A DNA stretch of 64,000 bases from Geomonas oryzisoli (GTDB taxonomy: Bacteria; Desulfobacterota; Desulfuromonadia; Geobacterales; Geobacteraceae), in NCBI RefSeq assembly GCF_018986915.1, contig NZ_CP076723.1, forward strand, positions 2,885,501-2,949,500, in the 5' to 3' direction. The notes under the pieces are model-generated. The model saw only the letters and a list, made by a program, of their open reading frames with translations. It did not search any database and had not been told where the DNA came from. Positions 1 to 64,000 of this stretch are shown here, piece by piece (position 1 is the stretch's first letter; the number at the start of each line of letters is the position of its first letter). A program made the translations under genes and the position numbers.

Positions 1-1351
1 TCCGTTCCAGCGCCTTGGCGTTCATCGACTCGTCGTAGATCTGGTAGCCGTTTCTCCCCTGCTCCTTGGCCTGGTACATGGCGCCGTCCGCGTTTCTGAT
101 CAGGTCGCTGGCGGTGGTCGCATCGAAGGGATAGAGACTGATGCCGATGCTGGTCGAGACGAATACCTCCTGCCCTTCCAGTGAATACGGTACCGATACC
201 GCATCCAGGATGCGCCGGGCCACCTTGGCCACGTCCTGGAAGTGCTCTATGTCCGAGAGCATGATGGTGAACTCGTCGCCGCCCAACCGCGACACCAGCG
301 AGGGGGGACAGTCGTCTTCGGCGCGGGCGAGGCAATCGCTTCTGCGCACGCAGCGCAGCAGGCGGTCGGCCACGTCCTGCAGCAACCGGTCGCCCACCCC
401 GTGTCCCAGCGTGTCGTTCACCAGCTTGAAGCGGTCCAGGTCGAGGAACAGTACGGCCAGCATGCGGTCGTTGCGGTTGGCGAAGACCAGCGCCTGCTCC
501 AGCTGCTGCTGGAAGAAGCGGCGGTTGGGGAGCCCGGTCAGGGCGTCGTAGTAGGCCAGCAGGCGGATCTGCTCCTCTGCCCGCTTGCGCTCGGTGATGT
601 CCTGGATGGTGCCGGTCAGGCAGACGGCCTCCCCCTCCTCGTCCAGCACGGTCACCAGCTCGGCGTGCAGGGTCCGATCCCCACCGTCCAGGGTGACGCG
701 GTAATCGAAGCTCAAGGGGGCGCGCTTGGCTATGGCGTCGTCGATGGAGCCCTGCACGAAGGCGCGGTCCTGGTGGTGCACCGGGTCGAGGATGGGGTTG
801 CCGTCGCGGTGGCCGGGGTCGATGCAGCAGATGCTGTACACCTCTTCCGAGCAGCGGATCTCTCCGCTGGTGAGGTCCCATTCCCAGGAGCCTATGTGGG
901 CGAGGCTCTGGGCGTGGGCGAGGCCGGCGCGGCTTTCCCTGAGCTGCTCGAGCGCGCTGCTTGCCCGCAGCATGTAACTCACCCGGTAGCCCAGGATGTG
1001 CCAGTTGATCGGCTTGGTGATGAAGTCGGTGGCGCCGACCTCGTAGGCGCAGTCGATGGACTCCAGGTCGTCCAGGCCGGTCATCATCAGGACCGGCGTG
1101 TCGCGCCCCCCCTCGGTGCGCCGGATGGCGCTGCAGACGGAGAAGCCGTCCACGCCGGGGAGCATGACGTCCAGGAGCACGAGATCCGGCGCGTAAGCGT
1201 GGAATTCTTCCAGCGCCTGCTCTCCGGTCTCGGCGTCGCGCACCGCGAACCCGGAGTTCTCCAGGGTCTCCCGGGCCAGCAGACGCACGGCCTGGTCGTC
1301 GTCCACCACCATGACCAGCGCGGTGGCGCGTTTGGACTTCCTGGTCAGCAT
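1..1351 (-). CDS. REC-PAS-GGDEF response regulator (probably GGDEF-EAL), 3' end outside window
   Basis: About 450 residues are visible. An N-terminal receiver domain (about residues 10-125, acidic pocket VVDDDQ, phospho-Asp in LLLDVMLP, Lys in TKP) is followed by a PAS domain and a GGDEF domain with an intact RLGGDEF signature, so c-di-GMP synthesis is likely. A segment of about 11 residues lies between the usual RxxD position and GGDEF, so the product-inhibition site looks altered. The last visible residues (YDESMNAKALER) are typical of the linker into an EAL domain, so the full protein may be bifunctional; that part lies beyond position 1. The ATG at 1351 overlaps the stop of the upstream hybrid kinase by 7 bp, so the two are translationally coupled and probably form one phosphorelay. 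Domain calls are by eye from the translation. Confidence 0.85.
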   Translation of the reverse strand, partial: MLTRKSKRATALVMVVDDDQAVRLLARETLENSGFAVRDAETGEQALEEFHAYAPDLVLLDVMLPGVDGFSVCSAIRRTEGGRDTPVLMMTGLDDLESIDCAYEVGATDFITKPINWHILGYRVSYMLRASSALEQLRESRAGLAHAQSLAHIGSWEWDLTSGEIRCSEEVYSICCIDPGHRDGNPILDPVHHQDRAFVQGSIDDAIAKRAPLSFDYRVTLDGGDRTLHAELVTVLDEEGEAVCLTGTIQDITERKRAEEQIRLLAYYDALTGLPNRRFFQQQLEQALVFANRNDRMLAVLFLDLDRFKLVNDTLGHGVGDRLLQDVADRLLRCVRRSDCLARAEDDCPPSLVSRLGGDEFTIMLSDIEHFQDVAKVARRILDAVSVPYSLEGQEVFVSTSIGISLYPFDATTASDLIRNADGAMYQAKEQGRNGYQIYDESMNAKALER

Positions 1352-3789
1352 AGCGGCCCTCCCCTCAAGGCATCCCGCACCAGCCGGTACTCCTCCTCGA
1401 CCTGGTGTAAAAGCGGCAGCGCCCCTTCCGTTGAGCCCGCCCGGCCGAGGCTTTCCAGTTCCATGCAGACCCCGGCCAGGCGCAGGGCGCCCAGGTTGGC
1501 GCTGCTGGATTTGAAGCTGTGCGCGGCCGCCTTGAGCTTCTCCGCGTCTCCACCGGATTCGGCCTCGCGCATGGTCTGCAGCAGCGCCGGGGTGCTGGCC
1601 AAGTACAGGTCCACCACCTTGCGCAGGATCTCCACCCCGCGGTTGCCGGGAAGGGTGCGGATCATCTCCAGGGCGCCGCTCATCTTGTCGTGGGAGATCA
1701 CCTCCAGAGCCTCGTCGGGAACGCCCTCCTCTGCCGCCGGGACAGTTGCGCCGTCCAGCAGCCGGTCCATCGCCTTGGCGATCTGCTCGCACGTGAAAGG
1801 CTTGGAGAGGTAGTCGTCGGCACCCGCCTCCAGGCAGGCGACCCGGTCCCCGGGCATGGCGTATGCGGTGAGCGCTATGATGGGTACGCGCCCCTCGCCG
1901 TCCTGCTCCCAGGCCCTGATCCGCCTGGTGGCCTCCAACCCGTCCAGGACCGGCATCTGGCAGTCCATGAAGACCACGTCGTAGCGGTTACGCTGGACCT
2001 CGCTCACGGCAGCGGCGCCGTCCTCCACCACCCGGACCCGGCAACCGAGGCTTTCCAGCATCCCCCTCCCCACCTCCTGGTTCACCACGTTATCCTCCAC
2101 CAGGAGCACCTGGCGCTGACTCGGGACGGCGGCGCCGCAGCACCCAAGTGCCAGCCGCTCTTCGTCATCCATCCCCAGTGCCGCCATCACGGCCCGGTAG
2201 AGCCCCTCCTGGTGCAGCAGCCGCCGCGGGAAGGTCGCAATCTCCAGCTCCGCCAGGCGCGGGGCGCCCCCCTGCTCCTCCCGCTCGGTCAGGAGCAGGA
2301 TCCGCAGCGAGCGTCCCGGCGGGACGGTGCGCATGGTGGCGGCTAGCTCGATCCCGTCGGTCCCCGCCAGGCGGTGGTCCAGGATAGCGACGTCGAACGG
2401 GGCGGTCACGATGCGGCAAAAGGCGTCCGGGGCATCGCCCACGCATTCCAGGTCCATCCCCCACGAACGGAGCTGTTCCCCGATCCCGTCCCGGGTCTGC
2501 TCATCGTCGCTCGCCAGGAGCACCCGCTTGTCGCGCAGGGCGCTGCAGCAGCGCTCGTGACGTGGGGCCTCCTCGTGGGGCTCGAGCCGTGCGGTGAAAC
2601 TGAAGCGTGAGCCGCGCCCAGGCTCGCTCTCCAGCTCCAGCCCCCCCCCCATCAGCTCGGTCAGCTGCCGGGCGATGGCCAGCCCCAGGCCGGTGCCGCC
2701 GTACTTGCGGGTCATGGATTCATCCCCCTGGGTGAAGAGGTTGAAGATGCGTTGCTGCGCATCGGGGGCGATGCCGATGCCGGTATCCTCGACGCTGAAA
2801 CGGACCAGGGCTGGAGGCTCGGCGACCGCCACGGAAAGGCACACCGACCCCTTCAAGGTGAATTTCACCGCGTTGCCCAGCAGGTTCACCATCACCTGGC
2901 GCAGCCTCCCCGGATCTCCGAGGAAGGTGTGCGGCAAGCCCGGTTCCAGTGCCAGGGTGAGCTCCAGCCCCTTCCTGGCCGCGTCCTCGGCACAGATGGC
3001 GACCGCATCGGCGGCCACCTGGTGCAGGTCGAACGGGATCTGTTCCAGCTCCATGCGCCCCGCCTCGATCTTGGAGAAGTCGAGGATGTTGTTGATGATG
3101 GAGAGAAGCGCCTCACCCGAGCGCCGCACCGTGTCCACGTAGCGGGCCTGCTCCTTGGTCAGGTCGGTGCCCAAAAGGAGCTCGGTCATGCCGAGCACGC
3201 CGTACATCGGGGTTCTGATCTCATGGCTCATCTGCGCGAGGAAATCCGATTTGGCCCGGTTGGCCGACTGCGCGCTCTGCATCGCTTCCCGCACGCTCTC
3301 CAGGCTCGTCTCGAGCTGCCGGTTCACCTGTGACAGTTCCTGGGTCCGTTCCGCCACCTCGAGCTCCAGCTCCTCGGAATGCAGCGCCAGGCGTTCGTCC
3401 CGGATCGAGATCTCCGCGAGCATGTTGTTGAAGCAGGCGAACAGGACCGCCAGTTCGTCCGCACCGGTGCGCTCCACCCTGACCCGGTAGTCCTGGTTTT
3501 GGGTGACGATTTCCATCTTCCGGCTCAGGTCCCGGATCGGCTCCGTGATGATCCAGTCGATGCGGCGGGAGAGCAGTACGGCCAGTACCGCCGATCCGAG
3601 CAGGGTCAGGGTGATCTGGAAGGAGGCGAAGAGCAGCGGCCGGGTGTTCCAGGGTGCGGTGGGTGAGGCGAGCGGATGGTAGCTGACGAAACTGAGGGTG
3701 AGACAAAGAAGCAGCAGCGTGTTGCAGCCGAGGAGAAGCGTGATCAGTCTGGATTTGAGTGAGCTCTTTCCCGGCCACGAAAGCTTCAC
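1345..3789 (-). CDS. Hybrid sensor histidine kinase with two receiver domains and HPt
   Basis: An 814-aa BarA/ArcB-type phosphorelay kinase. Two membrane helices (about 15-37 and 52-70) flank a short periplasmic loop, so there is no large sensor domain. HAMP (about 75-125) is followed by HisKA with the phospho-His in QMSHEIRTP, an HATPase_c domain, receiver 1 (about 425-545), receiver 2 (about 565-685, phospho-Asp in VFMDCQMP, Lys in SKPF) and a C-terminal HPt (His in AAHSFKSSSANLG). Receiver 1 keeps an Asp (AILDHRL) but lacks the conserved Lys-Pro, so it may be non-signalling. The gene overlaps the downstream GGDEF regulator by 7 bp, the likely output partner. The signal sensed cannot be told from sequence. 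Confidence 0.88.
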   Translation of the reverse strand: MKLSWPGKSSLKSRLITLLLGCNTLLLLCLTLSFVSYHPLASPTAPWNTRPLLFASFQITLTLLGSAVLAVLLSRRIDWIITEPIRDLSRKMEIVTQNQDYRVRVERTGADELAVLFACFNNMLAEISIRDERLALHSEELELEVAERTQELSQVNRQLETSLESVREAMQSAQSANRAKSDFLAQMSHEIRTPMYGVLGMTELLLGTDLTKEQARYVDTVRRSGEALLSIINNILDFSKIEAGRMELEQIPFDLHQVAADAVAICAEDAARKGLELTLALEPGLPHTFLGDPGRLRQVMVNLLGNAVKFTLKGSVCLSVAVAEPPALVRFSVEDTGIGIAPDAQQRIFNLFTQGDESMTRKYGGTGLGLAIARQLTELMGGGLELESEPGRGSRFSFTARLEPHEEAPRHERCCSALRDKRVLLASDDEQTRDGIGEQLRSWGMDLECVGDAPDAFCRIVTAPFDVAILDHRLAGTDGIELAATMRTVPPGRSLRILLLTEREEQGGAPRLAELEIATFPRRLLHQEGLYRAVMAALGMDDEERLALGCCGAAVPSQRQVLLVEDNVVNQEVGRGMLESLGCRVRVVEDGAAAVSEVQRNRYDVVFMDCQMPVLDGLEATRRIRAWEQDGEGRVPIIALTAYAMPGDRVACLEAGADDYLSKPFTCEQIAKAMDRLLDGATVPAAEEGVPDEALEVISHDKMSGALEMIRTLPGNRGVEILRKVVDLYLASTPALLQTMREAESGGDAEKLKAAAHSFKSSSANLGALRLAGVCMELESLGRAGSTEGALPLLHQVEEEYRLVRDALRGGPLC

Positions 3790-3906
3790 GGCACCTCCTT
3801 CGTCGCATTCCGAGGGGGGAATTGACCGGCCGGAGCCCCCGCAGGGGCGCGGTCTCGTGATGCCCGGAAGGCAAACGTTAGAACTTTACAATATAAGGTC
3901 GGGATT

Positions 3907-4593
3907 TCAAGAAAGGCGGGCGGCTGCTGCGAGGGAGATGAAGTTGGCCAGGATGGCGTGGGAAGCGGAGTTGAACGCGGTCTCGGCGGCGATGAAGCCG
4001 GAGAGGTAGTCGGCGCGGGGGGTGAACAGGGCGTCCCAGCCGTCGACGATGGCGCGGTCCACCTCGGGGTGGAACTGTACGCCGTAGACGCAGCCGGGGA
4101 GCCGGAAGGCCTGGGCCGGGCAGGCGTCGGAGGAGGCGAGCAGCGCGCCGCCGGGGGGGACGGTGAAGCTGTCGTTATGGAGCTGGAAGGTAACGAAGGG
4201 ACTGGGCACCCCGGCGAAGATAGGATCGGCGCTCCCCTCCCCGTTCAGATCGACGCGGCAGATCCCCATCTCGCGGTGCGGCGACGGCGAGCTCACCACG
4301 CCGCCGGCCGCGTGGGCGAGGAGCTGTCCCCCGAGGCAAATGCCCAAGAGCGGCGTCCCCGCCTTGATGGCGGCGGCGATGAACTCCAGCACCAGGGCCA
4401 GGTGCGGATGCTCGACCGTGTCGTGCGCCCCCATTTCCCCTCCCAGGACCACCACGCCGGTAAGCGCCGCCGGGTCGGGAAAGGCCTCGCCCGCGTAAGC
4501 GGCCAGGCACCGGTAGGGATGCCCGGAGTCTTCCAGCAGATGCAGCAGCCCCCCTGCCGGGCAGTGCGGGTCGTTTTGCACGATCAGAAACAT
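3907..4593 (-). CDS. Class I glutamine amidotransferase
   Basis: A 228-aa stand-alone glutaminase-like protein of the GMP-synthase/GATase1 group. The nucleophile Cys sits in GICLGGQ and the catalytic His/Glu pair in FHPEV near the C-terminus; VVVLGGEMGAHD near the N-terminus is typical of the subfamily. No synthase domain is fused, so the ammonia acceptor is unknown. Family members of this size include gamma-glutamyl peptide hydrolases. It lies upstream of the capA-like gene on the same strand, separated by only 37 bp, so the two may be co-transcribed. Substrate cannot be inferred. Confidence 0.82.
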   Translation of the reverse strand: MFLIVQNDPHCPAGGLLHLLEDSGHPYRCLAAYAGEAFPDPAALTGVVVLGGEMGAHDTVEHPHLALVLEFIAAAIKAGTPLLGICLGGQLLAHAAGGVVSSPSPHREMGICRVDLNGEGSADPIFAGVPSPFVTFQLHNDSFTVPPGGALLASSDACPAQAFRLPGCVYGVQFHPEVDRAIVDGWDALFTPRADYLSGFIAAETAFNSASHAILANFISLAAAARLS

Positions 4594-4630
4594 CCTGCCT
4601 CCTCTTTATTTATCTCCCCGCTCGCTCCCC

Positions 4631-5692
4631 TCATTTCTTAACTGCGATCCGCCCACCGTCCCCGATCACCAGCGGCGAATCCGGGAAATCCTCGGAGGAA
4701 AGCCTGCGCATCAGGCGCAGGGCCCGGCGCTTGGGGTCGGGCTGCGGCCCGGTGTAACGGGACTGCCTGAAGGAGTCGATATTCCCCCCGAGAAAAGCGC
4801 CGTCGGCGGCTAGCTCAACGGTCAGCAGCGGCGCGTAACCGCTCTCACCGGCGACGCTCACCCCGCCGTAGGTGGCGAAGTTCCCCAGGCTGTAGGCGAT
4901 CAGCCGCCCCCGGTACAGCTCCAGTGCGCGCGGCACGTGCGGGCCGTGGGCGAGCACCAGGTCGGCGCCCCGCTCGATGGCGTCGTGGGCGAAGCGGACC
5001 AGGTCGCCGCGAGGCTCGTCAAGGAAACGCTCCTCCCCGGGGGCCACGTGCAGCGCCCCCCTACCCTCGGCACCGGCGTGGATGGAGAGGATGACCAGGT
5101 CGTAGTCGCGGGCGGCACGCTCGATCTCCTGCAGGGGCTGTGCCGGGAAAACGATGGAGCGCGGCGGCGGGCCAAAGGAGAGCGCGATGACGGCGACGCG
5201 CACGCCGTGCAGGTCGAAGCGGGCGATCTCACCTTTCTTGCTGGAAAACTGCAGGCCCGCCCCGGAGAGCGCCTTCCTGGTCGCCTCCAGCCCGGCCGGG
5301 CCGAAGTCGCGGGCGTGGTTGTTGGCCAGGGAAAGGACCGAGAAGCCCGCCTCTTTCAGGTTCCGGGCGTATGTGGGGGGCGTGCGGAAAAGGTAACGGC
5401 GCCCGGGCAGGGGTTCCTTGGCCGGCGCTTCCTCGCTGCACAGGGGCCCCTCCAGGTTCCCCAGCGCGATGTCGGCGCGGCGCAGGTAAGATGTGACCGC
5501 GGCGAAGAGGTCCCCGCCGTCGCGGGGCGGCAGCTTGGGCGTCGGGAAGTCGCTTCCCATCATGATGTCCCCCACGGCCGCGACGGTGACGGTCGGCGCG
5601 CCGTAGGCGTTGAACGGCAGCAGGAGTAAAAAAAAGATGACGGCGCCCCGGATCGGGCGGAGGCTGGCGGTTATGCGGGTGAAATGGGACAG
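4631..5692 (-). CDS. CapA-family exported metallophosphatase-like protein (probable CTG start)
   Basis: CapA/PgsA-like protein with the family signatures GDIMMGSD, LANNHARDFG, AHGPHVPRA and YSLGNF. The only ATG/GTG/TTG that could serve as a start is the GTG at 5575, which lies inside the first beta strand and gives 314 aa without a leader. The frame stays open upstream to a stop at 5746 and encodes a signal peptide (basic RPIRGA, then VIFFLLLLPFNAYGA) directly before the conserved core. No ATG, GTG or TTG occurs in that extension. A CTG at 5690-5692 is preceded by AAAGGAA with about 7 nt spacing, so I propose a CTG start giving about 353 aa. A frameshift in the A8 run at 5628-5635 is the alternative. 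Family members act in poly-gamma-glutamate or capsule biology; the substrate here is unknown. Confidence 0.7.
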   Translation of the reverse strand: MSHFTRITASLRPIRGAVIFFLLLLPFNAYGAPTVTVAAVGDIMMGSDFPTPKLPPRDGGDLFAAVTSYLRRADIALGNLEGPLCSEEAPAKEPLPGRRYLFRTPPTYARNLKEAGFSVLSLANNHARDFGPAGLEATRKALSGAGLQFSSKKGEIARFDLHGVRVAVIALSFGPPPRSIVFPAQPLQEIERAARDYDLVILSIHAGAEGRGALHVAPGEERFLDEPRGDLVRFAHDAIERGADLVLAHGPHVPRALELYRGRLIAYSLGNFATYGGVSVAGESGYAPLLTVELAADGAFLGGNIDSFRQSRYTGPQPDPKRRALRLMRRLSSEDFPDSPLVIGDGGRIAVKK

Positions 5693-5860
5693 GGCGAGGT
5701 TCCTTTCGTGCCTGTTTAGGGTGCAGTGCGCCCGCTTTTTACGCTATGGCAGCGCGCTTGGTATGGCGTTGCTGTTCCCGTCTCCCCCCTGCGGAGGAGC
5801 CCAGGTGCGGGTGTCAGGATAGGGCGAATGATTATTCGCCCCAACAGGGACGGTGATCGC

Positions 5861-5900
5861 TCCCCCTCCCTCGACGGGAGGGGGTCGGGGGGGTGGGTGA
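5861..5900. repeat. G/C-rich palindromic intergenic repeat
   Basis: The hairpin CCCCCTCCC-tcgac-GGGAGGGGG (5862-5884) is followed by a G-rich tail. Similar C-run/G-run elements with a trailing G-run lie at 12278-12313 and 37630-37663, suggesting a dispersed intergenic family. It may also terminate or attenuate transcription between the FeS-oxidoreductase and capA-like genes. Confidence 0.5.
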
Positions 5901-5945
5901 CGCTGCCATCAGTTCCTCTTTTGGCGCCATCCCACCCCCGTCCCA

Positions 5946-7940
5946 CTACGCGTTCTTTCTCAACAGCCCCTCGGCGAGCACCTCAACCACGTCCCTGACC
6001 CGGACCTGGCCCGCCCCCTTGTCCTTGAGGCCGTCCTCCACCATGGTCATGCAGTACGGGCAGGCGACGCAGATGGTGTCCGGCTTCTGTGCCAAAAGCT
6101 CGTCGACGCGGGCGTGGTTCACCCTCTCGCCGGTGAACTCCTCCATCCACATGCGCCCGCCGCCGGCGCCGCAACAGAACGAGTTCCTGCCGTTGCGTTC
6201 CGCCTCGACGGCGGCGGTGCCGGTCGCCGCCTGGACCAGGGTGCGCGGCGCGTCGAAGATGTCGTTGTGGCGCCCGAGGTAGCAGGGGTCGTGGTAGGCG
6301 ATCCGCCCCAGGCTGTCGTCCTTCTTGTCCAGCTTGATGCGCCCGCTCCGGATCAACTCGGCGATCAGCTCGCTCTGGTGCACCACCTCGAGCTCGAGGC
6401 CGTACTGGCGGTAGTCGTTCTTCAGCGTGGTGAGGCAGTGCGGGCAGAGGGTGATTACCTTTTTCACCCCTCGCTCGCGGAACAGCTCCACGTTCTCCAG
6501 GGCCATCTTCTCAAACAGGTACTCGTTGCCGAGCCTCCTCAACGAATCGCCGCAGCACTTCTCGTCCTTGCCCAGGATCCCCCACGAAACACCCGCCGCG
6601 TTCAGGACGGTGGCAAGCGCCACGGTGACCTGTTTCGCACGGGAATCGAAGGAACCGGCGCAGCCGACATAGAGGAGGTACTCGGTCTCGCCGGCCGCGA
6701 ACGGCTTGACCGGAAGGGTCGAAACCCACTTGGCGCGCTCGCCCGGAGCGATGCCCCAGGGATTGGAGCGCTGCTCCATGTTCTCGAACAGGTTGAGCAG
6801 TTCCTCGGGGAAGCGCGACTCCGTCTCCACCAGGTGGCGCCGCATCTTGACGATCTTGGGCATCTGCTCGATCAGCACCGGGCAGGCCTCCATGCAGGCG
6901 CCGCAGGTGGTGCATGCCCAGATCGCCTCCTCGGTGTTGGTCCCCTCACCCTCGTCGCCGATGAGCGGCAGGGTGCCGCTTCTCCCCTCCCGGAGCGCGT
7001 GGCTGTTCTCCAGCAGGTTGGTCTTGATGGCATGCACGATCTGGCGCGGGTTCAATGGTTTGCCCGTAATCGCGGCAGGGCAGGCGGCCTGGCAGCGGCC
7101 ACACTCGGTGCAGGAGAAGGAATCGAACAGGTCCTTCCAAGTGAAGCGCTCCACGCTCCCCACCCCGTAGACCGCCCCCTTCTCAAATTTCTCGCGCGGC
7201 TGGGTCGCGGGCCAGGTGAGCGCCCCGAAGTAGCAGTTAGGAATCGCGGTCAGGATGTGCATGTGCTTCGAATGCGGCAAAAAGCAGATGAAGGCGAAGA
7301 GCACGAAGGCGTGCAGCCACCAGGAGACGGAATATACCGTAGAGACCAGGGACGGATGCGCCGCGAGCGCGCCCCCGACCAGGCTGGAGATCGGCATGGC
7401 CGCGGTATCGTTCTCCGTGCCAAGGGCGACCATGGCGCCGTGCAGCCCGAAGTAGGCAAGCATCAAAAGCGCGATGAAGGAAAGGATCAGGAACGCCTCC
7501 GGGCTTTTCCCCTTCACGTAGAGGCTGTCCAGGTAGGGAGGCTTGACCACCAGGCGCCTGATGAAGGAGAAGGCGATGGCGAACAGCGTCAAAAGCGACA
7601 CCACGTCGAAGGCGAACAGGAGCACCCGATGCATCCCCTCCGGCAGCAGGGCGAGGCTCACCGACGGGAATACGCCGTTCACCAGGAACTCGCCGTTGGC
7701 AAGCGCCAGGATCATGAAGGACCAGAAGATCACGAAGTGGTTCAGGCCGAAGGGCTTTCTCAGCACGCGCAACTGGCCGAAGGCGTACAGGAACATCTCC
7801 GAGAGACGACGCGCCGGCTGGTCCAGACGATCCTCGGGCTGGCCGTAGCAGACCAGCGAGAAGCGACGGTACACGCTCCAGCAGAAGAACAGGAGCGAGG
7901 CGACCAGGAGCGTCGTGAAGATAACGGTTTGCGGCATCAT
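5946..7940 (-). CDS. Membrane FeS oxidoreductase of the EtfAB-linked (HdrD-like) type, copy 1
   Basis: A 664-aa protein. The N-terminal half has about five to six membrane helices resembling a NarI-type cytochrome b domain. A ferredoxin-like pair of [4Fe-4S] motifs follows (CTECGRCQAACP and CTTCGACMEACP), then two cysteine-rich CCG domains as in heterodisulfide reductase HdrD (CCGDSLRRLGNE and FCCGAGGGRMW). It is encoded downstream of etfA/etfB on the same strand. That arrangement is known for complexes passing electrons from acyl-CoA dehydrogenases through EtfAB to menaquinone, so it is probably the membrane electron acceptor for this Etf. A paralogue of nearly equal length lies at 61531-63522. 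The large plus-strand frame opposite it is an antisense shadow. Confidence 0.87.
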   Translation of the reverse strand: MMPQTVIFTTLLVASLLFFCWSVYRRFSLVCYGQPEDRLDQPARRLSEMFLYAFGQLRVLRKPFGLNHFVIFWSFMILALANGEFLVNGVFPSVSLALLPEGMHRVLLFAFDVVSLLTLFAIAFSFIRRLVVKPPYLDSLYVKGKSPEAFLILSFIALLMLAYFGLHGAMVALGTENDTAAMPISSLVGGALAAHPSLVSTVYSVSWWLHAFVLFAFICFLPHSKHMHILTAIPNCYFGALTWPATQPREKFEKGAVYGVGSVERFTWKDLFDSFSCTECGRCQAACPAAITGKPLNPRQIVHAIKTNLLENSHALREGRSGTLPLIGDEGEGTNTEEAIWACTTCGACMEACPVLIEQMPKIVKMRRHLVETESRFPEELLNLFENMEQRSNPWGIAPGERAKWVSTLPVKPFAAGETEYLLYVGCAGSFDSRAKQVTVALATVLNAAGVSWGILGKDEKCCGDSLRRLGNEYLFEKMALENVELFRERGVKKVITLCPHCLTTLKNDYRQYGLELEVVHQSELIAELIRSGRIKLDKKDDSLGRIAYHDPCYLGRHNDIFDAPRTLVQAATGTAAVEAERNGRNSFCCGAGGGRMWMEEFTGERVNHARVDELLAQKPDTICVACPYCMTMVEDGLKDKGAGQVRVRDVVEVLAEGLLRKNA

Positions 7941-7995
7941 AGGTGTACCTCGTTATGGAATGCGGCGCTGCCGCGCAACTAATCGTTTCGGTTGA

Positions 7996-9324
7996 TCACG
8001 CCTTGGAACGGGCAGCCTTGAGCGCCCTCAGCTTGTTGGTCAGCGCCGGGATGATCTTGAACAGGTCACCCACGAGGCCGTAGCTCGCCACCTCGAAGAT
8101 CGGGGCCTCGGCGTCGCGGTTGATGGCGATCACCACGTCGGAGTCCTGCATGCCGACCAGGTGCTGGATGGCACCGGAGATGCCACAGGCGATGTAGACC
8201 TTGGGGCGCACCGTCTTTCCGGTCTGCCCCACCTGACGGTCCGGCGGCATCCAGCCGGCGTCCACAGCACTTCTGGAGGCGCCCACGACGCCCCCCAACA
8301 CCTCGGCCAGCTCCTCGAGCATGGCAAAATTCTCCTTGGCCATCATGCCGCGCCCGCCGGAGACGATGAACTCGGCCCCGGCGATGTCGACCTTGGAGCC
8401 GCCGCCGTCCATGAGGATGTCCAGCACCTTGACCATCACCTGGTCCTCGGCCACCGGGACCGGCTCACGGACGATCTCCCCCCTGGCCTGCGCGTCGAAG
8501 TCGGGCATGGGCATCACGTGCGGGCGCACGGTCGACATCTGGGGGCGGAACTTGTCGCAGACGATGGTGGCCATGATGTTGCCGCCGAAGGCCGGACGGG
8601 TCTGCATCAGGTTTCCCTTGTCGTCGATGGAGAGCCCGGTGCAGTCCGCGGTGAGCCCGGTGGCGAGCACGGTGGCGACCACGCCGGCGAGATCGCGGCC
8701 AAGACCGGTGGCGCCCATCAGGATCACCTCCGGCTTGTACTTCTCGACCAAGGCGCACAGGCTCTTCTGGTACGCCTCGGTGCGGTAGTGGCGCAGTACC
8801 GGCGCGTCCATGAGGTAGACCTTCTCCGCGCCGTAGCCGAAGGCTTGGTCGCAGAGCTTCTCCACCCCCTCCCCCATCACCACGGCGCACAGCGGGCACT
8901 TCCTCGCCTGCGCCAGTTCCCTTCCTTTGCCCAGGAGTTCCCAGGAGACCTTGGCGGCCTCCCCCTCGGTCTGCTCCACGAAGACCCATACCCCGGAATA
9001 GGCGGCGAGCTTCTTCCTGAGGGCGGCCTCCTCGGCGTCTTCCTCCGAGGGCTCCGCACCGGCGGAAGAGGCGGCCATCTCCTGCAGGATGCGCAGCTCC
9101 TCCGGGGTGAAAGCCATCTCCAGCGCCTGTACCGGGCAGACCTTCACGCACTTGACGCAACCGATGCATCGGGAAGCATCGATGATCGGCTCGCCCGCAT
9201 CGTTCATCTGGATCGCGTCGACCGGGCAGGCGCTCTGGCAGCGGGCTCCGCAGGCGATGCACTTGTTTTCCAGCAGCCTTGCCTTGCCGCGCGGTTTCTT
9301 GGGTGGTTTCACAGCATCGGTCAT
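7996..9324 (-). CDS. etfA: Electron transfer flavoprotein alpha subunit with N-terminal ferredoxin domain
   Basis: A 442-aa EtfA. The first 90 residues hold two [4Fe-4S] ferredoxin motifs ([13 protein letters not shown] and [12 protein letters not shown]) not present in mitochondrial-type EtfA. After an acidic linker the Etf alpha domain follows, with the C-terminal FAD-binding region recognisable by [24 protein letters not shown] and [10 protein letters not shown]. Its partner is the EtfB encoded just upstream; the ferredoxin extension probably wires FAD to the FeS oxidoreductase encoded downstream. A second, partial copy of the same C-terminal region lies at 63664-64000. Confidence 0.93.
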
Positions 9325-9346
9325 TGCTTTTCCCTTGGTAATTGGA

Positions 9347-10159
9347 TTAAAGAGCCAGGAGATCCTTCTCCAGCATCTTGTCGATCAGCAGCTGTGCCGC
9401 CCCTTCCGGGTCGTGCACCCCGTCGCCCAGCATCTCCCCCTTGGCCCGCTCGGGCGAGAAGATGCGGCTTACCCAGGTGGGGGAGCCCTTGAGACCGATC
9501 GTGTTCACGTCGAGCTGCAGCACCTTGTTGTCCCAGACCTCGACCTGGGCGTCGGCGGATTCCAGGCGCATGGCCACGGTTGGGTAACGCGGCCGGTTCA
9601 GCTCGCGCACCACGGTGAGAAGCACAGGCAGCGGAGCCTCCACGTGTTCGTGGCGCCCTTCCAGCTTGCGGCTCACCCGGATCTTCTTGCCGGAGAGGTC
9701 GAGCTCGTCGACCCTGTCCACCAGGGTGAGCTGGGAGAAACTGAGCCGGGTGGCGATGCCGGGGCCGACCTGGGCGGTGTCGCCGTCGATGGTCTGCTTG
9801 CCGCAGATCACCACCCCGACCTCCTCTTCCTGGGCCAGTTTCTCGATCGCCGCGGCCAGCACCTTGCTGGTGGCGAGCGTGTCGGCGCCGCCGAAGCTGC
9901 GGTCGGAGAGGAGCACGGCGCGGTCCACCCCCTGGGCCAGCGCCTTTCTCAGCGTCGCCTCGGCATTGGGGGGGCCCATGGAGATGGCGGCCACGCGGCA
10001 GCCGAAGCGGTCCTTGAAGCGGAGCGCCTGCTCCACTGCGTGGGTATCGTAGGGGTTGACGATGAAGGGGACACCCTCACGGATCAGGGTGTTGGTGACG
10101 GGATCGATCTGTACCTGCGTTGTGTCGGGAACCTGCTTTACGCAGACAACTACGAGCAT
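9347..10159 (-). CDS. etfB: Electron transfer flavoprotein beta subunit
   Basis: A 270-aa EtfB/FixA protein with the usual N-terminus (CVKQVPDT) and the AMP/FAD-contacting stretch around GKQTIDGDTAQVGPG. First gene of the etfB-etfA-FeS-oxidoreductase operon, which is closely spaced (22 bp to etfA). The length is normal and no odd residues were seen. The cluster probably takes electrons from acyl-CoA or related dehydrogenases encoded elsewhere. The region upstream carries a CRP/FNR-like palindrome (10215-10228). Confidence 0.93.
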   Translation of the reverse strand: MLVVVCVKQVPDTTQVQIDPVTNTLIREGVPFIVNPYDTHAVEQALRFKDRFGCRVAAISMGPPNAEATLRKALAQGVDRAVLLSDRSFGGADTLATSKVLAAAIEKLAQEEEVGVVICGKQTIDGDTAQVGPGIATRLSFSQLTLVDRVDELDLSGKKIRVSRKLEGRHEHVEAPLPVLLTVVRELNRPRYPTVAMRLESADAQVEVWDNKVLQLDVNTIGLKGSPTWVSRIFSPERAKGEMLGDGVHDPEGAAQLLIDKMLEKDLLAL

Positions 10160-10214
10160 GGTGACCTCGGATGTTTTGATGCCTTCACGTTACTAGGAGA
10201 ATTGGGAAAAAAAG

Positions 10215-10228
10215 TTGACTTAGGTCAA
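10215..10228. promoter_or_regulatory. FNR/HcpR-like palindrome upstream of etfB
   Basis: TTGACTTAGGTCAA is a near-perfect dyad, 56 bp upstream of the etfB ATG. It resembles CRP/FNR-family operators; the TTGACCnnGGTCAA pattern reported for HcpR-like regulators in this lineage differs at one base. Whether it is an activator or repressor site is unknown. Confidence 0.35.
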
Positions 10229-10377
10229 GGAGCGGATGTTTACAGAAAGGATCAGGGGAATCAGATACTGTACGGCGCCCGGTCGGCCCCCAAACCCCTT
10301 GCAATTTGCCGGATGATCTTCTACCATCACGCGAGTTCAGGTGGCCACTAAACACCCGAATCAGCGGGTGGAGATAC

Positions 10378-11232
10378 ATGTCCGACAGATATATCGAAAA
10401 AAACTTCCTCTACCTGCTGGCGCTGTCACTGCTGTTCCACGTAGCGGTATATGTAGTTATCATGATAATCCCCCCGGGACAACCCAAAACGGCACCGGAA
10501 CCGACCATGGTGGACCTCACCGACCTGCCGGACCTGACGCCGCAGCCACAGCCCCAGCCCAAGGAGAAACCGGAGCCCAAGCCCGAGATCAAGCGGTATT
10601 CGGAAAAAGCGCAGCGTGTTGTCAAGGAGACGGCGCCGAAGGGGCGTGACGAGGTGGATCGGATGCTGCCCAGGACGAAGCCGCTGCCGCAAGTGAGCCG
10701 TCCGGTACTGGTGCCGAGACAGCCGGTCCCGCCTCAGGCGGTGCAGCCCTCCCAGGAAGCGGTCCAGCCGGGCCAGGGGATCTTCAAGCCCAAGGCGGCC
10801 CCCCTTCCGGAGCGCGCCCAGCTGTTTCCCAGCGCGACCAAGATGGCGCGCCTGGAGGAGAGCTACCGGGAAAAGTACCGCAGCGAAGTCGAGGAAGGCG
10901 ACACCCGCTTCCTCAACACCGAAGACATCGTGTTCGGCTCGTTTTTACGCCGCCTGGAGACGGCGATCTACGGCGTGTGGCACTACCCGCAGGCGGCGCT
11001 TCTGCGCGGCATCGAGGGGACCACGCCGGTCCGGATCACCTTCAACCGCAAGGGCGAAATCGTCCGGGTCGACATGCTGGAAAGTTCGGGGAGCAAGATC
11101 CTCGACGACGAAGTGCTGCGTACCCTGAACGCCCTGGGGCCGATCGGCTCATTCCCCAAGGGTTACACCGGCGAAAACTTCAAACTGATTGCCTTCTTCC
11201 ACTACGGCAGCGGCAGCGGCAGGCTGCACTAG
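10378..11232 (+). CDS. TonB-family energy transducer-like protein
   Basis: About 284 aa from the ATG at 10378, chosen because GGAG lies a few bases upstream. The longer frame from 10306 would run through the leader. One membrane helix (about 12-32) is followed by a proline/lysine-rich periplasmic spacer with PQPQPQPKEKPEPKPE, then a C-terminal TonB-like domain (VWHYPQAALLRGIEGT, VRITFNRKGEIV, LLESSG-type motif). It probably couples proton motive force to an outer membrane receptor or acts in a related envelope system. No exbBD genes adjoin it, so the partner motor is encoded elsewhere. It is transcribed divergently from etfB. Confidence 0.8.
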   Translation: MSDRYIEKNFLYLLALSLLFHVAVYVVIMIIPPGQPKTAPEPTMVDLTDLPDLTPQPQPQPKEKPEPKPEIKRYSEKAQRVVKETAPKGRDEVDRMLPRTKPLPQVSRPVLVPRQPVPPQAVQPSQEAVQPGQGIFKPKAAPLPERAQLFPSATKMARLEESYREKYRSEVEEGDTRFLNTEDIVFGSFLRRLETAIYGVWHYPQAALLRGIEGTTPVRITFNRKGEIVRVDMLESSGSKILDDEVLRTLNALGPIGSFPKGYTGENFKLIAFFHYGSGSGRLH

Positions 11233-11266
11233 CTGCCCCCACCGCCGCCTCGCGAAGTGCCTGCAA

Positions 11267-12133
11267 CTAGCAGCCCAGCCGCTGCCTCAGAAACGCCTCG
11301 AAATCCCCGTTGAACTCACCGCGCTTGAGCGCCATGTCCACCGTCGCCTTCAGAAAGCCCAGCTTATCGCCGCAGTCGTGGCGAATGCCGTCGAAACGGC
11401 AGCCGTAGATCGGCTCCCTGCGCGACAGCGTCTTGATGGCGTCGGTCAACTGGATCTCGCCCCCCTTGCCCGGCTCCTGGTTTTCCAGGATTGGGAAGAT
11501 CCCCGGGGTCAGGATGTAGCGGCCGATGATGGCGAGGTCCGAAGGCGCCTCCGCGACCGGCGGCTTCTCCACCAGGTCCAGCACCTCGAAGGCGCGTTTG
11601 GCAAGATGGTTCGCCTTGACGCAGCCATAGAAAGAGATTGTCTCGATGGGGACCTGCTCCAGGGCGAGCACCGGCGAACGGTAGGTCTCGTAGGTCTCCA
11701 GGAGCTGACCGAGACAGGGCTGCTGTGCGTCGATGATATCGTCTCCCAGAAGTACCGCGAAAGGCTCGTCGCCTACGAAGTCCTTGGCGCAGAGGATGGC
11801 GTGGCCGAGGCCCAGCGCCTCCTTCTGTCTCACGAAGAAGATGTTGGCCATCTCAGCGATCCGGCGCACCTGCTGCAGCTCGTGATCCTTCCCCTTCTCG
11901 TAGAGGAGCGACTCGAGCTCGAAGGAGATATCGAAGTGGTCCTCGATCGCCCTCTTGCCGCGCCCGGTGACGAAGAGGATCTGTTCGATTCCCGATGCTA
12001 CCGCCTCCTCCACCACGTACTGCACCAGCGGCTTATCGATGAGCGGCAGCATCTCCTTGGGGGTGGACTTGGTAGCCGGCAGGAACCTGGTACCCAGGCC
12101 CGCGACCGGAAAGACCGCCTTTTTAACGCGCAT
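11267..12133 (-). CDS. galU: UTP-glucose-1-phosphate uridylyltransferase
   Basis: A 288-aa GalU. It shows the nucleotidyltransferase signature (AGLGTRFLPATKSTPKEM), the Lys-containing segment VEKPPVAEAPS and the sugar-binding GEIQLTDAI. It makes UDP-glucose from UTP and glucose-1-phosphate for polysaccharide and LPS synthesis in the cytosol. Length matches the family. It stands alone on the minus strand, convergent with the TonB-like gene. Confidence 0.95.
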   Translation of the reverse strand: MRVKKAVFPVAGLGTRFLPATKSTPKEMLPLIDKPLVQYVVEEAVASGIEQILFVTGRGKRAIEDHFDISFELESLLYEKGKDHELQQVRRIAEMANIFFVRQKEALGLGHAILCAKDFVGDEPFAVLLGDDIIDAQQPCLGQLLETYETYRSPVLALEQVPIETISFYGCVKANHLAKRAFEVLDLVEKPPVAEAPSDLAIIGRYILTPGIFPILENQEPGKGGEIQLTDAIKTLSRREPIYGCRFDGIRHDCGDKLGFLKATVDMALKRGEFNGDFEAFLRQRLGC

Positions 12134-12277
12134 AGCGACACTCCTTGCTCATATTGAATAAAAAATTGCAACAGCGTCCGCCTCGGCACCAGCGGCGCGC
12201 CTTGTATGGGTGCCGCCCGTGCCCAGGCGTCCCGTGCCCAGCGTCCCTTGCCACACACCGCCGCCCGAGCCCAGGCG

Positions 12278-12313
12278 TCCCCCCCTTGTCAAAGGGGGGA
12301 CAGGGGGGATTTG
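12278..12313. repeat. C-run/G-run palindromic repeat (second copy)
   Basis: CCCCCCTTGTCAAAGGGGGG is followed by acaggggggat, matching the design of the elements at 5861 and 37630. It sits 3 bp past the folD stop and may double as its terminator. Upstream, gcccaggcgtccc occurs twice (about 12218 and 12268), a short local repeat. Confidence 0.5.
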
Positions 12314-12315
12314 TT

Positions 12316-13161
12316 TTACATCCCTCTTTTCGCCGACTCCAGCGTATTCTGCAGCAGCATGGTAATAGTCATCGGCCCCACGCCACCCGGCACCGGGGTG
12401 ATGGCCGAAGCGCGCTCGCTGGCCGCCGCGAACTCGACGTCGCCGACAAGCTTCTTCTCCCCCACGCGGTTCACGCCGACGTCGATGACAACAGCCCCCT
12501 CCTTGATCCAGGCCCCCTTGATCATCTCCGGAACGCCCACCGCCGCGATCACCACGTCCGCCTGGGCCACCTTGCCGGCGAGATCGCGGGTCTTCGAATG
12601 GCACAGGGTCACCGTTGCGTTTTGCTGCAGGCACATGAAGGCGACCGGCTTACCCACGATGTTGGAGCGCCCCACCACGACCACTTCCTTGCCGGAGAGC
12701 TCGACTCCCGCTTCCTTGAGCATCACCATGACGCCGTAGGGGGTGCAGGGCTGGAACAGCGGCTTGCCGATCACCAGGCGCCCCACGTTGTAGGGATGGA
12801 AACCGTCGGCGTCCTTCTCCGGCGAGATCGCCTCCAGGATGCGCTCGGTGTTGATCTGCTTGGGGAGCGGCAACTGCACCAGGATGCCGTGGATCTTCGG
12901 GTCCGCGTTCAGCTTCTCGATCAGGGCCAAGAGCTCCGCCTCGCCGGTCTCGGCCGGCAGCTTGTACTCGTCCGAAAAGATCCCCACATCAGCGCATGCC
13001 TTCTCCTTCATGGAGACGTAGACCTTGCTGGCCGGGTCTTCCCCCACCAGTACCACGGCCAGACCGGGGACGATCCCCTGCTCCTTGAGTCGAGCCGCCT
13101 CTGCGCTGATCTCTGCGCGGATTTTCGCCGCGATGGCCTTTCCGTCGATGATTTTCGCCAT
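12316..13161 (-). CDS. folD: Bifunctional methylenetetrahydrofolate dehydrogenase/cyclohydrolase
   Basis: A 281-aa FolD. Signatures are [15 protein letters not shown] (active-site Lys region), [11 protein letters not shown], the Rossmann motif GRSNIVGKP and PGGVGPMTI near the C-terminus. It interconverts 5,10-methylene-THF and 10-formyl-THF in one-carbon metabolism. Length and motifs are normal. It is a single gene with no obvious operon partner. Confidence 0.95.
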
Positions 13162-13295
13162 TAACGTGCACCCCTCTTTTCACTGTAATATGCAGGCGCG
13201 GTGCGGGCGCGCGGGCCCCACCGACGTCAGGATTTAAGCTGTCGATAATAAGTAATGAGGAGGTTTTTGTAAAGGATTTTGCCGGGAAACGGGGC

Positions 13296-13322
13296 AAAAA
13301 AAGCCCCCCGCGAACGGGGGGC
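13296..13322 (-). terminator. Rho-independent terminator of the fmdB-like gene
   Basis: On the minus strand AGCCCCCCG-ttcg-CGGGGGGCT is followed by a run of seven T. It lies 15 bp past the stop of the 13338-13577 gene. Confidence 0.85.
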
Positions 13323-13337
13323 TGGTGGGTTGTGTGA

Positions 13338-13577
13338 TCAGGAGGCCGAGGGGCAGCCGGCGCAGCTCCCGCCCGAAGGGCAGGAAGGCGCCGCCTTGGA
13401 GCTGCCGTAACCGTCTCCGTACCACCCTCCCCCTTTCAGCGAAAAGCCGGACTGGGAGATCAGCTTCTCGACCGGTCCGCCGCACTGGGGGCACTCGGAA
13501 GCGGGCGCGTCGGAGAACTTCTGGCGCAACTCAAAGGTATTATTGCAGCTTTTGCATTGATACTCGTAAAGTGGCAT
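13338..13577 (-). CDS. FmdB-family zinc ribbon protein
   Basis: A 79-aa protein beginning MPLYEYQCKSCNNTFEL with a second CxxC (CPQCGGPVEKLIS), the typical FmdB/CxxC_CxxC_SSSS zinc ribbon. A Gly/Ser-rich stretch and a Cys-rich tail (CPSGGSCAGCPSAS) follow. Members are small putative regulators of unproven function. Its own terminator lies immediately downstream and the yggT operon is convergent on the same strand further upstream. Role unknown. Confidence 0.85.
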   Translation of the reverse strand: MPLYEYQCKSCNNTFELRQKFSDAPASECPQCGGPVEKLISQSGFSLKGGGWYGDGYGSSKAAPSCPSGGSCAGCPSAS

Positions 13578-13662
13578 TTTTCTACTACCTCCTAATAAAC
13601 TGTGACACCGGCCAAAAGACGGCTAAGGGCAGAATTAATATAAGGACCCGGCACCATCTTTG

Positions 13663-14121
13663 TCAAGGGGCAAGCTGGAGGCTCTGGGAAATCGCGAAGA
13701 GCAGGCGCGAGCGGTAGATGATGCCGACCACCTTCTTGCCGTCCACGACCGGCACCCTCTGGAAGCGGTGGGTGAGGAAGAGACGGGCCACGTCGCTGAC
13801 GCTGGCGTCCTGGGTGACGGAGATGGGCTGGTGTTCCATGATGGCGGAGATGGGAAGATCCTTGATGCGATCGCACAGGGAGCCGAAGAAGGCGGGGTCG
13901 GATTTTCCCTCCGGCGCGCCGTCCATGATGGCCGTGATGATGCTGAGGGGCGTCAGGATCCCCGCAAGCCCTCCCCTTTCGTTGATCACGATCAGGCCCG
14001 GCGCCGCGTTCAGGAAACTCTCGTCGCCGAAGTTGCTCTTCATGATCCGGACCGCCTCTGCCACCGTGGTCTTGGTGGTGATGGACGGCACGTCCGTTAC
14101 CATAATGTCTTTCGCCTTCAT
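13663..14121 (-). CDS. CBS-domain pair protein
   Basis: A 152-aa protein made of two CBS motifs (MVTDVPSITTKTTVAEAVRIM near the N-terminus and HQPISVTQDASVSDVARLF near the C-terminus). Such pairs bind adenosyl nucleotides and act as regulatory or energy-sensing modules. No catalytic domain is fused. The ATG overlaps the stop of the DUF167 gene in an ATGA junction, so it is the last gene of the yggT-divIVA-DUF167-CBS operon. Confidence 0.85.
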   Translation of the reverse strand: MKAKDIMVTDVPSITTKTTVAEAVRIMKSNFGDESFLNAAPGLIVINERGGLAGILTPLSIITAIMDGAPEGKSDPAFFGSLCDRIKDLPISAIMEHQPISVTQDASVSDVARLFLTHRFQRVPVVDGKKVVGIIYRSRLLFAISQSLQLAP

Positions 14122-14429
14122 GGATGCTCCTTGTTTATTTTAAATAAGCGGAGAAGTTCATCCTGTTCCACCCCCTCCACCCTTACCACCTTGTGCCGGG
14201 ATTTCGCCCCGGACTTGATGCTCACCTTGGACTTGGCGATGCCAAGGCTCTTGGCGATCAGCTCGACGCACTGCTTGTTGGCCGCGTCGTCCACCGGCGG
14301 CGAGGTGAGCCTGACGCGCAGCTCGCCGTCTTTGGGTCCGCAGATTTCGCTGCGCGAGGCGCGCGGCTGCACGTGCACCGTGAAGAGATGCCCCTCCGGT
14401 GTCTGCGTTACCCTGACCTCCTCGCTCAT
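14118..14429 (-). CDS. DUF167/YggU-family protein
   Basis: A 103-aa protein with the family pattern HVQPRASRSEI, GELRVRLTSPPVDDAANKQ and AKSKVSIKSGAKSRHK. Its function is unproven in any species. It overlaps both neighbours by 4 bp (ATGA with DivIVA upstream and CBS downstream), so it is tightly coupled. The yggT-divIVA-yggU order is a conserved neighbourhood linked to cell division genes in many bacteria. Confidence 0.85.
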   Translation of the reverse strand: MSEEVRVTQTPEGHLFTVHVQPRASRSEICGPKDGELRVRLTSPPVDDAANKQCVELIAKSLGIAKSKVSIKSGAKSRHKVVRVEGVEQDELLRLFKINKEHP

Positions 14430-14872
14430 TTGTCCAGGGCGAGCAGCTTGTAGTAGGTATCCAGGAGGTTCTTGAAGCCGGACTCGAACTGGAGCTTGTC
14501 CCGTTTGAGATCCTGGATCTGGTTGTTCAACTGCACCAGCTTGTTCTCGGCGTCGGCGACGATGCGCTCACCCTTGAGCTCCGCCTCGGAGATCATGAGG
14601 TGCGCCTCCTTCTGGGCGTTGGCCTTCATCTCCTCGGTGATGCGCTGGGCCGCCAGCATGGTCTCGCGCAGCTGCGCCTCACGGGCCTCCATCTCGGTCA
14701 TGGCGGTGGCGTTGCGGTTGAGGCGCTCCTTCAGGTCGTTGTTCTCCCTGATCAGTTCCTCCATCTCGCCGGCGACCACCTGCAGGAAGGCATCGACGTC
14801 CTCGGGGTCGAGTCCGCCTAGCATCTTCCCCTTGAACTGCTGCTGCTGGATGTCCATCGGGGTGATTTTCAC
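14426..14872 (-). CDS. DivIVA-domain coiled-coil protein
   Basis: About 148 aa. The start is the GTG at 14872, because it forms a GTGA overlap with the yggT stop; the longer frame to 15238 is only the antisense-shifted yggT region. The N-terminus has the DivIVA signature (ITPMDIQQQQFKGKMLGG, then DPEDVDAFLQVV). The rest is a long heptad-rich coiled coil. DivIVA proteins bind curved membrane and organise poles or septa. In Gram-negatives such short DivIVA-domain proteins are of unknown role. Confidence 0.88.
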   Translation of the reverse strand: MKITPMDIQQQQFKGKMLGGLDPEDVDAFLQVVAGEMEELIRENNDLKERLNRNATAMTEMEAREAQLRETMLAAQRITEEMKANAQKEAHLMISEAELKGERIVADAENKLVQLNNQIQDLKRDKLQFESGFKNLLDTYYKLLALDK

Positions 14873-15201
14873 AGGGTGCCCCCTCCTTTGAGTTGGTTGC
14901 TGAAGATCATCAGGTAGGTGTAGGCCGTATCGAAGACGATGATCTGCACCAGGTAGATGAGGGCGAAGAGGACCAGCGGCGAGAGATCGAGCATGCCGGT
15001 GTCGGGCATGTAGCGGCGGATGCGGCGCAGGGCGGGCTCGGTCACGCGGTAGATGAAGCTGACGATGGGGTTGTAGGGATCGGCATTGACCCAGGAGATG
15101 ATGACGCTGGCCAGCAGGATGTACTTGTAGATCGTTAACAGACCACTGGCCAACTCGACTATCTTCGCAAGGGCCAAGAGGATGTTGGCAAGCAGGATCA
15201 T
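14869..15201 (-). CDS. YggT-family integral membrane protein
   Basis: A 110-aa protein with two to three membrane helices and the YggT hallmark SWVNADPYNPIVSFIYRVTEPALRRIRR. Members are linked to osmotic shock tolerance or cell division (YlmG/YggT). The first gene of the operon; its ATG is preceded by a GAGGGGG ribosome-binding site. Function in this organism is not known. Confidence 0.88.
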   Translation of the reverse strand: MILLANILLALAKIVELASGLLTIYKYILLASVIISWVNADPYNPIVSFIYRVTEPALRRIRRYMPDTGMLDLSPLVLFALIYLVQIIVFDTAYTYLMIFSNQLKGGGTL

Positions 15202-15399
15202 TTTTCCCCCTCAGAGATTGGGTGGTTAAGCATGCCATGCTATACAGAAATCACGATGGTTTGTCAAGGGCGACCGGGGTGGTAACAAAGCGGTAACTAT
15301 CAGCAAAGACGGATACAATTAACTCCGGGCAACAAATTAAAGAGAGGTTGCGGAGAACCGGCGAGATCGAGTCGGAGAGATTACATTCCAATTTACATA

Positions 15400-15428
15400 T
15401 TGACTAAACGTTGGAGATGTTTTAAACA
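15400..15428 (+). promoter_or_regulatory. Sigma-70-like promoter of selC
   Basis: TTGACT (15400-15405), a 17-bp spacer, then TAAACA (15423-15428). Transcription would begin about 10 bp before the mature tRNA at 15447. Confidence 0.55.
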
Positions 15429-15446
15429 GGTGCGACAGAAACGAAT

Positions 15447-15544
15447 GGAAGCACCACCGTCGCTGGTGGGCGGCCCGGTCTTCAAAACCGGTGTGGGGGG
15501 TGAGAAACTTCCCAGGTGGGTTCGATTCCCATGTGCTTCCGCCA
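15447..15544 (+). tRNA. selC: tRNA-Sec (UCA)
   Basis: A 98-nt tRNA with a long acceptor stem (GGAAGCAC.../...GTGCTTCC), a long variable arm and the anticodon loop CTTCAAA (anticodon TCA) on a CCGGT/ACCGG stem. It ends with GCCA, so the CCA is encoded. These are selenocysteine tRNA features, so the cell makes selenoproteins. The last 18 bases are the left boundary of the mobile element, and the gene remains intact. Confidence 0.93.
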
Positions 15545-15576
15545 ATTACCGTTTCACCACGTTTCAACGTGATTCT

Positions 15577-15608
15577 AAACCCGCTAAATCAGCGGGTTTT
15601 TTATTTTT
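15577..15608 (+). terminator. Terminator of selC
   Basis: AAACCCGCT-aaatc-AGCGGGTTT is followed by a T-rich run. A matching hairpin follows attR (about 25885-25912), consistent with duplication or carriage of this end by the element. Confidence 0.8.
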
Positions 15609-15658
15609 CAAGGTCCGATATGGTGCTATACTGATCGACAGAATGCGGGTAACTGTAC

Positions 15659-15725
15659 GTATAACTTTGAGGGTAACAGGCAAAACGGTGTGTATAACTT
15701 TGGGTTTTACGTGCGTATAACTGGA
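15659..15725. repeat. Three iterated GTATAACT sites upstream of the integrase
   Basis: CGTATAACTTTG (15659), TGTATAACTTTG (15691) and CGTATAACTGGA (15714) lie just before the integrase ATG. GGGTAACAGGC at 15671 recurs near attR at 25769. They may be integrase arm-type sites or regulator binding sites; the function is inferred only. Confidence 0.4.
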
Positions 15726-15733
15726 GGCACGTT

Positions 15734-16969
15734 ATGGGACTCACGGACCTTAAGATCAGGAAAGCACAGCCGAAAGATAAGGACTACAGACTGACGGATG
15801 GCGAGGGGCTCTTTCTGCAGGTGAACGCCAAGGGAGGCAAATGGTGGCGCTTCAGGTACCGCTTCGAAGGAAAGGAGCGGTTGCTGTCGCTCGGTACCTA
15901 CCCGGATGTTTCCCTTGCGGACGCGCGGGAGCGCAGGCACCAGGCGAGGGCAATGGTCGCCAACGGACTGGACCCCTCCGGAGAACGGAAGAGGACCAAG
16001 GAAATCAAGGCCGAGCTGAAGGCCAACTGCTTCGAGAACATCGCCCGGGAATGGCATAAACACATGGTGGGCAACAAGGTGTGGTCGGCGGACCACGCAG
16101 CCACTATCTTGACCCGGCTGGAAAAGGACGTCTTCCCGTGGATCGGCCATAAACCTATCAGCGAGGTTGCCGCAAAGGACATCAGGGCCATCCTGGACCG
16201 GGTACGCTCGCGCGGCGTGATCGAGACGGCGCGCCGGGTCCGCACCATCCTTGGGCAGATCTACACCTTCGCCATCGCCACCGACCGGGCAAACTACGAC
16301 ATCTCGGCCGGCTTCAAGGGATATCTCCCCCCGACCAGCAAGACCCGCAAACACATGGCGTCGGTCACCGACCCGAAAGAACTCGCCCCGCTTCTGCGCG
16401 CGATCGACGCCTATCAGGGGGGACTGGTGGCCCAGTCCGCCCTGAAGCTTCTCCCGATGCTCTTCGTCCGGCCGGGGGAACTGAGGCACATGGAGTGGGC
16501 CGAGATCGACTTCGAAACCGCCGAGTGGAATATCCCGGGGGCAAAAATGAAGATGGGCCAGCCGCACCTGGTCCCCCTGTCCCAACAGGCAATCGACGTC
16601 CTGAAGGAGATCAAGCCCCTTACCGGCCATGGCAGGTACGTCTTCCCCTCCACCAGGTCCTTCTTCCGCTGCATGTCGGACAACACCATAAACGCCTCAT
16701 TCAGGCGCATGGGCTTCGACAGCGGTACCATCGTCGGCCACGGCTTCCGGGCCACCGCTCGCACTATCCTGGACGAAATCCTCGGCTTCAGGCCCGACCT
16801 CATCGAGCACCAACTGGCCCATGCGGTACGGGACCCGAACGGCCGAGCCTACAACCGGACGGCCTTCCTCGCCCAGCGCAAAGAGATGATGCAGGTCTGG
16901 TCCGACTACCTGGACGGCTTGAAGGCAGGGGCGAAAATACTCCCGTTCCGGAAAACCAGCAAGGAATGA
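15734..16969 (+). CDS. int: Tyrosine recombinase integrase (P4-like, DUF4102 arm domain)
   Basis: A 411-aa integrase of the P4 family. The N-terminal DUF4102-type arm-binding domain (MGLTDLKIRKAQPKDKDY, DGEGLFLQV) is followed by a SAM-like core-binding domain and the catalytic domain. Conserved residues seen are Arg in RPGELRHMEW, His-x-x-Arg in GHGFRAT and the Tyr in RAYNRTAFL. It lies directly downstream of selC, as expected for an enzyme that recombines at a tRNA 3' end. Ribosome site GGAGG precedes the ATG. Probably active, since no truncation is visible. Confidence 0.92.
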   Translation: MGLTDLKIRKAQPKDKDYRLTDGEGLFLQVNAKGGKWWRFRYRFEGKERLLSLGTYPDVSLADARERRHQARAMVANGLDPSGERKRTKEIKAELKANCFENIAREWHKHMVGNKVWSADHAATILTRLEKDVFPWIGHKPISEVAAKDIRAILDRVRSRGVIETARRVRTILGQIYTFAIATDRANYDISAGFKGYLPPTSKTRKHMASVTDPKELAPLLRAIDAYQGGLVAQSALKLLPMLFVRPGELRHMEWAEIDFETAEWNIPGAKMKMGQPHLVPLSQQAIDVLKEIKPLTGHGRYVFPSTRSFFRCMSDNTINASFRRMGFDSGTIVGHGFRATARTILDEILGFRPDLIEHQLAHAVRDPNGRAYNRTAFLAQRKEMMQVWSDYLDGLKAGAKILPFRKTSKE

Positions 16970-17130
16970 TACACATGGGGGCGCCGCGAGTTTAGTGGCG
17001 CCCCCTACCCCCTCCCCCCCTCCCCCATGGCGGAAAAATGACAATATGCTACCCTTGCACAGTCTAAGAGGCCCCACCTGCACAACGAAAAAAACGCATG
17101 CGAACGGCGCTCGGCGCCGGGGAGGCTGGG

Positions 17131-17328
17131 ATGGGAGGCGAGATCCCGGAGTACGGACTGTTGCGACTTTCGAAGGTCCTGCAATTGATTCCCGTCAGCA
17201 AGACCACCTGGTGGGCCGGAGTGAGGAGCGGCCGGTTTCCAAAGCCGGTGAAGCTCGGGCCGCACACGACCTGCTGGTACTGGCAGGACATCCTGCCCCT
17301 GATCGAGAAGCCACCGCCTAGATCCTGA
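17131..17328 (+). CDS. AlpA-family excisionase/regulator
   Basis: A 65-aa helix-turn-helix protein: LLRLSKVLQLIPVSKTTWWAGVRSGRFPKPVKL followed by WYWQDI matches AlpA/MerR-like DNA binders. The ATG at 17131 is preferred over 17098 because GGGAGG lies 5 bases upstream. Such proteins next to P4-type integrases usually direct excision or control int, which is the likely role here. Confidence 0.8.
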   Translation: MGGEIPEYGLLRLSKVLQLIPVSKTTWWAGVRSGRFPKPVKLGPHTTCWYWQDILPLIEKPPPRS

Positions 17329-17343
17329 CAGCGGAGAGCAAGC

Positions 17344-17425
17344 TCCTTATCCGTTAATAGCAAACCTTCTTATTTACGTTTATGACCTTATGTGTTAATA
17401 GTGGCAAAAACTATTAACGGATAAG
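17344..17425. promoter_or_regulatory. Inverted repeat and 48-nt element upstream of the first fic gene (copy A)
   Basis: CTTATCCGTTAATAG (17346-17360) and its exact inverse CTATTAACGGATAAG (17411-17425) end 2 bp before the fic ATG. From 17353 the region aligns without gaps to elements at 25976 and 32290, all sharing GTTAATA, then ACGTTTA about 23 nt later, then a TTAAYA/TGAATA block at a constant offset of 41 nt. A perfect dyad touching a start codon suggests an operator; factor unknown. Confidence 0.55.
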
Positions 17426-17427
17426 CC

Positions 17428-18615
17428 ATGCGTAAAACCGACCTAAGCCCTAACCGTCAACAACTGCTGGTCCCCCTGGACTCGCACCCGGGCGCGCTCG
17501 CCCTGGTGCCTCCCCCTACCCCCACGCACCTGCAGCTTCCGAATCTGAGAGGTGAGATCGCCAAGGCCCACGAGGCGCTCGGACGCCTCCAGGCCTCGGC
17601 CGCCTCCCTCCCCAATCCGAACCTGATAACCAGGACCCTGGACCGCCGGGAAGCGGTGCGAAGCAGTCAGATCGAAGGGACAAGTTCCGACCTCGATGAC
17701 GTCCTCACCTTCGAGGCAACCGGCAGCGACGAAGGGCTTCCCCCCGACGTCGTGGTCACCCTGAATTACGTGAAGGCCTTAGAGTACGGGCTGGCAAAAG
17801 TAAGCCAAAACGGGGTCGGCGCGCTCAACATCGAGCTGATAAAGGAACTGCATGCCCGGCTCATGGATGGCGTCCGTGGTTACGGCGACAAGCCGGGTGA
17901 ACTGCGCACCCGCCAGAACTGGATCGGGGGCCTCAGGATCTACGACGCGAAGTTCGTCCCCCCTCCTGCCGACCGCGTCAAGGAGTGCCTGGAGGACCTG
18001 GTGCGCGTGCTCCAATACGCTCCCGCCGAGGAGGATTTCTTCGAGGTACCGCTCGTCATGCGCATGGCGATCGTGCACGCGCAGTTCGAAACCATCCACC
18101 CCTTCATCGACGGCAACGGCCGCGTCGGGCGCATCATCCTCCCCCTCATGCTCGCCGCAGAAGGGTATCCCCCCGTCTACCTCGCCGGGTTCATGAAGGC
18201 CAACCAGGCCGCCTATTACGAGACCCTTGGGGCCGTGCAGCTCAAGGGGGAGTGGACCGAATGGGTCAGGTTCGTCGCCACCGGCGTCGAGGTCGCCTGC
18301 CGGGAGTCGATGCAGACCGCGCAGGAACTCACCGCCCTTCTTGCCCAGTGGCAGGAGCGGATCACAAACCTGAAACTTCGCGCCGACGCCGCCGCCTACC
18401 GGCTCCCGGAACTCCTGATGGGAACCCCGGTGGTGACGGCGACCCGCGCCGCCGAGGCCCTTGGTATCGCCTTCCCTGCAGCCAACCGGGCCCTGGCGCA
18501 ACTGCAGGAGGTCGGCATCGTGGCACCGCTTGACGAGCGGAAAAGAAACCGGGTCTTCGTGGCCAAAGAGGTGTTGGAACTCCTGAGTCGCCCGACGTTA
18601 CCGGAGCGATACTGA
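17428..18615 (+). CDS. Fic-domain protein with winged-helix tail (first of two)
   Basis: A 395-aa class II Fic protein. The inhibitory helix motif S-x-x-x-E-G is seen as SSQIEGTSSDL (about residue 80), the catalytic loop is canonical (HPFIDGNGRVGR), and a winged helix lies at the C-terminus (VVTATRAAEALGIAFPAANRAL). Such enzymes AMPylate protein hydroxyls and are held off by the N-terminal Glu; the tail suggests autoregulated transcription. It lies inside the selC element with an inverted repeat right before its start and a second fic gene 86 bp downstream. Target unknown. Confidence 0.9.
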   Translation: MRKTDLSPNRQQLLVPLDSHPGALALVPPPTPTHLQLPNLRGEIAKAHEALGRLQASAASLPNPNLITRTLDRREAVRSSQIEGTSSDLDDVLTFEATGSDEGLPPDVVVTLNYVKALEYGLAKVSQNGVGALNIELIKELHARLMDGVRGYGDKPGELRTRQNWIGGLRIYDAKFVPPPADRVKECLEDLVRVLQYAPAEEDFFEVPLVMRMAIVHAQFETIHPFIDGNGRVGRIILPLMLAAEGYPPVYLAGFMKANQAAYYETLGAVQLKGEWTEWVRFVATGVEVACRESMQTAQELTALLAQWQERITNLKLRADAAAYRLPELLMGTPVVTATRAAEALGIAFPAANRALAQLQEVGIVAPLDERKRNRVFVAKEVLELLSRPTLPERY

Positions 18616-18701
18616 CGCACCGCCGCCTTAAGATGGGACAGGTGAACTACTCCTTGCACCTTTTGGGTATTTGCGGGTATATTTACGGGTGGAGGGGGCG
18701 G

Positions 18702-19751
18702 ATGATTAGACAGGAAACCATAACCATCGACGCGACGGTACTGAACCTGGTTGCGGAACTGGATGAGTTCAAGGGGCGCTGGGAGCTGCTGGGAAAACTC
18801 GCTCCGGACGTGTTGCAGTCGCTGCGCCGTGTAGCCACTATCGAATCGGTCGGGTCCTCGACCAGGCTCGAAGGGGCGAAGCTTTCAGACCACCAGGTGG
18901 AGCTTCTGCTCGCCAACCTCGACGTCAATTCCTTCCGCTCGCGTGACGAGGAGGAGGTCGCAGGCTATGCCGAGGCCATGGGAGTGGTCTTTGATTCCTG
19001 GGAGCAAATCACGCTCACCGAAAATCACGTGAAGCAACTGCACGGGATCCTCCTCAAGTACAGCGGCAAGGACCTTACCCACCGCGGAGAATACAAGAAG
19101 TTCCCCAACAACGTCGAGGCCTTCGACCCCGACGGAAAAAGCCTGGGCGTCATCTTCGAAACCGCCTCCCCCTTCGATACTTCCAGGCTCATGGCGGAGC
19201 TCATCGACGCTACCCGCCGCGCACTCTCGGAGCGGGAACTCCACCCGCTGCTGGTCGTTGCGGCCTTCACGGTGCACTTCCTCGCCATCCACCCTTTTCA
19301 GGACGGCAACGGCCGGCTCTCCCGGGTGCTCACCACGCTCCTCTTGACTCGGAGCGGCTACCGCTACGTCCCCTATAGCTCACTTGAGCGGGTGATCGAG
19401 GAAAACAAGGACGCCTATTACCGCGCGCTTCGGCAAGCGCAGCGGGAGATCCGCAGCGAGAAAGAGAACCTGGACCCTTGGGTGCGCTTCTTCCTGCAGA
19501 GCCTGAAAAGGCAGAAGGACGCACTCCTTTACAAGGTGGAACGGGAAAATCTCCTGGAAAGAATGTCGCCGGTAGCGGAGCGGATGGTGGCACTTGCCAG
19601 GGAGCGCGGGAGGGTCACCATTTCCGATGCGGTCGAGCTGCTCGGTCTGAACCGAAACACGGCCAAGCTTCACTTCCGCCAGCTAGTACAAGAGGGGCAC
19701 CTTCTGCAGCACGGCAGCGGCAGGGGGACCTGGTACTCGCCCGGACGTTAG
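18702..19751 (+). CDS. Fic-domain protein (second of two)
   Basis: About 349 aa from the ATG at 18702, chosen because GGAGGGGG precedes it; the 18633 frame has no clear ribosome site. Inhibitory motif SSTRLEG, catalytic motif HPFQDGNGRLSR, and a C-terminal helix-turn-helix (VTISDAVELLGLNRNTAKLHF). It is only distantly similar to the upstream Fic protein, so this is not a recent duplication. Tandem placement on a mobile element suggests they work together or are alternative toxins or defence effectors; that is inference. Confidence 0.88.
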   Translation: MIRQETITIDATVLNLVAELDEFKGRWELLGKLAPDVLQSLRRVATIESVGSSTRLEGAKLSDHQVELLLANLDVNSFRSRDEEEVAGYAEAMGVVFDSWEQITLTENHVKQLHGILLKYSGKDLTHRGEYKKFPNNVEAFDPDGKSLGVIFETASPFDTSRLMAELIDATRRALSERELHPLLVVAAFTVHFLAIHPFQDGNGRLSRVLTTLLLTRSGYRYVPYSSLERVIEENKDAYYRALRQAQREIRSEKENLDPWVRFFLQSLKRQKDALLYKVERENLLERMSPVAERMVALARERGRVTISDAVELLGLNRNTAKLHFRQLVQEGHLLQHGSGRGTWYSPGR

Positions 19752-19801
19752 GCACTTCTGCCCGGATCTTATCGGCATAACTCACGCGATGAAGGAAAGG
19801 A

Positions 19802-19846
19802 GGCCGGTCCGGAAACCGCGAGCCAGTCGCGGCTTCCGGACTGGCC
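19802..19846. other. Long hairpin between convergent fic and accessory genes
   Basis: Two 20-bp arms (19802-19821 and 19827-19846) pair at 18 of 20 positions across the 5-nt loop gccag. There is no T-run, so a simple terminator is not clear. It may be a bidirectional terminator or a DNA-processing site such as part of oriT. Confidence 0.5.
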
Positions 19847-19932
19847 GCGACCGTCAAAGCGGCCGGTACGAAGTGCCGGCGGCTTTGGTCCAAGCACCCC
19901 GCCTTGGCAGTTGCAGAAAAGTCGTCGACGGA

Positions 19933-20310
19933 TCAGTAATAGGTCCCTTCAGGCCGCGGGAAGACGTTTTGAAAACGCCCCACCTCGGCCTTGTCGTGCT
20001 CGACGATCTTCTTCTCCAGAAGAGCGTAAAGGTACTCCAGGCGCTCTTTCTCGTTTATGCTTGCCTCGCTGAATTTTCCGTCCATCCTCTCCCCGAAAAC
20101 GGCAATGAGGTCGTAGAGTGCGAGCATGTTTTTCTCCAGCACGGCGACTCGGTCCAGCAGTGAATCCGCCTCCCGATTCTGCATTTCGACAAGGCCGATT
20201 GCATGGTCAATCAGGTCGTTAACGGAGACGTCTTTCTGCCGGGCCATGCGGCTGATTTTCTCCACAAGCTCCCGCTCCAGGCGGGCCGTCAGCATCACCT
20301 TCGAGGACAT
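19933..20310 (-). CDS. Ribbon-helix-helix-like mobilization accessory protein
   Basis: About 125 aa from the ATG at 20310, which has GGAGG 6 bases upstream; the longer frame to 20544 is not supported. The N-terminus (MSSKVMLTARLERELVEKI, then DVSVNDLIDHAIGLV) resembles a ribbon-helix-helix DNA binder. A coiled-coil tail rich in Glu/Lys follows. It lies downstream of the relaxase gene on the same strand, so an oriT-binding accessory or repressor role is likely. No specific family was recognised. Confidence 0.65.
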   Translation of the reverse strand: MSSKVMLTARLERELVEKISRMARQKDVSVNDLIDHAIGLVEMQNREADSLLDRVAVLEKNMLALYDLIAVFGERMDGKFSEASINEKERLEYLYALLEKKIVEHDKAEVGRFQNVFPRPEGTYY

Positions 20311-20545
20311 GATCCACCTCCTTGTTCCCGCCCAACAGCCGCAGGCGGAAAGCTTGCGATCTGGCGCCAGCCAAGTACCCGGCTTTCGACGCTTCAAGTA
20401 AAGCTGGCGCCATGCTGCTAGCAAAAGGATAGCAAACCGCAGCCGTGATAACGGCAGGTTGCGATTTGGCAGGGCCGAAGGCACTGCGTGAGGTGTGAAA
20501 GGAAAAAAGCGCCGAGCGCAGCGAGGCCCGCCGTCTTCTCTCAAC
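20311..20545. other. Noncoding region between accessory and relaxase genes, possible oriT
   Basis: About 235 bp with no convincing gene. It contains two copies of the palindromic core tggcgcca (about 20362 and 20406) arranged as inverted arms around a 35-bp loop, and further short inverted repeats to 20450. Origins of transfer often lie beside the relaxase gene, so this and 23693-24002 are the two candidate sites. No nic site was recognised. Confidence 0.3.
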
Positions 20546-23500
20546 TCACCTCTCGAGCTTCCATCCGCCCTTCTTGGTAAGGGAAAGTTCCAGCTGCCGC
20601 CCGACCTCCTTCACCGCCGGAGCCGAGACGTTCGGTGAGCGCGGCAAAACCGGAGCCGGCGTCACCTTCGCCGCCTCGTTCTCCAACGTGAGCTTCACCT
20701 GCAGGCGCCCGATTTTCTCCCCCAGGCTTCTTAGCTGCTCCACCCGTTCCGGCCCGTTCAACTGAGGGCTCTTCGTCCTCGCCCTGTCGACCTCGATCTT
20801 GGGATTCAAGGTGGAACTCTTCACGTCCACCTGCTGCACCGCCTGGGAAAACTTTTCCATGGAATTGGTGAAGACCCTCGTCTCGAACCGGGCGCGGGTG
20901 AGTGCGACGTTGAGCTCGTTGTACGTCGAGCGCCCCGGCGGTTCCACCGCGACCTTCTCCCCCTCCCCGTCCATGCCACGACTCTCAGGCGTTAGCCGCA
21001 TGGGCGCATACATGATGCTCTGGTCAACTGTCGCGCCCTGGCTCTTGTAGATAGTGACCGCGTAGGCGTGGTCAACGAAGCGATATTTACTGAGATCGAT
21101 CTCCACATCCCGCCCGTCCAGGTCGAGGCGCATGCGCCCCGATTCCACCTCCCTGACCACTCCAATGGTGCCGTTCTGAAGCTTCAGCTTCGAATCGTTC
21201 CTGAGCAGCACCACCCGGTCGCCGGCGGCGAAATTACGCTCCTCTTCACGAAAGACGGTGGTGCGCCCGGACATCTCTGCGGCAGAGAACCTCCTGGAGA
21301 TTGTTTTAGAGACGCCTCTATCCTCCCCTTTCGAGGAGACAAAACTGTAGCTCACCTCCACCTGATTGTTGTTTCGGTCCAGAGCGGTCACCATCCCCCT
21401 GGTGTTCAGGCGCGCCCCCCAGGGCTCCACCCCGCCATCCTCCCGCACCCTGCCGCTGAAGAGCACCGTGTCCCCCATGCGGTATGCCTCCACCGTCACC
21501 CCCTGGCGTACCGGCGCGAGGACGGCAAAGGTGTTCCCTTCCCCGATCTCCCCGGCCTTCACCCGGGCCTCGCGGATCTCACGGTTCAGAAGCTTCCGGG
21601 ACGCGTTGGTCGTTGTTACCAGGATTAGTTCCTGCGGCTCGCCGGCACGCTCCGACATAGGCGACGGCTTGCGGCTCTCCGCGAGGTAGTAGTCGACCAC
21701 CTCGCGGTGCAAATCCGCAGGGTCCTCCCTGACCACGATACGCCCCCCCTTCTCGAGGAGGGTCATCGCCTCCCGCGCGTTCTCGGCAAGCGGCCGGTCC
21801 TCCCGGTTCAACACCTTTGCGATCTGCAAAAGTTCCGGGTCGCGCTGCCTAAGGATCTCGGACAGGGAGACCCGGTCCACCTCCCCTGCCTCCTGCAGCT
21901 GGGGCATCAGGTTCCCCGCTTGGATCCCCTGCATCTGCTTGGCGTCCCCGAGCAGGTGCAGCTTCACCCGGACCCCGGACGCCTGCAGCTCATCGATGAC
22001 GGTCAAGAGCGAGTCCGTCTGCCTGACTCCCAGGAACCCCGCCTCGTCCACCCGGAACACCACCTGCCCGGACGCCCCCTGCGGCATGAGGATTTTTTCA
22101 CCCGCGACCACTACCATGGGCGGCTCGCCGTTCGCCCTCTGTAGGGCAAATTTGGAAGCCGGATTGGCCTTCTCGAAACTGTGGAGGGTGCAGGCGGGCC
22201 TCCCGGTGGCGTCGGCGAGCTCCTTGGCAGCCTTCGCCGTGTAGGCGAGGTCCACCGAGACGTGCTCCTCTCCACGGGGACGCAGTACCTCCTCGTTGAA
22301 GCGCTCCGCGTACCTGAGCGTCGAGGTCTTGGCGGTGCCGGGGTCCCCCCGGGTCAACAGGCAGCCGCGCTCCCCGGCGATCTCGAGCCGCACCTCGCTC
22401 TTCTGCCCTTCGGTGAGCTTTCGCTCCCCCTCGAGAAAGCGCTCCACCTCTTCCGCTGCAGCAATGCTCTTGAACTCGGGGAGCGCCTTGATCCGCTCCA
22501 GGTTCCTCGCCTCGAGCTCGACCATCTCGGCGGTGGTGCAGAACTCCCGCCCCCTGTGGTCCTGCCCGAGCCGTAGCAGCCCCGGCGTACCGCCGTCGAT
22601 GGCGCTGTTCAGCTCCTCGACACCGTGTTCTCCCCCCGAGATGCGAACGGCCTGGTCCAGAAGCCGGGCCCGCTGCAAGACTGCCTCGTGCTCTGTCATC
22701 TCCCGCATGGCAAGATCCACCACCCGCTCGGCGGGGACCGGTTCCGGTTGGGGAATAGACACCGCACGTGCCTGCTCCACCTCCCCCTTCACCCCCCTCA
22801 TGGTGGTGCCGCAGGCCGTAAAGCCGTTCTCGAAGAGCCGGTCCACGTCCTCCTTCAGGATCTCCCGTTTGGGATCGCGGGTCTCGAGCGCAGCCATCTG
22901 CCAGAGTCTTCCGTGCGAGACGCCGGGAAACTGCCCAGAGGCGGTCCAGGCCTTCACCTGCTCCTTGATCTCTTCCCGCCGTGACGAAAAGTGCTCAACC
23001 AGCGTGCGCGGCACCCCGGAAAGATGCAGGTACATCCTGTCACGGTCCTCAACCTCGACCCCGAAACCGCGCGCCCTCAACTCCACGGCCAGCGCCTGCC
23101 GGTACAAGAGCCCCAGCGAGAGCTGGTCCTTGTAGATCCGGTCCGGCTCGTTAGCCCGCCACTCCCCGTTGGAAACCCTGACCGCGTTGATGATGAAAAC
23201 GTGCGAGTGAAGCTGCGGGTCGATGTTGCGGGAGGTGGCGTGGTCGAATTTCGCCGCCACCATCATCTCCCCGCTCCTTACCACCCCTGAGGGGCGGCAG
23301 TGGCAGTAGTGCTTCTCCAAGTGGCTCACGACCGAGGACACCGCCGCGTCGTGCGCCTCCTTCATCCCCTCCACCCCGGCGACGTAGGCGATGGAAACCG
23401 ACTTGGGGGCCGAGAAGGTGCAATCGTTCCCGGCCCTGCGCGTCTCCACGACCTCCCCAGTCGCAGGGTCACGCATAGGCCTGCAGCGAACCAACACGCT

Positions 23501-23692
23501 GCCGTCTGGTGCTTTCCCTGAACAGAGGGCTCGGAACTCCTCCTCCCGGACCGTGCCGGAAAGCCCCAAGGCCGACGCCCCCGAACCGCACCAAGAACTG
23601 CAGCAATCCTCCGTCCCGTGGATGTAGTAGTCCTCTCTGGAGAAATAACCCGTTGCCTGGCTGGCAGCCATCCCTTCGGAAAGTGACATCAT
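20546..23692 (-). CDS. MobF-type relaxase/helicase (TrwC/TraI-like)
   Basis: A 1048-aa conjugative relaxase. The N-terminal TrwC domain has the catalytic Tyr region (ATGYFSREDYYIHG), the CTFSAPKSVSIAYVAG segment and the His triad in HATSRNIDPQLHSHVF. The central and C-terminal part is a RecD/TraI helicase with Walker A TRGDPGTAKTS and later SF1 motifs (VFRVDEAGFLG, YAVTIYKSQGATVDQSI). The family nicks oriT and unwinds the transferred strand. It is intact, so the selC element should be mobilizable, but no T4SS genes lie in the element. The start may be either of the two adjacent ATGs. Confidence 0.92.
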   Translation of the reverse strand: MMSLSEGMAASQATGYFSREDYYIHGTEDCCSSWCGSGASALGLSGTVREEEFRALCSGKAPDGSVLVRCRPMRDPATGEVVETRRAGNDCTFSAPKSVSIAYVAGVEGMKEAHDAAVSSVVSHLEKHYCHCRPSGVVRSGEMMVAAKFDHATSRNIDPQLHSHVFIINAVRVSNGEWRANEPDRIYKDQLSLGLLYRQALAVELRARGFGVEVEDRDRMYLHLSGVPRTLVEHFSSRREEIKEQVKAWTASGQFPGVSHGRLWQMAALETRDPKREILKEDVDRLFENGFTACGTTMRGVKGEVEQARAVSIPQPEPVPAERVVDLAMREMTEHEAVLQRARLLDQAVRISGGEHGVEELNSAIDGGTPGLLRLGQDHRGREFCTTAEMVELEARNLERIKALPEFKSIAAAEEVERFLEGERKLTEGQKSEVRLEIAGERGCLLTRGDPGTAKTSTLRYAERFNEEVLRPRGEEHVSVDLAYTAKAAKELADATGRPACTLHSFEKANPASKFALQRANGEPPMVVVAGEKILMPQGASGQVVFRVDEAGFLGVRQTDSLLTVIDELQASGVRVKLHLLGDAKQMQGIQAGNLMPQLQEAGEVDRVSLSEILRQRDPELLQIAKVLNREDRPLAENAREAMTLLEKGGRIVVREDPADLHREVVDYYLAESRKPSPMSERAGEPQELILVTTTNASRKLLNREIREARVKAGEIGEGNTFAVLAPVRQGVTVEAYRMGDTVLFSGRVREDGGVEPWGARLNTRGMVTALDRNNNQVEVSYSFVSSKGEDRGVSKTISRRFSAAEMSGRTTVFREEERNFAAGDRVVLLRNDSKLKLQNGTIGVVREVESGRMRLDLDGRDVEIDLSKYRFVDHAYAVTIYKSQGATVDQSIMYAPMRLTPESRGMDGEGEKVAVEPPGRSTYNELNVALTRARFETRVFTNSMEKFSQAVQQVDVKSSTLNPKIEVDRARTKSPQLNGPERVEQLRSLGEKIGRLQVKLTLENEAAKVTPAPVLPRSPNVSAPAVKEVGRQLELSLTKKGGWKLER

Positions 23693-24002
23693 GAGGAACC
23701 TCCCCCGGCTGCTCTGTTAGGGCTTTCGCCACCGCAAAGGTTACCAGAGGTCATCAGGTTGAGAACCGGGAGGGCCATGCAATCAAAATTAGCTTGATCG
23801 GAAGATCTTTTTAATTTAGATTTCCAGGTCATCACTGAAAGAATTAAAGCCTCCTTCGACACCCACCCTGCAGAACCGAGGGCCTTCCCCGATGCCGCCC
23901 TTGCACCTCCCCGGTCTTAGATCGAACTGGAAGAGAAGCATTAGAAACCTTTGTTTATTGTTTTAATACTTCTTTGGTTGAACTTTATAAAGGATGACGA
24001 GT
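23693..24002. other. Intergenic region between relaxase and AbiGi-like gene
   Basis: About 310 bp, divergent between the relaxase (minus) and the abiGi-like gene (plus), so it should hold promoters for both. GATCggaaGATC lies near 23798, and the sequence becomes AT-rich after 23780, marking the composition change into the cargo. Possible oriT location; no nic motif recognised. Confidence 0.4.
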
Positions 24003-24743
24003 ATGCCGCTCAGCGCTAACACACTAATTCACTTTACAGATGAAAAGGAAAATCTTAAGGCAATCCTCCAAGAGAACTTTAGAGTTTTCAATTGCCGTGA
24101 GGAAGTTAATTTTACAAAGGGCCCGGTTCGTTATTTTGTTCCAATGGTCAGTTTTTGCGACATTCCCCTTTCAGAGATAAAAGCACACATTTCCAAGTAC
24201 GGTCGCTATGGCATTGGACTTACTAAGGAATGGGCAGTTAGAAACCGACTCAATCCGGTACTCTACATTGCAAAGGGATCACATCTTGCTGAAAGCTATA
24301 GGGATGCGTTTATACATTACACTGCCCGATCCAAAAGAAGAGACGGGAAATTGACTGACGAGCAAAAATCAGTTGCAGATATAGTGAGGTACATAAAGAA
24401 TTATGAAGCAGACCTCACAAGAAAAGGCACTACAATAAAAAATTATAGATTCTCAGATGAGCGAGAATGGCGCTACGTTCCGCCCTTCAAAATAGTATAT
24501 GATATGTTTGTCCCACAGGACCAGTACGAGAAAGAAGGACAGCATTTTGACGATTTGTTAACAGATCTTCGACTCACATTCGAGCCCAATGACATTAAAT
24601 ACATCATAATTAATGATGAGGACGAGATTGGAGAATTTATAGATCACTTGAGACATACAAAGGGGAATAAATACTCGCTCCACGACATTGAGCGCCTAAC
24701 CACACGCATCCTCACCTCTGCACAAATTGAACAGGACATTTAG
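24003..24743 (+). CDS. AbiGi-like abortive infection protein
   Basis: About 246 aa from ATG 24003, with AAGGA 8 bases upstream. It matches the AbiGi pattern: LIHFTDEKENLKAIL near the N-terminus, VPMVSFCDIPLSEIKAHISKYGRYGIGLTKEWA, then NPVLYIAKGS and a C-terminal EREWRYVPPF segment. AbiGi is described as the antitoxin of a two-gene abortive infection system with AbiGii (a nucleotidyltransferase). The next gene here is not a recognisable nucleotidyltransferase. It is lower in GC than the rest of the element, so it is acquired cargo. The assignment is by pattern, not by search. Confidence 0.7.
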   Translation: MPLSANTLIHFTDEKENLKAILQENFRVFNCREEVNFTKGPVRYFVPMVSFCDIPLSEIKAHISKYGRYGIGLTKEWAVRNRLNPVLYIAKGSHLAESYRDAFIHYTARSKRRDGKLTDEQKSVADIVRYIKNYEADLTRKGTTIKNYRFSDEREWRYVPPFKIVYDMFVPQDQYEKEGQHFDDLLTDLRLTFEPNDIKYIIINDEDEIGEFIDHLRHTKGNKYSLHDIERLTTRILTSAQIEQDI

Positions 24744-24886
24744 GGTACGAATGATGAGTTAGCTTGAAGTGCATCTACGAGCACCACTTCTGCTACAGCA
24801 ACGAAGTAATAGTCCCTAAATAAAAATCCGCCGAGGAACATACAAACCGTCAGGTACTCCTTGACAATATTTCAAATGGAGGACAT

Positions 24887-25501
24887 ATGGTTGCACCATT
24901 GAAAAATAAAAATTCACTTGATCTAACTGGGTTTGCTCTAGTCGATGGTGGATTTACATACCGCAATAAATATTACAAATTTGATGATGTAATAGAAACT
25001 GGAATTGCAAGAAGTGTTTTGGAACATAAAATTGTTCTTGTTGGTTCAACACACCACCATTCTGTATCAATAAGAATTGGCATGAGATCAGGAGAACAAT
25101 TGCAGGTAACAGAGCAGCCAACATGGTTATCTGATAGCAAACTAAGCAGTGTTGAATATGTTGAAAATTTATTCCAGGTCATATCAAAAAAGTCTTGGGA
25201 CAATAGAGTTAGAAAATATACTAACAACATAGATAATCTTGGTTACTTTGAATACAATGGATGGCGATTTTATATAAAACAGCGTAAATTACAAGACGTC
25301 AGCAATAATAATTATTATGACTTAGGATCAGTCAACCTGTTTAAAAGCTATGGGTTCATTGCTGTTAAAGAAAAAAATGAAGGACTTGGGTCTAAGCTTT
25401 TTAAAAGTTTAGTCGGCAATCAGGCTGGAATTGGAACTTTAATTGATAGTGATGTATTTTTTGCTTTGTTAAAGCATTTTTTTGGTATTAGTTGGTCATG
25501 A
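24887..25501 (+). CDS. Unknown AT-rich protein downstream of AbiGi-like gene
   Basis: 204 aa, preceded by GGAGG at good spacing. I do not recognise the family. The sequence has no signal peptide or clear membrane helix; it is mixed alpha/beta, with a GFTYRNKYYKFDDVIETGI start that suggests a small barrel or PH-like fold and a hydrophobic C-terminal end (DVFFALLKHFFGISWS). It has the same low GC as the abiGi-like gene and lies 143 bp downstream on the same strand inside the selC element. Its position suggests the AbiGi partner, but the spacing would allow separate transcription. Confidence 0.7.
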   Translation: MVAPLKNKNSLDLTGFALVDGGFTYRNKYYKFDDVIETGIARSVLEHKIVLVGSTHHHSVSIRIGMRSGEQLQVTEQPTWLSDSKLSSVEYVENLFQVISKKSWDNRVRKYTNNIDNLGYFEYNGWRFYIKQRKLQDVSNNNYYDLGSVNLFKSYGFIAVKEKNEGLGSKLFKSLVGNQAGIGTLIDSDVFFALLKHFFGISWS

Positions 25502-25835
25502 TGTAGCGAAGAATGCAGAACGTCAACCAGGTGGCGACACAAAGGCGTTGACCACTGACGCACTGGTGCGCCCCCACCACGTTTTGTCGAATCGAAGAAA
25601 TCAGCGTTAAGCTTCTGTGATTTTTGAATTACTCTCTAGACTGAATCCGCTCACACCTCTATAATGAATTGTGAAGGTGTGGCCAGTTAATTTATAGGCA
25701 ATGCCAACTCGCCTCATCATTTTCGGAAGCGAACCCGTTGAACTAATTAAAATTTTGTAATATTTTGCGGGTAACAGGCTTCTGCCACAGCTAAACATGT
25801 ACTGTAATTTAAGATACTTAAATCTAAAATTGTAA

Positions 25836-25853
25836 TCCCATGTGCTTCCGCCA
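25836..25853 (+). repeat. attR direct repeat
   Basis: TCCCATGTGCTTCCGCCA, identical to the 3' end of tRNA-Sec at 15527-15544. The preceding tRNA sequence is not duplicated. Confidence 0.88.
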
Positions 25854-25967
25854 TTAACTGTTTCCCACCATTTCGGCATCTCTCTAAACCCGCAATCGGC
25901 GGGTTTATTGTTTTTCCTGCGCTGATAAGACGACACCTCAGGCGCATCCTGCTACTTGCCCTCCGAG

Positions 25968-26030
25968 TCCTTATGGTTAATAACCAACGTCTTTGTTTAC
26001 GTTTAGCCCATTACCCATGAATAGTGTGGC
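25968..26030 (+). repeat. 48-nt dispersed element, copy B
   Basis: TCCTTAT then GTTAATAA, with TTTACGTTTA at offset 20 and a TGAATAGTG block at offset 41, ungapped against the copies at 17353 and 32290. About 36 of 51 bases match copy A. No plus-strand gene follows, so promoter activity for a neighbour is not obvious here. Confidence 0.5.
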
Positions 26031-26213
26031 TACAATCCTGAGACTCAAGAAACTCTGATACAAAACCCGACGAAGTGGCGGTGGTGGCAGTGGCTACGCG
26101 CCTGAATCCTTGTAACTCGACCCGTTGATCAAGTTCCAGGTCAGAGTAGGTCTTGATGCAGTTAGGGCGCCACGTGCCCCTCGGAGCGCGTTGCGGAGGT
26201 CCATAGAGTGCTG

Positions 26214-27284
26214 CTAAATCTGGTAATCCTCAACGAAGACGCGCATCTTGCGCGGCCTGGCGTAGACCTGTTCCCCTACCTGCAACCGGAGCCGGTCCGC
26301 CTCGTCGCGCGGCAGCTCCGCCTCGATGGTGCGGTCGCTGCCGGAAAGAACAAGGTCAACGCGCACCAGCGGGCCAACCGAGAGGAGGTAGCGGACCTCT
26401 GCCTTGATGGCACCGGAACCGTTGGTGTCCCGCTCGATGGCGATGTCGTGCGAGCGAACATAGCCCACGGCAGGGGCATCCTGCGCCGAGGCGTTCTCCG
26501 GCGAGGACAGGTCTAGACCCGCCATCTGCGCGGTCCCCTCGTGCACCCTGCCGTGGAAGAGATTGACGCTGCCGAGGAAGTCGTAGACGAAGGGGGTTGC
26601 CGGGCGGTCGTACACCTCGGACGGCGTCCCTTCCTGCTCGATGCGCCCCTCGTTCATGACCACGATCCGGTCGGCAACCTCGAGCGCCTCCTCCTGGTCG
26701 TGGGTCACGAAGACGCTGGTGACGTGGATCTCGTCGTGCAACCGCCTGAGCCAGCGGCGCAACTCCAGCCTCACCTTGGCATCGAGCGCCCCGAACGGCT
26801 CGTCGAGCAAGAGTACCTGCGGCTCGACGGCGAGGGCCCGGGCGAGCGCCACACGCTGCCGCTGCCCGCCGGAAAGCTGCGCCGGATAGCGGTCGGCCAA
26901 GTTTTCCAACTGGATCAGCTTGAGCAGGTTGTGCACCTTGTCCCGAATCTCCTGCTTACCGGGGCGGCTCTTCTTCGGCTTCACGGTGAGGCCGAAGGCG
27001 ATGTTGTCGAAAACGCTCATGTGCCGGAACAGGGCGTAGTGCTGGAAGACGAAACCCACCTGGCGTTCCTGAACCTGGCGCTTGGTCGCCTCCTCGCCGT
27101 CGAACAGGATCCTGCCGCTGTCCGGGCTCTCCAACCCGGCGATGATGCGCAACAGCGACGTCTTTCCCGAACCTGACGGCCCCAGAAGTGCCACCAGTTC
27201 ACCGGAGGGAACCTTGAGGCTCACGTCCTTCAACGCGGTAAAGGTGCCAAACGACTTGCTTACGGCTTGGATTTCGATGCTCAT
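26214..27284 (-). CDS. cysA: Sulfate ABC transporter ATP-binding protein
   Basis: A 356-aa ABC ATPase with Walker A (GPSGSGKTS), ABC signature LSGGQRQR, Walker B ([15 protein letters not shown]) and a C-terminal TOBE-type domain. Energises sulfate/thiosulfate import by the CysT-CysW channel. It is the last gene of rrf2-sbp-cysT-cysW-cysA, separated from cysW by 4 bp. The length and operon identify it as CysA rather than another importer's ATPase. Confidence 0.92.
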
Positions 27285-27288
27285 GGGG

Positions 27289-28161
27289 TTACCTTTCTGT
27301 CTCTACTGCTGATATCGTCTGCGGCACCTTCCATTCGGACACCGTCTTCACCGCCAGGGTCACGAGGGCCAGCAGCGCGAGGAGAGATGCCACCGCGAAG
27401 GCCGCTGCGTAACTGTACTCGTTGTAGAGGATCTCAACCTGGAGCGGGATGGTATTGGTCGATCCGCGCACGTGGCCGGACACGACGGAGACTGCACCGA
27501 ACTCCCCCATGGCCCTGGCGTTGCAGAGGATGACGCCGTAGAGGATGCCCCACTTGATGTTGGGGAAGGTGACCCGCAGGAAGGTCTGCAGGCCGTTGGC
27601 TCCAAGAGTGAGCGCCGCTTCCTCCTCATCGCGCCCCTGCGCCTCCATAAGCGGGATCAACTCCCGCGCGATGAACGGGAAGGTGACGAAGATGGTGGCG
27701 AGAATGATCCCCGGGACCGCGAAGATGATCTTGATGTCGTGCTCCTGCAGCCAGGGGCCGAGCCACCCTTGCAGGCCGAAGATCAGCACGTAGATGAGGC
27801 CGGAGACCACCGGCGAGACCGAGAACGGCAGGTCGATCAGCGTGACCAGGAAGCTTTTGCCGGGGAAGCTGAACTTGGCGATGGCCCAGGCCGCGACGAT
27901 GCCGAAGAAGAGGTTCAAGGGTACGCAGACCGCGGCGGTGATCAGCGTGAGCCGGATGGCCGAGATCGTGTCGGGTTCTGTGAGCGCGGCGAGGTACGCC
28001 TCCCACCCCTTTTCCAACGCCTGTGAAAACACAGCGGCGAGCGGCACCACCAGGAACAGCGCCAGGAAAGCAAGTGCTACTGAGATCAGCAGCCAACGCA
28101 CCCAGGCCGGTTCCGTGACCGTTGCCCCTTTTCTCTCCCTGTTAAGTCCCTTACCCACCAT
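27289..28161 (-). CDS. cysW: Sulfate ABC transporter permease CysW
   Basis: A 290-aa permease with about six membrane helices and the binding-protein-dependent transport signature ([20 protein letters not shown], and [21 protein letters not shown]). Forms the sulfate channel with CysT. 30 bp from cysT. The N-terminal stretch [20 protein letters not shown] is soluble; a slightly later start is possible. Confidence 0.92.
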
Positions 28162-28191
28162 GTCCTGTCCCTCCCGGCGCCAAGGCCCCGA

Positions 28192-29046
28192 CTATTCCGC
28201 GTAACGCCTGCTCCACTTCTGCAACAGGTTGATGCAGAGCAGCATGAAGAAGGAGACCACCAGCATCACGGTGGCGATGGCGGTCGCGCCGGCGTAGTCA
28301 TACTGCTCCAGCTTGGTGATGATGAGCAGCGGCGTGATCTCGGAAACCATCGGCATGTTGCCGGCGATGAAGATGATGGAGCCGTACTCCCCCACGGCGC
28401 GCGCAAAGGAAAGGGCGAATCCGGTGAGGATGGCGGGGAGCATGGTCGGCAGCAGCACCCGGCGAAAGGTCTGCCAGCGGTTGGCGCCCAGGCAGGAGGC
28501 AGCCTCCTCGATCTCCTGGTCCAGTTCCTCCAGCACCGGCTGGACCGTGCGCACCACGAAGGGAAGGCCGATGAAGACCATGGCCACGGCGATGCCGAGG
28601 GGGGTGAAAGCGACCTTGATGCCGCGCGGCTCCAGGTAGCGCCCCAGCCAGCCGTTTTGCGAGTAGACGCTGGCGAGCGTGATGCCCGCGACTGCCGTGG
28701 GGAGGGCGAAGGGAAGGTCCACCAATGCGTCAATCAGTTTCCTGCCGGGAAAGCGGTAGCGGACCAGCACCCACGCCACCAGGACCCCGAAGAAGGCGTT
28801 GATGGCTGCGGCGACGAGGGAGGAGCCGAAGGTGACGCGATACGAAGCCAGCACCCGCGGTGCGGTAACCGCAGCGACAAAATCAGCCCAGCTAAGGGTG
28901 GCGGTCTTGAAGAAAAGTCCGGAGAGCGGGATAAGCACCACGATGCTCAGATAAAAGACGGTGTACCCAAGGGCCGGGGTAAAACCCGGCAAGACGTTGT
29001 TTTTTGCTCTCCCCACAGCCGTCCCCCCTCCGTTCGATCCTTTCAC
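28192..29046 (-). CDS. cysT: Sulfate ABC transporter permease CysT
   Basis: A 284-aa permease with six membrane helices and the coupling loop EEAASCLGANRWQTFRRVLLP, ending with FARAVGEYGSIIFIAGN. Length and pairing with CysW identify it as CysT (CysU). Located 36 bp from the sulfate-binding protein gene. Confidence 0.92.
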   Translation of the reverse strand: MKGSNGGGTAVGRAKNNVLPGFTPALGYTVFYLSIVVLIPLSGLFFKTATLSWADFVAAVTAPRVLASYRVTFGSSLVAAAINAFFGVLVAWVLVRYRFPGRKLIDALVDLPFALPTAVAGITLASVYSQNGWLGRYLEPRGIKVAFTPLGIAVAMVFIGLPFVVRTVQPVLEELDQEIEEAASCLGANRWQTFRRVLLPTMLPAILTGFALSFARAVGEYGSIIFIAGNMPMVSEITPLLIITKLEQYDYAGATAIATVMLVVSFFMLLCINLLQKWSRRYAE

Positions 29047-29082
29047 GCTCCCTCCAAGGCCGATCGCATCACGCAGTGTGCG

Positions 29083-30075
29083 CTACTTTGCACCGTAGAT
29101 CTGGTCGAACACCCCGCCGTCGGCAAAGTGGGTCTTCTGGGCCTTGCGCCAGCCGCCGAAGGTGTCGTCGATGGTTACCAGCTTCACCTTGGGGAACACC
29201 TTGGCGTACTTGGCCGCCACCTTCTTGTCGCGCGGGCGGTAGTAGTGCTTGGCAGCGATTTCCTGCCCCTCAGACGAGTAGAGGTATTTCAGGTACTCCT
29301 CGGCAAGCTTCCTGGTTCCCTTCTTATCGACCACCTTGTCCACCACGGCAACCGGCGGCTCGGCCAGGATGCTCACAGACGGGACCACGATCTCGAACTT
29401 GTCCTTGCCCAACTCGTTCACAGCGAGGAACGCCTCGTTCTCCCAGGCGAGCAGCACGTCGCCCTGGCCGCGCTGCACGAAGGTCGTGGTGGCGCCGCGT
29501 GCGCCGGAATCGAGTACCGGTACGTGCCTGAAGAGCTCGGAGACGAACCGTTTTGCTTTCGCCTCGTTGCCCCCCTTCTGTTTCAGGGCGTAGGCCCAGG
29601 CCGCCAGGTAATTCCAGCGGGCGCCACCGGAGGTTTTCGGGTTCGGCGTGATGACGGCAACGCCGGGCTTCACCAGGTCGTTCCAGTCCTTGATGTTCTT
29701 GGGGTTACCCTTGCGCACCAGGAACACGATGGTCGAGGTGTAGGGAGAGCTGTTGTTGGGAAGCCTCTTCTGCCAGTCGGCCGGAAGGAGCTTTGCCTTG
29801 TCGCTGATCTCGTCGATGTCGTAGGCCAGCGCCAGGGTGACCACGTCGGCCTCGAGCCCGTCGATCACCGCCCGCGCCTGTTTACCGGATCCCCCGTGGG
29901 ACTGCTTGAAAGTGACGTTCCGGTTGCCCTTTTTGGCAAAAGCCTTGTTGAAGTCCTGGTACAACTCACGGGTCGGATCGTACGAGACGTTAAGGAATTC
30001 CTGCGCCGCGAAGGCGGAGAGGGGAAGGGCTGCGGCGAGCAGCGCGACAAGAGCGGTCCGGACTAGTTTATTCAT
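29083..30075 (-). CDS. sbp: Sulfate-binding periplasmic protein
   Basis: A 330-aa periplasmic protein with a clear signal peptide ([18 protein letters not shown], cleavage after about residue 23). Conserved Sbp/CysP features include [12 protein letters not shown] at the mature N-terminus, [13 protein letters not shown] (sulfate loop) and [18 protein letters not shown]. Delivers sulfate to the CysTWA transporter; specificity between sulfate and thiosulfate cannot be fixed by eye. Confidence 0.92.
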
Positions 30076-30146
30076 CGCCTTTCTCCTTTTTTTCTGTTTA
30101 GTCTACAGGCTTGATAGATTTAAAAAGCAAAAAAAAGCGCTGCTGA

Positions 30147-30608
30147 TTAGATGCAAAAGTCGATGACGTTCTTTTCGGAGAGTTCGGCGTGGTCGATGCG
30201 TCCCAGCACATCAGCCAAGGTGGTGTTGTCCAGGATCTGGGCGATCGCATCGCGTACATCCTTCATCACCAACCGGATGCCGCAGGTATTCTCGTTGCCG
30301 CACTCGGTACACTCGGCATAGGCCGTTTCGCTGACGCAGGGGACTGGCGCCAGAGGACCTTCCATAATCCGGATGGCCTGCCCCATAGTTATCTGCCTGG
30401 GCGGACGCCCCAGGTAGTAGCCGCCCCCCTTCCCTTTCCGGCTCTGCAGGATACCGCTGTTTTTCAGGGCAAGCAGGATGGCTTCCAGAAACTTTTTGGG
30501 TATATTCTCGTCACGCGCCAGGTCCGCGATCAGGATCGGTCCCTGCTCGTACTGGCGTGCGAGGTAGATGAGGGCCTTGAGGCCGTATTTGGTCTTCTTC
30601 GATATCAT
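30147..30608 (-). CDS. Rrf2-family transcriptional regulator
   Basis: A 153-aa Rrf2 protein with an N-terminal winged helix (KTKYGLKALIYLARQ, IADLARDENIPKKFLEAILLALKNSG) and a Cys-containing effector loop (CVSETAYAECTECGNENTC). IscR and NsrR bind Fe-S clusters with three Cys in this loop, whereas CymR lacks them. First gene upstream of the sulfate operon, so it likely controls cys genes and itself in response to sulfur or Fe-S status. Strong promoter at 30637-30665. Confidence 0.88.
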   Translation of the reverse strand: MISKKTKYGLKALIYLARQYEQGPILIADLARDENIPKKFLEAILLALKNSGILQSRKGKGGGYYLGRPPRQITMGQAIRIMEGPLAPVPCVSETAYAECTECGNENTCGIRLVMKDVRDAIAQILDNTTLADVLGRIDHAELSEKNVIDFCI

Positions 30609-30636
30609 CTACTACCCTGTCGTTTTTGTAGACTTG

Positions 30637-30665
30637 TGTATAATCCCTCCAAAAGGTTGTGTCAA
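30637..30665 (-). promoter_or_regulatory. Consensus-like sigma-70 promoter of rrf2-sbp-cys operon
   Basis: On the minus strand TTGACA (30660-30665), 17-bp spacer, TATACA (30637-30642). The motif AGTCTACA lies just downstream, and GTCTACA recurs in the rrf2-sbp gap near 30103, so it may be part of a regulator site. Confidence 0.8.
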
Positions 30666-30903
30666 CCGTTTTTTCGACGACTTCACACTACACCAGCAGC
30701 TAATCATAGTTATTCATTGTTTATCGATGACGTCCTGCGAGAACCGGTTTCGCTTGCCCCTTCGGTTCGCGTGAGCCGTCCTCGCGCACAGGCCTTTGAA
30801 ATGACACAGAAATTGCTGGACGGGGCTCATAAATTAATGATACATAAGCAGCCACCGTTAAGTTAAGGAGCTTATCAGTTCCCGTCGAAAAGAGGTCTTC
30901 GGA

Positions 30904-32232
30904 ATGCCTTCTCGCCTTGTCGCCGTAACGTGCCCTTCGTGCGGATTCAGCAAATCCGTCCCCTACGACAAATGCCCGCCCAATGGAACCGCTACCAGCT
31001 GCCCCAGGTGCAAAACCAATTTCGTCTTTTCCAGGGACGCGGCAGCGCTGCAGCCCGAGTCGGGCCTGGACGAGTTCGCTCTGCCCGAGGCAGGAGACAA
31101 TGCCCCGACAACCTGTCCCAAATGCGGCTATGAGAGACAAGGTAGCGACAGTATTTTCGATGCGGCGTCGTGCCCCAAATGCCACGTGATCTACGCCAAA
31201 TGGACCTCACCCGGCCAGCCCGCTGCCTCAGCGAAGGTTTCCGGAATCCTCCGTACTGTCAACTCCGCCACCCTCGTTTACCATCGCGAACATACCCTCT
31301 TCCAGATACACGCCGTCATAGCGCTCATTTACTGGCTGGGTCTCATGTTCATGACCCGGGGTGTTTTCCTGCTCCTTCTTCCCGCCTTCCTGGTCGCCCT
31401 GCTGGTCGGGCAGTCCACGCTGATCGCCCACCTGAAAGGAAACGGGATCAGGCTTTCCACCACCCAGTTCCCCGAGCTTTACAACAGGTATCTCAACTGC
31501 TGCAGGACGCTTGGTCTTACCGATCCCCCCGAGGCGTACCTGATCAACGGCAGCGGCTTCCTCAACGCCTTCGCCACCAGATTCCTGGGGAGGAACTTCG
31601 TGGTGCTGTTCTCCAACACCATCCAGGCCATGTCCGACCGCCCCGACGCCATCAACTTCTACATCGGGCACGAGCTCGGGCACATCAAGCAAAAGCACCT
31701 GCAGTGGGCCCCCTTCATCTGGCCGGCGAGCCTGCTTCCCTTGATAGGCGCCGCCTATTCTCGCGCCCGCGAGTACACCTGCGACCAGTTCGGCCGGGCC
31801 TGCTGCGACAGTACCGAGAGCGCCCTGAAAGGGCTCATCGCGCTCTCCGCCGGAGAGAAACTCTGGGACGAGGTGAACATCGACGCCTACCTGGATCAGA
31901 CCGAGCAGAGCAGGGGCTTCTGGATGTCGCTCCACGAGCTCATCTCAGACTACCCCTGGCTCGTCAAACGGGCGGCCCGCATCAACAACCCCTTCGCGTC
32001 CCCTCCCCCGCGCAGCGCCTTCGCCTGGATCTTCGCCATCTTCATGCCCCGCATGGGTGTAGGAGCATCGGCGGGCGGCGTCCTGGTGACCGTCGCGATC
32101 ATAGGTATCCTTGCCGCAATAGCCATCCCGCAATTCGCGGCCTACAAAGCCAAGGCACAAAACGCGCAGATGCATTCGACGAAGATGGACGCCCCCGTCC
32201 CAGCCGGCATTGCTCCTCCAGGGCAACCGTGA
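30904..32232 (+). CDS. Zinc-ribbon M48 peptidase with pilin-like C-terminal helix
   Basis: 442 aa. Two N-terminal zinc ribbons (CPSCGFSKSVPYDKCPP..CPRC and CPKCGYERQ..CPKC) are followed by two or three membrane helices (about 140-175), an M48 protease domain with the zinc motif GHELGHIKQKH and second-shell REYTCDQFG, and a C-terminal hydrophobic helix VTVAIIGILAAIAIPQF-AAYKAKAQN. That last segment is strikingly like the N-terminal helix of type IV pilins (I-I-GILAAIAIPQF), but sits at the C-terminus with no prepilin signal. It may be a membrane anchor only. Substrate unknown. Confidence 0.8.
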   Translation: MPSRLVAVTCPSCGFSKSVPYDKCPPNGTATSCPRCKTNFVFSRDAAALQPESGLDEFALPEAGDNAPTTCPKCGYERQGSDSIFDAASCPKCHVIYAKWTSPGQPAASAKVSGILRTVNSATLVYHREHTLFQIHAVIALIYWLGLMFMTRGVFLLLLPAFLVALLVGQSTLIAHLKGNGIRLSTTQFPELYNRYLNCCRTLGLTDPPEAYLINGSGFLNAFATRFLGRNFVVLFSNTIQAMSDRPDAINFYIGHELGHIKQKHLQWAPFIWPASLLPLIGAAYSRAREYTCDQFGRACCDSTESALKGLIALSAGEKLWDEVNIDAYLDQTEQSRGFWMSLHELISDYPWLVKRAARINNPFASPPPRSAFAWIFAIFMPRMGVGASAGGVLVTVAIIGILAAIAIPQFAAYKAKAQNAQMHSTKMDAPVPAGIAPPGQP

Positions 32233-32283
32233 ATTGTGCCGCTGCTCCGAAAGTGCACGCTCGCAGGGGCCGGCCCAGCCGCT

Positions 32284-32342
32284 TCATTCGTTAATAAGCC
32301 GGCTGGTTATTAACGTTTATCCCGTTACGTGTTAACAAGCAT
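32284..32342 (+). repeat. 48-nt dispersed element, copy C
   Basis: GTTAATAA, ACGTTTA and GTTAACA blocks in the same ungapped register as copies A and B. An additional perfect inverted pair CGTTAATAA / TTATTAACG (9 bp each) occurs within it. It lies 59 bp upstream of the 32401 gene, whose AAGGAG ribosome site follows. Confidence 0.5.
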
Positions 32343-32400
32343 CAGTGTCAGAACCTTTCTGCTCAACTCCAGCACTTTGCCGGCTAACTAAGGAGCCCCC

Positions 32401-32772
32401 ATGCGTTACATCAATATCGACAGGATACTTGCCGCCCAGCTCACCACTCCGGCCGAAAATCCGCTCGTGGGCGACGAAACACGCCTCATCGACGTCTGGT
32501 TTGACGGCAGCGCGGTACGCAAGCAGCTGTTCAAGAAGGTGCATAAGACCGAGCAGGAAGCGATGGCCCGGGAGCTCGAGCAGAGGGGTTTCATCCGTTC
32601 CGGCAATCTCCTGATCAACCCGAAGGGGGTCCTCTTCGCCGAGATGGAGCACGAGATCGTCGGCGGCCTCGTCACCATCGGCTATCAGGACAACGGCAAA
32701 CCCGTCGAGCTGAAGATGGAAACCCAGGCTTTTAAGGAGCTGTGCGAGCGGCTGGCGAAACAGGAAGGATGA
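32401..32772 (+). CDS. Hypothetical protein of 123 aa
   Basis: Not recognised. The protein is acidic and mixed, with no signal peptide or membrane helix; residues 1-30 (MRYINIDRILAAQL) look like a small alpha/beta fold. A Shine-Dalgarno AAGGAG lies 5 bases before the ATG. It ends 40 bp before the DHFR-like gene. The 48-nt element C is upstream and may be its regulatory region. Confidence 0.6.
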   Translation: MRYINIDRILAAQLTTPAENPLVGDETRLIDVWFDGSAVRKQLFKKVHKTEQEAMARELEQRGFIRSGNLLINPKGVLFAEMEHEIVGGLVTIGYQDNGKPVELKMETQAFKELCERLAKQEG

Positions 32773-32812
32773 GCAGGTTCGGAGATGCTGTAACTTTGAG
32801 GGATGTGCCTTT

Positions 32813-33373
32813 ATGAAGACACAGTACTACGCAGCATCCAGTCTCGACGGGTTCATTGCCACCGAAGACGATTCACTGGATTGGCTTTTCCCGTTAGGCA
32901 ATGTCGAAGACACCAGCTATCCCGCATTCATCGCCGACGTCGGCGCACTGGCGATGGGATCAGCAACCTACGCGTGGATGCTGCGTCATGCCGACGAGGT
33001 GGCCCTTGAGACGGGGGCCGCGTGGCCGTACACCCAGCCGGTGTGGATATTCTCCACCAGGGAGCTGCCAGCCATTGCGGGAGCGGACATCAACTTCGTT
33101 CGAGGCGACGTCCGGCCGGTTCATGCTGAAATGAGCAAAGCGGCCGGTTCGAAGAACATCTGGATTGTGGGTGGAGGTGATTTAGCCGGTCAGTTCTACG
33201 ATGCCGGCCTGCTGGACGAGATAATCGTTCAAGTAGGTTCGGTCACCCTCGGCACGGGCAAGCCGCTCTTCCCGCGTCGCGTGGTCACTCCCCCGTTGAC
33301 CCTGGTATCCGTGCAGCAGTTCGGCTCGGGATTCGCCGAGTTGCGGTACCAGGTACCGAAAAGTGCTCCCTGA
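32813..33373 (+). CDS. RibD C-terminal/DHFR-like NADPH reductase-family protein
   Basis: A 186-aa protein matching the RibD_C/dihydrofolate-reductase fold: YYAASSLDGFIA at the start, then DWLFPLG, VWIFSTRELPA, and the nucleotide-binding KNIWIVGGGDLAGQFYDAGLLDEIIV. Such small stand-alone members (YwjB-like) are NADPH-dependent reductases with unknown substrate. The gene lies downstream of the 32401 gene and may share its transcript. Confidence 0.82.
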   Translation: MKTQYYAASSLDGFIATEDDSLDWLFPLGNVEDTSYPAFIADVGALAMGSATYAWMLRHADEVALETGAAWPYTQPVWIFSTRELPAIAGADINFVRGDVRPVHAEMSKAAGSKNIWIVGGGDLAGQFYDAGLLDEIIVQVGSVTLGTGKPLFPRRVVTPPLTLVSVQQFGSGFAELRYQVPKSAP

Positions 33374-33397
33374 GGCTCCGCTGGACACCGCGCGCCC

Positions 33398-33811
33398 TCA
33401 GGCTGCTTTGCGAGGACCCTTGAGAACCGACAAAGCCTCGGGATCCCTGTCGAGTAGAATCAGCGCGTTGCACACGGCTCGACTGGGAAGCAGATCGCCC
33501 TTTTCGTATTTCTGAAATGCCCTCGGACCACCTCCGATGACAACACCCGCCGCCTCCTGTGTCAGGTGCAATTTTTTCCTGATGCGTCGTATCTCCTCGG
33601 GCGGGAGGAGCCCCTCGCAAGAAGCCTTGAGCCTGTTCAACATTCTGTCCGAGACTTTCAGGTCCTCCCCTGTATGGATGCTCTCCTCCGACCGATCACA
33701 ATACCATCCGGGCATGTCGAAGGTAATTGACTCCCCTTTGTAGCTAAGGGTAAAGGGCCGTGTATCTCGGTACATAGGTGCCCCGGTTTCAGGACAGACA
33801 GGGTTACTCAT
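33398..33811 (-). CDS. mqsA: MqsA-family antitoxin with degenerate zinc site
   Basis: 137 aa starting MSNPVCPETG at 33811, 8 bp overlapping the mqsR stop region. The N-terminal YgiT/MqsA domain (CPETGAPMYRD, DMPGWYCDR) precedes an HTH (LHLTQEAAGVVIGGGPRAFQKYEKG). In the classic family two CxxC pairs bind zinc; here each pair has only one Cys (CPET-, CDRS-). The zinc is probably lost but the HTH operator-binding domain is intact. Antidote and repressor for the MqsR encoded upstream. Confidence 0.85.
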   Translation of the reverse strand: MSNPVCPETGAPMYRDTRPFTLSYKGESITFDMPGWYCDRSEESIHTGEDLKVSDRMLNRLKASCEGLLPPEEIRRIRKKLHLTQEAAGVVIGGGPRAFQKYEKGDLLPSRAVCNALILLDRDPEALSVLKGPRKAA

Positions 33812-34121
33812 GATCCTTCTCCTTGAACGACAGAAGCAAAAACTCCGTAACAACATCCGCGGTGAACTTCACGTAAAGCAGCCCCACTGGCGACGGCACG
33901 TGGTAGACATCCTGCCACAGCCTCGAGTCGGCATAGGCGGTCATTGACTTGTAGAACTGCCCCCGTTGCATGGACTGGATCGTAGCCACGATCTCAACTC
34001 GCCCAAATCCTAGTGCTGCGGCGGTCCGCAGGGCCGTACCGGTGACAGCAAGCCGTTCCACCGCGCTGAAGGCAGCCTTAAATGCCGCGAGATCGTACGT
34101 CGGTTTGCGCCTCTCTGCCAC
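33804..34121 (-). CDS. mqsR: MqsR-family mRNA interferase toxin
   Basis: A 105-aa MqsR: KPTYDLAAFKAAF at the start, then LGFGRVEIVATIQSMQRGQFYKSMTAYADSRLWQDVYHVP and LYVKFTADVVTEFLLLSFKE. This RelE-fold RNase cleaves mRNA in ribosome-independent fashion. It is encoded before its antitoxin with an 8-bp overlap, as is usual for mqsRA. Its Lys/Tyr/Arg-rich active region is present. Confidence 0.88.
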   Translation of the reverse strand: MAERRKPTYDLAAFKAAFSAVERLAVTGTALRTAAALGFGRVEIVATIQSMQRGQFYKSMTAYADSRLWQDVYHVPSPVGLLYVKFTADVVTEFLLLSFKEKDHE

Positions 34122-34253
34122 GGCTTCCTTTTACACCATAATGATGTATTTATCAAGGAGTTGCCTCCCTTCAACAGCCAACATCTCCCTTGGCCAATGC
34201 CTTTTCAGTAAGCGACTCTCAATTCAGTCCTGTACTGGTTCTCGGGCGGGGGA

Positions 34254-34844
34254 TTATTCGTCATCATCCAAATAATCACGCCCTTTCGACACAACTCCGT
34301 CCAGTTTTTCCAACCGATCAAAATAAGGCGTACTACACTGCAGAGTTTTGCCCCCCATTTTTTCTCCTATCATAGTGATCGTCACGCCCGCATCACGATG
34401 TGGCCGGGACTCTTCTCCTTCGAAATTGCTGAAGATCTCGTACGTCACCATGGCGTTGGTGAAGGAGACGGCTCTCCTATCCACTCGTGCCCTAAAATAA
34501 TGAGTGGCGCGAAATTTTTGTATCGATCCGGCAAGATCTCGAGGATAGGAGAACTCCTTTTGGCCTAATGGTCCAAAACGATAAACCAAATACGCGTCTG
34601 ACGCGCGTAGCGACTGAGCCCCACAAAGACTAATGTATTTCTGGGATGAGCGAACCTTACAAGAAAACACAACCGTTTCGGTACTCGTGCAGTGTGAAGG
34701 GAACGCAGGTGTGCCAGCAAAGATCTCAAGTGGGATGCACAGCACTATGGCAATCACTGCCGATAGGATATTGAGGCTCGTTGAGAAGCGCCGTAGAGGG
34801 TTGTTTTCATTGCCGGGATAGACTCCTCTTTTTATAGTATCCAT
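34254..34844 (-). CDS. Exported protein overlapping muramidase gene, candidate immunity protein
   Basis: About 196 aa from ATG 34844 (GGAA 7-8 bases upstream). Signal-peptide-like N-terminus (LNILSAVIAIVLCIPLEIFAG) after a basic start. The mature part holds several Cys (HCTSTETVVFSCKV, LCGAQS, QCSTP) and no recognised domain. Its start lies 38 bp inside the muramidase gene, so translation is coupled. A small exported protein overlapping a peptidoglycan hydrolase is a common immunity layout. The function is inferred from position. Confidence 0.65.
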   Translation of the reverse strand: MDTIKRGVYPGNENNPLRRFSTSLNILSAVIAIVLCIPLEIFAGTPAFPSHCTSTETVVFSCKVRSSQKYISLCGAQSLRASDAYLVYRFGPLGQKEFSYPRDLAGSIQKFRATHYFRARVDRRAVSFTNAMVTYEIFSNFEGEESRPHRDAGVTITMIGEKMGGKTLQCSTPYFDRLEKLDGVVSKGRDYLDDDE

Positions 34845-35634
34845 ATGCCGATTCCAACTTAAGATCATAGTCATTTTGCTTGTAGGCAGCACCATTATAC
34901 GCTTTAGCACACAAAGCCCATTTTTTGTCTCGTAGAAATGAGATCAAGTTGTGATCCTGGCAGTATGCAACGAAACTCTTCAAATGTTCCTTCTCGGAAA
35001 TAAACATTGCGTCACAGAACTCAAAAACATTTTTGAAGCCGCTGTGGTTAAAACCCATGATCTGAAATTTCCCCCAAGAAGCTGATTTCAACGCCGATTT
35101 TGGATCAAGTGAGAAGGCGTCTAACAGTCTACTCCATTGTCCAATCCCATAAAACCGTCTTGCACCTGCCCAAGTCGCCTGCGAGAGGTAGGGGTGGGAA
35201 TAGTCGTACCTACCTCCTGTAAACTGATGAAACCATCTGGCTTCAAATAGGACCTTGGGTCGCCCCTTGCTGTCAAATCCGGTCCGCCCCCCTGATTCAA
35301 CGTCGGAAACAGCATAAATAGCGGCAGCGTCAACGTCATAAGCCTTGGCCGTAGTTTCAATGTCGAGATCGGAGAGAAGCGGAGGTTTTGACGAGTGAGG
35401 TTGGGGAATGACGTAGCCCGAAGAATTTGCGGGGCGCGCCTTTCTCGGAAGATAGTGCAGAGACTTTATCGTATTTGGATCAGCATCGTCATTCATTCCT
35501 AACGGCCCAGGCGTAATCCCTAGCCGCGTGCGAAGATTTGGATCAGCTTGATCATTGATGCCAAGTGGTCCCGGCGTCCTTGATGGCAGGTCCCGCTGCA
35601 GACATAATCGGTTGAAAAGGTAAGTTGACCGCAT
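34807..35634 (-). CDS. N-acetylmuramidase-domain protein with PGPLG repeats
   Basis: 275 aa from ATG 35634, chosen because GGGAGG lies 6 bases upstream. Residues about 20-70 hold two PGPLGxNDxADPN repeats; the rest is a DUF3380-type N-acetylmuramidase (DVDAAAIYAVSDVESGG with the catalytic Glu, KVLFEARWFHQFTGG, SASWGKFQIMGFNH, YNGAAY). No signal peptide is visible, so export would need a phage or secretion system route. Phage lysin or T6SS-type effector are both possible; the overlapping exported neighbour favours the effector-immunity reading. Confidence 0.78.
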   Translation of the reverse strand: MRSTYLFNRLCLQRDLPSRTPGPLGINDQADPNLRTRLGITPGPLGMNDDADPNTIKSLHYLPRKARPANSSGYVIPQPHSSKPPLLSDLDIETTAKAYDVDAAAIYAVSDVESGGRTGFDSKGRPKVLFEARWFHQFTGGRYDYSHPYLSQATWAGARRFYGIGQWSRLLDAFSLDPKSALKSASWGKFQIMGFNHSGFKNVFEFCDAMFISEKEHLKSFVAYCQDHNLISFLRDKKWALCAKAYNGAAYKQNDYDLKLESAYGYYKKRSLSRQ

Positions 35635-36001
35635 CTTTAACCTCCCTATAATTCCTGAGAACAGGAACCATCTGCTGTCATTCATGCGACCGCCGCCCTA
35701 AAAAGATTAGATGGTACCAACCAGGATACCCATGTCAATCATGCTACACACGCCTCCCCCTCTCCTAGATCGCCCCCCTCCCTACTACACCAGTTTCTCC
35801 TCCAGACGTTCTTGCTACCGACACATCCTTTCCTTTCACCTCCCCACACTCACAACCCCACCCCGCCTCTGTCACAGATAGTCCCAGCACCTGTCACATT
35901 CAAACTGTTTACAGATTTAGCTTGAACAATGACAGCTCATCAATTAGATTGGGCTTACCACTTTACCCGAACATCCATCTCCCGATTCAGTTGCAGACAA
36001 C
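35635..36001. other. Intergenic region, nothing recognised
   Basis: 367 bp, divergent between the muramidase and the hydrolase gene. Pyrimidine-rich stretches around 35760-35860 and a short CTGTCACA pair (35866 and 35890). No promoter or RNA motif stood out. Confidence 0.4.
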
Positions 36002-36766
36002 ATGCGCTTTTTACTTTCCATCATCATCCTCTGCCTCGCGGTGCCTGCCCTTGCCGCAAATGATCGTCTGGTAAAGATCGAAACCAGGCCGGGGGTGTCT
36101 GTTCCCTTCTATTACATGAAACGCGAAGGAGCCAAGGCGACCCTCCTCCTGTTGACCGGAGGTAGCGGCGGCATCGCGGTCAAAAACGGCGTCCCCACCT
36201 CCAACAACTTCCTGGTCAGAAGCAGGGACCTCTTCGCGGCCAACGGCTTCAACGTCATCGTGGTCGGCAAGCCCTCCGACCAGGACGATCTCGACGGAAC
36301 CTTCCGCACCAGCCCCGAACATGCCGAAGACCTGCGCAGGGTAATCGCCTTCGCAAAAAGCGATGCCGGCGCCCCCGTCTGGGTGGTCGGCACCAGCATG
36401 GGGACCATTTCCGCCGCGGCCCTGGCCTCCGTCGCCGGCAAAGACGAAATAAGCGGCGTCGTGCTCACCTCCAGTGTCACCCGCAAAAAGGTCGGCGCCC
36501 TCCCCCAGCAAAAGCTCGAACAGATAAAGCAGCCCGTCCTGGTCGTGCACCACCAATCCGACGAGTGCAAGATCTGCGTCCCCGGCGATGTCCCACAAGT
36601 GATGCAGCAGTTGAAAAACGCGCCCGTAAAGAAGGAAGTCTACGTAACCGGCGGAACCACCCCGACCGGCGATCCGTGCCAGGCACTGCACCGGCATGGT
36701 TTTATCGGAGTGGAGAGAGAGGTCGTGGACAGTATTTCTGCCTGGATCAAAGCTCCAAAGCCATAG
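36002..36766 (+). CDS. Exported alpha/beta-hydrolase
   Basis: 254 aa with a signal peptide (LLSIIILCLAVPALAA). Alpha/beta-hydrolase features are the nucleophile elbow GTSMGT (about residue 134), LLTGGSGGI upstream as the oxyanion region and a C-terminal His in HRHGFIGVE. Looks like a periplasmic esterase or dienelactone-hydrolase-like protein; substrate unknown. A microsatellite follows the stop codon. Confidence 0.75.
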   Translation: MRFLLSIIILCLAVPALAANDRLVKIETRPGVSVPFYYMKREGAKATLLLLTGGSGGIAVKNGVPTSNNFLVRSRDLFAANGFNVIVVGKPSDQDDLDGTFRTSPEHAEDLRRVIAFAKSDAGAPVWVVGTSMGTISAAALASVAGKDEISGVVLTSSVTRKKVGALPQQKLEQIKQPVLVVHHQSDECKICVPGDVPQVMQQLKNAPVKKEVYVTGGTTPTGDPCQALHRHGFIGVEREVVDSISAWIKAPKP

Positions 36767-36778
36767 TGGACCTGTGGC

Positions 36779-36864
36779 CCACCCGTTCCACCCGTTCCAC
36801 CCGTTCCACCCGTTCCACCCGTTCCACCAGGTCCACCAAGTCCACCAAGTCCACCAGGTCCACG
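36779..36864 (+). repeat. 9-bp minisatellite (CCCGTTCCA / AAGTCCACC)
   Basis: About five copies of ccgttccac then four of the related aggtccacc/aagtccacc unit just after the hydrolase gene. The period of nine keeps frames open, which explains spurious long frames on both strands across it. Confidence 0.85.
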
Positions 36865-37001
36865 TCCAGTTCAACCACTCCCAGCCCGAAACTGGAGGAA
36901 ACTATTACCCCCACTCCATTGACATCATTGAGAAAAACGTATATAGTCGCCGCTAATTTGCCGGTGTTTAATGAACAACTTCCCCGGGAGGAAAAACCCT
37001 C

Positions 37002-37583
37002 ATGACCGCTGTGATCGTCATCGGTGTCATCGCCGTTATCGCCGTCTTCGTCGCCATCTCTTCGTACAACAGCCTGATCAACCTCAAGGAACAGACCAAT
37101 AACAGCTGGAAGCAGATCGACGTGCAGCTCAAAAGACGCCACGACCTGATCCCCAACCTGGTGGAGGCGGTCCGCGGCGCCATGCAGTTCGAGCGCGAAA
37201 CCCTCGAAGCCGTCATCGCCGCCCGCAACAAGGCGGTCAGCGTCTGCACCGGCGCAGGTCCCGGCAACGTCGCCGAGATCGCCGCGGCCGAGGGCGCCCT
37301 CACCGCCGCCCTGTCCCGCTTCTCCGCCATCGTGGAAGCCTACCCGGAACTGAAGGCCACCGGAAACGTCGCGCAGTTCCAGGAAGAGCTCACCTCCACA
37401 GAGAACAGGGTCGGCTTCGCCCGCCAGGCCTACAACGACACCGCCACCAGCTACAACGTCGCACAGCAGCAGTTCCCCAACGTCCTCTTCGCCGGCCTGG
37501 CCAAGGCCGCTCCCGCAACGCTCTGGGAGATCAGCGAGCAGGCCGACCGCGAGGTCCCCAAGGTGAACCTCTCTTTCAAGTAA
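37002..37583 (+). CDS. lemA: LemA family protein
   Basis: 193 aa with an N-terminal membrane helix (VIVIGVIAVIAVFVAI), then the LemA signature (YNSLINLKEQTNNSWKQIDVQLKRRHDLIPNLVE). Coiled-coil cytoplasmic or periplasmic protein of unclear role, often beside M48/HtpX-like peptidases as here, where one is two genes downstream. First gene of a seven-gene plus-strand run. Confidence 0.92.
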   Translation: MTAVIVIGVIAVIAVFVAISSYNSLINLKEQTNNSWKQIDVQLKRRHDLIPNLVEAVRGAMQFERETLEAVIAARNKAVSVCTGAGPGNVAEIAAAEGALTAALSRFSAIVEAYPELKATGNVAQFQEELTSTENRVGFARQAYNDTATSYNVAQQQFPNVLFAGLAKAAPATLWEISEQADREVPKVNLSFK

Positions 37584-37629
37584 CCCCCGGCGAAAGGAAA
37601 CCCGATTAGTGACGATCTTCCGGTTAAAG

Positions 37630-37663
37630 TCCCCCTTTGCGAAGGGGGATTTAGGGGGATTTG
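37630..37663. repeat. C-run/G-run palindromic repeat (third copy)
   Basis: TCCCCCTTTGC-GAAGGGGGA followed by TTTAGGGGGATTTG, same design as the 5861 and 12278 elements. Read through, it yields the spurious motif SPFAKGDLGGF, which marks this repeat when wrongly translated into a neighbour's N-terminus. Confidence 0.6.
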
Positions 37664-37707
37664 CTTTTGGTAAGCGGAAGATCGTCGCCAATCAGCAAAG
37701 GAAATCC

Positions 37708-38622
37708 ATGGCTTCAGGAGAAAAGGCGGTCAAGGTCGCCTTCAGAAACAACCTCGTCATCTTCGTGTGCAAGCTTTTCGCCGCCCTCACCACGCACAGC
37801 GCCGGCATGATGGCGGAAGCGGTTCACTCCCTGGCAGACACCGGCAACCAGGTCCTGCTCCTGTTCGGGATGAAACGGAGCAAGATCCCTCCCACCGATA
37901 CCCATCCTTTCGGCCACGGCAAGGAAGAGTACTTCTGGAGCTTCATCGTCGCCATGCTGCTCTTCGTCCTGGGCGGCGTCTACTCGCTCGTGGAAGGGTT
38001 TCACAAGCTGCAGCACCCCGAACCGCTGCAACACCTCTATTTGAACTACGCGATCCTGGTCTGCTCCGTCGTGCTTGAGGGGCAGTCCTGGCTGATCGCC
38101 CGCCGCAGCATGGGGAAACATTCCTCCTCGGATCTGCTGCAGGGCGTCGTGGACTCCAAGGACAGCGGCACGGTCGTGGTCTTCGTGGAGGACTCCGGCG
38201 CCCTGTTGGGCTTGATCATCGCCCTCTTAGGCACCGCCCTCGTCTCCCTGACAGGCAATCCCCTCTACGACGCGGCCTCATCCCTGTGCATCGGCGCGCT
38301 CCTCTTCGTCATGGCGCTGTTTCTCGCCAACGAGATGAGGAAGCTGATGATCGGCGAGGCGATCGACCCGGTCCAGGTCCGCTATGCGCGCCGCATCATC
38401 AACGGCCACGAGCACGTGCTCGCGGTCGGCGCCATCCGCTCCATGCAGCTCGGCGTCGCCGACTCCCTCATCTGCATCGACGTCGATTTCAAGCAGGAGC
38501 TGCACGACCACGAGCTGGAACAGACCATAGCCGATTTGAGGGACAAGGTGCAGAAGACGGTCCCGCAGCTGAAGCACATCTTCATCCAGCCCGCGCCGGT
38601 AGTTGCGCGCAGCGAAGGGTAG
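37708..38622 (+). CDS. Cation diffusion facilitator transporter
   Basis: 304 aa from ATG 37708 with AAAGGAAA upstream; the 37609 start runs through an intergenic repeat. Membrane protein with the CDF metal-site motifs (HSLADTGNQ in TM2, HPFGHGKEEYFWSF, and EDSGALLGL in TM5) and a C-terminal cytoplasmic ferredoxin-like domain (DSLICIDVDFKQELHDHE). Exports divalent metals such as zinc or iron. Between lemA and an M48 peptidase, an unusual site for a metal exporter. Confidence 0.85.
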   Translation: MASGEKAVKVAFRNNLVIFVCKLFAALTTHSAGMMAEAVHSLADTGNQVLLLFGMKRSKIPPTDTHPFGHGKEEYFWSFIVAMLLFVLGGVYSLVEGFHKLQHPEPLQHLYLNYAILVCSVVLEGQSWLIARRSMGKHSSSDLLQGVVDSKDSGTVVVFVEDSGALLGLIIALLGTALVSLTGNPLYDAASSLCIGALLFVMALFLANEMRKLMIGEAIDPVQVRYARRIINGHEHVLAVGAIRSMQLGVADSLICIDVDFKQELHDHELEQTIADLRDKVQKTVPQLKHIFIQPAPVVARSEG

Positions 38623-38625
38623 GTA

Positions 38626-39687
38626 ATGGCGACCTTCTTCGAGCTGCAGGAAAAGAACCGGCGAAAGACCAAGTGGGTCGTCGCCCTCTTCGTCGCCTTC
38701 TTCCTGTGGCTTGGACTGGGACTCGACCTGGCGCTTTATTACAAGAGCCGCGCCCATCCCCGCCCCGTCCCCGCGAAGATCTACCGGGAGACCGGGCCGA
38801 GCACCTACCAGGAAGCGCAACTCCCGCCGGGAGCGATCCGTCCTTACCAGAAAAAATCCCCGCCGTTTCGCCCCGTGTTCACCGTCCTGATCGGTCTTCT
38901 GGGCGCCGGCCTCGCCTGGTGGGAACTCTCCAGCGCCGCCGCCACGGTTCTCAAAGCCGTCCGTGCCACGCAGGTTGACGGCGACACCAAGGGGCCGGGG
39001 CGGATCTTTCACAACGTGGTGGAAGAGATGTCCATCGCCGCGGGGATGCCCATGCCGTCCGTCTGGATCATCCCCGACCGCGACCCCAACGCCATGGCCG
39101 TCGGCCTGAAGCCCGGCGATTTCCACGTCGCCGCGACCGAGGGGCTCCTCCTCTCCCTGACCCGCGAGGAACTGCAGGCGGTCGTGGCCCACGAGATCGC
39201 CCACATCAAGAACCAGGACGTGCGCCTGATGACGACGCTCACCGTGCTGGTGGGCATATCGGCGCTCATCGCCGAGTTCGTGGCGCGCTGCCGGTATCAC
39301 AGCAGCGACCAGGGCGGGGACGACGACAGCCGCATCGGCAGCATCATCTTCGTGATCTGGCTTTTGACCGTGCTCCTCGCGCCCCTGGCCACCCGCATCA
39401 TGGCGCTCATGGTCAGCAAGGAGCGCGAATACTTAGCCGACGCCTCGGCGGCGCAGTTCACCCGCAACCCGCAGGCCCTCATCTCGGCCCTGGAGAAGAT
39501 ATCCGGTGCGGCCGGAGCGACGCCCAGCATCAGCCAGGCCAGCGCCCATCTGTGCATAGCGAGCCCCACCGCGGCAGATCTCTCCGACGAGGAGAGCCTG
39601 TTCTCGACCCACCCGCCCATGTCGCAACGGATCGCGCGCCTGCGCCTCATCGGCAGGGGCATGGCCTTAGCGCCGTCTGGAGGTTAA
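38626..39687 (+). CDS. M48 family membrane metallopeptidase (HtpX-like)
   Basis: 353 aa. Two N-terminal membrane helices, a central protease domain with the zinc motif VAHEIAHIKNQ, two further helices and the downstream Glu ligand region SKEREYLADASAAQF. Cytoplasmic-facing membrane quality-control protease by family. Follows the CDF gene by 3 bp, so co-translated with it. LemA-M48 pairs are common. Confidence 0.87.
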   Translation: MATFFELQEKNRRKTKWVVALFVAFFLWLGLGLDLALYYKSRAHPRPVPAKIYRETGPSTYQEAQLPPGAIRPYQKKSPPFRPVFTVLIGLLGAGLAWWELSSAAATVLKAVRATQVDGDTKGPGRIFHNVVEEMSIAAGMPMPSVWIIPDRDPNAMAVGLKPGDFHVAATEGLLLSLTREELQAVVAHEIAHIKNQDVRLMTTLTVLVGISALIAEFVARCRYHSSDQGGDDDSRIGSIIFVIWLLTVLLAPLATRIMALMVSKEREYLADASAAQFTRNPQALISALEKISGAAGATPSISQASAHLCIASPTAADLSDEESLFSTHPPMSQRIARLRLIGRGMALAPSGG

Positions 39688-39690
39688 GCA

Positions 39691-40284
39691 ATGAAATGGA
39701 AACCAAGGACCGAGGTCCCCTTCGCACTGGCCGTTTTGGCCATGGGCGTACTGAACGCGCAGGCGGGAACGTCGGGGGAATGGTCGGACGGCAAAAGCCC
39801 GCAGGAGCTCGCCAACCGCGTGGGGGTGAAGATCCACCTGAAGGAAGTCTGCGACAACGGCCACGGCGTCCCCTCGTTCGGCAAAGGGGGGAGAAACGGG
39901 CGGCTGGTCATCGTGAGCCAGGAACCGGCCAACGTCAGCAGCACCATCATCGACCGCTGCGACGGCACGCGCGACATCCTCGATGATGAGACCATGCGGC
40001 AGGAGTACGAGAAGAGTCCCGGTTTCGGCGGTTCTTCCGGCGGCCATGTCCATTACAACTCCTGGCTGAACCACTACTACAACAACACGCTCTACTCCTA
40101 CCGGCAGGGACGCACCGGTTCCTACGAGCACGTGAGCCCGGCGCGCTTCGCCAACCGCGCGGCCGCGGTGCAGTCCAAGGGCGCGGCGAACCACGTCGCC
40201 TCCGCGATGTCCGGGGGCAAGGTCTCCTCCGTGTCGGGCGGCCGGTCCGGCTTTTTCTCCGGCGGCGGCAGGGGAGGCGCCTGA
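39691..40284 (+). CDS. Exported Ser/Gly-rich protein in yjf-like cluster
   Basis: 197 aa with a leader (FALAVLAMGVLNAQAG). Middle part has an NYNS/HYYNNTLYSY aromatic-rich segment; C-terminus is low-complexity (SGGRSGFFSGGGRGG). No confident domain. It lies 3 bp from the M48 gene and 1 bp from the glutathionylspermidine-like ligase, occupying the position of YjfM/YgiB (DUF1190) in enterobacteria, but I cannot confirm DUF1190 identity. Confidence 0.6.
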   Translation: MKWKPRTEVPFALAVLAMGVLNAQAGTSGEWSDGKSPQELANRVGVKIHLKEVCDNGHGVPSFGKGGRNGRLVIVSQEPANVSSTIIDRCDGTRDILDDETMRQEYEKSPGFGGSSGGHVHYNSWLNHYYNNTLYSYRQGRTGSYEHVSPARFANRAAAVQSKGAANHVASAMSGGKVSSVSGGRSGFFSGGGRGGA

Positions 40285-40285
40285 C

Positions 40286-41428
40286 ATGGTGCGGCTCGTG
40301 GAGGCAAAACCGATCTGCTCGGACGACCTCGCCCGCGCCGGGTTCGACTGGTTCGACGAGGAGTACCAGTGCGCCGGCGAGATGGTCGAACTAAGCGAAC
40401 CGGAGGTGGATGCCTATCTCGACGCGGCGGAAGAGCTGTACGAGATGTTCGTGGACACCGCCGAGGAGATCATGACCAACAACCTCCTCCCCGAGTTCGG
40501 TTTCCCGCTCGAGATGAACTCCCAGATCTGGGAAAGCTGGGAAGAGGATCGTTACTGGCACGTCTACGGCCGCTTCGACCTGGCCGGCGGCATGGACGGC
40601 GTGCCGATCAAGCTGATCGAGTTCAACGCCGACACCGCGACCCTGGTGCTGGAAACGGCGGTGGTCCAGTGGCTGCAGGCGAAACATAACGGTTTCGACG
40701 AGTCGGCGCAGGCAAACGATCTCTTCGAGGCGCTGCGGGACCAGTTCGACAAACTGGCATCGCTCAACCCGCAGCTCGAGCGGCGGCTCCTCACCACCTG
40801 CTTCGACTCCTCCGAGGACTACTGGACCTGCCGCCTCATCGAGAAGGCCGCCAACGACGCGGGGTTCGACTGCGACTTCGAGGACATCGACGCAGTCACC
40901 TTCGCCCCCGACGGGGTCTTCACCACCGATCCCGCCAAGGTCTGCTGGCCCTATCTCTATAAGCTCATCCCGTGGGAATCGATCGCCTTCGAGGAACCGG
41001 AACTGCTCGACCTCTTGGGGCAGTCGATGAAATCGGGATCGACCATGGTGATCAACCCGGCCTACACCCTGCTCTTCCAGCACAAGCGCTTCCTCGCCAA
41101 GCTCTATGAGAAGTACCCCGACCATCCGTACCTTCTGAAGACCTCGCTCGCCCCCCTCCCCGCCCCCTGCGCCAGGAAACCCGTGCTCGGGCGCGAAGGG
41201 AAGAACGTGGAACTTCTCCTGGGGACCGGCGCCATAGCGGGCGCCGACGGCGGGTACGGCGCGCAGCAGTCGATCTGGCAGGAACTGGCGCAATTCGCAG
41301 TCGATGACAGGGGCAACAAGTACCAGGCAGGCGTGTTCTTTGCGGGGCGCCCGGCAGGGCTCGGCTTCCGCAGGGATCCCCGCATTCACTCCGACCGGTC
41401 GCAGTTCATCGGCCACATCATCAGGTAG
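40286..41428 (+). CDS. Glutathionylspermidine synthase-like ATP-grasp ligase (YjfC/YgiC-like)
   Basis: 380 aa with the GSP_synth pattern: DWFDEEYQCAGEMVELSEPEVDAY, GRFDLAGG, IKLIEFNADTATLV and LEDLLGQ-type KS and LFQHKRFLAKLYEKYP near the end. There is no N-terminal amidase domain, as in YjfC and YgiC, whose reaction is unproven. Probably an amide-bond-forming ATP-grasp enzyme. Neighbours DUF350 and LemA/M48 genes support the yjf-like cluster. Confidence 0.82.
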   Translation: MVRLVEAKPICSDDLARAGFDWFDEEYQCAGEMVELSEPEVDAYLDAAEELYEMFVDTAEEIMTNNLLPEFGFPLEMNSQIWESWEEDRYWHVYGRFDLAGGMDGVPIKLIEFNADTATLVLETAVVQWLQAKHNGFDESAQANDLFEALRDQFDKLASLNPQLERRLLTTCFDSSEDYWTCRLIEKAANDAGFDCDFEDIDAVTFAPDGVFTTDPAKVCWPYLYKLIPWESIAFEEPELLDLLGQSMKSGSTMVINPAYTLLFQHKRFLAKLYEKYPDHPYLLKTSLAPLPAPCARKPVLGREGKNVELLLGTGAIAGADGGYGAQQSIWQELAQFAVDDRGNKYQAGVFFAGRPAGLGFRRDPRIHSDRSQFIGHIIR

Positions 41429-41440
41429 CCCGGAGTCTCC

Positions 41441-42688
41441 ATGGCAAAGGCAAAGAAAAAGAAAACCGACTCGTCCGGCCTGCTCTCCAATTTCGGCGTC
41501 ATGGCCAGCGTCATCGGGATAGGAATCGCGGTAGGCGGCGTGTACCTCGCCAACCTCTACAACGAAAGGCAGGAGCGCAACGAGAAGCTCCGGCAGTTTT
41601 GCGCCGGGGCGCTGGCCGGGGTCGCCCAGTGCCAGAGCGAGTACGCCGCGCTCACCTCCCAGAAAGAGTGGCCCGAGATCAAGCCGCTGGCCGACCGGGA
41701 GAAATGGACCCAGGCCATCGCCGAGGGAGGGGCCAGGATCAACGAGGCCAGGAAAACCGTGTGCGAGGAAGGGGCGAAGGATCTCGACGCCTGCCAGGAA
41801 GTGGCCGACACCGTGAAAGAAGAGATGGCGGGCCTGTCCGAGCACATGGAGGACATCCAGGTTTCGGCCATCGACCGTACCGGCATCAACGAGCGCCTGC
41901 ACAAGGACCTTTCCGAGAGCAGGACCCTGTTGCGCCGGGCGGAAGTGTTGCTGGGAGACCCGAAGAGCCTGCGGGAGGGAGGCGACCGCACCCTGGTCGC
42001 GAACATCAAGCAGGAACTGTCAGGCGCGAAAGAGGGAGGCGCCCTCACCTTCAGCGAACTCTACCTCAGCTCCCGGACCGCCGAGAAAAGCGCCGAGCGG
42101 CTGCGCTGGCTGGTGCAGAGGCTTACCGGCGAGAAGGCGGTCCAGTCCGATGAGTGGGTGGTGCACGTCCTCGACAGCCGTCCCGCCTATCTCGCGACCC
42201 TGGTTCGCTACACCTGGGACAACAGCAAGGATTCGCCCACCGTGTCGAGCACCGAGTCCACCGTCGAAGTGAGCAAGGACGTATTGGACACCATCAGGAG
42301 CAGCACCGGCGCCACCATCGCAGAAACGAGATCGTCCGGAGCGCTCCTGCAGTCCCGGGTGAACGAGGAAGTTGCCACCGCGCTGGGCCTGCCCTCCCTG
42401 GCCCAGGCCCCCTACCCTTATATGGACAGCCACGGCGAGATCTACCTCGATGAATGTTCCGAGGCGTTGAAAGTCACCTTCCAGTTCAAGTTCAAGGGGC
42501 GGACCATCGAACAAGCCGCAACCATTTACAAAGAAGATCTGGGTGTGCTCTACCCGCTGACCGCCGCCCAGACCTTCGTGCTGAAAGAGAAAAACGCCTC
42601 CACCGACCAATTACAGATACCGGTGTGGCTGGCGCAGACCTGGAGCCAGGTTTACAACCAGCGTACCCCGCAACAAGGAGGGATCTAG
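41441..42688 (+). CDS. Membrane-anchored protein of unknown function
   Basis: 415 aa. Lys-rich start (MAKAKKKKTDSSG), one membrane helix (VMASVIGIGIAVGGVYLAN), then a long helical soluble region. The gene lies between the ligase and the DUF350 gene with short gaps (12 and 1 bp). I do not recognise a family. Its position in the run suggests an envelope role. Confidence 0.72.
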   Translation: MAKAKKKKTDSSGLLSNFGVMASVIGIGIAVGGVYLANLYNERQERNEKLRQFCAGALAGVAQCQSEYAALTSQKEWPEIKPLADREKWTQAIAEGGARINEARKTVCEEGAKDLDACQEVADTVKEEMAGLSEHMEDIQVSAIDRTGINERLHKDLSESRTLLRRAEVLLGDPKSLREGGDRTLVANIKQELSGAKEGGALTFSELYLSSRTAEKSAERLRWLVQRLTGEKAVQSDEWVVHVLDSRPAYLATLVRYTWDNSKDSPTVSSTESTVEVSKDVLDTIRSSTGATIAETRSSGALLQSRVNEEVATALGLPSLAQAPYPYMDSHGEIYLDECSEALKVTFQFKFKGRTIEQAATIYKEDLGVLYPLTAAQTFVLKEKNASTDQLQIPVWLAQTWSQVYNQRTPQQGGI

Positions 42689-42689
42689 G

Positions 42690-43097
42690 ATGGCCATCGC
42701 GCTCGATCACAACATCATCATCAACTACGGTACCTACCAGGTCCTCTCCATGTTTTACCTCGCCCTCTTCTCCTGGATCTACATCCGGTTCACGCCCTAC
42801 GACGAGATCGGCCTGATCCGCGAGGGGAACCTGGCCGCAGCCGTAAGTCTCACCGGAGCCCTGCTCGGTTTCGCCATCCCCGTAGCCATCGTAATAGCGC
42901 ACAGCGTGAACCTGGTGGACATGGCCGCCTGGGCCCTGATGGCCACCATGGTGCAGCTTTTCGTGTTCAGCGTGCTGCGCAAAGTACTGGGGTTTGTAGT
43001 AGACGACATACAAGCCGGCAAAGTCCCCTCCGCCCTCATCCTCGCCGCCTTTTCCAGCGTCGCAGGCATACTCAACGCTGCGTGTATGACGTACTGA
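42690..43097 (+). CDS. DUF350 family membrane protein (YjfL-like)
   Basis: 135 aa with four membrane helices in two similar pairs (FYLALFSWIYIRFTPYDE, LAAAVSLTGALLGFAIP, and VQLFVFSVLRKVLGFVV). Matches the DUF350 (UPF0719/YjfL) layout, with acidic/Asp residues between helices. Function unknown. Last gene of the lemA-to-DUF350 run, 1 bp from the previous stop. Confidence 0.78.
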   Translation: MAIALDHNIIINYGTYQVLSMFYLALFSWIYIRFTPYDEIGLIREGNLAAAVSLTGALLGFAIPVAIVIAHSVNLVDMAAWALMATMVQLFVFSVLRKVLGFVVDDIQAGKVPSALILAAFSSVAGILNAACMTY

Positions 43098-43330
43098 CGA
43101 GGGGAGCGAGGTATGAACATTAATAAGTTACATAAGTCACCTGCGTCCCATCCTGCCATGACGACTACTATCTCGGCTGGACCTTTGGCCCGGTACTGGT
43201 CGACAACCCATTCACTATAGAGGACGATATCGATCGTGCCCATATTGGTTTTGGTTTCTTGGTTGCCGCGTCCCATCTGATCCTGGAATCCTACGGCTTC
43301 ATCTTCGGCAGCCGCTGGATTTGGTCTAGG
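43098..43330. repeat. Direct repeat and remnant frame after the DUF350 gene
   Basis: 43116-43150 (AACATTAATAAGTTACATA, then ACCTGCGTCCC) is repeated at 43604-43638 with AACATTAACAAGTTACACA, then ACCTGTGTCCC. An open frame (not begun by a clear start) runs from about 43132 into the 43331 gene. Confidence 0.55.
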
Positions 43331-43543
43331 ATGGGTGAATCAGAAATCATGGCATCAGTCATATTACTGCAGCGGTTAGCGCTACAGGATTCGTCAGGTG
43401 TGGTAAATGTTCTGAACGATCTGGAGAAGAAATCCGCGGCCGATGTTGTTCGGGAACTGGTCAAGCTAGATCTGGTCTCAATGCACAAAGAGCGCCCCAA
43501 GCTGAGCACAAGGGGAAAAGCGTTTCTTGAAGTGAAGACATAA
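43331..43543 (+). CDS. Small protein of unknown function, possible remnant
   Basis: About 70 aa from ATG 43331. An alternative ATG lies at 43349, and the frame is also open upstream (residues such as YYLGWTFGPVLVDNPFTIEDD), so the annotated start is uncertain. Charged, no signal peptide, ends KLSTRGKAFLEV, which resembles a winged-helix fragment. It lies between the two direct repeats at 43116 and 43604. Could be a fragment of a once longer gene. Confidence 0.4.
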   Translation: MGESEIMASVILLQRLALQDSSGVVNVLNDLEKKSAADVVRELVKLDLVSMHKERPKLSTRGKAFLEVKT

Positions 43544-43603
43544 TGGGCGCAGTAGAGTGTAGGCGTTAAGCGGCATCATCTCGCCAGATCAAGAGAAATG
43601 TAC

Positions 43604-43638
43604 AACATTAACAAGTTACACATGCTACCTGTGTCCCG
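43604..43638 (+). repeat. Second copy of the 35-nt direct repeat
   Basis: AACATTAACAAGTTACACA, then a variable 4 nt and ACCTGTGTCCC, matching 43116-43150. The pair brackets the small gene at 43331. Confidence 0.6.
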
Positions 43639-43764
43639 ATCTCCCTTTGACGGGTAAATAGGGTTCGACTAAAACCCATTCAGAGCCGTGATCTGTTGTC
43701 ACTGATAAGAGGCACGTTGCCTATACAGGTGGCACGGATACCTATCAACATCCAGAAGTGAAAT

Positions 43765-44364
43765 ATGATTGAAATCAAACTCGCAGAAACTTTCAAAAAT
43801 CGATTTGCTGAGCGAGATCTCGCTTTTCAAAAAGCAATGCAGAAAGTGTTCGAGGAGATGAATACCCGCGGCATTTTGGCTTCTGGCGCGACTGCTGTGC
43901 GAGTTCAAGAGGTAGTCCAGGAGGAAATGAAAGCATCAGGAGACGAAAGCCTGCGGGTGCTCAAAGATGTCTACCCTGTTTATGGACGAAATACAAAGAC
44001 GGCGACTGTGAAGCTCAAAACAGAAGGACTGCTGAAACTGCGATTAAAAGAGATCGAGGCATATAAAATGTTGCGGCTACAGCAAATGCTTGGCGATGTG
44101 GCCAGCAGACGAGTTCTAGATGCTGTCGATTCTCAAGATCAAATTTCAAGGGTGGAAGCTGAATTTGAACTTCAAGCAGACAAATTTTTTCACGAGATGG
44201 AGCAGGCAAAGGGAAAGAATCTTAAAGACCGCATTATCAACTCCTTCTATGACCGACCTGTCATTGCGGCCATCGCAATCATAATTGCTGTGGTAGTTGC
44301 AATCTGCGGGTTTGTAGTTGTGGTCCAGAATTTCAAAATTGGGGAAGGGATAATCGGCAAATAG
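43765..44364 (+). CDS. Coiled-coil protein with C-terminal membrane helix
   Basis: 199 aa. Charged helical N-terminal 160 residues with heptad-like spacing, then one membrane helix (VIAAIAIIIAVVVAICGFVVV) near the C-terminus, then a short tail. Tail-anchored. AT-richer than the lemA operon. I do not recognise a family. It lies 61 bp before the 44426 gene; both may form one operon. Confidence 0.65.
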   Translation: MIEIKLAETFKNRFAERDLAFQKAMQKVFEEMNTRGILASGATAVRVQEVVQEEMKASGDESLRVLKDVYPVYGRNTKTATVKLKTEGLLKLRLKEIEAYKMLRLQQMLGDVASRRVLDAVDSQDQISRVEAEFELQADKFFHEMEQAKGKNLKDRIINSFYDRPVIAAIAIIIAVVVAICGFVVVVQNFKIGEGIIGK

Positions 44365-44425
44365 ACGTCTCGCTCCGCTCTCAGGTCATTCACGACATCG
44401 TTGGTATAAAGACAAAGAGGACAAT

Positions 44426-45178
44426 ATGGAATTCCTATTCAGGAAAAATGACGTCATTACGGCAGTGTTCAAAAACCTAGTAAAAGCATGGCAAGGTGGG
44501 CCTAAAAAAGTCCGTACAATAATTGTTTCCGGGCTAGCTGCCGGAGGAGTTGGAATTACTGTGCTGTCCTTATCTGATGCCAATATCATCACTAAGGAAT
44601 TATCACAGGCTATTGCACCAATTTTCTTTGTGTACTGTGCTGTAATTATAGTAGCTATTACAGCAAGGCAAGAAATAATAGAAGAGGATGAGAGTGATCA
44701 AAAAATAGAAGCTGTTGCAGAGCGTGTTCGCGAGAATCCTAAGGAAACACAAGCGGCATGGGAATTGGCTAGAGTAAAGCTTGAAAGCTACTTAAATCGG
44801 AATATCAATCAGGTTCGCTCAATATTTTGGCTTACTGCATTCGTTATGTCAGTCGGATTTTCGCTCATCATTTATGGAGTCTATATTTCTTATAAGAACC
44901 CCAATGTATTAGAGCCGTCTATAATCGCTGCTTGCTCAGGGGTGTTGGTGAATTTTATAGGAGCGACTTTTTTGGTCATATACCGTTCCACAATGGCTCA
45001 AGCAAAGGATTACGTAACGGTATTAGAGAGAATAAACGCAGTTGGCATGGCGGTCCAAATTCTTGAAACGATAGACGATAAAGATGGGCAACTCAAACCA
45101 AAAGCGACTGCCGATTTAGCTAAACAATTGCTTCAGCTATACACAAACAATGACAAATACAAGCCAAAACGGAAGTAA
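44426..45178 (+). CDS. Membrane protein resembling TRADD-N-associated membrane domain
   Basis: 250 aa. A helix pair near residues 30-55 and 65-80, then the block AWELARVKLESYLNRNINQVRSIFWLTAFVMSVGF, a second helix pair, and VIYRSTMAQAKDYVTVLERINAVGMAVQILE. The last blocks resemble the TRADD-N-associated transmembrane (TRADD-N_AMD) domain known from cyanobacterial and other bacterial conflict-type proteins. That is a memory-based pattern match, not a search result. Signature signalling domains such as TRADD-N itself are absent. With the upstream tail-anchored protein it may be a membrane effector pair. Confidence 0.6.
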   Translation: MEFLFRKNDVITAVFKNLVKAWQGGPKKVRTIIVSGLAAGGVGITVLSLSDANIITKELSQAIAPIFFVYCAVIIVAITARQEIIEEDESDQKIEAVAERVRENPKETQAAWELARVKLESYLNRNINQVRSIFWLTAFVMSVGFSLIIYGVYISYKNPNVLEPSIIAACSGVLVNFIGATFLVIYRSTMAQAKDYVTVLERINAVGMAVQILETIDDKDGQLKPKATADLAKQLLQLYTNNDKYKPKRK

Positions 45179-45704
45179 GGGGGCGAGGGGCGAGGGGGGC
45201 GAGGGGGACATCCCTGAAATCCTGAGTAACGCTAAAATAGTGATTTTTCAAGACCTGACACCCAACACCGCGAGGGCATTTTTGTCGCGCTACGGAAGAT
45301 GAGTATCAACTCGAAATCTATCTACGGAGACTTATCTGGTTTGGCAAAAGCCATACGGATGGAGATACAAGCTTACACTAGATGACGAGAGGGTAGAGTA
45401 GATAGCAGGTGTTACCCTGCCCGCCTCATCAAACCGTGCATGGCCGAGGGGGACGTTGCTAAGCTTGTTAAGTTGTAGAAGGGGCTGGAAATAGGTTGAG
45501 GAACAGTGGGGTCAGCCCTTCTAACAGGTAACAGGTGCCAGGTCTTGAATTATTGGGTTTTGGTCAGAGAAAAGTGATTTTTCAAGACCTAGCACCGCAT
45601 GTAGGCACCGCATGTCATTCAACTTCTGCTCCCTTGAAGTTGATTCAACTTGCAACTTTGCTTCGCCTTAGACGCCCAAACATAGTTACGACCGGAGCTT
45701 AGAA
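45179..45704. repeat. Gene-free region with REP-like hairpin
   Basis: 526 bp. G-rich start (ggcgaggggcgaggggggcgag). GGTGCCAGGTCTTGAA (45534-45549) pairs with TTCAAGACCTAGCACC (45581-45596), one mismatch. A half copy, gtgatttttcaagacctgacaccc, lies at 45239. The direct repeat caccgcatgt follows near 45593 and 45607. Looks like dispersed REP/MITE debris. Confidence 0.5.
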
Positions 45705-47426
45705 ATGTACGACCAATCTCAGGAACGCGCAGTCTTTGTGGCAAGCCTTCCTTACATGGTTAGTGCTAAAGCACTCGCCCTTTCTAAAGGCATGAATGAT
45801 CATGGCCCACTACACGCACAACGCGTTCACGCGATCATTGGTCGCTTATGTGCGTTACTTCCGCTCACCGTGTACGAGCGAGACCTCGTCTGTGCCGCGG
45901 CGCTCCTACATGACATCGGCATGGCAAAGGACAGAGAAAACCATCATGTGGTTTCCGCCGAGCTCGTTCGTGCGCTTGCTGAGGAAACCAAGCTACCTTT
46001 CACTACTGCCGAAGCTGAAGTAGTATCGACTTTATGTGAATGGCATCGACGAGATTATGATGCTGACGCCGTTCATTCTGAGAGTGGAATACGCATAGGC
46101 GTTCTAGCGTCACTTTTGCGCCTAGCGGACGCATTGGACCTAGATTATCGGCGGGCCGAGGACTATTTAAAACAGGAACCTGTTATCGCACACGTCCACC
46201 ACACACAAGCACCGCACCATCTTAGCGTCCGGAGTATCCTCGGTGTCAGGTTGTATGCAAGCCAGATGGGAACTGAAGTACAGCTTCTAGTCGATCAAAT
46301 GACACATGCGGGACTGCAACTAGAGCGACTGGTTGATGAGCTGCTGGGCACACCAATCACATGGCCAGTAAAGTTAATTCCTGTCAGAAGACGTCCCTCC
46401 GCCGGTCACATTTTCAATACAGTGCGAGGTGCCGCTGTGTTTTCCTATTGTAATGCCCATGGCATCATACAGGCCGGCATGTCTAAGAGCGCCCTCGATA
46501 TGGCTGGCTTCTCAACTACTGTCATTTGCGACAAGGAGCGTACAGGTTCTCCTCCGAAATTTTGGGAAAAGACGGTTCCGCAGTTGGACCTTTCAAAGTT
46601 TAAGCTCATTGCTATTCTCGGATTGGATATTCCGGAAGAAAATTTCCAACAGTTCCTGAAAATTGTGCGGCAAAATCCAGAGTGTCGCTGGGTCTATGCC
46701 ACGCCGCTGGAGCAGACATCTGAGAGAGTTGCAGCCCTCCTGAACGAGGGCGTCGACGTTGTGGTCGGCGATGCGCGCTTACTTTTTGCTGGCGACGCAC
46801 TGACAGAACATGCAGCTCAGTGGTCAAAAATTGCCGGATTATGCAACGCCGATGACTGGCTTACGTCTAGTGGGAGTTTCAGTCGAAAAGAGTTCCTTGC
46901 AGCACGTGGGCTCCGCTTGGAGTTACTGCAACTTTTTGAATCCCGGGCGGATAACGATGCTTACATGTCGCTTATAAACAGGGTTGCATCCGGAGACCTT
47001 GATTCCTTCATCACGAGTGAGAATGGCTGGACGAGTGTGCTCGCAGGGCGAATGCCAGCTGTTGACCGCAGAGACCGCGTACTTATTCTGCAGGACTGCC
47101 AATCCATGCCGGGCCGTTTCATTTACGACCTTGCTCACCTCGCAATCGAACAGCAGGGTGTCCTCCCGTGGGATCAGAACGAGTTCGCAACACCATATGC
47201 AATTTGTCGGCTCCCACTCTCGGACGGTTCGGAAAGAATCCTTTACCTCAGCAGGTTCAGTCGGCTGGAAGGCGCTGTGCCGATCAAATACTTCGTCTCA
47301 TACTCCAAGCACCAACTAGGATCTGGTGCCACCATCTGGCAAACATATCCGACAAAAGAGTCAGCAGACGCGGCAATCGAAGCAACTGTCCAGAATATCA
47401 ATAGGTTTTTCTCATGCGAAGATTAA
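45705..47426 (+). CDS. HD-domain protein with unknown C-terminal half
   Basis: 573 aa. An HD metal-dependent phosphohydrolase domain occupies about residues 1-180: HGPLHAQRVHAI then AALLHDIGMAKDRENHH with the His-Asp pair, CEWHRRD and LLRLADALDLDYRRAED. The remaining 390 residues have no domain I recognise. Its stop overlaps the start of the radical SAM gene by 13 bp, so translation is coupled. Lower GC than core genes. Substrates of the family include nucleotides and phosphoesters; the role here is unknown. Confidence 0.82.
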   Translation: MYDQSQERAVFVASLPYMVSAKALALSKGMNDHGPLHAQRVHAIIGRLCALLPLTVYERDLVCAAALLHDIGMAKDRENHHVVSAELVRALAEETKLPFTTAEAEVVSTLCEWHRRDYDADAVHSESGIRIGVLASLLRLADALDLDYRRAEDYLKQEPVIAHVHHTQAPHHLSVRSILGVRLYASQMGTEVQLLVDQMTHAGLQLERLVDELLGTPITWPVKLIPVRRRPSAGHIFNTVRGAAVFSYCNAHGIIQAGMSKSALDMAGFSTTVICDKERTGSPPKFWEKTVPQLDLSKFKLIAILGLDIPEENFQQFLKIVRQNPECRWVYATPLEQTSERVAALLNEGVDVVVGDARLLFAGDALTEHAAQWSKIAGLCNADDWLTSSGSFSRKEFLAARGLRLELLQLFESRADNDAYMSLINRVASGDLDSFITSENGWTSVLAGRMPAVDRRDRVLILQDCQSMPGRFIYDLAHLAIEQQGVLPWDQNEFATPYAICRLPLSDGSERILYLSRFSRLEGAVPIKYFVSYSKHQLGSGATIWQTYPTKESADAAIEATVQNINRFFSCED

Positions 47427-48811
47427 CGCTTGTCCTTCCCTTGTTCAAGACTCGGGCGGTGCCTAGACGCCGAGTCCCCTCTGGGCTTCTCTCTCTTGCT
47501 GCCGAAGTACAGGCCATAAAAGACGTTCGTGTGGAGGTCGTTGACGCGGAGTCCTTAGGATGGGATGCTGCGGACGTTGTAGAATACTTGGTTTCGAGTA
47601 AACCAGACGCGGTTGGCATATCGGTCTGCTCACCTACTTTTCCATCCGCCTTAGAGTTGACGAAGGTAATTCGCACAAAAATGCCGGAGGTCTTAATTGT
47701 TCTCGGTGGTAAGTATGTCACCCACAGCTGGCAATCGGCATTAAACGCTGGAGCAAATGCTGATGCCATGGTGCGTGGCGACGGGGAGTCTGCCATCGCC
47801 GTTTTGGCGCAGGGGCTCGCGGCTGGCGCTAACCGATTGGAGATAGTGTCTGCTCTGGAAGCGCTTCCAAATGTTTGGGTACCAGGAAAGAAGGCTCCCA
47901 CTCTTCCTCCCGCATTCAATTTGCAAAATGCACAGCCTTGGCCACTCGAAGTGCTGGCTCACAATCTAGACCTCTATCAAGGCGATAGGATGCTCATAGA
48001 GTTTTCGCGTGGCTGCCCTGGACGATGCAGTTACTGTCTAGCCTCGCGTGATCGGCAACAGATTTCATTTCGACCCGTAGCTCAAGTAGTCGAGACGATT
48101 GCACACTTCAGTGCGAAAGGCTTCTCCGCTTTCTTTTTCACCGATGACGATTTTGCAGCTTCACCTAACCATCTAGCATCCCTTCTTGAGGGGATTGTTG
48201 AGCGTGGACTAAAAATAAAGTTCGACGCTAATGTCCGTCCCGACAGTCTCGTGCGTTGTGAGAAAATCGCACCTCTATTGAAAAGGGCGGGCTGCCGTTG
48301 CCTTTGGCTTGGCATCGAAAGTGGCAGCCCCGCGATACTGGAAACTTACCGAAAAGGGTTCGATACTAACGTGTGTGAGCGGGCTGTTGTGACTGCACTC
48401 ATTGCTGCCGATGTGGTGCGAACAAACTGGATTATTGGAGCTCCACTAGAAACTAGGGAAACTGTCAACGCTTCGATGGATTTTGCTACGCGGTTGCGAC
48501 GACTCGGCCCCCACGTTCCGCACATCTCGTTCATGGTTCCCTATCCAGGAACCCCACTTTGTGACGAAGCGCTCGCACTCGGTCTGATTTCGCCGTCACA
48601 TCTTGCAGAACTCGCGGAGTCCACTCATGACGAACCAGTCATGCCGTCCCAATTTCTGACAAAAAATGAGCTGAAAGAGCTTTTTTATCAATTCCATCAG
48701 AGGTGTTTTACTCCTGAGTCCCTTGCGTCCTCACCGCCTGCCGTTGCAGATGAAGCACGACTTGTTTTAAGCAGTGCAGGCCTCACGAATAAAAATTGCC
48801 CTAAACCATAA
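47414..48811 (+). CDS. B12-binding radical SAM protein
   Basis: 465 aa. An N-terminal cobalamin-binding Rossmann domain (about 1-140; YLVSSKPDAVGISVCSPTFPSALE, VIRTKMPEVLIVLGGKYVTH) lacks the DxHxxG lower-axial His motif, as is common in this class. The radical SAM core has the cluster motif RGCPGRCSYC and TDDDFAASP, then LWLGIESGSP and NWIIGAPLETRE. Enzymes of this architecture methylate or rearrange unreactive carbons. Encoded between an HD protein and a P-loop kinase; the substrate is unknown. Confidence 0.88.
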   Translation: MRRLTLVLPLFKTRAVPRRRVPSGLLSLAAEVQAIKDVRVEVVDAESLGWDAADVVEYLVSSKPDAVGISVCSPTFPSALELTKVIRTKMPEVLIVLGGKYVTHSWQSALNAGANADAMVRGDGESAIAVLAQGLAAGANRLEIVSALEALPNVWVPGKKAPTLPPAFNLQNAQPWPLEVLAHNLDLYQGDRMLIEFSRGCPGRCSYCLASRDRQQISFRPVAQVVETIAHFSAKGFSAFFFTDDDFAASPNHLASLLEGIVERGLKIKFDANVRPDSLVRCEKIAPLLKRAGCRCLWLGIESGSPAILETYRKGFDTNVCERAVVTALIAADVVRTNWIIGAPLETRETVNASMDFATRLRRLGPHVPHISFMVPYPGTPLCDEALALGLISPSHLAELAESTHDEPVMPSQFLTKNELKELFYQFHQRCFTPESLASSPPAVADEARLVLSSAGLTNKNCPKP

Positions 48812-48825
48812 AAGCGGAGACTTTC

Positions 48826-49389
48826 GTGAAAGTTGCATTCACAGGATCGAGCAGCACAGGGAAGACTACTCTGGCATTAAGACTCCAAACCGACCCACGA
48901 TTTTGCATTCTGCTGCCGGCTTTCATTACAGTCGATGCACGACGGATTCTAGCCGAGAGGGGGTTCGGAAGCATGGACCGAATGCAACCAGAAGAACTCA
49001 GGAGTTTTCAACATGCTTACCTTGAGCGCAAACTCGCACTTGAAAACGGACGGGACGGGTACTTCACTGATCGATCTTTCATTGATTTAGCAGCATATTG
49101 GCTTGAAAGAGATGCCGCAGGGTTGCCAGCAAGCGAGGTGGAAGCTTTCGTTGAAATTTGCCGCCACGAAGCGAATCGGTATGACCTTCACGTCTACTTT
49201 CCTTATGGCTTAATTCCTTTTGAAAGTGACGGTTATCGCTCTGAGGATGAGATCTTCCATCAGCGGATCAATTCTCGAATATGTCAACTCCTTCATGACT
49301 GGGGCCACCGTGTGGTGCGACTCAATGCCATCGATATATCTGAACGGTGCGATGCGGTAATTGGCACATTACAGGAGATCGGTACTTAA
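48826..49389 (+). CDS. P-loop nucleotide kinase-like ATPase (NadR/AAA_28 type)
   Basis: 187 aa. N-terminal P-loop GSSSTGKTTLALRL, then ITVDARRIL, GYFTDRSFIDLAAYWLERD (Asp-rich base-binding loop) and VYFPYGLIPFESDGYRSEDEIFHQRI. Matches the AAA_28/NadR-like kinase-like family, in which members phosphorylate nucleosides or nucleotides. It is the last gene of the three-gene operon, 14 bp after the radical SAM stop. Substrate unknown; a small-molecule kinase is the simplest reading. Confidence 0.8.
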   Translation: MKVAFTGSSSTGKTTLALRLQTDPRFCILLPAFITVDARRILAERGFGSMDRMQPEELRSFQHAYLERKLALENGRDGYFTDRSFIDLAAYWLERDAAGLPASEVEAFVEICRHEANRYDLHVYFPYGLIPFESDGYRSEDEIFHQRINSRICQLLHDWGHRVVRLNAIDISERCDAVIGTLQEIGT

Positions 49390-49473
49390 TAGTCAGGGGA
49401 CAGGGGGACGGTCATAAGATCATAAGTTTCTTTTGGCTGAAAGGCTCAGCTGATCTAGTTTGTTACGGAAACA

Positions 49474-49666
49474 GAGGGACGCCCGTGAAATTATGCGTTA
49501 CTCGTTGCAATACTCCCGGAAGGAATGGCATCCCCACTCTCCGGTACCCGAATCAGAAGGTAATTTATGGAGGGAGCTATGGCGCAACAGGGGAACGCCC
49601 ATGAAATTATGCGTTTCCCTTTGCCATGAGGTCGGAAGAAACGCATGAAATCATGGGCGTCCCCAA
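49474..49666. repeat. REP-like remnant near the operon end
   Basis: GAGGGACGCCCGTGAAATT (49474 on) and AGGGGAACGCCCATGAAATT (49589 on) are near-direct repeats. ACGCATGAAATCATGGGCGT (49641 on) is the inverse of the same core. The pattern resembles the terminal repeats of REP-associated transposase families. No transposase remains. Confidence 0.55.
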
Positions 49667-49776
49667 GTCCTCGGGAGCGAGGGGGACGTAGTTGGGGGAC
49701 GAGGGGGACGTAGTTGAGTTCGTTGAGTTTTGCTAGGGGGACGTGGATGTGGTTGAAAGGGAGGCGCTGTCACCCT

Positions 49777-49995
49777 CTACATCTTCAACCGCAGGTACAT
49801 CTCCTCGACCTTGTCTCTGGCCCAGGGCGTCCTTCTTAGGAACTTGAGGCTTGAGGAAATGCTGGGGGTGTGGGTAAAACAGCGAATGTCGATCCGCCTT
49901 CCCAGTTCTTCCCAGCCGAGTTCCTCCACCAATTCGGTGAGAATCATCTTCAAAGTGACACCGTGGAGCGGGTCGGTTGGCGATTGAGTGTTCAT
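49777..49995 (-). CDS. VF530-family (DUF2132) DNA-binding protein
   Basis: 72 aa from ATG 49995 with GGAAG 6 bases upstream (the longer frame to 50160 has no support). Shows the VF530 pattern [28 protein letters not shown] then [26 protein letters not shown]. Members are small DNA-binding proteins of unknown regulation. Minus strand, near the norZ gene, but not obviously in its operon. Confidence 0.85.
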
Positions 49996-50496
49996 CGTTT
50001 CTTCCTGTGCTGTTAGCTGTAAATCTGAAAAAAGAGTCGTGCTGATGATATGGCTGATTTGCTGAAAGAAGTCAACGGATTCAGTCGGCTCAGGGTAGCG
50101 TCTTGATGAGGAGACCGTAGTGGGGTTAGAAGAGAAACAGAGAGAATTCAATGCTGCCATGGAGTTGTAGGACGAAAAGTCAAAATCTCAAGAACGTCCC
50201 CCCCTTTCCCGTCGATACCAGATGAGTTGCTGGTCGCCAGAGACTAAGGGAGAGTCGTCTTCTTCTGCGGATCAGGCGTCTCACGGGCTCGTGCAGGACT
50301 ATCGGATTACTTTGGTTTGGCGGAAAAAGTAACTGATACTTTAGAAGTGAGTACAAAAAATCGCCCACCGGCCAGAGATGGACGGGGGGCGGTTTTAGTT
50401 GCTCAGGGAAGTGTCTTGGAACGGGATGCTTACCGGCAGGCACCAAGCGCCGCAACCGGTCGAGGAGAGGACCGTCGCATTATGCGCCCGCAACTC
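49996..50496. other. Gene-free stretch with a terminator near norZ
   Basis: About 500 bp with no gene. It holds the norZ terminator at 50355-50397 and otherwise A-rich or purine-rich sequence with no recognised motif. Confidence 0.5.
50355..50397 (-). terminator. Rho-independent terminator of norZ
   Basis: Arms cgcccaccggcca and tggacggggggcg pair at 11 of 13 positions; the minus strand then reads T6. About 100 bp past the norZ stop. Confidence 0.7.
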
Positions 50497-52752
50497 CTAC
50501 ATGACGCGCGGCCGGTTCCGGTTAAGGAACATGCGCACGGCAAGATAAACCACTGGCAGTATCCCTATGATGAAGAGGGTGTCACCCGGCAGGCGCAGCC
50601 ACTCGAATACACGCACCATGGGGTCGGTGAAGAATTCCGGCTGCCGCCCCTGCCAGTAAGAGGTGGTGAGGATTTGTCTCAACTGGAGAAACCCCACAGG
50701 GAAGAGGTTCAGGAACAGCATACAGGCGAGCCCCAAGTTCGTGCACCAGAAGGAGATGGCCATGGCGCGGTTGCTTGCGCGGTCGAGGGGGACGAAGTAG
50801 CGCGCGACGAACATGAAAAAGCCAAGAGAGAGCATGCCGTACACCCCCATCATGGCACCGTGCCCGTGGTTGGCGGTCCACTGGGTGCCAATCTCGTAGT
50901 AGCTGACGATGGGGAGGTTGATCAGGAAGCCAAATACGCCTGCTCCCAAAAAGTTCCAGAATCCCACCGCTATCAGGAACATCACCGCCCACTTGTGCGG
51001 GAACATATCGGCGCTGGTACTGAGCATGGAATTGCCGGCAGGGGCGCCGAGGCCCATGAACTTCCACGCCTCGTAAGTCAGGAGCAGCAGGGGGATGACT
51101 TCCATGGCGGAGAAGAACGCACCGAACGCCATGTGCACCTCAGGCTGACCGCTGAAATAGAGATGGTGCATGGTACCAAGCACCCCCCCTATGGAGTAGA
51201 GGATGATGTCCAGGTAGATGATGGTGGTGGCAACCCGCACGCGTACCACCCCCATGAGCATGAAGACGTAGGCCACCATGATGGTGGTAAAAAGCTCAAG
51301 GAAATCCTCAACCCACAGATGCACCACCCAAAAGCGCCAGAACTCCACCTGGTTGAAGTGGGTAGTCTTGCCGTACAGCATGCCGGCTGCATAGAATAGA
51401 GGTATGGAGATGGCGCTGTACACGAAAAGCCAGGGCATGTTTCCCGGATGCTCCCCGTGCAGCCTTTCCCTCATTCCGCGTATGAGGATAACCAGCCAGA
51501 GCAGCATCCCGACAGTCAGCAGTATCTGCCACAAACGCCCAAGATCCAGGTACTCCCACCCTTGGGACCCCACGTAGAACCAGGGGCCGCCGGTGGAAAG
51601 CATCCCTTTGAGGCTCATAGCCTCCCCACCGAGACTCCCCAGCACCACAACCACCAGCGCGCCCAGGAGGACGAGCGCCAGTTTTTCCTGGTGCGGCGGC
51701 TCCTTCCCCGCGATCATGGGGGTCAGGAATATTCCCATGGCAAGGAAGCTTGAGGCAACAAAGAAGAGCGCCAACTGCACGTGCCACATACGGGAAAGGT
51801 TGTACGGCAGAATGTCCCCTATTGAGAACCCGTAAAACCCGGCAGGCTCGACGTGGTAGTGGGCATTTACACCACCCAATAGCCCCTGCAAAAGAAAGAG
51901 CCCCGACACCACCAGGAAGTACCAGGCAATCGTGCGTTGCGAAGGGGTAAGTTGCACCTTTTCCGGCGCTTCAATCTTTGCTGAGTATTCGTCTGCCGCA
52001 TGCCAGCCGAGGAACTCGTAGCGTCCGAATGCGAAGAGTGTGGCGCCGGTGCCGCACAGTAGCGCGATGAGACTCAGTACGCTCCAAAGCAGCGCCCCCG
52101 CCGTGGGCCGGTTGCCCGCAAGATTGTCCGGAGGCCAGTTGTTGGTGTAGGAGTGCCCGGTGCCCGGACGCTGAGCGGTACTTGTCCAGGCCGCCCAGGA
52201 GAAATATGCCGTCAGTTTCCTGATTTCCTCAGGGTCGTCTACATGAGGCCGTTTCAACCCCTGCTGCGTCTGCAGCGGACCAAACCAGCCACGGTAGTAG
52301 TCGATAAGTTCCGCGTGTGCACGTGCCCGGGCTGGAGAAAAGGTTATGAGACCGCTCTCCGCAACGTAGCTGTTTTCCCTCAACTCGGCGCGCACTTTCG
52401 CTGCCGCGTCGTCAGCCGAAAGCCCCTGCCCCATGTAGTACCTCACCACCTTCTCGCCACCCAGGTGCAGATACTCGGCGGTGAAATCCGGCCCCAGATA
52501 TGCGCCGTGGCCGAAAATGGTACCGTACTGCATGAGACCCAGCTTCTGGAAGATCTGTTGGCCGCCCATCACATCGTCGCCGGTGTACAATACCGTACCA
52601 TCCGTCACCCGCACCTCCCGCGGGACCGGCGGTCCCTCGTATGCGTTGCGGTATGCCAGGTAGCCCATCACGGCAAATCCAAACAAGAAGGTGACCACTG
52701 CTGTCATAAGCCAGCGGGGCGAAAGAACCAAGTTTTTGTCGCGCACGCTCAT
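50497..52752 (-). CDS. norZ: Quinol-dependent nitric oxide reductase (qNOR, single-subunit)
   Basis: About 751 aa from ATG 52752, with GGAGG 5 bases upstream (the 52764 ATG has no such site). A qNOR with an N-terminal cytochrome-c-like domain lacking heme (VTDGTVLYTGDD...YEGP) fused to the 12-helix NorB part. Metal-site His are seen in RMWHVQLALFF, VVHLWVEDFLE, GTMHHLYFSG and NHGHGAMMG. Reduces NO to N2O with electrons from quinol. Stands alone; no norC or NO regulator gene adjoins. Confidence 0.93.
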   Translation of the reverse strand: MSVRDKNLVLSPRWLMTAVVTFLFGFAVMGYLAYRNAYEGPPVPREVRVTDGTVLYTGDDVMGGQQIFQKLGLMQYGTIFGHGAYLGPDFTAEYLHLGGEKVVRYYMGQGLSADDAAAKVRAELRENSYVAESGLITFSPARARAHAELIDYYRGWFGPLQTQQGLKRPHVDDPEEIRKLTAYFSWAAWTSTAQRPGTGHSYTNNWPPDNLAGNRPTAGALLWSVLSLIALLCGTGATLFAFGRYEFLGWHAADEYSAKIEAPEKVQLTPSQRTIAWYFLVVSGLFLLQGLLGGVNAHYHVEPAGFYGFSIGDILPYNLSRMWHVQLALFFVASSFLAMGIFLTPMIAGKEPPHQEKLALVLLGALVVVVLGSLGGEAMSLKGMLSTGGPWFYVGSQGWEYLDLGRLWQILLTVGMLLWLVILIRGMRERLHGEHPGNMPWLFVYSAISIPLFYAAGMLYGKTTHFNQVEFWRFWVVHLWVEDFLELFTTIMVAYVFMLMGVVRVRVATTIIYLDIILYSIGGVLGTMHHLYFSGQPEVHMAFGAFFSAMEVIPLLLLTYEAWKFMGLGAPAGNSMLSTSADMFPHKWAVMFLIAVGFWNFLGAGVFGFLINLPIVSYYEIGTQWTANHGHGAMMGVYGMLSLGFFMFVARYFVPLDRASNRAMAISFWCTNLGLACMLFLNLFPVGFLQLRQILTTSYWQGRQPEFFTDPMVRVFEWLRLPGDTLFIIGILPVVYLAVRMFLNRNRPRVM

Positions 52753-53019
52753 GCGAACCTCCATTACCAGGTTTTGATGACAGCCAGTTCAACACTGCGG
52801 GACTCTTTGCAAGGGCTATGTTACAGCGTAGGGGGAGGAGAAGGGGTGCTTTCGAATTGTCACAGTAGAAGACTGTACCAGCCTCTATTCATGTGTCAAA
52901 CAGAAGGGAGGATGGAGCATCTGCAGACAGATCAACTAAGACGGAAGACGGACATCACAGCATCAAGGTTCAGCCCAGGCTAAAAAGTCCCCGGCCAGAA
53001 CTGGAGGAGCAAGGGAGCA

Positions 53020-53093
53020 AAGGGGACGGAGGGGATTAGTTGACTAAGAGCTGAAAACGGTAGGAATAGTCAACAGATCAACCCCGTCCCCTT
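53020..53093. repeat. Imperfect palindrome upstream of the minisatellite
   Basis: A left arm (53020-53046) and right arm (53067-53093) of 27 nt each, beginning AAGGGGACGG on one strand and ending CCGTCCCCTT, pair over most positions. Another REP-like element of this genome, in the norZ upstream flank. Confidence 0.6.
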
Positions 53094-53190
53094 AGTCCGC
53101 AACGTTGCCAGCGTGCCCCACGGTTTCCCTTAAGGTACGATCGCCTGGTAGGAGTTGAAAAAGGAGATCGCGGTAGAGGCCATTAAGTCG

Positions 53191-53626
53191 TTTAGTTCCC
53201 GTGCATCACGATTTAGTTCCCGTGTATCGCGATTTAGTTCCCGTGTATCGCGATTTAGTTCCCGTGTATCGCGATTTAGTTCCCGTGCATCACGGTTTAG
53301 TTCCCGTGCATCGCGATTTAGCTCCCGTGCATCGCGATTTAGTTCCCGTGCATCTCGATTTAGTTCCCGTGCATCGCGATTTAGTTCCAGTGCATCGCGA
53401 TTTAGTTCCCGTGTATCTCGATTTAGTTCCCGTGTATCGCGATTTAGTTCCAGTGTATCGCGATTTAGTTCCCGTGCATCACGATTTAGTTCCCGTGCAT
53501 CACGATTTAGTTCCCGTGCATCACGATTCAGTTCCCGTGCATCACGATTTAGTTCCCGTGCATCGCGATTTAGTTCCCGTGCATCGCGATTCAGTTCACG
53601 TGCATCGGGATTTAGGTCCCGTGTAT
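53191..53626 (+). repeat. 21-bp tandem repeat (21 copies) interrupted by the IS element
   Basis: Unit consensus TTTAGTTCCCGTGCATCGCGA, with copies starting every 21 bp from 53191 to 53611 and differing at one to three bases. The 21st copy is split by the IS and resumes at 54945. It is a multiple of 3, so both strands have long frames (minus-strand heptad LNRDARE). No start codon before it on the minus strand once the IS is removed, so coding is doubtful. No spacers, so it is not CRISPR. Confidence 0.9.
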
Positions 53627-54944
53627 GGGCGTGTAAAGGATTTTGTGTAAATGCCCCATCGGCTACATTTGTGGCATTCTTCCTTCGTAAATAATTGAGA
53701 ATTGATTTAGAGCTAGCCTCCACCCGGGAATTGCTTTGCACCAGGTTTTGGAAACGTTCCTAAAAGCCAAGTAAAGCAGCTTGAACATGGCCTCGTCGTT
53801 CGGGAAAGATCCTCGGTTTTTCGTTACCTTCCGTACCGACATGTTTAGGGACTCAATGGCGTTGGTGGTGTAGATGACCCTCCTGATCTCGGGAGCATAC
53901 GAAAAGAAGGGAATTATATTATCCCAGTTTCTTCGCCACGCCTTCGATACCGACGGATAAGTCGGGTCCCATTTTGCCTCAAATGCCTCCAGATTCATCT
54001 CGGCCTGCTCTGCCGTCGGGGCCTGATATATTGCCCTCAAATCCTCAGCAACTTCTTTCCAACGCTTCCTAGCAACGTAGTTCATGCTGTGACGGACCAT
54101 GTGCACGATGCAAAGCTGAACCTGGGTATTTGGGAAAACCGCTTCAATTGCTTCAGGAAAGCCTTTGAGACCATCAACACATGCTATGAAGATGTCCTTT
54201 ACTCCCCGATTTCTCAGTTCCGTAACTACCTGAAGCCAGAACTTGGCACCTTCATTTTCGGCAGTCCACACTCCTAGGATCTCCTTGATCCCTTCCGCAG
54301 TGATGCCTATGCCGAGATAGACTGCCTTATTAATAACATGGCCATTATGTCGGACTCGTACTCTGATGGCATCCAGATATACAATCGGGTAAACCTCTTC
54401 TAAAAGCCGATTCTGCCACTGTTTTACTTCATCTGCGATGGCATCCGTGACCTGTGATACGAGCGTTGGCGAGACCTCTACTCCATACATCTCCTGAAGG
54501 TGACCCTGAATGTCACGAGTGGTCATTCCACGGGCGTACATGGAGATGATCTTGTCGTCAAAGCCGGTAAAACGAGTCTGCCCCTTTGGCAGGATAAGCG
54601 GCTCGAATGTTCCATTGCGGTCGCGCGGGACGGTGACTTTGAGGGTACCGAATTCTCCCTTTACCGTTTTGTCATAACTCCCATTGCGCGAGTTCCCGCT
54701 GTTATTGCCGTCTTGGGAATGCTTCTCATAACCAAGATGATCTGTCATCTCGGCCTGCATTGCGCGCTCGAGGACGCGTTTAGTCAGATGCTTCAGAAGC
54801 CCGTTTTCACCAACGATGTCCTCGGGTTTCTTGCAGTCCTTCATCAAAGCATCATGCAATTCATCTACACTGGCCATCGGTTTCCCTCCTGAGAAGTGGG
54901 TTCTAACCGAAATTGGCCATTTACACAAAGGATTTTACAGGCCC
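53627..54944. mobile_element. Complete IS256-family insertion sequence
   Basis: 1318 bp with terminal inverted repeats (GGGCGTGTAAAGGAT and GGGCCTGTAAAATCC, then both TTTGTGTAAATG), flanked by an 8-bp direct repeat CCGTGTAT at 53619-53626 and 54945-54952. The insertion is inside one unit of the 21-bp repeat. The element appears intact. Confidence 0.88.
53663..54877 (-). CDS. IS256-family transposase
   Basis: 404 aa from ATG 54877, with AGGAGGG upstream. IS256-type DDE transposase: MASVDELHDALM, VYLDAIRVRVR (first Asp), CVDGLKGFPEAIEAVFPNTQVQ (second Asp), and the Glu in TTNAIESLN. It fills the IS between the terminal repeats. Probably active. Confidence 0.93.
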   Translation of the reverse strand: MASVDELHDALMKDCKKPEDIVGENGLLKHLTKRVLERAMQAEMTDHLGYEKHSQDGNNSGNSRNGSYDKTVKGEFGTLKVTVPRDRNGTFEPLILPKGQTRFTGFDDKIISMYARGMTTRDIQGHLQEMYGVEVSPTLVSQVTDAIADEVKQWQNRLLEEVYPIVYLDAIRVRVRHNGHVINKAVYLGIGITAEGIKEILGVWTAENEGAKFWLQVVTELRNRGVKDIFIACVDGLKGFPEAIEAVFPNTQVQLCIVHMVRHSMNYVARKRWKEVAEDLRAIYQAPTAEQAEMNLEAFEAKWDPTYPSVSKAWRRNWDNIIPFFSYAPEIRRVIYTTNAIESLNMSVRKVTKNRGSFPNDEAMFKLLYLAFRNVSKTWCKAIPGWRLALNQFSIIYEGRMPQM

Positions 54945-55117
54945 CCGTGTATCGCGGTTTGTAGCACGTAAGCGTTGATATATTGGTTACTAGCGAACAT
55001 TTGTAACTTGTAAATCAAGATAAAAGGATTGAAGAATTAGGGGGCAAGAAAGAAGAGCTAGACGCGGACGACGGCATACGGGGGGCATGGAAGGAAGTGC
55101 GGGAAATGAATGAAATA

Positions 55118-55139
55118 GGGGGTGTCGAGAGACACCCCC
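55118..55139. terminator. Hairpin at the 3' side of the 55179 gene
   Basis: GGGGGTGTC-gaga-GACACCCCC (9-bp arms). On the minus strand it is followed by TATTTCATT, a weak terminator tail. Confidence 0.55.
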
Positions 55140-55178
55140 CCGTTGAAATGTCCTTTGAGGCGGAGAGCCGGAAGCGCA

Positions 55179-55610
55179 TCAAGATGAGCTACCGCCCTCA
55201 CCTTCTCCCGGCTCGCTCTGACCTGCACCGAGTGCTGCATTTACGGCCTTGCCCCGGCCGTGCCCCCTTCTGTCCTTGCACAGGTCGAATCCGGAGACGC
55301 TATACACGTCAGGTCTCAAAACGGCGACCATTTCCAGGTACAACACAATCTGGTCGAGGTAAATGACAAGCTGCGCCTGGAGTAGGTCGCGTTCCACAAG
55401 CAACATCCTATTGCCCATCATGGTCTCGTTATGCACCGCATCGTGTTTGACCACTGCAGCAAAAAACGCCTGGAGCAGCGCCAATCTCCCTTCCCAAAAT
55501 GAATCGGGAAATCTGGTCTTGTCACCCAGCGCGGCTGCAACCCTCTGCACAAAGGTGTGAAACTTCGTTGGCGGCAGATTCCGGTAGTTCCGTATAATCC
55601 GAAAACCCAT
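55179..55610 (-). CDS. Hypothetical protein of 143 aa
   Basis: Start and tail look coding (MGFRIIRNYRNLPPTKFHTFVQRVAAALGDKTRFPD, then KHDAVHNETMMGNRMLLVERDLLQAQLVIYLDQIVLYLEM). No family recognised. Helical, no signal peptide. A similar kind of protein occurs repeatedly in Geobacter genomes in my memory, but I cannot confirm that. Two plus-strand frames in this interval are antisense. Confidence 0.6.
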   Translation of the reverse strand: MGFRIIRNYRNLPPTKFHTFVQRVAAALGDKTRFPDSFWEGRLALLQAFFAAVVKHDAVHNETMMGNRMLLVERDLLQAQLVIYLDQIVLYLEMVAVLRPDVYSVSGFDLCKDRRGHGRGKAVNAALGAGQSEPGEGEGGSSS

Positions 55611-55833
55611 GTCGCACCTCCCTTGCTTCGCATCAGCGAAAGCCCTGACCTTCGTTTAATTAGTCTACTCCAATCTATGCAGCGTAATTGAGAATACAAC
55701 GTAGATGACGCAATGCAAGCCGGAGCGGTTAAATACTCCAATGGCCCCTGAGGGGGCTAAAAGCGCTGCCGCGGTCTGCAGAAAAGAGATGTCATTGCGA
55801 GGAGGGGAAAGGTGTCGGAGCAGAAGCAGGGAA

Positions 55834-56913
55834 TCAGGACTGCGATGTTGCGGGGGCTAGCTGCTGATTGGCCTTCAACCATGCGACGAAACGCTCCCTG
55901 TTCCTTCTCGACAGGATGCGTGCGAACTTGTCCTGGTCGTAGAGATAGAGGCAGTGCCTGATCGAGGTGTAGGCGCTGAAGGTTCTTTCAGGGTTTTCCG
56001 CGAGCATGTGGTCGCGATACTCCCTGACGACCTTCAGATTCTCGTTCAGGCACCGGTGCAGTTCGGCCTTTTGCAGGGTGCTGTTTTGCTCGAGTATGTC
56101 CTGGACGAAATCATCTACCTTCTCGTCGTCGAAGACGAAGTCACGGAAAAAGTGCCCGGCAATGGGCATGAAATTAAAGGCGTTCACCGTCCTCGTGCCC
56201 GAGATAACCGCCTGGCCCGGCGCTTCCGGTTCGACCTGCGTCACCGTCGCCTGCTGCATCAGGTCGGAGGTCGCGTTCCTGATCTCTTTAAACTCACGGT
56301 CAGCGAGCTCGAAAAGGGCGGCGAGCACGTTGATCCTGCGCTTCAGATCCACCGGGATCGACTTCTTGTACTTGATCTTATGGTCCAGCATGCTCCAGGC
56401 GTCCTGGATCAGCGACCGAATCTGCACCTCGAAGCAGAGATCAGCCGACGGCAGGTTCCTGGTGAGATAAGCCGCCTCAGGGTCCAGTGCCAGATCCATG
56501 TGCAGCCCCTTGTAGCCGAAGGAGTCTTCCGTGCTCTCCACAGCTGAAGTCTTGTCGGTGACGTTTAATATCTTGAAATTGCGCTGCAGCAGTTCCGACA
56601 CCACCGGGACCTCATCTTCATAGAGGCAGACGATACGAACGCCTATCAGGTCCGAGATGAAGTCCCTTATCTGGTAGGGCTGCTCGTCGGCCTCGAGTTT
56701 CCCCTGGTACTTGCGCTGGAACTTTTTGATGCACTCCTCTTTGTCCTTGACGCGCCCTTCTACCTTTGTGGTCGCCCCCGCTCCAGTCTGGCTCACGAGG
56801 CTTCTGACGATGTCGACAAAGGAGTCCTTCGCCGCAATCAACCGTTTCTCGTTAGTCTCGTAGTATTTCCTGAAAAGTACTTTTTCCCGCTCAAAATCAA
56901 CTGATGCCATCAT
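55834..56913 (-). CDS. RelA/SpoT-domain (p)ppGpp synthetase-like protein
   Basis: 359 aa. Synthetase-domain motifs: GRVKDKEECIKKFQRKYQG, DLIGVRIVCLYEDEVP (catalytic Asp), DSFGYKGLHMDLALD and FEVQIRSLIQDAWSMLDHKIKYKKS. No HD hydrolase domain and no TGS/ACT. The C-terminal 150 residues have no recognised domain. Longer than typical small alarmone synthetases (about 210 aa). A nutrient or stress alarmone synthetase, or a toxic synthetase; which one cannot be told. Confidence 0.85.
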   Translation of the reverse strand: MMASVDFEREKVLFRKYYETNEKRLIAAKDSFVDIVRSLVSQTGAGATTKVEGRVKDKEECIKKFQRKYQGKLEADEQPYQIRDFISDLIGVRIVCLYEDEVPVVSELLQRNFKILNVTDKTSAVESTEDSFGYKGLHMDLALDPEAAYLTRNLPSADLCFEVQIRSLIQDAWSMLDHKIKYKKSIPVDLKRRINVLAALFELADREFKEIRNATSDLMQQATVTQVEPEAPGQAVISGTRTVNAFNFMPIAGHFFRDFVFDDEKVDDFVQDILEQNSTLQKAELHRCLNENLKVVREYRDHMLAENPERTFSAYTSIRHCLYLYDQDKFARILSRRNRERFVAWLKANQQLAPATSQS

Positions 56914-57062
56914 CGAATTCCTTATACCTCAAACCGCACAGCCGGAGTTCCTCCGTAGGAAGTGCATATTCGCTCCTGCTCACGAAGCTGTCCGTTGTTC
57001 AATAGCACAGGCGGGCTCTTTCAAAAAGGGAATTCGCTCAACGGTGAGGCCGAGGTCGCATC

Positions 57063-58196
57063 TCAGAAATGCCGCTCTTCGACCTCTTCGGCGGCTTTGT
57101 GGCGCTTGGCGGGGGGCTTCCAGAAGCTCGCCTGCCAGTTGTCGATCCCGTTTTCCCGTGCCACCCACGGGGGAAGACCGACCTTGAAATGGCGGGAGAG
57201 CGCGTAGACGTAGGGCTCGTACATGAGGCGGAGCTCGGCAAGGTTTTGTTCCAGGACTCCCCTCTCCTTCAGCTTGTAGCCGCTCTCGCGAAGGATGTCG
57301 CAGATCTCATCCAGCTTCGCCGAAGGCAGCCGGTCAGCCGGCAGTTGCCGGGGCTGGGTACGGAACACCAGCGCCAGGTCGACCACGGCATGGCGCGACA
57401 TGGCGAAGGTAAGCTCCGCCTGGCGGTTGCAGGTCCCCTCCACTCCCGCCATGATCAGGGCGCAGGTGTCCAGGATCGAGGTGAGCGCGGCCAACCAGGA
57501 CTGGTTGTCGTGCTGGGAACGGAAATAGGCGAGCACGGGGTAGGACAGATGCCCTTCGAGGAATTCCGCGGACCAGCGCTCCCACTCGTGCAGCAGTTCG
57601 CGAAGGGATTCGGCGCCGCCGTGGTGGCTGTGTCTGCGCAGCATCTCCGAAGCGGTGGGAGGTGAACCGGCCCTGGCGTCAAGCAGGGAGATGCTCACCT
57701 CGCGCCGGGCGAAGGATTGGTTCAGGGCCGGCAGGTAGCTGATGACCAGGGCGAGGAACGCGAACCCCATCCCGGATTCGACCACCACCAGCAAACGCCC
57801 CAGGCTCGTCTTGGGCACCACGTCGCCGATGCCGAGGGTGAAGAAGGTGGTGCCGCTCAGGTAGAGGTCGCTGATCAGCGCGGTGCCGCCGTCGGAGTAA
57901 AAAAGCCAGGAACCGCCCCAGTGGATGAAGGCGAAACCGGTGATCAGCACCGCCGCCCAAAGGCTTAAAAGAAGTAACAGCGACAGCGGCCCGAAGTAGC
58001 TCAGCCATGTTTCCCTGCGCCTGGGGGGAACGAAGTTGTGGATGAGCCAGGTCCAGGGACGCCAGCTGCTGCGGTAGAAGACCCGCGTGATTCGGAAGCG
58101 GCGCGTCACCCGGCGCGGCAGGATGATGGTTTCGAACCCCTCCCACAGTACCAGGAGCACCAGCACGGCTCCAAGAATCATCGCCACGATAGCCAT
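57063..58196 (-). CDS. Two-pore ion-channel-like membrane protein (Ion_trans_2)
   Basis: 377 aa with about four N-terminal membrane helices and the pore loop TTFFTLGIGDVVPKTSLGRLL, a TxGxGD variant of the K+ filter. The C-terminal 200 residues are soluble and unrecognised. Plausibly a K+ channel; the filter variant means selectivity is uncertain. Separated by 149 bp from the RelA-type gene on the same strand. Confidence 0.75.
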   Translation of the reverse strand: MAIVAMILGAVLVLLVLWEGFETIILPRRVTRRFRITRVFYRSSWRPWTWLIHNFVPPRRRETWLSYFGPLSLLLLLSLWAAVLITGFAFIHWGGSWLFYSDGGTALISDLYLSGTTFFTLGIGDVVPKTSLGRLLVVVESGMGFAFLALVISYLPALNQSFARREVSISLLDARAGSPPTASEMLRRHSHHGGAESLRELLHEWERWSAEFLEGHLSYPVLAYFRSQHDNQSWLAALTSILDTCALIMAGVEGTCNRQAELTFAMSRHAVVDLALVFRTQPRQLPADRLPSAKLDEICDILRESGYKLKERGVLEQNLAELRLMYEPYVYALSRHFKVGLPPWVARENGIDNWQASFWKPPAKRHKAAEEVEERHF

Positions 58197-58253
58197 ATCC
58201 GCCTCTCATCCGCCCTTCGCACCGCCGTTAACTCTCATAGCATTATAACCTAG

Positions 58254-58384
58254 AACCATTGGCCACGGAGAAAATCTGAGGACTTCTGAGAAAACCGGAA
58301 ACCAGACACAAAAAAAGAGGGGTTTCCCCCTCTCGTATTGTGCCTCTCTCAGATTTTCTCAGATTTTCTCCGTGGCTAATGGTT
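58254..58384. repeat. MITE-like inverted repeat
   Basis: About 27-bp arms (58254-58280 and 58358-58384) differ at one base; the centre holds the hairpin gaggggtttccccctc. No transposase. Sits just past the histidine kinase stop, so it may end that transcript. Confidence 0.6.
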
Positions 58385-58398
58385 TGCAGCCTTGGAAT

Positions 58399-60018
58399 CT
58401 ATGCCACGCATGCCTCCTGGGACACCGGCAGCCTTACCTTGAAGGTGGTGCCTGAGCCGGGGACGCTTTCGACGGCGATCTCGCCGTTGTGCTTCCTGAT
58501 GATGTCGTAGCTGATGGAGAGCCCGAGGCCGGTTCCCTTGCCGACATCCTTGGTCGTGAAAAAGGGCTCGAAAATCCGGTTCACGATCTCCGGCGGGATC
58601 CCCGCGCCGGTGTCGCTTACCGAGACGAAGACATCGTCACCGTCGCTCCAGGTTCGGATCACGATCTCCCCTGAGCTCTCGATTGCTTGCGAGGCGTTGA
58701 TCAGCAGGTTGAGAAATACCTGGTTGAGCTGCTGCGGGTAACAACAGACGGGGGGGAGCACTCCGAACTCCCGCTTCAAGGTGGCGACGTACTTGATCTC
58801 GTTCCAGGCGATACTGATGGTGGTCTCGAGGCATTCGTTCAGATCGACCCGCGAGTATTGAACCTGGTCCACCCGGGAGAAGTTCTTCAGGCTCTGCACA
58901 ATGTGCTGCACCCGCCCTCCCCCTTCCAGCGACTCGGCGATCAGCTGTTTGCCGTCATCGAGGATGTGATCGATCTTCAGCTGCTTCCTGGTCCGGGAGA
59001 GGTCGTCACAGACGGCTTGATCCCCTCCTTTGCCGATCGCCTCGTCCTGGGCCGCGATGAACTCCTCCAGTCGTTGCAGGTATTTGCCCAGTGTGGAGAG
59101 GTTACTGGTGACGAACCCCATGGGGTTGTTGATCTCGTGGGCGACGCCGGCGGCCAGCTGTCCGATGGAGGCCATCTTCTCCTGCTGGGTGAGGTAGTTG
59201 TCCTTCTCCCGGTTCTTCGCCACCTCATCCTGGACCCTGGACTCCAGGGTCAGGTTCAAATCCTCGAGTTCCCGGGCGCGTTCCTGCAACGCTTCCTTGG
59301 CCGCGGTCAGCTCGCGCACCCGTTCGGAAATGGCGCGGGACATCATGTTGAAGGCGGCACCCAGCCGCCCGACGTCGTCATGCCCCTCGCGCACCGGCGC
59401 CGGTGTCAGGTTGCCGTTGGCGACCTCGAGACTCGCCCTGGTGAGCGTGACCAGGTGTCGGGTCAGCCAGTAGCCGAGCAGGGTCAGTATCACCGTAGAA
59501 AGGAACACCTCGATGATGGCGATGGTTCCCCCCTGCAGTAGCAGGAGGTGCCGGGCGGCGACGATCTGGGCGAGATCCAGCCCGAAGTGCAGGGTGCCCA
59601 GAGGCTGCCCGGTCTGGTCGATGGGGACGAGCACGTCGTAGCGCGGAGCGCGGGTCCCCTGGAACAACTCGAAGCTTTGACTGGGGGGAGGAAGGGCCTG
59701 GTCACGCCCCCAGCCGCTGGAGGCGACCCGCCTCCCGGCGCTGTCCAGGATCACGATGTACTTGACCCCGCCGGCACGGCGGCTCTCGTCGATGACGGCC
59801 TGAACGGTTGCGAAGTCCTGCTGGGCAAGGGGGGCGGTAAGCGCGGCAATGAGGACCGGCGACATCTGCTCGGCCTGCCACCGGGCCTGTTTGGTCATGG
59901 CACCGTGCAGAAGGCGCAGGCTGTTGAACACCATCACGAACAACATCAGTATCTCGATGCCGATGGCGAGCATCACCAGACGGCCCCGTACCGTTGACCA
60001 GGGAGCGAGCGGTCTCAT
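58399..60018 (-). CDS. Membrane sensor histidine kinase
   Basis: 539 aa with two membrane helices (about 15-38 and 160-185), an extracytoplasmic segment between, HAMP, a coiled coil, HisKA with [13 protein letters not shown] and an HATPase_c domain. No receiver domain. The gene overlaps the PhnD-like gene by 4 bp (ATGA), so the two are made together; the binding protein probably feeds ligand information to the kinase. A response regulator is not encoded beside it. Confidence 0.88.
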
Positions 60019-60845
60019 CTTTCTTCTTTTTTAAGCAGCCTTTTGACCTCGGCTGCATAGCGGTCCATACCTTCCAGCTCCCCCTGGTGGAGCTTTCGGT
60101 AGCCGCCGAGCTTGTTGGCGTCGAAATAGCGCTTACCCTCCGGTGTCTCCGCAAACGACCACAGTGCCGCGTTGATGGCCTTTTCTCGCGACGACCAGCG
60201 CTGGTTCAAGAGGTATACCCGCCCGGCGAGGGGGGTGCTTTGGGCGATGATGCGCAACTGCCCCTGCACCTCCGGGCGCAGCTTCTGGAAGTTGGCGAGC
60301 GAGGTGAACCCTGCTGCGGCTTCGCCGGCCAAGAGGAGCTGCGCGACGCTGTCCGAGGCGCTGACGAATTTGACCGGCAAGGTGGTGACGTGATTTTCGA
60401 CGAGCCAGTGTTCCCCCCACAGGGTTACCAGCGAAGCCGCGCTGAGCCCGAGGACCTTCTTCCCTTTCAGATCCGCGGCCTTTGTTATGTCGCTGTTTCG
60501 GGGGACGATGGTGACGGCCTTGAAGTCGGCCTTGTAGGTGAGTTGCGGCAGGTAGTCGGCGTCGAGTTGCAGCAGCCGCGCCTGGTGACCGGTGGTGATG
60601 GCGAGATCGTACTTCTGGGCCAGGGCGCGCCGTGCGAACTCATCGAAGTCCGGCGCGGTGACGATCTCCACCGGCATGTTCAGCCTCTTGCCCAGGTAAA
60701 GCCGCAACGGCTGGTACATCTCGAGGATGACCCGGGCACTGGTATGGGGGGCCACCCCTATCACGAAACTCCCTTGGGCAGAGGCGATCCCCGGGAGAAG
60801 CGTCAGAAACAATACAAGGCCAAAGAGACGGATCATGCTTCGCAT
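60015..60845 (-). CDS. PhnD-like periplasmic substrate-binding protein
   Basis: 276 aa from ATG 60845, with AGGAGG upstream; the 60860 ATG lacks such a site. Signal peptide LFGLVLFLTLLPGIASAQG. Matches phosphate/phosphonate-type PhnD binding proteins (FVIGVAPHTSARVILEMYQPL, ADLKGKKVLGLS, ITTGHQARLLQLDAD). No permease or ATPase adjoins, so it may be a sensor co-receptor for the kinase rather than a transporter component. Confidence 0.85.
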   Translation of the reverse strand: MRSMIRLFGLVLFLTLLPGIASAQGSFVIGVAPHTSARVILEMYQPLRLYLGKRLNMPVEIVTAPDFDEFARRALAQKYDLAITTGHQARLLQLDADYLPQLTYKADFKAVTIVPRNSDITKAADLKGKKVLGLSAASLVTLWGEHWLVENHVTTLPVKFVSASDSVAQLLLAGEAAAGFTSLANFQKLRPEVQGQLRIIAQSTPLAGRVYLLNQRWSSREKAINAALWSFAETPEGKRYFDANKLGGYRKLHQGELEGMDRYAAEVKRLLKKEER

Positions 60846-60860
60846 TACTCCTCCTTGCAT

Positions 60861-61169
60861 CCATTTCCGCTGCTTGCAATTGCCGGGCGATGCAGGCGGG
60901 CGAGCCGCGGCTCCGGCACTTCAAGCATCCGGAAAAGCCAGGTGTGTTAGTTGCTACTGGGTGACCGTATCGGTAAGGGCCGCAGAAACTTGAATTGATC
61001 GGCGCGGAGGGCGAGGGGGAAGTCAGGACGGCTTGGCGAACACAGCTATGCGGGCGGTGCAGTACTAAAGCACAAAAAGCCCACCGAGTAAAACCGGCGG
61101 GCTTTTGTGCACCTGCAAATTAAAGCGGTGATTGAGCGCTTCAGGCGCCTGTTTCCTTACAAGCGGAAA
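60861..61169. terminator. Gene-free region with bidirectional terminator
   Basis: A long hairpin lies at 61071-61111 (GCACAAAAAGCCCaCCG ... CGGcGGGCTTTTGTGC) with A/T runs on both sides, suited to terminating either strand. Otherwise nothing recognised. Confidence 0.75.
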
Positions 61170-61331
61170 CTACCTGCGCCCGCCATACGGGCCGCGCCCA
61201 TAATAGCCATAGTCATCGTAGTAATAGCCATGATGGTGCCCATAATAACCGTCCACCGGCACGACAATGCATGCCGACAGCAGTGCCGGCAGCACCGCCA
61301 GTGCCACCAGGTAACGGATTTTCCTTTTCAT
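61170..61331 (-). CDS. Small Tyr/His/Gly-rich lipoprotein
   Basis: 53 aa from ATG 61331, with AAAGGAG upstream. Lipobox LLSAC at about residue 21 marks a lipoprotein signal peptide; the mature part is Tyr/Gly/His-rich (YYGHHHGYYYDDYGYYGRG). Histidine-rich tails may bind metal. Function unknown. Confidence 0.7.
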   Translation of the reverse strand: MKRKIRYLVALAVLPALLSACIVVPVDGYYGHHHGYYYDDYGYYGRGPYGGRR

Positions 61332-61426
61332 ATCCGTGCTCCTTTTCACCGTGCTCCTTATAACTGGAAATGTCGCCACCTCCTTTGATTATAGAGAGAT
61401 TGGGGTGAAAAGTGGAGACGGCAAAA

Positions 61427-61520
61427 GGGACTGGCTCCGTTAGGTGCCTGTCCCTCTCGCGGAACGTTCTTTTCAGCTTAGCCACCAAAGGGGGACAGGC
61501 ACCTGGCGGAGCCAGTCCCC
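61427..61520. repeat. Inverted-repeat element
   Basis: A left arm at 61427-61454 (GGGACTGGCTCCG, GGTGCCTGTCCC) pairs with a right arm at 61490-61520, with the core GGAGCCAGTCCCC. The pattern resembles REP/RAYT-related repeats common in Geobacter. It ends 10 bp before the oxidoreductase stop. Confidence 0.6.
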
Positions 61521-61530
61521 TCTGGCCGCT

Positions 61531-63522
61531 TCAGGGACGCAACCCCTCCGCCACCACCTCGGCCAGGTCCTTCACCCGGACCGATCCTCCCTGCAGGTCC
61601 TTCAGGCCGTCCTCCATCATGGTGAGACAGTAGGGACAGCTGACGCAGATGGTATCGGGATTCTGCCGCAGCGCCTCCTTCACCCGGTTCAGGTTGATCC
61701 TCTCCCCTTCCTGCTCCTCCTGCCACATCCGCCCGCCCCCCGCACCGCAACAGAAGGAGCGCCCGGCGTTACGGTCGAACTCCGCGGGTTCGGCTCCGGT
61801 CGCCGTCTTCAGAACCTGCCGGGGCGCGTCGTAGACGTCGTTGTGCCGCCCCAGGTAGCAGGAGTCGTGGAAAAGCAGCCGCCCCAGGTCGGCAACCCGC
61901 TGCTTCAGCTGCAACTGTCCGGCGGCGAGGAGCGCGGCTATCAGTTCGGAGTGGTGCACGACTTCCAGTTCGATGCCGTACTGGCGGTAGTCGTTTTTGA
62001 GCGTCGAAAAGCAGTGCGGACACTGGGTGACGATCTTCCTTACCCCGCGTTGAGCGAAGAGGTCGACGTTCTCCCGCGCGGTGCGGTCGAAGACGTACTC
62101 GTTGCCGAGGCGGCGCAGGCTGTCCCCGCAACAGCGCTCGTCCTTGCCCAGCGTTCCCCAGGAGACGCCGGCGGCGTCGAGGATGGAGGCGAGCGCCACC
62201 GTCACCTGCTTCTGCCGTGCATCGAAGGCGCCCGCGCAACCGACGTAGAGCAGGTACTCGGTCTGCCCCGCTTCAAACGGCCTGACCTGCATGGTGGCAT
62301 GCCACTTGGTCCTCTCGGTGGGGGCGATCCCCCAGGGGTTGCTCCTGGCCTCGATGTTTTCGAAGAAGGTGGCCAGTTCTTCGGGGAATGAGGCCTTCAT
62401 CTGCACCAGGTGACGGCGCATCTTGACGATCTTTGGCATGTGCTCGATGAGCACCGGGCACACGTTCATGCAGGCCCCGCAGGTGGTGCAGGCCCAGACG
62501 GTCGCTTCGGTCGCGCTCCCCTCCCCTTCCGCTCCGATCAGCGGCACGGCAGGCTTCTCCCCGGCACGCAGCGCGGCGCCGTTGGCCAACAGGTTGGTCT
62601 TCACGGCATGGATCACGGCGCGCGGATTCAGGGACTTCCCGGTCGCCGATGCGGGGCAGGCCTCCTGGCAGCGGCCGCACTCTGTGCAGGAAAAGGAATC
62701 GAACAGATCCTTCCAGGTGAACTCGTCCACACGCCCGACGCCGAAGCTCATCCCCCTGGCGAACTGTTCGCGCGGCTGCGTGTTCGGTTGTTCGCGGCCG
62801 GCCAGGAAGCAGTTGGGGATGGCAGTCAGGATGTGCATGTGCTTGCTCTGGGGAAGATAGGCGAGGAAGGAAAGGAGCGCCAGGGCGTGCAGCCACCAGG
62901 ACCAGGTTGCCAGGGCAGCGGGATCGGCGGCCAGCGCGTCCGGCAGGTGCCGCGCGATGAACGCCGACACCGGCATGGCGGCGGGAATCTCGACCCCCAT
63001 GGCGATCCGCGCGGCGTGCAGGCCGAAATAGGCCAGCATGAGCAGGGCGATCAGGGAAAGGATCAGGAACGCCTCCGGGCTGCGCGCCTTGACGTAGTCG
63101 CTGCTCAGGGACGGTTCGGGGAAGAAGAGCCTGCGGGCGCAGGCGATAAGGACGCAGGCGAGCGTCAGCAGGGAGACCAGATCGAAGAGGAGGAGCAGGG
63201 CGTGCTGGAGCGGCGCGGGGAGCGCGGCAAGGGTTACCTGCGGCAGCATGCCGCTCGCCAGGAACTCGGCGTTGGCGGCGGCAAGGATGATGAAGGACCA
63301 GAAGATGACGAAATGGTTCATCCCGAAGGGCTTGCCGAGCACCCGCTGTTGGCCGAAAGCAAGGCGGAGCATGCGCGAGAACCGGGTCCCCGGCGCGTCG
63401 AGGCGGTTCTCGGGGCGGCCGAGGGCGACCAGGCTGAACCGGCGGTAACAGCCGATGACAAAAGCGGAGGCGGAGAGAAGCAGGAGTACGGCAAAGAGTT
63501 TCGGGTTCGGAGACATGGTCAT
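61531..63522 (-). CDS. Membrane FeS oxidoreductase of the EtfAB-linked type, copy 2
   Basis: 663 aa with the same layout as the 5946-7940 protein: NarI-like membrane helices, then CTECGRCQEACP, CTTCGACMNVCP, the CCG domains (CCGDSLRRLGNE, FCCGAGGGRMW). The two are paralogues with long matching blocks. Upstream is a partial etfA, so this belongs to a second Etf-to-quinone module. Different substrate dehydrogenases may feed the two modules. Confidence 0.87.
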   Translation of the reverse strand: MTMSPNPKLFAVLLLLSASAFVIGCYRRFSLVALGRPENRLDAPGTRFSRMLRLAFGQQRVLGKPFGMNHFVIFWSFIILAAANAEFLASGMLPQVTLAALPAPLQHALLLLFDLVSLLTLACVLIACARRLFFPEPSLSSDYVKARSPEAFLILSLIALLMLAYFGLHAARIAMGVEIPAAMPVSAFIARHLPDALAADPAALATWSWWLHALALLSFLAYLPQSKHMHILTAIPNCFLAGREQPNTQPREQFARGMSFGVGRVDEFTWKDLFDSFSCTECGRCQEACPASATGKSLNPRAVIHAVKTNLLANGAALRAGEKPAVPLIGAEGEGSATEATVWACTTCGACMNVCPVLIEHMPKIVKMRRHLVQMKASFPEELATFFENIEARSNPWGIAPTERTKWHATMQVRPFEAGQTEYLLYVGCAGAFDARQKQVTVALASILDAAGVSWGTLGKDERCCGDSLRRLGNEYVFDRTARENVDLFAQRGVRKIVTQCPHCFSTLKNDYRQYGIELEVVHHSELIAALLAAGQLQLKQRVADLGRLLFHDSCYLGRHNDVYDAPRQVLKTATGAEPAEFDRNAGRSFCCGAGGGRMWQEEQEGERINLNRVKEALRQNPDTICVSCPYCLTMMEDGLKDLQGGSVRVKDLAEVVAEGLRP

Positions 63523-63544
63523 TCCTTTAAATGCACAAAGGCTT

Positions 63545-63648
63545 TAACGCAAAGGCGCGGAGGCGCAGAGACGCAAGGTAAAAACGTGTGACGGGTTAAA
63601 CCCCACTGCTTCGTCTTTGCGCCTTCGCGCCTTGGCGCCTTTGCGTTA
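63545..63648. repeat. Inverted repeat between oxidoreductase and etfA copies
   Basis: AACGCAAAGGCGC-type left arm (63545-63573) and right arm (63612-63648, ending GGCGCCTTTGCGTTA). A dispersed type of palindrome in this genome; may reduce readthrough between the genes. Confidence 0.55.
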
Positions 63649-63663
63649 GGGCTTTTACGTCTT

Positions 63664-64000
63664 TTAGCCGTTGCTGCAGACCGCCGTTTCCGGCGCCTTC
63701 TGTTTCAGGCTCCGCAACCGCTCGGTAAGGGCCGGGACGACTTGGAAGAGGTCGCCGACGATGCCAAGATGGGCGACTTCGAAGATGGGTGCCTCGGGAT
63801 CTCGGTTGATGGCGATGATGACGTCGGAGTCCTGCATGCCGACCAGGTGCTGAATGGCGCCGCTGATGCCGCAGGCTATGTAGATCTTGGGACGCACGGT
63901 CTTGCCGGTCTGCCCCACCTGCCGCTCGTGCGGCATCCATCCGGCATCGACCGCGCTGCGCGAGGCGCCGACCACGCCGCCCAACTCGTCGGCCAACTCC
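63664..64000 (-). CDS. etfA: EtfA copy 2, C-terminal part (gene runs off window)
   Basis: The last 112 residues of a second Etf[52 protein letters not shown] and [31 protein letters not shown]. It matches the C-terminal third of the copy at 7996-9324. Its N-terminus and EtfB partner lie beyond 64000. Confidence 0.9.

Follow-up and report, generated by a model that had tools for sequence, protein, structure and literature searches.

A three-gene block in Geomonas oryzisoli, encoding an HD-domain protein, a cobalamin-binding radical SAM enzyme (rSAM) and a NadR-like kinase, is a real unit, and our best explanation, to which we give about an even chance, is that these genes act as a self-contained and exchangeable cassette by which a modified nucleoside or nucleotide is made and limited, a picture in which we infer the substrate, the order of steps, the role of one protein half and the use of the product. 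The block lies in a window of 64,000 nt, the whole stretch analysed (assembly GCF_018986915.1, contig NZ_CP076723.1, positions 2,885,501-2,949,500 of the forward strand). Three intact open reading frames follow one another on the plus strand: gene 1 (45705..47426, ATG start) for an HD-DHH protein of 573 aa, gene 2 (47414..48811, ATG start) for the rSAM of 465 aa, and gene 3 (48826..49389, GTG start) for an AAA_28 small-molecule kinase of 187 aa, with an overlap of 13 bp between the first two and a gap of 14 bp between the last two. This layout confirmed that of the initial annotation, as did the Pfam and fold assignments given below for the three proteins and the GC content, which was lower in the trio (0.49-0.53 in five 1-kb windows) than in the core (0.60-0.66 in five windows at 38-43 kb). 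The repeat debris described as bordering the genes was found on the 3' side, with two copies of a 22-bp unit (49673-49716) and a 30-bp repeat pair (49470-49499/49586-49615), and not on the 5' side, where the flank 45181-45704 had no other match in the window or in a 20-kb stretch of the second Geomonas-type genome (E ≤ 1e-3), except for 28 bp adjoining the HD start.

In that second genome (G006), the same 3.7-kb block occupies the same locus with 95.7% identity (45677..49399 in the window, annotated with no strand); identity runs from 28 bp 5' of gene 1 to 10 bp 3' of gene 3, and the adjoining sequence differs. All three genes are under selection, as dN/dS between the two genomes is 0.11 for gene 1, 0.22 for gene 2 and 0.16 for gene 3. 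Among the same-phylum genomes searched, a B12-radical-SAM gene and an AAA_28 kinase gene are adjacent at all four full-length HD loci (G000, G006, G664 and G942). The latter two genomes belong to another class and show a second arrangement, with the rSAM and kinase genes on the same strand and the HD gene convergent, so the linkage survives rearrangement. Two metagenomic contigs, whose sizes of 26548 and 71209 recur in the lists of HD, rSAM and kinase homologues, also seem to carry all three genes; only these were counted because short sizes coincide by chance (P0077 and P0150 are both 2374). Weaker hints of linkage came from the contig sizes 4265 (HD and rSAM) and 6705 (rSAM and kinase). Three independent kinds of trio locus were read, and co-conservation in distant genomes, which the initial annotation had proposed as a check, was observed at the G006, G664 and G942 loci and in the two metagenomic size matches, supporting its view of a compact accessory module. 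The distribution is sparse. Full-length HD proteins were present in 2 of 196 relatives (own genome included), namely G000 and G006, and relatives in 2 of 327 genomes of the other class and 2 of 288 of its family, both times G664 and G942, while searches of small classes returned 0/3, 0/1, 0/29, 0/23 and 0/42. Any match to the HD protein was found in 125 of the 196 genomes (own included), full length in G000 and G006 alone; the other matches, about 29-41% identical and confined to a portion of the HD half, were rejected as trio members because their position and length make them probably Ppx/GppA-like. A scan of genome contigs gave at least 66 loci, of which six (L021-L026, Chloroflexota) were used and the rest were taken as partial matches.

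The protein of gene 1 combines an N-terminal HD phosphohydrolase domain of the HD-CE/Ppx-GppA domain III type (residues about 1-230; Pfam HD-CE 58.7 bits, cut-off 27; HD 38.3 bits, cut-off 22) with a C-terminal domain of the DHH/DHHA1 fold, RecJ-type (about 241-570). In a 29-row alignment (A1, 29 of 55 sequences, the latter comprising the window protein and 54 homologues), every row matched HD-CE (PF24391) at E ≤ 1, and residues H37, H69, D70, H80, H114 and D142 were invariant, the H..HD..H..H..D pattern of the HD metal site. The best solved-sequence matches of the HD domain were exopolyphosphatases and GppA (Ppx/GppA), and an OxsA entry was absent both from the five solved-sequence matches at E ≤ 1 and from the 15 matches of the 29-row profile at E ≤ 10. 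In structure comparison, the C-terminal fold was common to PAP phosphatase (8a8k), pGpG phosphodiesterase (7d62), RecJ and Cdc45. Its DHH metal motifs look degenerate in sequence: hhalign placed CNAHG opposite FDADG and GDAR opposite TDHH of E. coli RecJ in a non-significant alignment (E 0.074, probability 0.8%), and no DHH Pfam model was among the best 25 of 29 families matched by the 29 HD rows. A BFVD structure search returned DHH-type and HD-type viral proteins with a TM-score to the query of 0.36 or less. These features bear on an alternative in which the trio is a signalling or stress module: the HD-DHH protein would hydrolyse or sense a nucleotide second messenger, and the other two enzymes would make or tune a signal, not a poison. 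HD and DHH-type folds as in Ppx/GppA and dinucleotide hydrolases would suit it, as would the N-terminal extension of some HD relatives and the weak winged-helix matches in some rows. Chloroflexota carry distant HD-DHH relatives without the rSAM and the kinase, where the gene adjoins ParA-like, HAMP-sensor and response-regulator-like genes (by eye), and these neighbours therefore suggest a signalling use there. However, no receptor or regulator was noticed in common across the HD-rSAM-kinase loci, and the apparently degenerate DHH motifs count weakly against the module, which we regard as quite improbable. These relatives also bear on the refuting condition named in the initial annotation, homologues occurring singly in unrelated contexts: distant HD proteins in Chloroflexota do stand without the two partners.

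Gene 2 is a predicted cobalamin-binding radical SAM enzyme, judged from its domains (B12-binding 56 bits, cut-off 32.1; Radical_SAM 49.9 bits, cut-off 29.5) and a CxxxCxxC motif (C201/C205/C208) whose cysteines are invariant in 15 rows (alignment A3, 15 of 15 sequences). Its nearest solved sequences were AprD4, OxsB, 9ccb, the tryptophan C2-methyltransferase 6wte and TokK; the rSAM profile search gave 4.3e-18 for AprD4, 1.1e-16 for OxsB and 5.7e-16 for 9ccb, and the other search gave the same order. No NCBIfam model reached its cut-off among the best 25 of 34 models matched, and the top ones, BchE (tetrapyrrole) and HpnJ (hopanoid), were both far below theirs. The window rSAM is 25% identical to those of G664 and G942, compared with 40-41% for the HD protein and 34-41% for the kinase; the best NCBIfam models differ between the rSAMs of the two arrangements, and their groups remain unjoined in a tree with long branches, weak inner support and a long-branch warning. 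The rSAM subfamily differs between the arrangements, which may reflect replacement or fast divergence, and a single orthologous rSAM across both is unproven. In plasmids, 83 records matched the rSAM, and these were set aside as other B12-rSAM proteins; the best 60 of the 83 are 22-29% identical. Of three such matches read with wide flanks, two were part of gene clusters of the sugar type and the third was surrounded by genes without names. No viral contig carrying an rSAM relative was found.

The product of gene 3 matches Pfam AAA_28 (75.4 bits, cut-off 27), with a Walker A motif, and its fold is closest to the ribosylnicotinamide kinase domain of NadR and to deoxynucleoside kinases (dNK/TMK); the nucleoside kinase AbmG (8j5f) ranked 48th among its structure matches. 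The family is broader than the trio, and the kinases from trios, known or presumed, are split over more than one clade, their seven rows needing four changes on the tree (alignment A2, 38 of 86 sequences; rows P0072 and P0077 presumed via two-gene contig-size matches alone). Kinase searches gave 0 of 4 genomes in one set and 0 of 76 in the family to which G575, the genome with locus L033 of Citreicoccus, belongs, the protein database contained Myxococcaceae and Myxococcus kinases 48% and 49% identical to gene 3, respectively, and plasmid and phage searches yielded no kinase match. Two viral contigs carry kinases at 24-26% adjoining replication-type genes. The NadR-like fold, together with the sub-threshold BchE and HpnJ models of the rSAM, would be consistent with ordinary accessory metabolism, that is, modification or salvage of a cofactor-like riboside (NAD-like), a lipid or a tetrapyrrole, but the trio is rare and missing from most close relatives, and its rSAM subfamily varies between arrangements, unlike a fixed metabolic step. 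We rate this the least probable of the explanations weighed here. From the kinase fold and published cassettes of the same classes we infer a nucleotide-type pathway, in line with the initial annotation.

In the nucleotide cassette that we prefer, the NadR/deoxynucleoside-kinase-like protein would phosphorylate a nucleoside-type substrate or product, the B12-dependent rSAM would rebuild the sugar or base by methylation, ring contraction or rearrangement, and the HD-DHH protein would strip phosphates from, or bind, the modified nucleotide for product release, self-protection or feedback; the product might serve as an antibiotic, an antiphage compound or a signal. This explanation is built on the gene set, the predicted folds, the conserved HD and rSAM residues, the linkage in two arrangements, the sparse distribution and selection. 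In its favour are the 4/4 adjacency, the linkage across rearrangement, the block edges, the kinase fold, the invariant HD metal residues, a C-terminal fold shared with small-nucleotide enzymes as well as RecJ and Cdc45, and the thmABC and OxsA/OxsB precedents. Against it are an rSAM not specifically close to OxsB with BchE/HpnJ as best NCBIfam models, an HD protein with Ppx/GppA as best match and OxsA unlisted, the Chloroflexota HD-DHH genes without partners, and the reading of only three independent locus kinds; AAA_28 kinases are also able to act on non-nucleosides.

Antiphage use is possible. This narrower version of our preferred explanation would have the modified nucleotide poison a polymerase or serve as a signal inside infected cells, in the manner of viperin products, with the HD-DHH protein holding its level low beforehand. 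In G942, one side of the trio has C5-methyltransferase, BglII-like (below the Pfam cut-off), SNF2 helicase and NOV_C genes, a restriction-modification-type set, and the other has DUF3987 and a resolvase-like gene (the latter by eye); near the G664 trio, a Fic-type gene matches the PADLOC candidate PDC-S04 (2.6e-70), with integrase-like and IS-like genes nearby (by eye). The sparse distribution (2/196, 2/327 and 2/288) also fits, as does the lack of a recognised transporter adjoining the trio at the loci read, where a minority of neighbouring ORFs were compared with Pfam. However, these are only three locus kinds, the frequency of defence neighbours in islands has no baseline, none of the nine Geomonas neighbours tested matched PADLOC, and no HD relative was found in phage or plasmid records or among 27 candidate IMG/VR stretches. 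The trio proteins matched PADLOC weakly, gene 2 hitting just PDC-M51A (7e-7, a candidate and the best of all) and PD_DExK (0.027) at E ≤ 1 and none of the pVip models. We consider the antiphage form rather unlikely. Of the three locus kinds, one adjoins restriction-modification-type genes and another is near the Fic-type gene; the defence or signalling role suggested in the initial annotation stays conjectural. Somewhat more speculatively, and unlikely in our judgement, the trios could form a new, so far undescribed family of mobile antiphage nucleotide-antimetabolite cassettes of anaerobes, with a constant HD-DHH and NadR-like kinase pair that would handle and guard the nucleotide, an rSAM exchanged between lineages and therefore a different warhead per cassette, and a degenerate DHH half as the sensor that would allow product destruction or release by the HD half.

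The chemistry of B12-radical SAM enzymes is difficult to foresee, and a new nucleoside antibiotic is already known to come from a three-gene rSAM/kinase/phosphohydrolase cassette; the trio may make an antibiotic-like or antiviral nucleotide that is new to science. It occurs in anaerobes and, at 3.7 kb, is clonable as a single piece; with its rSAM in two lineages and its HD and kinase partners related across them, it offers a direct test of swapped product chemistry under constant handling.

Several known systems resemble the trio in part. HD-CE proteins (PF24391) are associated with Hsp90; gene 1 shares their HD domain above the Pfam cut-off and, unlike them, has a C-terminal DHH-type half and rSAM and kinase partners. 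Gene 3 corresponds to the kinase domain of NadR alone (187 aa), the NMN adenylyltransferase domain of the full protein being absent. Prokaryotic viperins (pVip/SAND) are radical SAM enzymes described in the source as producing a nucleotide analogue (PMC9642334), and one of the PADLOC models bears the name "Viperins associated with kinases"; the trio rSAM differs in its B12 domain, and the model name includes no HD-DHH partner. Viperin membership was rejected given the lack of a pVip match. In oxetanocin A biosynthesis, the HD phosphohydrolase OxsA accompanies the cobalamin-dependent radical SAM enzyme OxsB, which acts on a nucleotide and requires OxsA for activity, and the parts of the sources consulted mention no kinase partner (PMC13331322, PMC7074753). 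The trio likewise has an HD gene adjoining a cobalamin-rSAM gene, but its HD protein carries an additional DHH-type domain and its rSAM is no closer to OxsB than to AprD4; membership was rejected, the HD protein having no OxsA entry among its listed solved-sequence matches (Ppx/GppA best). In Photorhabdus asymbiotica, the adjacent thmABC genes encode a radical SAM enzyme, a nucleoside kinase and a nucleotide phosphohydrolase of the 4'-thiothymidine cluster, and, according to the portions of the report consulted, cloned thmABC gave 4'-thiothymidine in E. coli in vitamin B12-containing medium, the genes co-cluster with varying flanks, and the reported clusters are gammaproteobacterial (PMC12691670). 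The trio has the three matching enzyme classes adjacent, a likeness by class with substrates suggested by fold, whereas ThmC is described as a nucleoside triphosphatase (PMC12691670), unlike the HD-DHH protein. In the open-licence literature, covered mostly as titles and abstract openings and including PMC10853773, no description of the trio or of the HD-DHH fusion was recognised among the papers listed, which agrees with the initial annotation. On the best reading the trio would work like thmABC and OxsA/OxsB, with membership in either unestablished.

The three genes at window positions 45677-49399 constitute a real, rare module, comprising an HD-DHH protein (573 aa), a B12-dependent radical SAM protein (rSAM, 465 aa) and an AAA_28/NadR-like kinase (187 aa), whose enzyme classes were established from sequence and predicted fold and whose linkage was observed directly. 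The ORF lengths, common strand, 13-bp overlap and 14-bp gap were confirmed as described in the initial annotation, as was the lower GC content of the trio (0.49-0.53) relative to the nearby core (0.60-0.66), and the protein domains exceeded Pfam cut-offs. The claim that repeats border the trio was borne out in part only: the 3' side carries a 22-bp unit twice and a 30-bp pair, and the 5' flank, compared at E<=1e-3 with the rest of the window and with 20 kb of the sister genome G006, is without a match beyond the 28 bp beside the HD start. The closest database HD protein (97% identity) is from Geomonas subterranea, and dN/dS values for the trio genes were 0.11, 0.22 and 0.16.

In a sister genome (G006) the trio occupies the same locus. 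The outer flanks there, matching window 39345-43104 and 55027-58211, are conserved; between them the trio was 95.7% identical and the other cargo largely different. Identity began 28 bp 5' of the HD start and ended 10 bp 3' of the kinase stop; the trio is one unit, and apparently a mobile one. The sequence at window 30889-32203, which precedes the trio by 13-14 kb, has its counterpart directly upstream of the trio in the G006 stretch (L087:11495-12812, 79.7% identical), a sign of cargo shuffling in the region. A dispersed repeat of ~85 bp was found at window 53005-53101 and at L087 positions 3661-3755, 5994-6080, 10793-10878 and 13030-13112, with one G006 copy ending at the start of the trio block; this repeat may mark or mediate trio exchange.

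Among 196 relatives, including the window's own genome, only that genome and G006 carried a full-length HD protein, and 395 genomes sampled from the phylum yielded no match at E<=1e-20 besides the own genome. The protein was also encoded by G664 and G942, the two carriers among 327 genomes from a different class of the phylum, and 288 genomes from the family of one of these returned the same pair. The G664 HD protein is 99.8% identical to database protein P0026, recorded under "Syntrophaceae bacterium" and a name starting "Pseudo", and 87% identical to P0027 ("Desulfovibrio sp."), a tentative pointer to Desulfovibrionia as the class of these genomes. Homologues of all three proteins come from contigs sized 26548 (P0004/P0057/P0073) and 71209 (P0012/P0062/P0076), each of which, judging from these equal source sizes, presumably carries the whole trio. 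Phage, plasmid and IMG/VR searches returned no HD relative. Two viral contigs encode NadR-like kinases 24-26% identical to the window kinase (L095:2921-3499, L096:9989-10621), flanked by replication- or repair-type genes.

A B12-rSAM and an AAA_28 kinase adjoined the HD gene at all four full-length HD loci found in the phylum genomes examined, with the G942 kinase and G006 genes assigned by similarity rather than Pfam. In the second arrangement (L091 in G664, L092 in G942), the rSAM and kinase genes are same-strand neighbours, and the HD gene is convergent. Distant HD relatives also occur at six Chloroflexota loci (L021-L026), of which one spans just 3.9 kb and two have partial HD matches. When these loci were searched with three rSAM and three kinase proteins, none of the six queries scored at E<=0.01. 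By eye, a ParA/MinD-like ATPase gene lies directly upstream of the HD relative at least in L021 and L023, and HAMP-sensor-like genes downstream at least in L021 and L022; the relatives in L021 and L023 have an N-terminal extension.

Between window and G664, identity was 40% for HD, 41% for kinase and 25% for rSAM (41%, 34% and 25% for G942), and in the near group all three proteins had diverged similarly (HD 67, rSAM 64, kinase 61% for contig 26548; 58, 55 and 58% for contig 71209). The rSAMs of the two arrangements stayed separate in the tree, on long branches, and their best-scoring models differ: BchE/HpnJ for one group (far below cut-off for the window protein), ApyD/PhpK for the second. 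The simpler reading of these sequences is that the rSAM was swapped between arrangements, making it an apparently exchangeable component; divergence that was fast or deep could also explain the difference.

Just upstream of the window trio (44426-45178) lies a membrane protein gene with a CyanoTRADDas_TM domain (3.3e-19), named for TRADD-N conflict-type proteins; G006 has different sequence at this position. Downstream are norB and a Mutator-family transposase (53663-54928). The G942 trio has a C5-methyltransferase, a BglII-like protein (below Pfam cut-off), an SNF2 helicase and a NOV_C protein on one side, and a DUF3987 gene and, by eye, one resolvase-like gene on the other. At the G664 locus, integrase- and IS-like genes were recognised by eye; it also has a Fic-type gene that hits PADLOC candidate PDC-S04 and encodes a 271-aa radical SAM protein (L091:4351-5166; pVip models, 5.6e-13), possibly only a general rSAM relative. 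PADLOC matched none of nine Geomonas neighbours tested. Because these are three kinds of locus viewed without a baseline, a defence role cannot be established from the surroundings. Elsewhere in the window, a 21-bp unit repeated 20.6 times (53191-53623, 92% match) sits beside the transposase in a region (53130-53741) open on both strands and encoding 7-residue peptide repeats (ELNRDAR), and 2 kb at 24001-26000 have a GC of 0.39-0.40 in a neighbourhood near 0.6, likely a foreign insert.

The literature searched contained no description of an HD-DHH component like that of gene 1. The trio's enzyme classes act on nucleotides in two published systems: the Cbl-rSAM OxsB contracts the sugar ring of dAMP/dADP/dATP, requiring the presence of OxsA, an HD enzyme that strips phosphates (PMC13331322), and thmABC, comprising a radical SAM enzyme, a nucleoside kinase and a nucleoside triphosphatase, yielded 4'-thiothymidine when its three genes were placed in E. 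coli, with the triphosphatase on its own conferring resistance (PMC12691670). From this logic we infer substrate, order of steps and purpose: phosphorylation would fall to the kinase, rebuilding to the rSAM, and dephosphorylation or gating to the HD-DHH protein. The trio is predicted, by analogy, to work like a known kind of cassette.
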